32,902 nt of DNA from Chthoniobacter flavus (GTDB lineage Bacteria > Verrucomicrobiota > Verrucomicrobiia > Chthoniobacterales > Chthoniobacteraceae): NCBI GenBank assembly GCA_945861435.1, contig CAMAUX010000060.1, positions 1 to 32,902 on the forward strand. Direction: 5' to 3'. Under the pieces are notes generated by a model. The model ran no database searches. It had not been told where the DNA came from and saw nothing but the letters and a program-made list of their open reading frames with translations. Shown here piece by piece: positions 1-32,902 of this stretch (position 1 is the stretch's first letter; every line of letters begins with the position of its first letter). The translations under genes and the position numbers were made by a program.

Positions 1-160
1 GACGAGGGAGGACGAGGGAGGACGAGGGAGGACGAGGGAGGACGAGGGAGGACGAGGGAGGACGAGGGAGGACGAGGGAGGACGAGGGAGGACGAGGGAG
101 GACGAGGGAGGACGAGGGAGGACGAGGGAGGACGAGGAAGGACGAGGAAGGACGAGGGAG
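1..160. repeat. 10-bp tandem array, at least 16 copies
   Basis: Sixteen perfect or near-perfect head-to-tail copies of GACGAGGGAG begin at the first base of the window, so the array probably extends further left. Copies 14 and 15 carry the same change (GACGAGGAAG), which suggests duplication of a variant unit. The + strand of the unit is purine apart from one C. The period is one helical turn and not a multiple of three, so the array is unlikely to encode a conserved protein. Confidence 0.95.
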
Positions 161-170
161 GGAGCGCTCC
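161..170. other. 10-bp perfect palindrome next to the repeat array
   Basis: GGAGCGCTCC is self-complementary and directly follows the last copy of the 10-bp array. It is followed by a short T-rich tract, but with no loop it is a poor terminator. It could be a protein-binding site or chance. Confidence 0.35.
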
Positions 171-198
171 TTTGTCTCGTCGCTAAAGTTTCATGGCC

Positions 199-288
199 AT
201 GGACGCGATGGACGCGATGGACGCGATGGACGCGATGGAGGCGATGGAGGCGATGGAGGCGATGGAGGCGATGGAGGCGATGGACGCA
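199..288. repeat. 9-bp tandem array, 10 copies in two variant blocks
   Basis: Four copies of ATGGACGCG are followed by five of ATGGAGGCG and one ATGGACGCA. The block structure shows that each variant expanded locally. The array lies just beyond the 3' end of the lipid-kinase gene (which ends at 316 on the minus strand). Although it is open in several frames, it is treated as non-coding because the + frame reading through it runs antisense to a real gene. Confidence 0.9.
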
Positions 289-289
289 G

Positions 290-313
290 GGGCCGGGGGC
301 CGGGGGCCGGGGG
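290..313. repeat. G/C-rich 7-bp repeat behind the lipid-kinase stop codon
   Basis: Three to four consecutive GGGGGCC-type units (period 7, each containing the palindrome GGCC) lie immediately downstream of the minus-strand stop at 316-318. They can fold on themselves but lack a T tract, so they are recorded as a repeat rather than a terminator. Confidence 0.6.
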
Positions 314-315
314 CC

Positions 316-1179
316 TCAGTGAGCGGGTGGGGGGGCGAGTACGCGGAGGCCTCGCGGAAGGATGTCAAAGTGGACGGGGACGTGTCCGGAGAGTTCGCCG
401 TCGATTTCGACGGGGACGGTTTGGGCGCTGCGGATGGTGAGGCTGGTGGTCTGGAAGTATTCGACGTCCTCGGGGTTGGCGTGGCTGCCCATGAGCGCGG
501 CGCCGACATAGCGGGCGAGGCGCCAGTAGCCGGAGGATTTGAAGAGGAGGACGTCGAGTTTGCCGTCGTTCAGGAGTGCATTGCGGAAGAAGGTGAAGGG
601 GCCGCCATAGCAGCGGCCGTTGCCGACGAGGGCGAAGGAGCCAGTGTGGGTGCCTTCCGGGGTCTGGAGTTCGAGGAGAGGGCAGGGGCGGCCGGCGAGT
701 TGGGCGGCGGAGAGGAGGTAGGCGAGAGGGCCGAGGCGGTTTTTGCGTTCGGGGGAGGTGGCTTCGACGATTTGTGCATCGATGCCGACGCCGGCGAGTT
801 GGACGAAGTAGTTTTGGTTGGCGCGTCCGAGGTCGATCTGGCGGGTGTGGCCGTTGCGGATGATCTGCCACGCGGCCTCGAGGTTGCGAGGGATGCCGAG
901 TTCGTGGGCGAAGACGTTCATGGTGCCGACGGGGAGGATGCCGAGGGTGGAACGGGAGAGGTCGAGGCCGTTGACGACGTCGTTGACGCTGCCGTCGCCA
1001 CCGGCGGCGACGATGGTGCGGTAGCCTGCGGCGAATTCTGCGGCGGCGAGATCGCGGCCGTGACCTGGTTTTTCTGTGATGACGAGTCTGCAGCCTGGGA
1101 GAGCCTCGATGCGTGCGCGCAGGCGGGTTGCCCGGAGGCTGCGAGCGTTTGGGTTAAAGATGACGGGTATTTCCTCCAT
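316..1179 (-). CDS. Diacylglycerol kinase family lipid kinase
   Basis: This 287-residue protein has the DAGK catalytic-domain pattern. It opens with a strand ending in NPNA. The nucleotide-binding GGDGS motif follows at residues 60-64 (GGDGT in most relatives), then GTMN at 85-88, and a C-terminal beta-rich half containing a VEIDGE segment. Length fits the YegS/DgkB-like family, which phosphorylates diacylglycerol or related lipids with ATP at the inner face of the membrane. The ATG at 1179 was chosen because the family fold starts directly after it. The frame is open further upstream, but that extension reads as antisense of the neighbouring gene. Upstream spacing to the divergent gene at 1214 is only 34 bp. 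No clear ribosome binding site is seen. The exact substrate cannot be told from sequence. Confidence 0.9.
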   Translation of the reverse strand: MEEIPVIFNPNARSLRATRLRARIEALPGCRLVITEKPGHGRDLAAAEFAAGYRTIVAAGGDGSVNDVVNGLDLSRSTLGILPVGTMNVFAHELGIPRNLEAAWQIIRNGHTRQIDLGRANQNYFVQLAGVGIDAQIVEATSPERKNRLGPLAYLLSAAQLAGRPCPLLELQTPEGTHTGSFALVGNGRCYGGPFTFFRNALLNDGKLDVLLFKSSGYWRLARYVGAALMGSHANPEDVEYFQTTSLTIRSAQTVPVEIDGELSGHVPVHFDILPRGLRVLAPPPAH

Positions 1180-1213
1180 GCCGAGGGCGTGATTCGCCCT
1201 TTTCTTTCGTAAG

Positions 1214-2728
1214 GTGCGCGGTAACTTCGGGTGCGTGAACCGAGTTTCCAAGGCTATTTTCACTGGCCTGGGCGGGGTTGCGGTGGCGTTCGGAGCGGTA
1301 TCGCTGGGCGCCAACGGATATCTGCGCTCGGAGGCCGTCCGGGTGCGGGTGGAGAGATCTCTTGAGGGAAGAGTTGGCACGCGTGTGGAGTTGCGAGCGG
1401 TGGGTTTTACGCCATGGGGAGGGGTGAGTGTGGAAGGGTTGCGCGTGCATTTGGCGACGCATGCGGGGGCGGTGCTCGAGGTGGAGCGGGTGCAGACGGG
1501 AGCGCGGTTGCTGCCTTTGTTGCGGGGCAAGCTGGTCTTTGGGACCTGCCGCTTGAGCAAGCCTTGTTGGATCGTCGGTGGACTCTCCGGGGATGCGCCC
1601 GTGAAAACTTTGCAATCCACGATTGCGGGGGTTTTGAAGAAAGGCTTTGTGGATGTGGAGGGCGGGGGTGGGGAGTTGTACTCGGTGCAATTACCGGGCC
1701 GCTTTGAGGTGGTGGACGGTGAGGTTTTCCATGGAGCCGCAGGTCCGGGGCAGACGCGCTTGGCAGGGGTGCAGTGCGCGATGGAGGAGGCGGAGGGAGG
1801 TGGATGGAGGGGGCGCTTGAAGGTGGGAGTCGTTGTCTGGCATGGGGTGATGGCGTTTGAGGATGTGGAGGCGAGGGCGGGTTTTTCGGGGGGACGGCTT
1901 GTGTTGGATAGCGTTGCGGGCAATGCGGTGAGCGGGCGGGTGGAGGGGAGTTTTTCAGTGGATCTGGGTGAGGATGAAGTGCCGTTTCAAGCTGTCCTGA
2001 GGGGGCGCGGGCTGAACTTGGCGTTGCTGAGTGATCGGTTGGGGTGGAGGGAGGGACGACTGGCTGGAAGGTGCGATGGGGAGTTGTCTCTGAGGAGGGG
2101 GATGGGCGCAGCGGGTTGGCTGGATGGAACGGGGCGTTTCGAGGTTCACAATGGGAGTTTTATTCAGGTGGCGCCTTTGCGGATGGTGGGTGAGGTGCTG
2201 CAGATTGATGAACTTGCGAGGATGGATTTTAGCAGGGCACAGGGGCAGTTGCGCTTGGGGGAGGCGGGCGTGAGGTTTGAAGAGTTGGTGGCGGATTCGC
2301 CGTCTCTTCGCCTGAGTCTGGCGGGGAGCATTGGGTACGATGGAACCGTGGCGATGGACGGTCGGATGGGGGTGGAGGAAAAGATTTACAAAGGGCTTCC
2401 ACCGCTGGTGCGTGAGGGGTTTTCGAAGGGCGATGCCGGTGGGCTTCCGGCGTTGAGTTTCAAGCTCGGGGGGACTGTGGACCGACCGTCGACGGATTTG
2501 GTTGAGCGTTTTCTGGGGCGGAGGTTGGCCTATCAGCTTGGTGGTGCTGTGGACCGGCTCTTTGGGAGTGTGCGCAGCGTGGGCCGCGGGGTGGGGAGTC
2601 GAGGTCAGGCAAATCCGAGTGCGAAGTCTGGGACGGACGTGCTGGATTCCGCGGAATCCGCAGTTGGGGTTCCATCGGGGGCTGGAGAGCGGGACGGTGT
2701 GGTGGTGGAAGAGGGAGGTGTGAGGTGA
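1214..2728 (+). CDS. AsmA-like membrane-anchored protein
   Basis: About 504 residues from a GTG at 1214; another GTG at 1235 would shorten it by seven residues and is equally possible, since neither has a good ribosome binding site. One hydrophobic segment (about residues 15-38) is followed by a long periplasmic part rich in amphipathic beta strands. The opening region around residues 40-80 (charged helix, then a VEGLRVHL-type strand) and the late DGTVAMDGRM and FKLGGTVDRPS stretches are typical of AsmA/TamB/DUF3971 proteins, which span the envelope and are linked to lipid transport. It is the first gene of a tight operon with rsmD and waaA, which suits an envelope role. The family call rests on pattern, not a database search. 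Confidence 0.65.
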   Translation: MRGNFGCVNRVSKAIFTGLGGVAVAFGAVSLGANGYLRSEAVRVRVERSLEGRVGTRVELRAVGFTPWGGVSVEGLRVHLATHAGAVLEVERVQTGARLLPLLRGKLVFGTCRLSKPCWIVGGLSGDAPVKTLQSTIAGVLKKGFVDVEGGGGELYSVQLPGRFEVVDGEVFHGAAGPGQTRLAGVQCAMEEAEGGGWRGRLKVGVVVWHGVMAFEDVEARAGFSGGRLVLDSVAGNAVSGRVEGSFSVDLGEDEVPFQAVLRGRGLNLALLSDRLGWREGRLAGRCDGELSLRRGMGAAGWLDGTGRFEVHNGSFIQVAPLRMVGEVLQIDELARMDFSRAQGQLRLGEAGVRFEELVADSPSLRLSLAGSIGYDGTVAMDGRMGVEEKIYKGLPPLVREGFSKGDAGGLPALSFKLGGTVDRPSTDLVERFLGRRLAYQLGGAVDRLFGSVRSVGRGVGSRGQANPSAKSGTDVLDSAESAVGVPSGAGERDGVVVEEGGVR

Positions 2729-3297
2729 GGGTTGTCGCCGGGTGTGCGGGTGGGATTCCGCTTTTGGTGCCGAAGACGGACCTGCGTCCGACGATGGACA
2801 TGGTGAAGGGGGCGATTTTTTCGGGGCTTGGTGAGTATGTGGAAGGGGCGCGTGTGCTGGATTTGTTTGCGGGAAGCGGGGGGTTGGGGATTGAGGCGCT
2901 GAGCCGTGGGGCGGGGCACGTGAATTTTGTGGAGGCGGACCCGAAGGCGGCGCGTGTCATTGGGCTTAATTTGGGGAAGACGCGTCTGGCGGATCGGCCC
3001 CACGAGGTGCACACGATGGATGTGTTTCGTTTTCTGGATCGGTTTGCCGAGCAGGGGAGCTTTGAGCTGGTGCTTGCGGATCCGCCGTATGCGAAGGCGC
3101 GAGGGGATCGCAATTTCACGCCGGAATTGCTGGCGAGCGAGGGGTTGCTGAGAGGGCTTGTGCCTGGCGGGTTGTTTGTTCTGGAGCATCGGCCTGGGGA
3201 CAAGCTTTCGCTTGGGACGCGGTGGGAGTGTTTGCGGCAGAAGAGGTATGGGGCGACGGAGGTGGCGTTGCTGAGGCGCTGCGGGGGTGAGGGGTGA
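2725..3297 (+). CDS. rsmD: 16S rRNA (guanine(966)-N(2))-methyltransferase RsmD
   Basis: A 190-residue class I SAM-dependent methyltransferase. It shows the RsmD N-terminal pattern (RVVAG, then LRPTMDMVKGAIF near residues 20-32), SAM motif I VLDLFAGSGGLGIEA at 44-58, and the catalytic DPPY at 119-122 that marks N-methylation of an exocyclic amine. RsmD methylates G966 of 16S rRNA in assembled 30S particles. The GTG start overlaps the stop of the AsmA-like gene by four bases (GTGA), so translational coupling is likely. The last codons overlap waaA in the same way. Length matches the family. Confidence 0.93.
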   Translation: MRVVAGCAGGIPLLVPKTDLRPTMDMVKGAIFSGLGEYVEGARVLDLFAGSGGLGIEALSRGAGHVNFVEADPKAARVIGLNLGKTRLADRPHEVHTMDVFRFLDRFAEQGSFELVLADPPYAKARGDRNFTPELLASEGLLRGLVPGGLFVLEHRPGDKLSLGTRWECLRQKRYGATEVALLRRCGGEG

Positions 3298-4643
3298 GCG
3301 TGACGCATTGCGCCCCTCCTCGAACGCTGCCCCGGGACCTGAGCACGGCGTTGCGTTTTTACAACCTGCTTTTACCGCTGGCCTTTGTGCTGATGTTGCC
3401 CGGGCTGTTGCGGCGGATGCTGCGTCGCGGGAATTACCGGGAGAACTTCGGTCAGCGTTTCGGCCGGTACGGGGAGAGTGAGCGGGAGCGGTTTGGGGAG
3501 GGGCGGTGGGTGTGGATTCACTCGATCAGCGTGGGGGAGACGCTGGTGGCGCTGAAGCTGGCTCGGGCATTGAGGGAACAGGATCCTGGCGTGTGCGTGG
3601 CGCTTTCGGTGACGACCTCCACGGGATTTGCGCTGGCTCGCCAGCAGGGGTTGGCGTGGGTGGAGGTGCTGTACAATCCGGTGGATTTTCCCGGGATGGT
3701 GGGGCGTGCGTTGGATTTGATCCGTCCCGAGCGGCTCATTTTCATCGAGGGGGAGACGTGGCCGAATTTGGTGGCGGAGGCTGCGCGTCGAGGGATTGGG
3801 ATGGCGCTGGTCAATGCGCGGATGTCACCCAGAAGCGAGGCGCGTTTTCGGAGGCGGGTGCGATGGGTGGCGCCGTTGTTTGGGCAGTTGGACTGGGTGT
3901 GTGTTGCGGAGGTTGAGGATGTGGCGCTCTGGCGGGGGCTGGGTGCGCGGCCGGAGGTTGTGCGGCACACGGGGAGTTTGAAGTTCGATCTTGGGATCGG
4001 GCACTCTGGGGAGAGCGGGCGGTTGCGGGGGATTTTGGAGTCGGTGGGGGTGGAGGCTGGGGCGCCGGTTCTGGTGGCAGGGAGCACGTGGGCGCCGGAG
4101 GAGCGGGTGTTGGCGGGGGTGTTGCTGAGGCTGCGCGGGCGTTTTCCAAAGTTGTTTTTGGTGCTGGTGCCGCGTCATGTGGAGAGGACGTCTGAGCTGG
4201 CGCGGGAGTTGGAGGGGCTGGGTTTGCGGGTGGCGAGGCGCAGCATGCTGGGGCAGAGGCAGGGCGCGCCGTGCGATGTGCTGCTGGTGGATACGACGGG
4301 TGAATTGCGCAGTTGGTATGAGGTGGGGGAGGTGGCGTTCGTGGGCAAGAGCCTGCCGGGAGTGGGGGAGGCGGGTGGGCAGAATCCTGCGGAACCTGCG
4401 GCACTTTCGCGGCCGGTGGTTTTCGGGCCGCACATGGAGAATTTCGGGCCGGTGGTGGGGCGGTTGCTTGCTGGTGAAGGGGCCGTGCAGGTTGTGGATG
4501 CCGCTGGATTGGAAGAGGTGCTGGGGTGGTTGTTGGGCGACGCTGGGGCGAGGGAGCGGATTGGGGCCCGTGCGGGGCGTGCACTGGAGCCACATCAGGG
4601 GGCTGCGCAGCGGTGTGCGTCGCTGCTCCTGGGCCGGGAGTGA
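3294..4643 (+). CDS. waaA: 3-deoxy-D-manno-octulosonic acid (Kdo) transferase
   Basis: A 449-residue GT-B glycosyltransferase with an N-terminal membrane anchor (about residues 23-38). It transfers Kdo from CMP-Kdo to lipid A precursor at the inner face of the inner membrane. Diagnostic features are HSISVGE at 76-82, with the probable catalytic glutamate at its end, the TTSTG segment that follows, and a C-terminal GGQNPAEPAA block followed by VVFGPHMENF, the usual sugar-nucleotide-binding signature of WaaA. The GTG start overlaps the rsmD stop by four bases. The gene implies a Kdo-containing LPS. Whether it adds one or more Kdo residues cannot be read from sequence. It ends 34 bp from the convergent infA gene; no terminator hairpin is visible between them. 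Confidence 0.93.
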   Translation: MSVTHCAPPRTLPRDLSTALRFYNLLLPLAFVLMLPGLLRRMLRRGNYRENFGQRFGRYGESERERFGEGRWVWIHSISVGETLVALKLARALREQDPGVCVALSVTTSTGFALARQQGLAWVEVLYNPVDFPGMVGRALDLIRPERLIFIEGETWPNLVAEAARRGIGMALVNARMSPRSEARFRRRVRWVAPLFGQLDWVCVAEVEDVALWRGLGARPEVVRHTGSLKFDLGIGHSGESGRLRGILESVGVEAGAPVLVAGSTWAPEERVLAGVLLRLRGRFPKLFLVLVPRHVERTSELARELEGLGLRVARRSMLGQRQGAPCDVLLVDTTGELRSWYEVGEVAFVGKSLPGVGEAGGQNPAEPAALSRPVVFGPHMENFGPVVGRLLAGEGAVQVVDAAGLEEVLGWLLGDAGARERIGARAGRALEPHQGAAQRCASLLLGRE

Positions 4644-4677
4644 GCGGGGATGGGGTGGGCGGAGGGCGAGCGGGTGC

Positions 4678-4893
4678 TTATTTGAGGCGGAAGACGATCC
4701 GGGCCTTGTTGAGGTCGTAGGGGGACATCTCCAGCCTGACCTTGTCGCCGAGGGTGAGGCGGATCCAGCGTTTGCGCATGCGGCCGGAGATGTGCGCGAG
4801 GACGACGTGTTTGTTTCCCAGTTCGACGCGGAACATGGTGCCTGCAAGGACGGCTACGATGACGCCGTCGGTTTCGATTGCTTGTTCGGGCAT
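4678..4893 (-). CDS. infA: Translation initiation factor IF-1
   Basis: A 71-residue single OB-fold protein. The segments [45 protein letters not shown] and RIVFR follow the IF-1 consensus in order and over the full usual length. IF-1 binds the 30S A site with IF-2 and IF-3. The ATG at 4893 gives the canonical length; the frame stays open upstream but without homology. It lies 115 bp downstream of the ankyrin lipoprotein gene on the same strand, so it may be co-transcribed or have its own promoter in that gap. No strong ribosome binding site is seen. Confidence 0.95.
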
Positions 4894-5008
4894 AAGTTGG
4901 AGCGCCTGGCCGATGTGGTGCGGTGCGGAGCGTTCCAACCCATCGTGTCCGCGGCGGTGGGGGATGCCGGGGTGAGACCTCGGGGGCGGTGAAAACGGGT
5001 GCGGTGCG

Positions 5009-5746
5009 TTATTGGGCGAGAAGTTCGAGGATGGTTTGGTCGTCCTTTGTGATGGGAAGGCCCTGAGATTTGTTGTCCTCGATGCGCCAGCGAGCGAAGG
5101 CGAGGGCATCCTGTTGGCCGTCGTTAAGGAGGGTGCGGTCGGCGCCTTTGGCGAGGAGCCAGCGTGCGAAGGCGAGGTTGCCTTGGTCGATGGCGTACAT
5201 GAGGGGGGTGAAGCCGTCCGGGCCGCGAATGTTGAGTTGGTCGGGATCCAGACCGTGGATGAGGTCAGCGACTGCGGTGGCAGCGGCGGCGTCTTCGATC
5301 CATGCGACGTGCATGAGGGTGCATTCCCCCTGGGCTTGGTCCTCGGCGTTGATGCCGACGCGGGCCTGGACTCGGGCGCCGGCTTCCAGAAGGAGGCGGA
5401 TGCTTTCGAGGTTGCCGAGTTTCACGGCGAAGTGGAGGGCTTGGTAACCTGCGATGTTGCGGGCGGCGAGGTCGGGTTTGAGTGGGAGGATTGCGCGGAG
5501 GATGGCGGGGCTTTCGACGGTGCGGTGGACGAGGGTGTTTTCGGCTTCGTCGCGCCATGCGATGCCGCGGGGGTTTTGTTGTGCGTAGTAGAGGACCGCC
5601 TCGGCGTCGTTTTTGGCGACGGCATCGTCGATGGGGTCGTTGGCTGAGGGGGCGTCGGCTGTTTCGGATTCAGGGGTTGGGGAGGGGCGGCATCCCGTGG
5701 TGAGAAGGAGGAGGGGGAGGCAGCAGAGCAGGAGGAGGTGGCGCAT
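5009..5746 (-). CDS. Ankyrin-repeat lipoprotein
   Basis: A 245-residue protein when started at the ATG at 5746. It opens with a leucine-rich signal segment ending in LLLTTGC, a plausible though not ideal lipobox with Cys19 as the lipidated residue. A Pro/Ser/Glu-rich linker follows, then ankyrin-type units around residues 98-130, 140-165 and 176-209 (for example [13 protein letters not shown] and [14 protein letters not shown]). Ankyrin repeats mediate protein-protein contact; the partner is unknown. An alternative ATG at 5779 would add 11 residues (a Leu/Pro repeat) encoded by the 9-bp repeat at 5751-5777. Neither start has a recognisable ribosome binding site. It is divergent from the large kinase gene. 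Confidence 0.8.
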
Positions 5747-5750
5747 GGGC

Positions 5751-5777
5751 AAGGGCAGCAAGGGCAGCAAGGGCAGC
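5751..5777. repeat. 9-bp tandem repeat, three copies
   Basis: Three perfect copies of AAGGGCAGC sit between the two candidate starts of the ankyrin lipoprotein. Read on the minus strand they encode Leu-Pro-Leu units. They share period 9 with the arrays at 199, 27135 and 28421. Confidence 0.8.
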
Positions 5778-5910
5778 ATGGGCGTGAGGTGCGTGGTGCT
5801 TGCGGACGGGGGTGATCTTCGTGGCACGGGATGTGAAGCGCAACGATTTGCGTGGGATGGATCGGGGGGATGGATGAGTGAAGAGTTTGACGTATGGATG
5901 ATAAAGATGT

Positions 5911-5915
5911 AGGAG
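5911..5915 (+). promoter_or_regulatory. Ribosome binding site that supports a TTG start
   Basis: AGGAG ends 8 bases before the TTG at 5924. It is the reason for starting the kinase there, as no ATG or GTG with a better site occurs before the first conserved segment. Confidence 0.6.
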
Positions 5916-5923
5916 TGTGCTGA

Positions 5924-8900
5924 TTGATTGCGCCTACGCAAGCCCCTCCGAGCACGGCCCATGCAGGGCGATGGGCACATGCTGTCACAGGTGATTTTCA
6001 GTCGTTTGAACTATTGGCGCAGAGGCACTGGTATCCTGTCTACCTTTGGTGGCGGCGCAGTGGGAAGGATCCGGATGCGGCGGCCCGGTTGACACGCGCC
6101 GTTTTCTCCGCGGACGCATGGAGCGCGCTGCGGGATGCGGGGAGCGAGGGCGGCAAGCGGAGTCTGCGCAGCTGGGTCTTGGATCGGATTGAGAGGGAGC
6201 CGGCGGGGATCGATCGGGGGGGCTTTGCGGATGCCCCGGAGGAAGGCGGCGATTTTTTGCGGATCGACATCGAAATGGCGGAGGCGCGTTATCTGCGCGA
6301 GGTGAAGGGGAGTGCGGGGGAGGTGTTCGAGCGGCGTTGGTTGCTGGAATTGCTGGAGGCGGTGGGGGGGGCTTTCGAGGGGGGCGATGAATCGAGGGAT
6401 CTCGGGAGGGTGATGGGAAAGCTGGTTTCCGAGATCGTGTGTACGACGCAGCAATGGGAGGAGGAGATGTCGCTGCTGAGCCGGACGATGGATCGGTGCG
6501 GTGCGGGCAATTTCCTCGGGATGCACGGGGGGCGGGTTGGGGACGGGCGGGTGGCGTCGATGGGGGAGGCGGTCCGCTGGCGGGTGCCGACGTGGAGTGC
6601 ACCGGAGCCGGAGGAGGTGGCGGGGCTTTTTCCCGGGTACGAGGTGTTGGAATTGGCTGGGGAAGGTGGGATGGGGGCGGTGTACAAGGCGCGCCAGGTT
6701 TCGTTGCAGCGGATGGTGGCGATCAAGCTGCTGCCGTTGGAGGTGAGCGGGCACTCGGGTTTTGCGGAGCGGTTCCGGCGTGAGGCTCTGGCGCTGGCGC
6801 GTCTGCAGCATCCCAATATCGTGTCCATCTACGACAGTGGGCGCACGGAGGCGGGGCATTTATTTTATGTGATGGAATTGGTGGAGGGGGCGGAGCTGCA
6901 CGTGTTTATCCATGGAGGATTGCTCGGGCCGGTGCATGCGATGGAGATGGTGGAGCAGGTGTGTGATGCGGTGGCGTGTGCGCATGGGCAGGGGATTTTG
7001 CATCGGGACATCAAGCCGGGGAACATCTTGGTGACGCGTTCGGGTTGTCCGAAGCTGGCGGACTTCGGTCTTGCGCGTCTGGAGGAGGCACCCGAGGGGG
7101 GGCGTCGGATGACGATGGTGGGTGCGATGATGGGGACAGCCGAGTACATGGCGCCCGAGCAGAAGAGGGGAGCGGCTGCGGATGAGCGGGCGGATATTTA
7201 CGCGCTGGGTCTGGTGCTTTACGAGGCGCTCTGCGGTGAGTTGCCTGCTGGGGCCTTTCTGCCTCCGAGTCGGCGGGTGGCGGTGGATGCGCGCATCGAC
7301 GAGGTGGTGGCGCGAGCATTGGCCCAGAATCCCGGGGATCGTTTTGAGTCAGCGGCTGCGATGCGGGATGCGATCGAGGCCGCGCGGAAGCCGCAGGTGC
7401 GGGCGGAGTTGGCGGAAAGTGGAGGAGGGTGGTCGTGGTGGGTGGAGCATTGGTGGGTGGCGGCGGCGGCCTGTGTGGTGCTGGGTGGGGCTGGATGGTG
7501 GGTGGAGGGACGGATGAACGATGCGGACCGGCGCACGCGCGCGGTGGAGAGTCGGTTGGAGGAGCAGCAGCGGGGGCTGCGTTCGAGCGTGGCGCGTCTG
7601 GCGGGTTTTTATAGTGAGAGCGCGGAGGCGCGGGAGTCGATCAGTGCGGAGCAGCGTTTTGCGCGGGCCATCGACAGGCTGGCGACGAGTGAGCGGATTT
7701 CGCGTGGGGAGGTGGAGGCGCGGATGGAGGCGTTTCTGGCCTCGAGTCGTGAGGGTGGGGACAAGGCGTCGTCCTACGATCTTGCGCTGGCGGCGTTTGC
7801 GGAGCGGGATTTTTCCAAGGCGGCGTTGCTGGCTGGAAAGGCGGCATCTCTTGTGGGGAATGGGCGCACAGAGGCTGAGCGTGTGCGGTTGTTTGAGGCT
7901 GAAACGCTAGCCGGGCAGGCGGAGGTGGCGTCGCTGAACCTTGCGTCTGGTGTGGCGCATTATCGCCGGGCGTTGGAGATGCGGGACGAGGCGGCCGAGC
8001 CGGAGCTTTGGGCGGAGGCGGCGGACACGCTGCTGGGTGCGCTGGAGATTCTCTCGCTTGCGGAGGAGTCGGTGCCGCTTGCGCGCAGGGTATTGGCGTT
8101 GCGTGAGGTGCGGGATGGAGCGGAGGCGGAGACGACCCTGCGCAGTATGAATGTGCTTGGGAACTGCCTGCGGCAGAAGGGGGCGTACGCGGAGGCGCAG
8201 GAGTTGCTTGAGAAGGCGCTTGCGGTGCTGGAGAAGCGGCTTGGGGCGGAGGATCGTCAAACCTTGCAGGTGATGGCGGATCTGGCGCTTGTTCTCAAGT
8301 TGCGTGGGGATTTGGTGCATGCGGAGCCGACGGCGCGTCGCGTGTTGGAGGGGAGAAAGAAGGTGCTCGGAGCGGGGCATCCGGCGACTTTGCAGAGCAT
8401 GGACACGCTGGGCACGGTGCTGCCTTCGCTTAATCAGCGGGCGGAGGGGGAGGAGCTTTTGCGCGAGGCTCTGGCGGGGCGGGAGAAGGTTTTTGGGATG
8501 GAGCATCCGCAGACGCTGAAGTCGGTGAACAACCTTGCGAATCTGCTGCGTGGGGGGCGTCAGCTTGCCGAGGCGGAGGCGCTGCTGCGGCGGGCGCTAG
8601 CGGGTCAGGAGAAGGTGTTGGGATCGGAGCATTCGGACACGCTGTCCACGCTCAACAACCTTGGGCTGACGCTGGATTCGAAGGGGGACTGGGTGGGTGC
8701 GAAGCGTTACTTGCAGCGGGTGGTGGAGGTGATGGAGCGGGTGCAGGGGGCGGAGCATCCGGCGACTCTCTCGGCGGTGGGTAATCTGGGCGATCTGTTG
8801 CGCAAGCAGCGTGATTACGCCACGGCGGAACCGCTGTTGGTGCGCGCGCTGGAAGGGCGGGAGCGGGTGCTTGGGGAGAAGCACTCGGACACGCAGGGGA

Positions 8901-9436
8901 GCATGGTGAACCTTGGGGCGCTCTATCATGGGCGCGGCAATCTGGAGGGGGCGGAGAAGCTTTACCGGAGGGTTTTTGGATTGCAGGAGGGCGGTATGGA
9001 GAACGAGACATCCATCACGGTGGTGAGCAATCTGGGGGTGGTGCTGGCGCAGAAACGTGATTTCGACGGGGCCGAGCCGCTGCTGTTGCGCGCGAGGGAG
9101 TGGCGGGAGCGGGAGCTGGGATGGGCGCATATCGACACGGTGCGCAGCGCGCACAACCACGCGTCGACGCTCTTGGAGAAGGGCGATTTTGAGGGGGCGG
9201 AGAATGTTTATCGGGCGGCGCTCAAACGGATGATTCCGGTATTGGGTTCGGAGCACCGGGAATCGGCGCTTGTGTCGCTGCGGTTGGCGAAGTTGCTTGC
9301 CGACAATGGGCGTGCGGCGGAGGCGCGTCCGCTGGCGCAGCAGTCGCTTGCGGTGATGGAACGGCTGCTCGGCGCGCAGCATCCGCAGACGCGGGAGGCG
9401 AGGGAGCTTGTGGAGCGAGTGGGTGTCGAGAGCTGA
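5924..9436 (+). CDS. Sigma-like domain / Ser-Thr kinase / TPR fusion protein
   Basis: A 1170-residue protein. Residues about 15-200 resemble the ECF-type sigma factors common in planctomycetes and verrucomicrobia: HWYPVYLWWRRSGKDPDAAARL is region-2-like, and an ERRWLLELLEAV helix follows, but no recognisable region-4 HTH is left. A complete Hanks kinase domain follows (about 235-495): glycine loop GEGGMG at 246-251, Lys268 in VAIK, HRD at 360-362, DFG at 380-382 and APE at 410-412, so it should be active. A membrane segment lies near 509-530. The outside part has a short coiled region, then about ten 42-residue TPR units of the kinesin-light-chain type (repeated GxEHPxTL). It starts at TTG with AGGAG upstream. 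It probably phosphorylates cytoplasmic targets in response to contacts made by the TPR tail; ligand and targets are unknown. Confidence 0.88.
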   Translation: MIAPTQAPPSTAHAGRWAHAVTGDFQSFELLAQRHWYPVYLWWRRSGKDPDAAARLTRAVFSADAWSALRDAGSEGGKRSLRSWVLDRIEREPAGIDRGGFADAPEEGGDFLRIDIEMAEARYLREVKGSAGEVFERRWLLELLEAVGGAFEGGDESRDLGRVMGKLVSEIVCTTQQWEEEMSLLSRTMDRCGAGNFLGMHGGRVGDGRVASMGEAVRWRVPTWSAPEPEEVAGLFPGYEVLELAGEGGMGAVYKARQVSLQRMVAIKLLPLEVSGHSGFAERFRREALALARLQHPNIVSIYDSGRTEAGHLFYVMELVEGAELHVFIHGGLLGPVHAMEMVEQVCDAVACAHGQGILHRDIKPGNILVTRSGCPKLADFGLARLEEAPEGGRRMTMVGAMMGTAEYMAPEQKRGAAADERADIYALGLVLYEALCGELPAGAFLPPSRRVAVDARIDEVVARALAQNPGDRFESAAAMRDAIEAARKPQVRAELAESGGGWSWWVEHWWVAAAACVVLGGAGWWVEGRMNDADRRTRAVESRLEEQQRGLRSSVARLAGFYSESAEARESISAEQRFARAIDRLATSERISRGEVEARMEAFLASSREGGDKASSYDLALAAFAERDFSKAALLAGKAASLVGNGRTEAERVRLFEAETLAGQAEVASLNLASGVAHYRRALEMRDEAAEPELWAEAADTLLGALEILSLAEESVPLARRVLALREVRDGAEAETTLRSMNVLGNCLRQKGAYAEAQELLEKALAVLEKRLGAEDRQTLQVMADLALVLKLRGDLVHAEPTARRVLEGRKKVLGAGHPATLQSMDTLGTVLPSLNQRAEGEELLREALAGREKVFGMEHPQTLKSVNNLANLLRGGRQLAEAEALLRRALAGQEKVLGSEHSDTLSTLNNLGLTLDSKGDWVGAKRYLQRVVEVMERVQGAEHPATLSAVGNLGDLLRKQRDYATAEPLLVRALEGRERVLGEKHSDTQGSMVNLGALYHGRGNLEGAEKLYRRVFGLQEGGMENETSITVVSNLGVVLAQKRDFDGAEPLLLRAREWRERELGWAHIDTVRSAHNHASTLLEKGDFEGAENVYRAALKRMIPVLGSEHRESALVSLRLAKLLADNGRAAEARPLAQQSLAVMERLLGAQHPQTREARELVERVGVES

Positions 9437-9519
9437 GGTGGGGCGCGGCGTGGCGGTGGAGGGAGGATGGAGCGGCACGGCTTGCGTAAGGGGTGGCTGC
9501 CTGTTCAGCTTTGCGGCCG

Positions 9520-10407
9520 ATGCCAACACCCCTGCCTCTGCCTCTTTTGATTCCGCTGGGGTCGGCGTTTTTTTATGCGATTGCGGCGTTGTGTCTGAAG
9601 CGGGCGACGCAGCACGGGACGGGGCCGTGGCGGGTGGGGTTTGTGACGAACTGGATTCAGGCGCTGTGTTTCCTGCCGGTGTGGTGGGTTGGGGGCGGAG
9701 CCTTTGAATCAGCGCATCTGTGGCATGCGATGGTTTGCGGGGTGTGTTTTTTCACGGGGCAGGTGCTGACGTTCCTTGCGTTGAGCCGTGGGGACGTGTC
9801 GGTGACCACGCCGGTGTTGGGGACGAAGGTGCTTTTTGTGGCGGCGATCTCGGTGGCGCTCGGGACTGAGCGGCTGACGGGATCGATGTGGATGGCAGCG
9901 TTGCTGACGACGTTGGCGACTGCGCTGCTGGGCTTTGGGAGCCGGCTGCATCGGCAGGCGCTGGGGTCCAGTTTTCTCTTCGGGTTCCCGGCTGCCGGGG
10001 CGTTCGCTTTCACCGATGTGCTCGCTCAGCGATGGGCGCCCGCGTGGGGGTTCGGGCACTTTGCGCCGGTGCTTTTTGGAACGGTGGCGATCCTTTCCCT
10101 TGGGTTGATCCCGCTTTTTCCGGGGCCGCTTTCGGTGGTGCCGTGGAGGTGGGCTGGGGCTGGGGCTGCTCTGCTGGCGCTGCAGGCGGGTGGGGTGGCG
10201 TACTCGATCATGGTGTTTGGATCGGCGACGACGACGAACGTGGTGTACAATTCGCGCGGGGTCTGGAGTGTGCTGATGGTGTGGGGGATTGGGCACTGGT
10301 TCGCCAATCACGAGCGTGCGCAGGGGGCTGCGGTGATGGGGCGTCGCTTTGCGGGATCCGTGCTGCTGTTAGCCGCCATTTTTCTCATCATGCGCGGAGG
10401 CGGTTGA
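9520..10407 (+). CDS. EamA/DMT-family transporter
   Basis: About 295 residues with some ten hydrophobic segments in two similar halves, as in the drug/metabolite transporter superfamily. Typical pieces are PLGSAFFYAIAALCLKRA in the first helix, LALSRGDVSVTTPVLGTKVLFVAA at the end of the first half, and SATTTNVVYNSRGVWSVL in the second. The first helix begins right after the ATG at 9520; a GTG at 9493 would add nine residues and has AAGGG immediately before it, too close to act as a normal ribosome binding site. The substrate cannot be predicted. It stands alone between the kinase and a tRNA gene. Confidence 0.8.
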   Translation: MPTPLPLPLLIPLGSAFFYAIAALCLKRATQHGTGPWRVGFVTNWIQALCFLPVWWVGGGAFESAHLWHAMVCGVCFFTGQVLTFLALSRGDVSVTTPVLGTKVLFVAAISVALGTERLTGSMWMAALLTTLATALLGFGSRLHRQALGSSFLFGFPAAGAFAFTDVLAQRWAPAWGFGHFAPVLFGTVAILSLGLIPLFPGPLSVVPWRWAGAGAALLALQAGGVAYSIMVFGSATTTNVVYNSRGVWSVLMVWGIGHWFANHERAQGAAVMGRRFAGSVLLLAAIFLIMRGGG

Positions 10408-10511
10408 GCTGTGCCTGGCGTTTTGCTTTTGAAGTGCGGGCCACTGCGTGGGAGGGGGAAGATTGCGGTAGACAAACTCCGGGGTGGATGAAAATGTGCA
10501 CGCGTTCCTCC

Positions 10512-10587
10512 GGGGGTATAGCTCAGTTGGTAGAGCGCTTCGTTCGCAATGAAGAGGCCAGGGGTTCGAATCCCCTTACCTCCACCA
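10512..10587 (+). tRNA. tRNA-Ala (anticodon CGC)
   Basis: A full 76-base cloverleaf with CCA encoded at 10585-10587. The acceptor stem GGGGGTA pairs with TACCTCC, giving the G3-U70 wobble pair that identifies alanine tRNAs. The D arm is GCTC/GAGC. The anticodon arm CTTCG/TGAAG holds loop TTCGCAA with anticodon CGC (codon GCG). The T arm AGGGG/CCCCT holds TTCGAAT. GCG is common in the + strand genes here. A weak promoter-like pair (TAGACA at 10469, GAAAAT at 10490, 15-bp spacer) lies upstream but is not strong enough for a separate call. Confidence 0.97.
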
Positions 10588-10797
10588 TTTTCCCAGTTCT
10601 GGGATTGGCGGGAGAAAGAGTTCCGGCATGGAACTGCCAGCGCGCCTCGAGAGCCTCCAAAGCCCCCCTGCTTCGTGGGCCGTTGGATTTGAACCACGCA
10701 AGACTTCGCGAGGTGGTCTCGCGCCTGCATCGTAGCGACTACGCCGTTGCGCGCCTTTGCCTGCGGGCGGGCCTGCGGGCGGGGGAGGCGGCGATGC
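10588..10797. other. Intergenic stretch with several hairpins and a 12-bp duplication
   Basis: No gene is seen between the tRNA and the convergent DUF1501 gene. It holds perfect short stems: AGTTCC/GGAACT at 10619-10635, CGCGAG/CTCGCG at 10707-10723 and CGTAG/CTACG at 10731-10743. It also has two tandem copies of GCCTGCGGGCGG at 10759-10782. None has a T tract, so intrinsic termination is not shown, but the position between convergent units fits a transcription-end region. Confidence 0.5.
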
Positions 10798-12219
10798 TCA
10801 GGCGGTGCGGGCGATGAGTTCCGGGATGGGATGGCCGTCGTCGACGATGGGGGTGGGGCGGCCGTTGAAGTCGCGGATGGCGACCTTGGAACTGTCGATG
10901 CCGAGATGGTGGTAGATGGTGGCGAGGAAATCGTGCGGACCGCAGGCGCGCTCGATGACATCTTCGCCACGCTTGTCGGTGGCGCCGATGACGCCGCCGG
11001 TCTGGATGCCGCCGCCCGCCCAGATGTTGCTGAAGGCGCGGGGCCAGTGGTCGCGGCCGGGTTGGATGGTGCCGGAGGGGGCGCTGGCATCGCCGACGCC
11101 GGTGCTGGGGCTGTACTCGATTTTGGGTGTGCGGCCGAATTCGCCGGTGACGACGACGAGCACGCGCTTGTCGAGGCCGCGTGCGTAGACGTCCTCGATG
11201 AGAGCGGAGACTGCGCGGTCGTAGTTTGCGGCGCGGAAGCGCAGGGCGTCGAAGACGTGGTGGTTGACGGCGTGGTCGTCCCAGTTATTGACGCGGCCGC
11301 AGAGAGGGCCGCTGAGGCTGGAGGTGACGATCTCGACGCCGGCTTCCACGAGGCGGCGTGCGAGGAGGAGTTGCTGGCCCCAGCGGTTGCGACCGTAGCG
11401 GTCGCGGGTGCGAGCGTCTTCCTTGGAGAGGTCGAAGGCGTCGCGAGTGGAGGGGTGGGTGAGGAGGGTGGCGGCCTGGGCTTCGAATTGATCGAGGGCT
11501 CCGAGTTCGCCGAGGGTGTCGAAGCCCCGCTCAAGCGTGTCGAGGGAGCGGCGCAATGCGAGGCGTTCGCTCAGGCGCGCGGCCTCGGCGGGGTCGGAGA
11601 GGCCGATGTTGGGGACTTCGAAGTCGGGCCGGTTCGGGTCGCCGCTGACCGCGAAGGGGGCGTAGGCGGGGCCGACGTAGGCGGGGCCGTTGTATTCGAT
11701 GACGGGATTGACGCCGATGTAGTTGGGAAGCGGGTTGGAGCGTGTCTGTTCGCGCGAGCGCAGGTAGGAGGCGACGGACATCCAGTCGGGGAGACGGGGG
11801 CGGGGTTTGTCGCGGGTGTCCGAGTCGCCGGAGAGCATCTGCATGGAGCCGGCGGGATGGCCCGCGGCCTTCTGGTTCATGGAACGCAGGATGGTGAATT
11901 TGTCTGCGATCCGGGCCTGCATGGGGAGCAGTTCGGTGATGCGGGTGCCGGGAACCTTTGTGGCGATGGTTTGGAAGGGGCCGCGGTATTCGCTGCCGAT
12001 GTCGGGTTTGGGGTCGTAGGTATCGAGATGGGAACAACCGCCCGGTTGCCAGACCATGATGACAGCGGTGCGCGCGGCGGAGCCCGAGGGGGCCTCGGCG
12101 CGGAGGCGCAGGATGCCTGGGAGGCCGATGGATGCGAAGCCTGCGAGGCCGAGGCGCATGAAGCTGCGGCGGTCGAGGGGGCCTCGGCAGGGAAGGATCG
12201 AGTGGGGGGTGGGAGGCAT
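10798..12219 (-). CDS. DUF1501 protein (module 2)
   Basis: About 473 residues from the ATG at 12219. The N-terminus carries a twin-arginine-like signal (DRRSFMRLGLAGF), implying folded export through Tat. The body follows the DUF1501 pattern within the alkaline-phosphatase/sulfatase-like superfamily: VIMVWQPGGCSHLDTYDPKP near the start, KFTILRSMNQ, then RYGRNRWGQQLLLARRLVEAGV, a WDDH segment, VVTGEFGRTP and GRDHWPRAFSN near the end. The His and Asp residues in the WDDH and GRDHW segments are candidate metal ligands; no activity is established for the family. It is the last gene of the eight-gene cluster, 90 bp after the cytochrome/WD40 gene. Earlier ATG codons at 12255 and 12273 exist but would precede the Tat signal by a long Pro-rich stretch. 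Confidence 0.88.
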   Translation of the reverse strand: MPPTPHSILPCRGPLDRRSFMRLGLAGFASIGLPGILRLRAEAPSGSAARTAVIMVWQPGGCSHLDTYDPKPDIGSEYRGPFQTIATKVPGTRITELLPMQARIADKFTILRSMNQKAAGHPAGSMQMLSGDSDTRDKPRPRLPDWMSVASYLRSREQTRSNPLPNYIGVNPVIEYNGPAYVGPAYAPFAVSGDPNRPDFEVPNIGLSDPAEAARLSERLALRRSLDTLERGFDTLGELGALDQFEAQAATLLTHPSTRDAFDLSKEDARTRDRYGRNRWGQQLLLARRLVEAGVEIVTSSLSGPLCGRVNNWDDHAVNHHVFDALRFRAANYDRAVSALIEDVYARGLDKRVLVVVTGEFGRTPKIEYSPSTGVGDASAPSGTIQPGRDHWPRAFSNIWAGGGIQTGGVIGATDKRGEDVIERACGPHDFLATIYHHLGIDSSKVAIRDFNGRPTPIVDDGHPIPELIARTA

Positions 12220-12309
12220 AGTCCGATGGGGTGTGCCGGGTTGTGGAATTACCATGCGCGGCGGGTGGTGCAAAGATTCAAAGGGTCAGTCTGGAGGCGG
12301 GTGGAGCGG

Positions 12310-15141
12310 TTACTTGGCCGGTGTTGTGGGAGTGGTGTGGCTGGCGAGTTCGCGTCCCGTGGCGGGATCCCAGAGTCTGAGGAGGCCGGTTTCGCCGCCT
12401 GCTGCGACGAGGGTGCCGGAGCGTGCGGAAGCGGCTGCGTGGAGGAATTCGGAGCGTTTGGTGAGTGAGCGCGCCTCGGTGCCGTCTTCGTTGAGGATCC
12501 GTGCCTGTTGGTCGCCGGAGGTGGTGAGGAACTGTGCGGTGGCGCCGATGAACTGGAGGGCGGTGACTTCCTTCTCCCATGTGGTGATCTTTTTGCGGCG
12601 TTCGCCGGAAGCCGTGTCCCAGACATTGACGGAGCCGTCGGCGCCGGCTGTGGCGAGGACGCGTGCATCGGCACGGAAGCTCACGCTGAGCACGTGGTGG
12701 GTGTGGGCTTCCATGGTGTGAACGGGGCGACCGGAAGCCACTTCGGTGATGCGGGCGAGTTTGTCTGCGCCGCCGGATGCGAGCCAGCGGCCGTCCGGTG
12801 AGAAATCCAGACAGAGGACGGCATCGCGGTGGCGTTCGGTCCATGATTGGACGAGGCGGCCTGTGGCCGGGTCCCAGAGATGAATGTCCCCGGAGCGCGA
12901 GAGTTCGCCGCCGCCGGTGGCGAGGAGGCTGCCGTCTGGGCTGAAGCAGAGCGCGGCGATGCGGTCGGTGAGCGGGGAGTTTCCGGACGGGGATCCGAGC
13001 ACGCGTTCGAGGTGCCATTTGCCCGGGGGTTGAGGATTGAGGCGTTCTCCCGCGGAGGTGAAGGCGAGCCATCCTTGGGCGGACGAGTGGAGGAGGGTCG
13101 CATGCGCGGCGGCGGTGGGGGCGGTGATTGATGCGGTGCAGCGTGCGGATGCCGTGTTCCAGAGGGTGACGCGGCCTTGTGCAGACACGGCGGCGAGGGT
13201 GTCGCCGGAGAATGCGAGGGCGGTGATGGGCTGCGTGGTGGATGCGGCGGTTGCGGCTGGTGCGGGCGTTGCTGGAGTTTTCGGAGATGCGGTTGCGAGT
13301 TCCTTGCGCAGTTGAGCGGCGGCGTTGGCGGCGGCTGTTTGAGCTTGTTGGGCGGCGTTCTGTGCGGCTTCGGTTTCCTTTCGCGACTGGGCGTTGCGGG
13401 TGCGCGCGGTCTCGGCTCTGCGGAGGTTTTCCTCGCCGTCGCGAAGGGCGTTGCGTGCGGCGTTGAGGGCGGCTTCAGCGGATTTTTCTGTGGTGAGTGT
13501 GCTCTCCAGTTTGGAGGCGGCGTCTTTGCGTTTTTGTAGAAGCGGTGCGGGATCTTCTGTGGAAGCGGCGAGCTCGGTGGTGGTCTTTTCGGCTTGGGCG
13601 CGGGCTTCGGTGGCGGTGGCGAGTGCTTTCTCCTTATCCGGGAGGCCCTTGGTGGCGGCGGCCATGGCGTCGGTGGTTTTTTTGGTGAGGTTGTCGAGGT
13701 CCTTGGTTTCGGTCTCGAGCTTTGCGAGTTGGGCTTTGTGGAAGGCGACATCGAGGCCTGCGCGGCTGGCATCCCAGTCGAGTGAGGAGAGTTTGCGGAA
13801 TGTGTCGGGATCACCGCGCAGTTCGAGGAGGGATTTGGAGGTGGCGAGATCGAGGATGCGCAGAGCGCCGTCGTTGCAGGCGACAGCGAGGCGGGTGCCA
13901 TCCGGTGAAAGGCTCACGATGCCGGGGCCGGGCGCTGGGAGTTGGCGTGCGGGTGTGCCGGGTTTGGAGGAGAGGATGCGCACCGTGTTGTCCGCGCAGG
14001 AGGTGATCCACTGGTCGGTGGAAGAACCCGCGATGAGGCAGCGGATGGGGGCCGGGGATTTGACGATGAGTGGCTGCGCAGGCGCGGGTTGCGGCGTGAC
14101 GGGCCACACGCGGAGGGTCTGTCCCTCCTGCGCGACGGCGAGTTGGGTGTTGTCGCGGCTCCATGCGAGTGCGTTGAGCGGCGGGGTGTTCTCCCAAAAA
14201 GTGTCGGTGCCGTTTCCGCGAAGCGGGGTGATGCGGACTTTGCCGTCCTCAAAGCCGATGGCGGCCCATGCTCCGTCCGGCGAGGCGGCGAGCAGATGGG
14301 CGGCGGGTTCGAGGTGTTCGATGAGGACACGCTGGATGCGGCCTTCGAGTGGATCGCGCAGCACCAGTGCGCCAGCCTCTGTGATCGCGAGGAGGGCGGA
14401 CGCTTCGGGAAGCGCGGCGGTGACGCGATCGGAGGCGAGACATTCAAGGGAGCGGACGGTGGGCTGGGGTTGCTCGTAGTTCCAGATCTGGACGGTGCGG
14501 AAGCTGCCGGCAGCAAGGCGATGGCCGTCGGGGCTGAAGGCGAGGGACTGGATGGCGGCGGGGTTGGTTTTTGGATCGTGGAGTTCGATGGGCGGGGCTT
14601 GGGAGTCGGGTTGGTGGAGGAAGATGCGGTCGCCGCGGGCGCAGGCTGCGAGGGAGGCATCGGCGTTGAGTGCGACGGCGTAGATGGGGCGCGTGCCTTT
14701 GGGGAGAGGCTTCCACGCGACTTCGCGAGATTGTTTGACGGAGTTTTTTGCGCCGGTGTCGATCCATGCGGCGAGGCGCGCGAGCTCGGCGGGGTTGAGT
14801 CGGACTGCGCCCGCCTTGTTCTTGGGCGGTGGCATTGCGGGATCGCCCGTGTGCGCGGCGGATTGGAAGAGGAGACTGTCCGCGCTTTTGCCAGGGATGA
14901 GGCCCGGGCCGGAGTCGCCGCCCTTGAGAATGGAGGCGGGGGTTTCGAGGTTGAGGCCGGCTTTGGTGGTGGTTTTGTTGTGGCAGGAGATGCAGTTGGC
15001 TTCGAGGGAGGGGAAGACGTCGCGGTAGAAATCGGGGGCGGGGGGGCTGGAGGCTGCGGGGGTGGCGGCAGAGGTGGTGGGGAGTACGAGTAGGAGGAGG
15101 AGTGGGAGTACGAGTAAGAGTGGGGGGATGGGGGGCTTCAC
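12310..15141 (-). CDS. Cytochrome c (PSCyt1-type) / coiled coil / WD40 protein (module 2)
   Basis: A 943-residue exported protein. Residues 1-25 are a leucine-rich signal peptide. A PSCyt1-like cytochrome c domain follows with haem motif CISCH at 50-54 and a PAMPPP segment whose Met is a likely axial ligand. WD40 repeats occupy about residues 140-460. An alanine- and glutamate-rich coiled coil spans about 465-615, and a second WD40 block runs from about 640 to the end (LCFSPDGSLLATGGG, LDFSPDGRWLASGGADK, VSFRADARVLATAGADG). The coiled coil splits the propeller repeats and is absent from the module 1 paralogue. The GTG start overlaps the preceding PPC-protein stop by four bases. A role in periplasmic electron transfer or as a scaffold is inferred from domains only. 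Confidence 0.88.
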   Translation of the reverse strand: MKPPIPPLLLVLPLLLLLVLPTTSAATPAASSPPAPDFYRDVFPSLEANCISCHNKTTTKAGLNLETPASILKGGDSGPGLIPGKSADSLLFQSAAHTGDPAMPPPKNKAGAVRLNPAELARLAAWIDTGAKNSVKQSREVAWKPLPKGTRPIYAVALNADASLAACARGDRIFLHQPDSQAPPIELHDPKTNPAAIQSLAFSPDGHRLAAGSFRTVQIWNYEQPQPTVRSLECLASDRVTAALPEASALLAITEAGALVLRDPLEGRIQRVLIEHLEPAAHLLAASPDGAWAAIGFEDGKVRITPLRGNGTDTFWENTPPLNALAWSRDNTQLAVAQEGQTLRVWPVTPQPAPAQPLIVKSPAPIRCLIAGSSTDQWITSCADNTVRILSSKPGTPARQLPAPGPGIVSLSPDGTRLAVACNDGALRILDLATSKSLLELRGDPDTFRKLSSLDWDASRAGLDVAFHKAQLAKLETETKDLDNLTKKTTDAMAAATKGLPDKEKALATATEARAQAEKTTTELAASTEDPAPLLQKRKDAASKLESTLTTEKSAEAALNAARNALRDGEENLRRAETARTRNAQSRKETEAAQNAAQQAQTAAANAAAQLRKELATASPKTPATPAPAATAASTTQPITALAFSGDTLAAVSAQGRVTLWNTASARCTASITAPTAAAHATLLHSSAQGWLAFTSAGERLNPQPPGKWHLERVLGSPSGNSPLTDRIAALCFSPDGSLLATGGGELSRSGDIHLWDPATGRLVQSWTERHRDAVLCLDFSPDGRWLASGGADKLARITEVASGRPVHTMEAHTHHVLSVSFRADARVLATAGADGSVNVWDTASGERRKKITTWEKEVTALQFIGATAQFLTTSGDQQARILNEDGTEARSLTKRSEFLHAAASARSGTLVAAGGETGLLRLWDPATGRELASHTTPTTPAK

Positions 15142-17225
15142 TTTGTTGGGGGGGGTAGGACGCGGAAGCGGATGGGCTCGGAGACGACGATGTCGACGGT
15201 GTCGGCGGGGGGCTTGGTTTTGCCGGAGGTGGTGTCGGCGGTGGGGGCTGCGGGGGCGGTGGCGAGGGACGGGGCGGAGGGGTACTTGCTGACGACGCCT
15301 CCGTGCATGGCGAAGGAGTAGTCGCCCGGAGCGAGTTTCAACGTGGCGAGGTCGAGGAGAAGGTCGGTGGAATCGGCCTTGGCAGGGACTTCGATGGGTT
15401 TGAGGGCGGCGAGGTCTGTGCCCAGAGGCTTGAGTTTGATGGCGCCTCCGGAGAATTCGCCGCGCCATGTGAGCTTGAGCGGGATGGTGAGTTTGTCGGT
15501 GGGGCCGGCTTCCCAGACGCGGGTCTCGGCGGGAGCGATGGTGAGGGGGGCGACCTCGGCGGCACCGGTGGAGACAGGGAAGTCGGCCATGAGGCGCGGG
15601 ACGGGAGTTTCCGAGCTGGCATCGCGGATGGGCCAGATCATGGAGGCGACGGGGCATTCGTGTGTGACATCGGTGCCGTTGATGGAGGCGTGTCCGCGGA
15701 TGCGTGCGAGGGCGAGGGAACGCGGGGCGTCCTCGGCGGCGGTGAGGAGGAGGGAGCCGGTGGATTTTCCAGGGGGGATGCGGAGTCCGGTGGCGGTGAT
15801 GCCTTTGGGGAGATCGTTCATGGAGAGTTGGATCTCGCCGTCAAAGCCGTCGCGGCGGATGGCGACGACATCGAAGGCCATGGTGGCGCCGCTGCGCAGG
15901 GCGACGGGTTTGGAGAGAGCGGCGCGGTCGCCATTGCGCAGTTCCATGTGGAGGGCCCACGCGACGAGGGTGAAATCGGGCGCGGCTTTGCGAAGGATGA
16001 GGGAGTAGGTGTGGCGTGGTTCGGCGCGTGTGCCGCCGAAGAGGTCGCGGATCTGGAGGTGGTAGGTGCCGTCCTCGGGGATCTGGAGTTTGCCGAGAGG
16101 GTCGGCGGATCCAGCATCGTAGGGCGGTCCGTCGTAGGCGTAGCCGTTGGAGGAGAGTTTGACGGGGCTTGCGATGTCGTTGAATTCGGCGATGTCGAGG
16201 AGGGAGTCGCGATCGTTTTCGCGCACGACGCGTTGGACGACGATGAAGGGGTCGGTGGGATGGCCGGCGCGTTCGGAGACGGCTTCGACCCACCAGACCT
16301 CGCCCTTGTGGGCTTGGAATTCAAAGGTGTCGACGTCCGCGGCAGTGGCGAAGGCGCCTGTGACGGTGCATGGGAGCTGGATCTTCTGCGGTTGTGCGTG
16401 GGTGTCGTTGGGTTCGGCTTCCGCGATGTGCGTGGCCGGTGTCTGGGCCGCGGAGGGGAGTGATGCGGCGCCGACGCTGCGCACGGAGGGGTGCGGCGGT
16501 GGATACGGGCCGTCCCCCACATCGTGGATGGCGAGGCGGTAGAAGTTCTCGGGTCCGCCTTGGAAGGTGAGGCCATGGACCTTGAGGATGTAGGTGCCGT
16601 CCTCCGGTGCGCGGAAGTCGAGGAGGCCGGTGCGTCGGTTGACGGCGAGGTCGCGGCCTGCGGAGTCTGCGACGATGAGGACGGGGGTGAGCTTGGACTC
16701 GATGCCGGCGGCGATGCATTCGAGCAGGAGATGCTGCGAGCGGGTGGCGTGGATTTTATAGAAATCGACGGCCTTGGCGGTGGTGGTGGCGTTGCAGAGG
16801 GAGTTGACGGGAAGTTCGAACGCGGACTCCAGAGTGGTGTTGGGTTTGGCGCGGGTGACCTCTGGGAGAATGCCGACGGAGAAGGCGCGCGCGGAGGAGA
16901 TGCCGAGGCGAGTCATGAGCCTCGCGTCGAAGATGCCGGGCTCGGTGTCCGGGGCGATGGTGACGAGGAAGCGGAGCTTCTCGGGTTCGCCCTTGTCGTT
17001 GGTTTTCTGTTGGGCGGTGAGTTTTGGGGAGGAGAAGAGGAGTTGGAGTTCGCCTTCGAGTGCTTCGCCGGTGATGGCGACCTCGACGGTGGTGCCGGCC
17101 TTTGCACCCATGGGCATGAGGGTGAGGAGACGCGGGGAGGGGAGGGCGACGGATTGCGCGCGTGCCGGCTGCGGGAGAGGCAGGAGCGAGGCGAGGAGGA
17201 GGAGGGCGGCTGCGAGGATGCGCAT
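15138..17225 (-). CDS. PPC-domain exported protein (module 2)
   Basis: A 695-residue protein with a clear signal peptide ending in ARAQS near residue 24. An early Ig-like region is followed by PPC (pre-peptidase C-terminal) type beta-sandwich domains. One shows the typical EAEPNDTHAQPQ motif near 269-280, then VDTFEF and GEVWWVEAVSERAG. A further DGTYHLQIRDLFGG segment marks another PPC-like unit. PPC domains usually aid secretion or binding; no enzyme domain is seen. Its start is 14 bp downstream of the DUF1549/DUF1553 gene and its end overlaps the cytochrome/WD40 gene, so all three should be co-translated. The C-terminal 60 residues are Pro/Thr/Ala-rich with a final short strand. Confidence 0.8.
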   Translation of the reverse strand: MRILAAALLLLASLLPLPQPARAQSVALPSPRLLTLMPMGAKAGTTVEVAITGEALEGELQLLFSSPKLTAQQKTNDKGEPEKLRFLVTIAPDTEPGIFDARLMTRLGISSARAFSVGILPEVTRAKPNTTLESAFELPVNSLCNATTTAKAVDFYKIHATRSQHLLLECIAAGIESKLTPVLIVADSAGRDLAVNRRTGLLDFRAPEDGTYILKVHGLTFQGGPENFYRLAIHDVGDGPYPPPHPSVRSVGAASLPSAAQTPATHIAEAEPNDTHAQPQKIQLPCTVTGAFATAADVDTFEFQAHKGEVWWVEAVSERAGHPTDPFIVVQRVVRENDRDSLLDIAEFNDIASPVKLSSNGYAYDGPPYDAGSADPLGKLQIPEDGTYHLQIRDLFGGTRAEPRHTYSLILRKAAPDFTLVAWALHMELRNGDRAALSKPVALRSGATMAFDVVAIRRDGFDGEIQLSMNDLPKGITATGLRIPPGKSTGSLLLTAAEDAPRSLALARIRGHASINGTDVTHECPVASMIWPIRDASSETPVPRLMADFPVSTGAAEVAPLTIAPAETRVWEAGPTDKLTIPLKLTWRGEFSGGAIKLKPLGTDLAALKPIEVPAKADSTDLLLDLATLKLAPGDYSFAMHGGVVSKYPSAPSLATAPAAPTADTTSGKTKPPADTVDIVVSEPIRFRVLPPPTK

Positions 17226-17239
17226 GGGGTGTGCGGAGT

Positions 17240-19438
17240 TCAGTGGTTGAAGAGGAATTCCTTCGTGTTGATGAGTGCCCAGAGGAGGTCTTCGAGGCCC
17301 TGACGCTTGGAGGCGGCGGGATCGAGGGGTTCGCCCTTGGCGTTTTTGCGAGGCTTGTCGAGGTGCGCCTGAGCGGTGGCGAGTTCGTCTCCGGTGGGTT
17401 GTCTGCAGAAGGCGAGGGAGTAGAGGGTGCGCAGTTTTTCGGAATCCGGAGCGGTGGACTTGGCGAGTTGATCGGCGCGTGCGCCCGCCTTGGAGAGCTT
17501 GGATTTGAGATCGGCGGCGTTCATGAGGTGGAGGCTTTGGCCGAGGCTTGGGGCTTGGATGCGTTCGCATTCGCAGGCGCTCTCGGCTTCCGGGCGGCCG
17601 AAGATGGTGAGGAAGGGGGAGGCCTTGTTGTAGCTGTTGTCGGGGAGAGCGACGGCGCGTGTGCCTTGGGGGAGGTCGGCGAAGTCGGTGGGAGCGGCGG
17701 TGAGTTGGTCGACGGCGTCGAGGAGGACTTCGGCGTTGAGGCGGCGCGGGTAGTAGTGGGAGAAGTTCTGGCGGTCGGCGGCGTTGTGGGCGTTGGGGGC
17801 GGAGCTGAGTTGGTAGGCGTTGGAGGTGGTGATGGCGCGGATGAGGGCCTTGAGGTCGAAGCCGCTTTGGGTGAAGTGACGCGCGAGGGCGTCGAGCAGT
17901 TCGGGGTTTGAGGGCGGGTTGGAGTCGCGGAGGTCGTCCTCTGGTTCGACCAAGCCGCGTCCGAGGAAGTGCTTCCAGTAACGGTTGGCGAGCGCGCGTG
18001 CGAAGAAGGGGTTGGCGGAGTCGCTCATCCATGAGGCGAGGCGCAGGCGCGGGTCTTCGTCGGCGGCGATGTCCATGGTGCCGGAGCCGAGGCCGGCGGG
18101 GCGGATTTTTTCGTGGGTCTTTTTGTTTTCGGCTTCTGCGATGCCGCGTTTGTGGAAGATGAGGCTCTGGCCTGCGGTGGCGGTGGGTCGGCGGCCGATC
18201 TGGCTGAAGAAAGCGGCGAGGCCGTGGTAATCGCGCTGACTCCAGCGCTCGAAGGGATGGTGATGGCATTGTGCGCAGGCCATGCGGACGCCGAGGAAAA
18301 GCTGGGCGACATCCTCGAGTTGCTGCTCGGGGGTTTTGACTTGGTTGTACCAGGCGACGGGCGGGTTGCTGACAGGATCACCCGTGGCGGCGAGGAGTTC
18401 GCGCACGAGTTGATCGTAGGGTTTGTTGGCGAGGAGGCCGTCGCGCACCCAGGAGTGGAAGGCGAAGCTGGCCTTGGTTCCTTTGTCGATGCGCTTGTTG
18501 CGGAGGATGGCGGCCCATTTGTTGGCGAAGAAGTCGGCGTACTCAGGGCGCGTGAGGAGGGAGTCGACGAGTTTGTCGCGCTTGTCGGCGGCGGTGTTGG
18601 AGAGGAATGCGTCGGTCTCGTCGGCAGTGGGAATGCGGCCTGTGATGTCGAGCGCTGCGCGGCGCAGGAAGGCGGCGTCGTCGCAGACCGGGGAGGGCGG
18701 GATGCCGAGGGTGCGCAGGTTGGAGAAGACGAGGTTGTCTACGAAGTTGCGGGGAGCGGGAAGTTCGCCGAGGGGGGCGCCGAGTGGGAGCGCGGCGGAG
18801 GCGACGGAGACGAGGCCTTGGTAGCGGACCATGACGGAGACATTGCCCGGGAGGTCGTGGAAGTGGATGAGACCGTTTTCATCGGCCTCGGCCATGCTCT
18901 TGTCGTTGGGTTCGAAGACGGCGGTGCGTGTGACGTCGCGGGAAGTGCCGTCGGAGAATTTTGCGAGGACGCGGAGTTGGAGGGTGGATTTTGTGGGGCG
19001 TGTGCTGCGTGCGGGTTCGACTGCGAGTGCGGTGAGTTTTGGTGCGTCGTCCGCGTCGGCGGGCGTGCCGCTGGCGATCCAGTCCATGAGGATCTTGTAG
19101 CCCTCGGAATCGGGCGCGAGGCGGCGGCCTCCGCCGTGGGGCGTTTGGTTGCTGGCTTTCAGGAGGAGGAGGCTTTGTTCCGGAGCCTCCGGGGTGATGC
19201 GACGACCGCGGCCTTCCTTGACGATGTGTTCGTAGTCTTCCTGCGGTTCGAATCCGAAGAGGGAAAGGCGGAATCCGTTCTGACCGTTGCCGGCTTTGGC
19301 GTGGCAGCCACCGGTGTTGCAGCCGGCCTTGGTGAGGACGGGCGCGACGTCGTTGATAAAACTGGGAGCAGCGACCGCGGTCCCTTGGAGGCAGAGGACG
19401 GCGAGGGCGATGAGGGCCGTGGAGAGTGTGGGCCGCAT
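17240..19438 (-). CDS. DUF1549/DUF1553 protein with N-terminal cytochrome-like motif (module 2)
   Basis: A 732-residue protein with a signal peptide (cleavage after AVAA near residue 24). Near the N-terminus it has a CNTGGCH motif (Cys40, Cys45, His46; CX4CH spacing). An Ig-like (BIG2-type) stretch follows around 138-220, then DUF1549 at about 230-440 containing a standard CAQCH haem motif at 388-392 followed by HHPFERWS. DUF1553 fills the C-terminal part (ANRYWKHFLGRGLVEPEDDLRDSNPPSNP, NAEVLLDAVDQLT, CECERIQAPS) and ends with the usual LINTKEFLFNH. If both Cys motifs bind haem it is a dihaem periplasmic protein. Its biochemical role is unknown. It starts the second module, 56 bp after the first. 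Confidence 0.9.
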   Translation of the reverse strand: MRPTLSTALIALAVLCLQGTAVAAPSFINDVAPVLTKAGCNTGGCHAKAGNGQNGFRLSLFGFEPQEDYEHIVKEGRGRRITPEAPEQSLLLLKASNQTPHGGGRRLAPDSEGYKILMDWIASGTPADADDAPKLTALAVEPARSTRPTKSTLQLRVLAKFSDGTSRDVTRTAVFEPNDKSMAEADENGLIHFHDLPGNVSVMVRYQGLVSVASAALPLGAPLGELPAPRNFVDNLVFSNLRTLGIPPSPVCDDAAFLRRAALDITGRIPTADETDAFLSNTAADKRDKLVDSLLTRPEYADFFANKWAAILRNKRIDKGTKASFAFHSWVRDGLLANKPYDQLVRELLAATGDPVSNPPVAWYNQVKTPEQQLEDVAQLFLGVRMACAQCHHHPFERWSQRDYHGLAAFFSQIGRRPTATAGQSLIFHKRGIAEAENKKTHEKIRPAGLGSGTMDIAADEDPRLRLASWMSDSANPFFARALANRYWKHFLGRGLVEPEDDLRDSNPPSNPELLDALARHFTQSGFDLKALIRAITTSNAYQLSSAPNAHNAADRQNFSHYYPRRLNAEVLLDAVDQLTAAPTDFADLPQGTRAVALPDNSYNKASPFLTIFGRPEAESACECERIQAPSLGQSLHLMNAADLKSKLSKAGARADQLAKSTAPDSEKLRTLYSLAFCRQPTGDELATAQAHLDKPRKNAKGEPLDPAASKRQGLEDLLWALINTKEFLFNH

Positions 19439-19494
19439 GGGGTGTGTGAAGATGATCGTCCGGGGATCGAGGTTCTTAGGGCGATGCGAGTGGT

Positions 19495-20898
19495 TCAGCG
19501 GGGTTCGATGGCGAGGGGTTTGCCGTCGTTGGTCCAGCCAAAGAGGCGGCCGTCGGCGGAGCCCGCGAGGATCTGGGAGCCGTCGGGGGAGATGGCGACG
19601 CATTGGAAGACGGCGTCGGTTTTTGGAAGGGCGCGCATTTTGGGCGGTGGGGCGCTCTGTGCGCCGTCGTGTTTTAGGATTTCGGAGAAGAAGGCGCCGT
19701 CGCCGAAGTCGCTGACGGCGGCGAGTTGTTTGCCGTCGGCGGACCATGCGAGTGCGGGGTAGACGTGGCGTTTGTCGCCGAGGGCGGCATCCTGTTCGCG
19801 GCTGTCGCGGTCCCAGACCTTGAGTTCGCGGTCTGCGCCGCTGGTGGCGAGGCGGGAGGAGGCGGGGTCGAAGACGACGCTGAGGACGTGGTTGGTGTGG
19901 CCTTCGTAGACGGCGGCGAGTGTGTCGGTGGCGGTGTCCCATCGGCGCGCGAGCTTGTCGCCACCGGCGGTTGCGAGCCATTTGCCATCGGGAGAGAGGG
20001 CCATGGCGTAGAGGGAGTCTTCGTGGGCCTTCCACGTTTTTGCGATCTGACGCGAAGGCCACGCGATGCGGTGGACGAAGCCGCCGCGGGTGGCGAGGGA
20101 GTCGGCGATCCAGAGGCCGTCGCCGCTTTTGGTCCAGACGAGGGCGGTGACATCGCCGGCGATGCCTTCGGTGATTTCTGCTGCGAGGGATCCGTCGGCA
20201 GGGTTCCAGAAGCGCACGCGCCGGAAGCCGCCGGACGCGAGCGTGGAGGCGTCGGGCCTCCATGCGAGTGAGGAGACGGGCTCGCGGTGGGCGTCGATGG
20301 TGGAGAGGAGCGGGAGTTTTGGAGCTTTGGCATCGAGGAGTTCGATGCGTGCGCCGCGGGTCATGGCGATGCGTGAGCCGTCCGGGGAGAAGGCGAGCGC
20401 AAGCGCTGGGGCGACGCCTTCTGGAAGGGCTTGGAGTTCCACCGGGGTGGTTTTTGGCGGGCGCTCCATGACGGCGGGATCCCATGGTGCGCCGGCCTCC
20501 ACCCATGTTTTCACCTGGGCGATCTGGGTCGCGGTGAGGTTTTTCTTGGGCGGCATGTGCGGGTCTGCATCTGGAGCGAGCACGGTGAGCAGGAGGCTTT
20601 CCGCGGGTTTCTGCGGATCGAGTGCGGGGCCGGATTCGCCTCCTGCGCGGAGGGCTTCCGCGGTGTGGAGTTTGAGGCCGCCCTTGGATTTTCCGGGGCG
20701 GTGGCAGGAGACGCATTCGTCGCGGAGGATCTCCTGTGCTGGGTTTGCGGGCGCTGGTGAGGCTGCGGTTTCCTGGCTGTGTGCGTGGATGCAGAGTGCT
20801 GCGAGGGTGGCGATGGATGCGAGCGACGCCAGTGCAGCGGCGCGGCTACGGACCATGCCCATGCCCATGCTGCTGCGTTTGCGGACGGGCGTGCTCAT
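19495..20898 (-). CDS. Cytochrome c (PSCyt1-type) / WD40 protein (module 1)
   Basis: A 467-residue protein with a signal segment (about residues 20-42), then a PSCyt1-type cytochrome c domain with haem motif CVSCH at 62-66 and a PHMPPKKN segment giving a likely axial Met. WD40 repeats fill about residues 165-467 (LAFSPDGSRIAMTRG, SLAWRPDASTLASGG, MALSPDGKWLATAGGDK, SVVFDPASSRLATSGADR), enough for one propeller. It is half the length of its module 2 counterpart and lacks the coiled coil. The ATG overlaps the preceding PPC-protein stop by four bases (ATGA). An alternative start at the internal Met-Gly-Met run would shorten the signal region by about ten residues. Confidence 0.88.
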   Translation of the reverse strand: MSTPVRKRSSMGMGMVRSRAAALASLASIATLAALCIHAHSQETAASPAPANPAQEILRDECVSCHRPGKSKGGLKLHTAEALRAGGESGPALDPQKPAESLLLTVLAPDADPHMPPKKNLTATQIAQVKTWVEAGAPWDPAVMERPPKTTPVELQALPEGVAPALALAFSPDGSRIAMTRGARIELLDAKAPKLPLLSTIDAHREPVSSLAWRPDASTLASGGFRRVRFWNPADGSLAAEITEGIAGDVTALVWTKSGDGLWIADSLATRGGFVHRIAWPSRQIAKTWKAHEDSLYAMALSPDGKWLATAGGDKLARRWDTATDTLAAVYEGHTNHVLSVVFDPASSRLATSGADRELKVWDRDSREQDAALGDKRHVYPALAWSADGKQLAAVSDFGDGAFFSEILKHDGAQSAPPPKMRALPKTDAVFQCVAISPDGSQILAGSADGRLFGWTNDGKPLAIEPR

Positions 20899-22565
20899 TT
20901 GCCCTTCTTCTTTTCCGGAACTGGCGGGGTGCCGGCAGGGACGGTGTTGAGCCAGAGATCGTCGGCGCGGTCGGATTGGGAATGGCCGCGCTGGGTGTCT
21001 GCGCGCAGGGAATAGGCGGAGCCGGTGAAGACGGGGGGTGTGGCCTTGGTCCACGCGGCGACCCAGATGCGTGCGGTTGCCGGAGGCGCGTTGGTGGCGG
21101 CGTGGAGGGTGATGTCGATGTCGCCGCCTTTTTCGGGCACGGCGACTTCGGGCGCCCACACGCCCTCGGGCAAGCCGCTCACGCGGAGGACGAGTGGTTC
21201 CTTGAAGCCGTTGGCGAAGACGGCCTTGGCTTTGAGCACGATGGTTTTGCCGGCCTCGATGCGGGCGGGTTTTCCATCGGAGAGCTGGAGATCCAGTGTG
21301 GGAGGGGGTTCGGCGATCTCGAGGACATACTCGGCATCCGGCCCGCCGCGGGAGAAGAGGTCGGCGACGGTGAGCTTGTAATCACCGTCGGCCGGGGCGG
21401 TCCATGTGAGGGTGGGTTCGGTGAAAATGTCGGAGGGGTTCTCGTTGGCGGCGAGCCGGGTGCCTTCTGCGTTGAGGATTGCGAGGTTGCCTTCGACGCC
21501 GAGGCCGATGCTGCGGGACCAGAAGCGGGCGCGCAGTTTGGCCCCCTTCTTCATCGCGATTTGGAAGGCGGCGGTGGTGCCCGGTTTCTCGAGGCGGCCG
21601 GCGAGGACGATGGGTGGGGTGATCTTGAAAGGAGCTTCGGTGCTGGATTGCGGGGCGACGAGGACCGGGAAGGCGGCGCGCACGACGTCGATGGGGAAGG
21701 GGGCGTTGGGGAGTGCGAGGGTGGCGCGTTCTCCGTTGCCTCTGAGCTGTGCGGCGGTGATCTCGGCTTTGTTTTCCTTGAGACCGACTCCGTGCAGTTC
21801 GATTGGCAGCGGGCCGGTGGGCGGGATGGCGGCGGGGAAGATGCGGGTGACGGCGGGTCCCTCGGTGATGGCGAGGAGATAGGCTTGTTTGCTGCCGGTG
21901 AAGCCGACGTCGGCTGCGGGTGGATGGGCGAACCCTGCGATCTGCACGATGTGGAGGCCGTCGGATTCGGGCGTGAAGACGAGTGCGGGATCGAGGTTGG
22001 GGCCGTCGCTTGCGGTGGCGAGTTTGACGCCGCGCGGGTCGAGGATTTGGAGGTGGAGATCGACGGTGCTACCCAGCGCGTAGGCATCGGCCTTGATCGA
22101 GACGGGAACGCCTTTGTGCAAAGGGATGGCGAAGCCGTCGATGTCGCCGGCTTTGTCGAGCTGTCCATGGATCCATGCGGGCAGCGAGGGCACGGGCTGC
22201 GGCTGGGCGAGGGCGTCGTTGGGTTCTTTTTCTGCGAGGAGCGGGAGGGTGCCGATGGCGAAGCGCAGGGGTGCGGAGACGCCTTCCTCGCTGAGGATGC
22301 GCAAGAGATGCAGGCCGGGAGCGGCGTGGTTTGCGATGGTGAGGGTGGTTTTGCCGGACTTGTCGGGAGGGGAGAAGACGATGGCCGGGTCATCGCACCA
22401 GATGCGGACGCCGGCGGCCTCGAGTTTTCCGGAGAGTTTGACTTCGATGGCGGCCCCTGGGGCGGCGGCGTAGGGGGCGATGGCGGTGAGTTCCGGCGGA
22501 GCACCGGCTGCCATGGAGGCGGCGGTGCAGAGGGCGAGGAATTGGGCGGCGCAGGGCCGCGTCAT
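20895..22565 (-). CDS. PPC-domain exported protein (module 1)
   Basis: A 556-residue protein with a short signal peptide (cleavage near AAGAP, residue 21). Early Ig-like strands are followed by a PPC-type domain with AEKEPNDALAQPQ near residue 111 and a GDIDGFAI segment. A second similar unit has GNLAILNAEG, TWTAPADGDYKLTVADLF and GGPDAEYVLEI. The tail is lysine-rich. It is the counterpart of the longer module 2 PPC protein, and the same overlap couples it to the cytochrome/WD40 gene downstream. Its start also overlaps the DUF1501 stop by four bases. No catalytic motif is visible; a binding or structural role is inferred. Confidence 0.8.
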   Translation of the reverse strand: MTRPCAAQFLALCTAASMAAGAPPELTAIAPYAAAPGAAIEVKLSGKLEAAGVRIWCDDPAIVFSPPDKSGKTTLTIANHAAPGLHLLRILSEEGVSAPLRFAIGTLPLLAEKEPNDALAQPQPVPSLPAWIHGQLDKAGDIDGFAIPLHKGVPVSIKADAYALGSTVDLHLQILDPRGVKLATASDGPNLDPALVFTPESDGLHIVQIAGFAHPPAADVGFTGSKQAYLLAITEGPAVTRIFPAAIPPTGPLPIELHGVGLKENKAEITAAQLRGNGERATLALPNAPFPIDVVRAAFPVLVAPQSSTEAPFKITPPIVLAGRLEKPGTTAAFQIAMKKGAKLRARFWSRSIGLGVEGNLAILNAEGTRLAANENPSDIFTEPTLTWTAPADGDYKLTVADLFSRGGPDAEYVLEIAEPPPTLDLQLSDGKPARIEAGKTIVLKAKAVFANGFKEPLVLRVSGLPEGVWAPEVAVPEKGGDIDITLHAATNAPPATARIWVAAWTKATPPVFTGSAYSLRADTQRGHSQSDRADDLWLNTVPAGTPPVPEKKKGK

Positions 22566-23899
22566 GCGAAGAGTTCCTTGATGAGCTTGCCGCCGTTGAT
22601 GAGCTGGACGGGTCTGCCGCCTGGAGCGTGGAGGACTTGGTGGGGGTCGATGCCGAGTTTGGTGTAGACGGAGGAGGCGAAGTCCTCCGGTGAGTAGACG
22701 TTGTCGGAGGCGTAGTAGCCCTTGGGATCGGTGGCGCCGACGATGATGCCGCCGGGGATGCCGGCGCCCGCCATGAACACGGACATGGCGCCGGGCCAGT
22801 GATCGCGGCCGGCGTCTTTGTTGACCTTCGGGGTGCGGCCGAATTCGCCGAGGCAGAGGACGAGGGTGGAATCGAGCATGCCGCGTTGTTCGAGGTCGTT
22901 GAGGAGGCCGGAGAGTCCCTGGTCGAGACGATCGGCGGTGCCGTCCTTGAAGGTTTTGAAGATGCCGCGGTGATGATCCCATCCGCCCCATTGGGCGACG
23001 CTGAAGGAGACGCCGACTTCTGCGAGGCGGCGTGCGAGCAGGAGGCGCTGGCCGAAGTCGTTGCGGCCATAGCTATCGCGCACGGAGTCGGGTTCCTTGG
23101 AGAGATCGAAGGCGGCCTGTGCCTTTTCAGAAGAGAGGAGGCTGAGGCCCTGCTGATAAGATTGATCGAAGCCTGTGAGCGGGTCTTCGGCGATGGACTC
23201 CTGGATGCGTTCCATGCGGTCGAGCGAGGAGCGCAGGGCAAGGCGCGAGTGTGCGCGGCCTTCGCTGATGTCGGCGGGGAGGGTGACATCGCGCACGCGG
23301 AATCCTGCTTGGTTGGGATCGCCGCCGATGACGAAGGGTGCGTGCTGGGAGCCGAGGAAATGGGGGCCGCCGGAGCGGGACATGGAGGGGAGGGAGACAT
23401 AGGCGGGGACGCCGCCGCGCACGCCGCGTTCCTTGGAGACGACGGAGCCCATGGAGGGATGGAAGCTGACGAAGGCGCCGCAGCCTACGGGGACCGGGGT
23501 GGGGGCGCCGGTCATGAGGTAATGATTGCCGCCGCCGTGGTTGGGATCCTTGTGACAGATGGAGCGGACGACGGCGAATTTGTGGGCGTTCTTTGCGAGG
23601 CGCGGGAGCATTTCGCAGAAGTGGACGCCGGGGACGGAGGTGGGGATGGATTTGAACTCGCCGCGGATGTCGGCGGGCGCGTCGGGTTTGGGGTCGAAGG
23701 TTTCGTAATGGGAGGGGCCGCCATCCAGCCAGATGAGGATGCAGTTGGTGGCCTTGGCTTTTGGGGAGGCGATGCCGGAGCGTGCGGCGAGTGCGCGTTG
23801 TTGGAGGAGTTGGGTGAAGCTGAGGCCTCCGAGTGCGCCGAAGCCGAGTTGGAGAAAGCTGCGTCGTCCGATGCCGTTGCAGTTGAGCGGGGGTCGCAT
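22562..23899 (-). CDS. DUF1501 protein (module 1)
   Basis: A 445-residue protein with a canonical twin-arginine signal (GRRSFLQLGFGALGGL). The DUF1501 core is clear: CILIWLDGGPSHYETFDPKP, KFAVVRSICHKDPNHGGGNHYLMTG, SYGRNDFGQRLLLARRLAEVGV, WDHHRGIF, LVLCLGEFGRTPKVN, AGRDHWPGAMSVFMAG. The clustered His and Asp residues resemble metal sites of the alkaline-phosphatase-like superfamily. It starts five bases after the DUF1549/DUF1553 stop and ends in a four-base overlap with the PPC gene, so expression should be coordinated. Compared with the module 2 paralogue it lacks an insert before the GRDHW segment and sits second rather than last in its module. Confidence 0.9.
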   Translation of the reverse strand: MRPPLNCNGIGRRSFLQLGFGALGGLSFTQLLQQRALAARSGIASPKAKATNCILIWLDGGPSHYETFDPKPDAPADIRGEFKSIPTSVPGVHFCEMLPRLAKNAHKFAVVRSICHKDPNHGGGNHYLMTGAPTPVPVGCGAFVSFHPSMGSVVSKERGVRGGVPAYVSLPSMSRSGGPHFLGSQHAPFVIGGDPNQAGFRVRDVTLPADISEGRAHSRLALRSSLDRMERIQESIAEDPLTGFDQSYQQGLSLLSSEKAQAAFDLSKEPDSVRDSYGRNDFGQRLLLARRLAEVGVSFSVAQWGGWDHHRGIFKTFKDGTADRLDQGLSGLLNDLEQRGMLDSTLVLCLGEFGRTPKVNKDAGRDHWPGAMSVFMAGAGIPGGIIVGATDPKGYYASDNVYSPEDFASSVYTKLGIDPHQVLHAPGGRPVQLINGGKLIKELFA

Positions 23900-23904
23900 G
23901 GGGA

Positions 23905-26130
23905 TCAGTGGTTGAAGACGAATTCAGCGGTGTTGATGAGGGCCCAGACAAGATCCTGCACGGCTTCTTTGCGGGCGGGGCTGTCGGCGGCAGGGGCGGC
24001 GAGGTGGGCGGAGGCGGCGGCGGTTTCTTCGGCGGTGGGGTGGCGCGCGAAGGCGGCGAGGTAGATGTCGTTTACGAGATCCTGCGGTTCCTGTTTGGAG
24101 GCGGCCCAGCGGGCGGCGCGTCCCGTGGGCGAGGCGAGTTTTGTCTGGAGTGCGGAGGCGTGCATGAGGTGGAGGGATTGCACGACGGTGGGTTTGCGTT
24201 CGCGTTCGCAGGGGCACTCAAGGCTGGCATTGGGGCGGCCGAAGGCGTCCATGAATTCGGAGGGCAGCTTGTGGTTCCATGCCTGTGCGGCGCGGGCGTC
24301 TGGTGGGAGGCCGGCGAGGGATTCGCGCACGCCGGTGAGATCGCAGACGGCGTCGAGGAGGACTTCGGCCGGGAGTCTGCGGCGCAGGGAGCGGGCGAAG
24401 TTGCGTTGATCGTCGAGATTGGAGGCGTTGGGCAGGGAGCTGCGCTGGTAGGCGGCGGAAGCGAGCATGGTGCGCATGAGGTGCTTGAGGTCGAAGCGGT
24501 GCGCGATGAAGTCCGCAGCGAGCCAGTCTAGGAGTTCCGGGTTGGACGGCGGGTTGGAGGCGCGGAAGTCGTCGACGGGATCGACGATGCCTTTTCCAAA
24601 GAACTCGCCCCAGACGCGGTTGACGACGGCGCGTGCGAAGAATGGGTTGTCCGGGCGCACCATCCAGTCGAGGAGATCGGTGCGTGGGTCGATCCCTGCG
24701 CGCAGTGGGAATTCAGGGCCGTCGGGAGCCTTGGGGGTGATGGGGGCGCTGGTGTCGGGATGCAGGAGGCCGCGTGCGGAGGAATCGTACCACCAGAGTT
24801 CGGCCTCGCCGGAGATGGGGGCGGAGATGCCCTGTCCGCGGGAACGCAGTTTGGAGAAGCAGGCGGCGAGTTGTTGATGATCCTCCTGAGACCATTTCTC
24901 GCTGGGATGATGGTGACAGCGCGCGCATTCGAGGCGGACGCCGAGGAAGATCTGGCTGACGAAGGAGCTGGCGTCGAGCGGGTCGCGTTTGTCGCGGATG
25001 AGTGCGACTGGGCCGAGTTGGTGGGAGCTGCCCTGTGCGGTGAGCAGCGCGCGCGCCATGGCGTCGTAGGGCATGTTGCGGGCGAAGGCGTCGCGCAGCC
25101 ATTGGTCGAGAAGGAAGACGGGTTTGACGCCGACGCGCGAGGGGTTGGGGCGGATGAGGTCGCCCCATTTAACGGCCCAGTGGTCGGCGTAGGCGGGATC
25201 GGCGAGGAGGGTGTCGATCCAGCGCAGGCGCTTGTCCGCAGCGGTGTCCGCGAGGAAGGAACGGGCCTCTTCGGTGGTCGGCAGCCTGCCGATGGTGTCG
25301 AGGGCAGAGCGGCGCAGGAACTCGGCGTCGGAACAGGTGCCGGAGGGGAGGACGCCGATTTTTTCGAGGCGCTGGTGGACGAGGGAATCGAGGTGGTTGT
25401 GAACGGGGAAGGGCGCGAAATCCCTTTGCTGCAGACGTTTTGCGGGTGGGACGACGGGGCGCACGACATCGACGGCGCCCATGTAATTGACGACGACCAC
25501 GGCCTCGCCGCGGCGTTCGCTGGCGGAGAGAAGGCCGTGGTCGCTCACCGTGGCGAGGTCCTTGTCGTTGGAGGTGAAGAGGGCGAGATTGGTCACATCG
25601 CGCTTGGCGCCGTCGGTGTAGGTGGCGGTGACTTTGAGTTGGGCGTCCTGTGTGGGGGCGAGTTGCGGGTTGCGCGGTTCCACCGCGATGTGTTGGAGAC
25701 GCGGGCCGTCGGGTGGATCGAAGGGGGCGCCCTGACGGATCCATGTGAGGACGGTGCGGTAGGTTTCGGAGTCCACCGTCCAGCGTGCGCCGCCTTCGTG
25801 AGGGATGGCGGCTGTGGCTTTGAGCAAGAGGAGACTCTGTTGCGGTGCGGCGAAGGAGAGGCGGCGTCCGCGTCCGTCTGCGGCGATCTCGCGGTGGTCG
25901 GCCTTGGGATCGTAGCCGAAGATGGAGAGTTTGAAGTTGTTCTGGCCTTCGGGTTTGGCGTGGCAACCGCCCGAGCTGCAGCCGGCCTTGGCGAGGAGCG
26001 GCATGATCTCGTTGAGGAAGCTCACCTTGGAAGCCGAGTCTGCCGCGAAGGCGGAAGAGGTGAGGAACAGTGCGACGAATCCTGCGGGGAAGAGGGCGCG
26101 GCGCAACTGGCTTGGCGTGTGCGGTTTCAC
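23905..26130 (-). CDS. DUF1549/DUF1553 protein with N-terminal cytochrome-like motif (module 1)
   Basis: About 741 residues if started at the GTG at 26130, which places a normal signal peptide (ALFPAGFVALFLTSSAFAAD) at the N-terminus. The frame stays open to an ATG at 26325, but those 65 residues are Arg/Pro/Thr-rich and lie in the divergent control region. After the signal it has CSSGGCH (CX4CH, Cys51, Cys56, His57), an Ig-like region, DUF1549 with CARCH followed by HHPSEKWS, and DUF1553 (VNRVWGEFFGKGIVDPVDDFRASNPPSNP, PAEVLLDAVCDLTG, CPCERERKPT) ending LINTAEFVFNH. Motif spacing matches the module 2 paralogue. It is the first gene of the cluster, divergent from the ECF sigma gene. The start is uncertain. 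Confidence 0.87.
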   Translation of the reverse strand: MKPHTPSQLRRALFPAGFVALFLTSSAFAADSASKVSFLNEIMPLLAKAGCSSGGCHAKPEGQNNFKLSIFGYDPKADHREIAADGRGRRLSFAAPQQSLLLLKATAAIPHEGGARWTVDSETYRTVLTWIRQGAPFDPPDGPRLQHIAVEPRNPQLAPTQDAQLKVTATYTDGAKRDVTNLALFTSNDKDLATVSDHGLLSASERRGEAVVVVNYMGAVDVVRPVVPPAKRLQQRDFAPFPVHNHLDSLVHQRLEKIGVLPSGTCSDAEFLRRSALDTIGRLPTTEEARSFLADTAADKRLRWIDTLLADPAYADHWAVKWGDLIRPNPSRVGVKPVFLLDQWLRDAFARNMPYDAMARALLTAQGSSHQLGPVALIRDKRDPLDASSFVSQIFLGVRLECARCHHHPSEKWSQEDHQQLAACFSKLRSRGQGISAPISGEAELWWYDSSARGLLHPDTSAPITPKAPDGPEFPLRAGIDPRTDLLDWMVRPDNPFFARAVVNRVWGEFFGKGIVDPVDDFRASNPPSNPELLDWLAADFIAHRFDLKHLMRTMLASAAYQRSSLPNASNLDDQRNFARSLRRRLPAEVLLDAVCDLTGVRESLAGLPPDARAAQAWNHKLPSEFMDAFGRPNASLECPCERERKPTVVQSLHLMHASALQTKLASPTGRAARWAASKQEPQDLVNDIYLAAFARHPTAEETAAASAHLAAPAADSPARKEAVQDLVWALINTAEFVFNH

Positions 26131-26379
26131 TGCGAGGGGAGTAAAGGCGATTGTGGTAAAAAGGCACGGGTTTGCAACCACAATGACGGTCGTTGTCCGG
26201 AAGGCGGCGGGAGGGCTGCGCGTGTCGAGGGCACGGTTCGCCCGGCGGTTTTCGGGGAGGCGGGCAGACACCGTTCGGTGGGGGTTCCACCGATGGGGTG
26301 TGCGCCTGTTGTGGGAGTGGGACATGGCCCACCACCGTGGAGCGGCCCGGCTTCGATGAAGGAGGGAAGGAGGAAGGCT
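26131..26379. other. Divergent intergenic region between the eight-gene cluster and the sigma gene
   Basis: This 249-bp stretch should hold promoters for both directions. No consensus -35/-10 pair was recognised; ECF promoters usually have an AAC-type -35, which cannot be assigned confidently here. The minus-strand frame is open across much of it. Confidence 0.45.
26367..26373 (+). promoter_or_regulatory. Strong ribosome binding site of the ECF sigma gene
   Basis: AAGGAGG lies six bases before the ATG at 26380 and decides that start over the ATG at 26356. Confidence 0.8.
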
Positions 26380-27084
26380 ATGGGCGAGACGATATTGGCG
26401 GAATCAATGACGGGTGCGTTGGGCTTCGATGGGGCCGACGGCGGGGAAGGGGTGAGGATGCGCGGCGGGGGCGTGGGGGCGCTGCTGGTGGAGCAAGGAG
26501 GGAATGGGGCAACGCATGGCCCTACGGATGAGGCGTTGATGCAGGGGGTGCAAAATCAGGAACCGAGGGCGCTTGCGATTCTCTACGAGCGTTACCATGC
26601 GGTGCTGAAATCGCTGGTGATGCGGATCATCCACAACGAGGCGGAGGCGGATGATTTGGTGCAGGAGATTTACATGGAGTTGTGGCGGCATGCGGGGAAT
26701 TACTCGCCGCAGAAAGGCAAGCCGCTGGGCTGGATCGTGACGCTGAGTCGGCGGCGTGCGATCGATCGGTTGCGCAAGCGTCAGAGCTACGCGAGGGTGG
26801 AGGAGCGGCTGCAGAAGGAGACAGAGCAGCAGCCTGAGGCGTGGGTGCACAACACTGTCGACTCGGACATTGAATCCTCGGATCTGAGGCAGGTGCTGAT
26901 GCGGGTGATTGCGGTGCTTCCCACAGCGCAGCAGGAGGCGATCCATCTCACCTTTTTCAAGGGGATGAGTCAGCGGGAGATCTCAGCGCACACCGGGATT
27001 CCGCTCGGGACGATCAAGACGCGCTTGGAGCTGGGGTTGAAGAAGATCGCCGACGGTCTCAAGGGACTGCGCGCGGAGCTCTGA
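26380..27084 (+). CDS. ECF-type RNA polymerase sigma factor
   Basis: A 234-residue protein. A Gly-rich extension of about 48 residues precedes sigma region 2 (about 60-130: ALAILYERYHAV, DDLVQEIYMELWRH, GWIVTLSRRRAIDRLRKRQ). Region 4 lies at about 165-230 (LPTAQQEAIHLTFFKGMSQREISAHTGIPLGTIKTRL), a complete HTH. It should direct RNA polymerase to a specific promoter set. It is divergent from the eight-gene cluster, so regulation of that cluster is a reasonable hypothesis. No anti-sigma gene is adjacent: the next + strand gene is over 1.3 kb away. The ATG at 26380 was chosen for its strong ribosome binding site; the frame is open far upstream only as antisense of the neighbouring gene. Confidence 0.9.
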   Translation: MGETILAESMTGALGFDGADGGEGVRMRGGGVGALLVEQGGNGATHGPTDEALMQGVQNQEPRALAILYERYHAVLKSLVMRIIHNEAEADDLVQEIYMELWRHAGNYSPQKGKPLGWIVTLSRRRAIDRLRKRQSYARVEERLQKETEQQPEAWVHNTVDSDIESSDLRQVLMRVIAVLPTAQQEAIHLTFFKGMSQREISAHTGIPLGTIKTRLELGLKKIADGLKGLRAEL

Positions 27085-27134
27085 ACCTAAAACCGTGAAT
27101 GGATGGCCCACGGAAACCAGGGCCCGCACGGAAG

Positions 27135-27210
27135 GAATGAGGGGAATGAGGGGAATGATGGGGCTGATGGGGCTGATGGGGTTGATGGGGTTGATGGGGT
27201 TGATGGGGTT
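27135..27210. repeat. 9-bp tandem array, about eight copies with drifting sequence
   Basis: Two copies of GAATGAGGG and a partial third pass into two GATGGGGCT and four GATGGGGTT. All stay in register at period 9. The gradual change in unit sequence indicates repeated local expansion. It lies 50 bp after the sigma-factor stop codon. Confidence 0.9.
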
Positions 27211-27300
27211 GAGAGTCTGTTGCGTGGTCCGTGCATTCAGTGCGTTCCGTGGGCCATTGGGAACTCTCCGGGTTCAGGCGACTGCTGAGTCCTATCAGTG

Positions 27301-27540
27301 CCTGGGTACTTGAGGGTAACAGCCATGTCGTTACCGACTTTGAAGATCGCTGAAAGAGACTCACCCAACGGGTAAGACTGAAACGGGATGATTTTATTAA
27401 GGATCGCGAAATAGGGTGACCGCGTAGCGTCCAGAGTATGGGCATTCCGGGTGTCACCGTAATGTACGACGCCCAATAAGCTGCAAATTCCGTTTCCACA
27501 GAAACTCACATCAGATCCGACAAGTTTTCATCGCCGCATT
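27301..27540. other. Low-G+C island without strand bias
   Basis: By hand count about 118 of 240 bases are G or C (49%), with G and C nearly equal, unlike the G-rich, higher-G+C sequence around it. It contains a perfect stem GGTAAC/GTTACC at 27315-27335 and a complementary pair GGTGAC/GTCACC at 27415-27420 and 27453-27458. A minus-strand frame from GTG at 27509 to 27237 (90 codons, opening MSFCGNGICSLLGVVHYG) runs through it and has a natural-looking composition, but I do not recognise it and no ribosome binding site precedes it. It could be a transferred fragment, a small gene or a structured RNA. Confidence 0.6.
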
Positions 27541-27662
27541 GAGGCTGAATGGGGCTGAGCGGAGGGTGGCGCGCGATGTGGGGGCGATCCGTTTTGTGGA
27601 GGGGATTTGCCCTGCGGTGAGAATCCGATTTGCGGTGGCGGAGGGGGCTGATGCGGCAGTGC

Positions 27663-28199
27663 TCAGCGCAGGCCGAGGGCGCGTGTGAGCGATGCGTCGA
27701 TGCGGCCGTTGGGATCCAAGCCGTGGTCGCGTTGGTAGCGTAGGATGGCATCGCGGGACTGGGGGCCGAAGACACCGTCGATGGTGCCGCGGTAGTAGCC
27801 CTCGGCCCGGAGGCGGTCTTGAATATCGGAGACGAGGGGGGAGCGGCTGGGAGCCTGGTCAACCGGCCGTCCTTGGTAGACCGGGCGACCGTAGGCGGGT
27901 GCGTAATAATCGGGCCTGTAGACTTCGTAAACGCGGGTGGGGCCGTAGCTGTAGCCGTAGGAAGGGGAGTAGTAACCGGGGTAATGGTCATGCCATCCAT
28001 AGCCAGGACCATAACCAAAGGAGCCGAAGCCCAATCCGATGCTGACGCTGGTGCGGCTGCCATGACGGTCGCCGGCGGAGGCTGTGAGCGGGGTGAGGGC
28101 GAGCAGGAGTGCCGGGATCGCCGGTAGGAGCGCGCTGAGGGAAAGCCATGAAGCCCATGAAGCAGGCATGGTGTGGGAGTTCGCTGGCGAAGGATTCAT
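27663..28199 (-). CDS. Exported peptidoglycan-binding (PG_binding_1) protein
   Basis: A 178-residue protein with a signal peptide (cleavage after TASA near residue 42), a low-complexity Tyr/Gly/Pro region (about 50-108, GYGPGYGWHDHYPGYY-like), and a C-terminal PG_binding_1 domain at about 120-176 with VSDIQDRLRAEGYYRGTIDGVFG and RDAILRYQRDHGLDPNG. Such domains bind peptidoglycan; no catalytic domain is attached, so it is probably a wall-associated accessory protein. The first ATG (28199) is used; the second (28169) would still leave a workable signal peptide. Neither has a clear ribosome binding site. Confidence 0.85.
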   Translation of the reverse strand: MNPSPANSHTMPASWASWLSLSALLPAIPALLLALTPLTASAGDRHGSRTSVSIGLGFGSFGYGPGYGWHDHYPGYYSPSYGYSYGPTRVYEVYRPDYYAPAYGRPVYQGRPVDQAPSRSPLVSDIQDRLRAEGYYRGTIDGVFGPQSRDAILRYQRDHGLDPNGRIDASLTRALGLR

Positions 28200-28215
28200 A
28201 GTGTAATCATTAGCT

Positions 28216-28221
28216 TATAAT
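28216..28221 (+). promoter_or_regulatory. Candidate -10 element
   Basis: A perfect TATAAT, rare in sequence this G+C-rich, lies in the 28200-28342 gap about 200 bp before the gene at 28421. The -35 position (about 28193-28198, GATTCA) is poor. The reverse strand also gives a TATAAG 5' of the peptidoglycan-binding gene, so the site could serve either direction or neither. Confidence 0.3.
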
Positions 28222-28406
28222 GGGCATTGCTGCAACTGGGTCGGGCTTTGTGGAGGGGCGCTGGTCGGGCGCCTAGCGGTCTGGCGGGCGGGGTCTGCAT
28301 GGGGCGGTTTACTCGGAGGACAAGATGCATTAGTTTGCTGGTATGCAGAGTCCATCGCCCATGGCTCAGTGGCCGGCACTCCTTCCGCTCTCCGCCAAAG
28401 GGAGCA

Positions 28407-28414
28407 GGGGGAGG
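28407..28414 (+). promoter_or_regulatory. Strong ribosome binding site before the MDD-repeat start
   Basis: GGGGGAGG followed by a six-base spacer and the ATG at 28421. It is the main reason for choosing that start over the ATG at 28343. Confidence 0.65.
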
Positions 28415-28420
28415 CTCTCC

Positions 28421-28465
28421 ATGGACGACATGGACGACATGGACGACATGGACGACATGGACCGC
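28421..28465. repeat. 9-bp tandem array at a translation start
   Basis: Four perfect ATGGACGAC units followed by ATGGACCGC, and another ATGGACCGC at 28475. In frame this reads Met-Asp-Asp repeats at the N-terminus of the following protein. Every unit carries an in-frame ATG. Confidence 0.9.
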
Positions 28466-29044
28466 GTGAGATCCATGGACCGCTTGGATACTCGGCGAGG
28501 TGCGGGGTGGTTTGGCAAAGAGCCTGGCTTTCTGCGCGCCGGGTTGCGTGGCGTGTTGGGCTGCCTGCTGGTGCTGGCTTGGTTTGTGATGGCTAATCGT
28601 TGTCCGCTCACTTTGCTGGCAGGCAGGGCGTTCGCGGCCGAGGTCCAGAGGGGGTGTTGCGGGAAGTCTTCTTCAGAACGCGCCCGGGGAGAGCGTCCGT
28701 CGCAACCCATGCCGCAATCCTTGCCGGAATGCTGCCGGGGATTGCTGCTTGTGGATTCCAGACCCGCACCCGTGTTGTCGATCGAGGCCCAGAAAGAGGA
28801 GGGGAATGCGGATGCAGGTGAGCGTGGGGCGTGGATGTTTCTGTCTCCGACAAAGGTGGCAGAGGCGGCGTGGGGCATTTTTGCACGCTGTATGGATGCG
28901 GGGCCGCCGGGTCATCTCTTCGATGGCTGGACCGGGTGGAGTTATGCGGAGTTGGTCCTGCAAAAGGTGACGCCAGGTCACGGGCCGCCGAGTACGGTTT
29001 GTTTGCTCTCGCAGACGTTGCTCTCGCAGACGTTGCGTTCGTAG
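28421..29044 (+). CDS. Unrecognised exported protein with two Cys-Cys pairs, upstream of the metal-efflux genes
   Basis: About 207 residues from the ATG at 28421 (233 from an ATG at 28343). The N-terminus is a Met-Asp-Asp repeat encoded by a 9-bp array. A basic stretch and a hydrophobic segment (about 40-60) lead to a plausible signal cleavage after GRAFA near residue 72. The mature part has Cys79-Cys80 (RGCCGK) and Cys104-Cys105 (PECCRG), and near the C-terminus SYAELVLQKVTPGHGPP. I do not recognise the family. Its place on the same strand before cusB/cusA-type genes and its Cys pairs suggest a periplasmic metal-binding or sensing role; this is inference. A 15-bp repeat forms its last codons. 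The 242-bp gap to the adaptor gene makes a shared transcript uncertain. Confidence 0.6.
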   Translation: MDDMDDMDDMDDMDRVRSMDRLDTRRGAGWFGKEPGFLRAGLRGVLGCLLVLAWFVMANRCPLTLLAGRAFAAEVQRGCCGKSSSERARGERPSQPMPQSLPECCRGLLLVDSRPAPVLSIEAQKEEGNADAGERGAWMFLSPTKVAEAAWGIFARCMDAGPPGHLFDGWTGWSYAELVLQKVTPGHGPPSTVCLLSQTLLSQTLRS

Positions 29045-29050
29045 ACGCTG
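29006..29050. repeat. 15-bp tandem repeat at a gene end
   Basis: Two perfect copies of CTCTCGCAGACGTTG and a third with four changes cover the stop codon of the preceding gene and encode a short Leu-Leu-Ser-Gln-Thr repeat at its C-terminus. Confidence 0.8.
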
Positions 29051-29139
29051 CTTGGGGATGCGCTCCTGCTGTGCGTTCCCGTCGCATCGCATTCGCCGCC
29101 CGGGTGTCGGGTGAGCTCTGCTAGGATCGCTCACTTCTG

Positions 29140-29184
29140 CGGAACGGGTTCCTGCAGTACGGGTTCCTACGGGACGGGTTCCAG
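29140..29184. repeat. 15-bp tandem repeat upstream of the adaptor gene
   Basis: Three units around a constant ACGGGTTCC core (CGGAACGGGTTCCTG and variants) lie about 100 bp before the CusB-type start. The core could be a repeated operator, but there is no independent support. The rest of the 29045-29286 gap shows no gene. Confidence 0.75.
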
Positions 29185-29286
29185 TGGAGCGGGTGGGCGA
29201 AATACAAAATCCAATACCCAGCGCAGCCTTTGCCCTGAGGGCGCGCCGGAGGTCTTTTTGAAAGCAGGGCATCTTCCGTCATTCGC

Positions 29287-31017
29287 ATGAAACGCATTCT
29301 TTTTCTTCTTCTCTTCGGTCTGTGCGCCGCTGGCGCGGGTTGGTGGGCCGGGCATCAACACGCTTCCCCTTCGGCGGCCGTGGAGGGTGGTGGGCGCAGG
29401 GTGCTTTATTACCAAAGCCCCATGCATCCGTGGGTGAAGTCCGAGCGGCCCGGCAAGTGCACGGTGTGCGGGATGGATCTGGTGGCGGTGTACGAGGGCG
29501 GGCGGGATGCAGCGCAGGAGCACGCGGATCTGGTGATGCTGCCGCAGGGAAGTCCGACGGCGGCCGGGGTGCGGACGTCGTCTGCGCGGGTGGTGCCGCT
29601 GGTGCGCACGCTGCGGGTGGCGGGGATGATCGAGGATGATGATTCGCGGCACCGGATCCTGAGCGCCTATGTGGCTGGGCGCATCGAGAAGCTCTTTCTC
29701 AATTTTGAGGGGGCGGATGTGGAGGAGGGGCAGCCGTTGGCGTTATTTTACAGCAAGGAGCTTCTCGGGGCCGCGAACGAGTACCGTTCGGCGTTGAGGC
29801 AGGGGAATGCGGCGCTGGCTGCCGCGGGGGAGAACCGGTTGAGGCAGCTGGGGCTTGCGGCCGCGCAGATCGCGCAGGTGCCCAAACGAGTGGAGTCAGA
29901 GGTGACCTTCGAGATTCTTGCACCGCGCAGCGGGACGGTGACGAAGCGGCACGTGTTCGAGGGGCAGTACGTGAGCGAAGGGGAGAAGCTCTTCGAGATC
30001 GCGGACTTCAGCGTGATGTGGTTTCAGTTTGTGGCTTACGAACAGGACCTGCCGTTTCTGGAGGTGGGTCAGAAGGTGGAGATTTCCACGCCATCGCTTG
30101 CGGGACGTTCGCTGCGATCGACGATCAAGTTCATCAATCCGAATCTGGACGAGGCGACTCGCAGTGCGCGTGTGCGGGTGGAGGTGGTGAATCCGGTGAG
30201 TCCGCAGGGGCGGCATCGCGGGCATGAGATGTTGCACAAGCTTTCTGCACAGGCGGTGGTGGAGGTGGCGGCGCCGGAGGTGCTGGCGGTGCCGCACAGT
30301 GCGGTGCTCTGGCCCGGCAGCGGGCCGCGGGTTTATGTGGAGCTTGCGCCCGGGACCTACGAGCAGCGGCGCGTCCGGTTGGGGCGCGTCGGGGACGACA
30401 GCATGGAGGTGCTGGAGGGGGTGAAGGAGGGGGAGAAGGTGGTGGTGAGCGGGAACATGCTCATCGATGGTCAGGCGCAGCTCAACAACTTGGGAGGCGG
30501 TGATGCGTCTGGTCATGCGCATGCTTTGGAACAGCCCGCAGCGGCCACTCTGGTGCCCGGTTCCAGCGCGGCCACGGCACCTGCTGGAAATGCCGGGCCC
30601 GCTCAGACAATGGTTCCTGCAACGGCTCCTGCAACGGTGACCCCGGAGGTGCTCGCTTATTTGAAGGCCGCCGCGGCGGTCGGGGAGGCGCTTGCGGACG
30701 ATCAACTCGCCGCTTACAACGGCGCGGTGCGTCTGCTCCCCCCTGGACCGGAGGGATTACGCGCCCCGCCCCCTGCGGAGGCGGCGGATCTTTTGGGTGC
30801 GCGCCGTCAGTTTCTGGTGTGGAGCGAGGCGTTGGTGGAGTGGGTGTTGCCGAGGCGGGCGGGGGTGCCTGGGTTGCATGTGTTCCGGTGTCCGATGTCG
30901 AATCAGGTGGGGCCGGGAGCGCCCAAGAATGCGCGCTGGCTGCAGTGGAGTGCGCAGCTTCGCAATCCCTACATGGGGCAGGAGATGTTGAGTTGCGGAA
31001 CGGAGGTGAGGCCGTGA
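29287..31017 (+). CDS. CusB/CzcB-type efflux RND periplasmic adaptor
   Basis: A 576-residue membrane fusion protein. It has an N-terminal signal/anchor helix (1-22). A heavy-metal-binding domain at about 39-70 follows, with MHP at 46-48 and CTVCGM (Cys58, Cys61, Met63). The barrel-sandwich/lipoyl and beta-barrel regions follow (GRIEKLFLNFEGADVEEGQPL, IEILAPRSG-like and EGEKLFEIADFSVMW). An Ala/Pro/Thr-rich linker leads to a C-terminal DUF3347-like domain with FRCPMSN near 533 and RNPYMGQEMLSCG near the end. The adaptor links the inner-membrane RND pump to an outer-membrane channel and can bind Cu(I)/Ag(I). The stop overlaps the pump gene by four bases (GTGA). Cu/Ag specificity is inferred from the Met- and Cys-rich motifs. 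Confidence 0.92.
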   Translation: MKRILFLLLFGLCAAGAGWWAGHQHASPSAAVEGGGRRVLYYQSPMHPWVKSERPGKCTVCGMDLVAVYEGGRDAAQEHADLVMLPQGSPTAAGVRTSSARVVPLVRTLRVAGMIEDDDSRHRILSAYVAGRIEKLFLNFEGADVEEGQPLALFYSKELLGAANEYRSALRQGNAALAAAGENRLRQLGLAAAQIAQVPKRVESEVTFEILAPRSGTVTKRHVFEGQYVSEGEKLFEIADFSVMWFQFVAYEQDLPFLEVGQKVEISTPSLAGRSLRSTIKFINPNLDEATRSARVRVEVVNPVSPQGRHRGHEMLHKLSAQAVVEVAAPEVLAVPHSAVLWPGSGPRVYVELAPGTYEQRRVRLGRVGDDSMEVLEGVKEGEKVVVSGNMLIDGQAQLNNLGGGDASGHAHALEQPAAATLVPGSSAATAPAGNAGPAQTMVPATAPATVTPEVLAYLKAAAAVGEALADDQLAAYNGAVRLLPPGPEGLRAPPPAEAADLLGARRQFLVWSEALVEWVLPRRAGVPGLHVFRCPMSNQVGPGAPKNARWLQWSAQLRNPYMGQEMLSCGTEVRP

Positions 31018-32902
31018 TTGGGGGCCTGATTGACTGGTCGCTGCGCAACCGGTTTCTCGTGTGCTGTCTGACGCTGGTGCTGGTGGCGGTGGGCATCCGC
31101 GCACTGAGCACCACGCCCGTGGATGCCATCCCGGACTTGAGCGAGAATCAGGTGTTGGTGTTCGCGGATTGGGCGGGGCGCAGTCCGCAGGAGGTGGAGG
31201 ACCAGGTTACCTATCCGCTTTCGGTGAATTTGCAGGGGCTCTCCGGGGTGAGAACGGTGCGGGCGAACTCGATGTTCGGGTTCTCGTTGGTGACGGTGGT
31301 ATTTGAAGATGAGGTGGACAAGTCGCTGGCGCGTCAGCGGGTGCTGGAGCGGCTCAATTATCTTGGAGGCAGTCTGCCGCAGGGGGTGGATGCGAAGATG
31401 GGGCCGGACGCGACCGGGCTTGGGTGGGTGTACCAGTATTACCTGCATGTGGATCCCAAGGGGGCGCCGGAGAAGGGGTATGACCTCGGGGAATTGCGGG
31501 CGTTGCAGGATTGGTTTGTGCGCTACCAGCTCAATGCGGTGGCGGGTGTGGCGGAGGTGGGGAGTGTGGGCGGTTTCGTGAAGCAGTATCAGGTGGAGGT
31601 TTCCTCCACGCGTCTGCGCGCGCTCGGGCTCTCTCTCGGGCAGGTGATGGAGGCCGTGTCGCGCAGCAATTTGAACGTGGGCGGCAAGACCATTGAGGAA
31701 AACGGGATGGAGTTCGTGGTGCGCGGCGTGGGTCTCATCCGTTCGGTGGCGGAGCTCGAGCAGACCGTGCTCGTGGAGCGGGAGGGGACGCCGGTGTACC
31801 TGCGCGATGTGGGGCGCGTGGAGCTGGGGGGCGATTTCCGGCGCGGCGTCCTCGACGTGGACGGGCGTGAGGTGGTGGGGGGCATCGTGGTGATGCGCAC
31901 CGGAGCCAATGCGCACGAGGTGATCCGCCTTGTGAAGGACAAGATCGCGCGCATCGGGCCGAGCCTGCCACCGGGGGTCACCATCCGTTCCTTCTACGAC
32001 CGCAGTGAGCTCATTGACCGCACGATCGACACGCTGCGGCACGCGCTTCTGGAGGAGGTGATCCTTGTGACCCTCGCCCATATCCTTTTCCTGTTCCATT
32101 TCCGCTCCATCGTGATCGTGACCTTCCCGCTGCCGGTCTCGATCCTTGCGTCCTTCGTGCTGATGAGGCAGTTCGGGATCAGCTCGAACATCATGTCGCT
32201 TTCGGGCATTGCGATTGCCATTGGGGTGCTGGTGGATGCGGCCATTGTGCTCACCGAGAACGTGCTGCGGCACTGCGAGGAGGCGGAACGGCGGCAGGGT
32301 GGGAGGCTGGATGCGGCGCAGACGCTCGCCGTGGTTCGGCAGGCTTCCGTGCAGGTGGGGCGGCCGATCTTCTTTGCGATGGCGATTATCCTATTGGCGT
32401 TCGTGCCGGTGTTCGCGCTGAGCGGGCAGGAGGGGAAGCTGTTTCATCCCCTGGCTTTCACGAAGACCTTCGCCATGGCGGGGGCGACGCTGCTCGCGGT
32501 GACGGTGGTGCCGGTGCTCTGCACGCTGCTGGTGCGCGGGCCGTATCATTCGGAGGACAAGAATATCGTGATGCGCGCGCTGCTGGCTCTCTATGGGCCG
32601 GCGCTGGAGTTCGCGTTGCGCCGGCGCGCACTGGTGCTGGGGTTTGCGGGAGCGTTGCTTGGAGCGGCTGTCGTGGTGGCGTTCGGGCTGCCGCAGGCGG
32701 TGCATGCGCGTCTGGGCTGGCTGCCGGCGCTGCAGCGGCTCACGGCGGGGATGGGCCGGGAGTTCATGCCGCCGCTCAACGAAGGCAGCCTGCTTTTCAT
32801 GCCCACCTTCGTGCCCGCGACCGCTCTGAGCGAGGTGAAGCGGGTGATGGCGTGGCAGGATCAGGTGCTGGCGCAAACGCCGGAGGTGGCGTCGGCCGCA
32901 GG
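31014..32902 (+). CDS. CusA/CzcA-family heavy-metal RND pump (partial, 3' end outside window)
   Basis: The frame starts at GTG 31014, overlaps the adaptor stop and is still open at the window end, giving 629 codons of about 1040 expected. The first helix and RND start (LIDWSLRNRFLVCCLTLVLV) lead to a porter domain (STTPVDAIPDLSENQV, the HME-RND pattern; DWAGRSPQEVEDQVTYPL; GLGWVYQYYL). Membrane helices 2-6 follow, with GIAIAIGVLVDAAIVLTENV, where Asp408 corresponds to the proton-relay Asp of CusA. After helix 6 comes EFMPPLNEGSLLFMPT, the start of the second porter half. It exports metal cations, probably Cu(I)/Ag(I), by proton antiport. The last helices and any CusC/CusF-like genes lie outside the window. 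Confidence 0.93.
   Translation, partial: MIGGLIDWSLRNRFLVCCLTLVLVAVGIRALSTTPVDAIPDLSENQVLVFADWAGRSPQEVEDQVTYPLSVNLQGLSGVRTVRANSMFGFSLVTVVFEDEVDKSLARQRVLERLNYLGGSLPQGVDAKMGPDATGLGWVYQYYLHVDPKGAPEKGYDLGELRALQDWFVRYQLNAVAGVAEVGSVGGFVKQYQVEVSSTRLRALGLSLGQVMEAVSRSNLNVGGKTIEENGMEFVVRGVGLIRSVAELEQTVLVEREGTPVYLRDVGRVELGGDFRRGVLDVDGREVVGGIVVMRTGANAHEVIRLVKDKIARIGPSLPPGVTIRSFYDRSELIDRTIDTLRHALLEEVILVTLAHILFLFHFRSIVIVTFPLPVSILASFVLMRQFGISSNIMSLSGIAIAIGVLVDAAIVLTENVLRHCEEAERRQGGRLDAAQTLAVVRQASVQVGRPIFFAMAIILLAFVPVFALSGQEGKLFHPLAFTKTFAMAGATLLAVTVVPVLCTLLVRGPYHSEDKNIVMRALLALYGPALEFALRRRALVLGFAGALLGAAVVVAFGLPQAVHARLGWLPALQRLTAGMGREFMPPLNEGSLLFMPTFVPATALSEVKRVMAWQDQVLAQTPEVASAA

Follow-up and report, generated by a model that had tools for sequence, protein, structure and literature searches.

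Gene architecture

The window, by which we mean the whole 32,902-nt stretch analysed here from a Chthoniobacter flavus contig (CAMAUX010000060.1), carries a plus-strand open reading frame that a first-pass annotation had described as an ECF-sigma-like domain fused to a transmembrane Ser/Thr kinase with a TPR tail. The frame is indeed present, and its parts (Table 1) run in the order sigma-like domain (residues ~1–188), linker, kinase (~236–500), weak hydrophobic segment and TPRs. Pfam families identify the tail as TPR, with TPR_10 matching the window protein in 10 stretches (E 1.3e-72). The TTG start proposed earlier also holds: the AGGAG upstream, first residues (APTQAPPS) that align with the similar start of a relative, L033, and a codon-position composition of the N-terminal part like that of neighbouring genes together rule out a wrong start codon.

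Table 1. Features of the fusion gene, with positions in the window; A1 is a profile of degenerate copies, the window's own included
Feature	Position	Strand	Basis
Whole gene, sigma-like/kinase/TPR fusion, 1170 aa, TTG start	5924..9436	+	ORF list, Pfam
AGGAG, likely ribosome-binding site, 8 nt 5' of TTG start	5911..5915	+	read in sequence
Degenerate sigma region 2 and class block AExRYxxE..FERRW, residues 1–149	5924..6370	+	A1 match 3–149; model
Site of a 55-position profile gap (LRxEY segment plus helix-turn-helix of region 4), 7 residues left	6371..6391	+	A1 gap 141/197; tblastn
Retained tail, 3' of region 4 in relatives, residues 157–188	6392..6487	+	second A1 match 157–233; alignment
Linker like leader of unfused kinases, residues 189–235	6488..6628	+	alignment, A1 profile
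Hanks-type Ser/Thr kinase domain, residues 236–500	6629..7423	+	Pfam Pkinase E 1.3e-43, best stretch 239–442; motifs
Candidate transmembrane segment, weak, residues 502–529	7427..7510	+	hydrophobicity; clear segments post-kinase in relatives
TPR array, residues about 740–1156	8141..9391	+	Pfam TPR families; ends TPR_8 (740), NF040586 (1156)

The kinase part retains the VAIK, HRDIKPGN, DFG and APE motifs, and with them the catalytic Lys, HRD and DFG that mark a Hanks-type Ser/Thr kinase; the Pfam kinase model is matched only at its positions 1–197 of 263, with 196–202 of 263 in the fused relatives. The candidate transmembrane segment has a Kyte–Doolittle score of 1.28, and a clear segment (≥1.6) follows the kinase in six of seven other fused or edge-cut relatives—the kinase is probably membrane-anchored, and an extracytoplasmic input through the TPRs, resting on the weak segment, is plausible. 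In a kinase tree that excluded L043, L089, L090, L092 and L142, as well as the additional kinases of L141 and L144, the window kinase lies on a long end branch (0.82) beside L124 (84/32) and does not group with the other fusions, and so does not point to a single fusion event.

Sigma ancestry of the N-terminal domain

The earlier claims that the N-terminus resembles sigma region 2 and descends from an ECF-type sigma factor were upheld by profile–profile comparison (hhalign), in which A1 matched A2, a profile of canonical sigmas, with a probability of 100 and an E value of 7.6e-46. Residues 1–235 alone gave no significant match in Pfam, NCBIfam or the PDB sequences, the top sigma model being NF009166 at E 0.029. 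The same was true of seven degenerate relatives in NCBIfam and Pfam (best E 0.013) and of A1 among the PDB sequences; of three canonical proteins tested, two passed the Sigma70_r2 and TIGR02937 cut-offs and one, L051, failed them. A single-sequence search with residues 1–235 found matches in 26 of 57 related genomes, the window's own included, at E 0.001. Fused relatives ranked at the top (L003, E 3.8e-19, 39%), followed by free-standing degenerate and canonical proteins (canonical L008, E 1.2e-12; L010, E 1.5e-10). A second match in the own genome (L002, E 0.126) is to an unrelated protein and apparently due to chance.

Structure comparison is only supportive of a sigma region 2. The predicted structure of the sigma-like part aligned to AlgU with a Z score of 8.0 over 91 residues (within residues 14–133 of the model) and to sigma-E with 6.5 over 82 (within 15–102), the next score being 3.7; plain Foldseek of the predicted structure found nothing that reached E 0.001. 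In the sigma tree, from which L043 (frame broken) and L125 (cut) were left out, 14 degenerate copies separate from 38 canonical sigmas—those in the loci fetched, not every canonical match—with support of 100/100, and the window's very long branch (2.79) joins those of the fused proteins (93/68).

Motif decay and the loss of region 4

We compared 52 motif rows, comprising 38 canonical sigmas, five other fused proteins, eight split (unfused) proteins and the window protein. The second DxxD place is D or E in all 38 canonical rows and in none of the five fused or eight split rows, and the same counts hold for the Q or H three places past it; both are R in the window, whose four DxxD places read A-A-A-R and which thus lacks the polymerase-contact DxxDxxQ motif of region 2.2. 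At KRGG, K/R followed by R is found in 36/38 and 36/38 canonical rows, all 13 degenerate relatives have gaps, and the window has A-P. The mean net charge of the 2.4 segment is +2.9 in canonical, −1.0 in fused and −0.75 in split rows, with −4 in the window. Decay is less uniform at the first DxxD place, where 28 of 38 canonical rows carry an acidic residue, as against none of the five fused rows and six of the eight split ones, and the Gln/His is swapped for an acidic residue in 3/5 fused and 5/8 split rows. Judged from these alignments, the unfused copies already show much of the motif decay, a point that the first-pass annotation had not foreseen; since the loss there is incomplete, some polymerase contact may remain in the split copies.

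The signature of ECF43 is a DxxD that has decayed in a sigma next to, or joined to, a Ser/Thr kinase (excerpts of PMC8999054, PMC13147305 and PMC8103513). By analogy, the kinase here might phosphorylate region 2.2 and in this way return the missing negative charge and the binding to polymerase, all in a single polypeptide. The first acidic place kept in split copies fits such a switch, as does a Thr two places past the second D place, which 12 of the 13 degenerate relatives and the window share. This Thr is also found in 25 of 38 canonical rows, however, and may for that reason be structural, and in the same excerpts of PMC13147305 and PMC8103513 the ECF43 Thr lies within the motif (QTTA; STTA in EcfP), with Ser in ECF59/60. 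At the DxxD places themselves, Thr occurs in one of the 13 relatives (L033) and Ser in none, and the window has neither the Thr/Ser in a degraded DxxD that characterizes ECF43 and ECF59 nor region 4, the K-R pair being lost in every degenerate copy. We consider a phospho-switched sigma unlikely.

The ERRW helix reported earlier is real: A1 matches the class block, and its W is present in 52/52 rows. The whole block, AExRYxxEP..FxRRWALxxLE, is kept in canonical and degenerate copies alike and is a candidate contact surface.

Region 4, which the annotation could not recognise, is absent: A1 aligns to the window only at profile positions 3–141 and 197–266, with seven protein residues between them, leaving out 55 positions. 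The accompanying suggestion that a linker had replaced it did not hold; the region was lost, and the tail that follows it in relatives and a separate linker, common to the relatives in the alignment, are still recognisable. Complete loss is peculiar to the window's copy, a region-4-like segment being present or partly present in relatives and kept in those other than L041. A tblastn search with 12 relatives against window positions 6201–6800 gave no region-4 match on the plus strand, ruling out a region 4 in another frame; one antisense match, to residues 160–195 of L036 (E 0.026), was taken as chance.

These observations also bear on whether the protein is a membrane-held transcription regulator whose sigma-like part has kept its binding to polymerase or DNA and becomes free or exposed in response to a signal. 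Most relatives have a helix-turn-helix-like segment, some acidic residues are left in region 2.2 of the split copies, and a precedent is given by IutY, a sigma released from a fused membrane regulator by proteolysis (excerpts of PMC8999054). The absence of the second DxxD place, the Gln/His and the K-R pair from all aligned degenerate copies, together with the missing region 4 of the window, argues against this reading, which appears quite unlikely.

Selection on the sigma-like part

In the one close pair of fused relatives (L034/L035), dN/dS is 0.045 for codons 1–145, which cover region 2 together with the FxRRW block, 0.152 over codons 146–225, 0.20 in the linker and 0.105 in the kinase; the sigma-like part of a fused relative is under purifying selection. 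Among split versions, three of four comparisons show weaker constraint on the sigma-like protein than on its kinase; the four share rows and are not independent. The window's own sigma-like part could be decaying, given its very long branch and the lack of a close relative by which to gauge selection. Its loss of region 4 and the absence of the fusion from the other three genomes of the genus would likewise suit a relic carried as a passenger. Set against this are a frame open over all 235 N-terminal residues with coding-like codon positions, a class block and linker that are both kept, the selection seen in the fused pair, and a window kinase part that is itself on a long branch—we regard a relic as quite improbable.

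Distribution, split versions and genomic neighbours

Genes for sigma factors are known to lie next to Ser/Thr kinase genes, and direct phosphorylation of the sigma by its kinase is known for a few such pairs. The annotation had expected the sigmas of this class to lie near such kinases, and they do so at nine of ten canonical loci fetched for the sigma alone, a count that excludes loci chosen by their kinase (most of the others). At the exception, L046, the stretch contains no kinase; the kinase is 1.5 kb away in L045 and on the opposite strand in L090. A survey of related genomes likewise bore out the proposal that gene fusion has made the sigma a kinase domain: within the family, seven of the 40 genomes searched have the fusion, C. 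flavus among them, with one copy cut at a contig edge. At eight fetched loci, the same degenerate protein is a separate gene before the same type of kinase, and split and fused versions share the leader/linker.

With the degenerate profile at E 1e-55, matches came from at least 11 of the 213 genomes searched in the order, each belonging to the same family (best 12 candidates per genome), from at least 4 of 335 of the class, again in that family (best seven per genome), and from none of 337 of the phylum (best seven per genome, in a draw without positive control). Copies devoid of region 4 could be missed here, as the window's own gene fails this threshold and only the best candidates were scored. 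Canonical sigmas gave at least 124 matches across 113 genomes from the class (best candidates, up to 23 per genome, a number reached by G263), with frames of at most 409 aa save three, and none of those three has a kinase in frame with the sigma.

Within the window genome (96% complete), the searches turned up no further sigma of this class, the canonical profile giving none at E 1e-30, and 34 Sigma70_r2 matches belong to other classes. Nor did any anti-sigma family appear in the 20 window ORFs scanned of 115 listed. Both results weigh against the annotation's idea of a decoy that sequesters either an anti-sigma factor or the clamp of the polymerase, as does the loss of part of the polymerase-contact motif; although sigma mimicry is known for PhyR/NepR/EcfG (excerpts of PMC8999054 and PMC8103513), we consider a decoy very unlikely.

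Proposed function

Drawing on the sequence comparisons, we favour a Hanks-type kinase in which an N-terminal pseudo-sigma domain of ~188 residues would dock on or control the kinase, a reading that we hold to be evenly balanced. A sigma that touched its neighbouring kinase would have lost its transcription role stepwise, kept the kinase contact and then been fused to it. The sigma-like part could now be a module for docking or regulation at the N-terminus, acting either in cis (through auto-inhibition, dimerisation or activation) or by presenting a substrate, with the C-terminal TPR part taking the input. It is possible, though we advance it with more reserve, that a sigma sub-family left transcription and now provides a receptor kinase with its docking or switching domain, the pair having collapsed into one chain and the window's copy having been trimmed to the kinase-contact surface alone. 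A two-domain model of the sigma-like part and kinase (pLDDT 62, pTM 0.49) was too poor to read an interface, and a structure search with it retrieved kinases only.

If this interpretation is correct, a transcription factor has been recycled as a kinase domain. A sub-family that loses its polymerase and DNA contacts and conserves one block hints at which surface may be of use to the kinase, and its split and fused versions lend themselves to a direct test.

Comparison with known systems

The arrangement is a new variant of the known sigma–kinase pairing; no title or abstract opening among the literature matches listed describes a fusion of a sigma with a Ser/Thr kinase, and we do not claim its absence from print. 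A close parallel is ECF43, represented by EcfP/PknT of Vibrio and EcfK/PknS of Xanthomonas, where a sigma with a degraded region 2.2 DxxD likewise lies beside a Ser/Thr kinase (excerpts of PMC8999054, PMC13147305 and PMC8103513). Unlike ECF43, the protein described here is a single chain with the 2.4 K-R pair lost, and the window's copy has no in-motif Thr and no region 4. The free-standing canonical ECF-type sigmas are direct homologues with the same FxRRWA block and, mostly, a kinase nearby, yet they keep DxxD, Gln/His and KRGG and are encoded as separate genes. PhyR, compared by description and not by sequence, also joins a sigma-like domain that is no longer sigma-active to a signalling module (excerpts of PMC8999054 and PMC8103513), but that module is a receiver domain rather than a kinase, and its partner, NepR, is known. 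Finally, the ECF–WD40 fusions of Gemmataceae and Tuwongella place an ECF sigma domain within a multidomain protein, whereas, in the excerpts of PMC11032199 and PMC8567305, these planctomycete proteins have no kinase and their sigma is not described as degenerate.

The window gene and its kinase

The reading frame proposed in the first-pass annotation was confirmed in the sequence, with an AGGAG motif 8 nt upstream of its start. Pfam recognized a protein kinase domain (best stretch, residues 239-442) and a TPR array, and the match spans positions 1-197 of the 263-position kinase model, a coverage also seen in the fused relatives, i.e., proteins of other genomes that likewise carry the sigma-like domain and the kinase in one chain. 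All of the VAIK, HRDIKPGN, DFG and APE motifs were found, and the kinase is followed by a weak, Trp-rich hydrophobic segment (residues ~502-529; Kyte-Doolittle 1.28). The C-terminal part varies among fusions: in two fused relatives (L034 and L041) it matches leucine-rich repeats weakly and TPRs not at all. A lipoprotein-like segment inside the neighboring ankyrin-repeat ORF suggests that its true start lies further in.

Features of the window and of loci in related genomes
Feature	Position	Strand	Remarks
Sigma-like/kinase/TPR ORF	5924-9436	+	1170 residues; TTG start immediately behind a stop
Ankyrin-repeat protein	5012-5980	-	Divergent from kinase gene; longest ORF overlaps kinase start
Planctomycete-type cluster	12313-26325	-	WD40 protein with PSCyt1, two PSCyt2/PSD1 proteins, DUF1501 protein, PPC-domain matches
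ECF sigma of another class	~26536-27081	+	Sigma70_r2 and r4_2 matches; adjoins the cluster; end of a longer open frame starting at 24760
L043, split sigma-like gene (genome G033)	502-1231		Two overlapping frames
L123, kinase (genome G008)	1155-4259	-	Same kinase type, similar leader
L124, kinase (genome G008)	3316-6837	+	Same kinase type, similar leader

Sigma ancestry of the N-terminal domain

The N-terminus of the window protein is a sigma relative. Residues 1-235 had no significant match in Pfam, NCBIfam or PDB sequences; a single-sequence search at E 0.001 gave matches in 26 of 57 genomes (its own included), the top four beyond its own genome being fused proteins (E 3.8e-19 to 6.9e-15) and the others mostly free-standing proteins of ~230-350 residues. 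The sigma relationship claimed in the first-pass annotation was recovered by profile-profile comparison: hhalign aligned a profile of 13 degenerate domains (A1) with one of six canonical, free-standing sigmas (A2) at probability 100 and E 7.6e-46. Of three canonical members scanned, two scored above cut-off for Pfam Sigma70_r2 and TIGR02937, and none of seven degenerate members had a significant sigma-family match in Pfam or NCBIfam. When 496 chains were aligned with the predicted model of residues 1-235 (pLDDT 75.8, pTM 0.74), AlgU ranked first (Z 8.0), followed by E. coli sigma-E (Z 6.5), with the next chain at 3.7; for a helical domain, such Z values are supportive only. Plain Foldseek returned nothing significant.

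Loss of sigma motifs

The degenerate proteins depart from canonical sigmas at the places tallied below, including DxxD of region 2.2, which contacts polymerase beta-prime according to PMC8999054 and PMC13147305. The W of FxRRW is kept in 52/52 rows.

Motif tallies from one alignment
Place	Canonical	Other fused	Split	Window
Second DxxD place acidic	38/38	0/5	0/8	R
Q/H three places past it	38/38	0/5	0/8	R
Acidic residue (Glu/Asp) at the Q/H place (8/13 degenerate relatives)		3/5	5/8	
KRGG (region 2.4)	K/R 36/38, R 36/38	gaps 5/5	gaps 8/8	A-P
First DxxD place acidic	28/38	0/5	6/8	A
Mean net charge, 2.4 segment	+2.9	-1.0	-0.75	-4

Since loss is partial in the split rows (degenerate protein encoded apart, before the kinase), decay began in, or is common to, unfused copies and is deepest in the fused ones. 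The first DxxD place of the split rows, together with the acidic residues at the Q/H place, argues against a simple loss story; the shifted charge at the latter place may still serve polymerase binding in degenerate copies. As first described, region 4 is unrecognizable in the window, where the A1 match is interrupted at positions 142-196 (LRxEY and the helix-turn-helix); it was lost, not replaced by a linker, and the match resumes in the tail and linker. Region 4 is shortened in L041.

Distribution and origin of the fusion

Our survey of related genomes showed the fusion to be a family and no one-off: it occurs in 7 of 40 genomes searched of the window's family, namely the window's own and those of L032, L033, L034, L035, L041 and L125. 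A contig edge truncates the L125 fusion; L126, likewise lying at an edge, starts with the same linker. At eight loci (L036-L040, L047, L048 and L127) a degenerate gene precedes the same kinase type, and because the leader of unfused kinases aligns with the linker of fused proteins, the fusion probably joined two adjacent genes. The broken frame of L043 reflects either a frameshift of the draft assembly or a genuine break. The sigma-like part can be missing, as no sigma-like match occurs within the fetched stretches of L123 and L124.

A kinase was present in the stretch of 9 of 10 canonical loci fetched for the sigma alone. The canonical profile had 124 matches in 113 genomes of the class (table sum), in frames of at most 409 residues bar three (449, 560 and 635), none of which has a kinase in the sigma's reading frame. 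With the degenerate profile at E 1e-55, matches occurred in 11/213 genomes of the order and 4/335 of the class, all within the window's family, and in 0/337 of the phylum, a draw without positive control. These surveys scored the best 12, 7 and 7 candidates per genome, respectively, at a cut-off that the window's own gene fails and that region-4-less copies could escape.

In the sigma-domain tree (52 rows), 14 degenerate rows separate from 38 canonical ones (support 100/100), and the window falls within the fused rows (93/68) on a branch of length 2.79. The kinase tree (58 rows) gives the window no confident place (84/32 beside L124) and has at least three changes of the fused label on starred branches; several fusions, or fusion followed by re-splitting, are thus possible.

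Nei-Gojobori dN/dS ratios indicate that the sigma-like domain is maintained for a function in the relatives compared. For the fused pair L034/L035, the values were 0.045 (codons 1-145), 0.152 (codons 146-225), 0.20 (linker) and 0.105 (kinase); a canonical pair gave 0.20. In four overlapping split comparisons, the sigma-like protein had values of 0.10-0.23 and the initial part of the kinase 0.03-0.16; in three of the four, the kinase was more constrained. No close relative of the window gene was found, and three other genomes of the genus were without such a fusion.

Proposed role and relation to known sigma-kinase pairs

PMC8999054, PMC13147305 and PMC8103513 describe ECF43 sigma-kinase pairs as acting through direct phosphorylation of the sigma. 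A comparable phospho-switch in the window protein is less likely, because the window motif has no Thr or Ser inside and the Thr retained nearby is also found in 25/38 canonical rows. Nor is the domain likely to act as a decoy for a sister sigma: no other sigma of this class was found in the window's genome, whose 34 Sigma70_r2 matches (32 above cut-off) belong to other classes. We give an even chance to the reading that the N-terminal domain is a kinase-docking or kinase-regulating module left after the loss of sigma contacts, its pairing fixed by fusion. By analogy with ECF43, the ancestral sigma of the degenerate sub-family would have touched its kinase; with polymerase and DNA contacts lost and one block retained, it would have become a module docking on or regulating that kinase, and fusion would then have fixed the pairing and rendered region 4 dispensable. 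None of the titles and abstract openings listed in the literature searches describes a sigma-kinase fusion. Pairing of a sigma with a kinase is known, and the fusion represents one variant of it.
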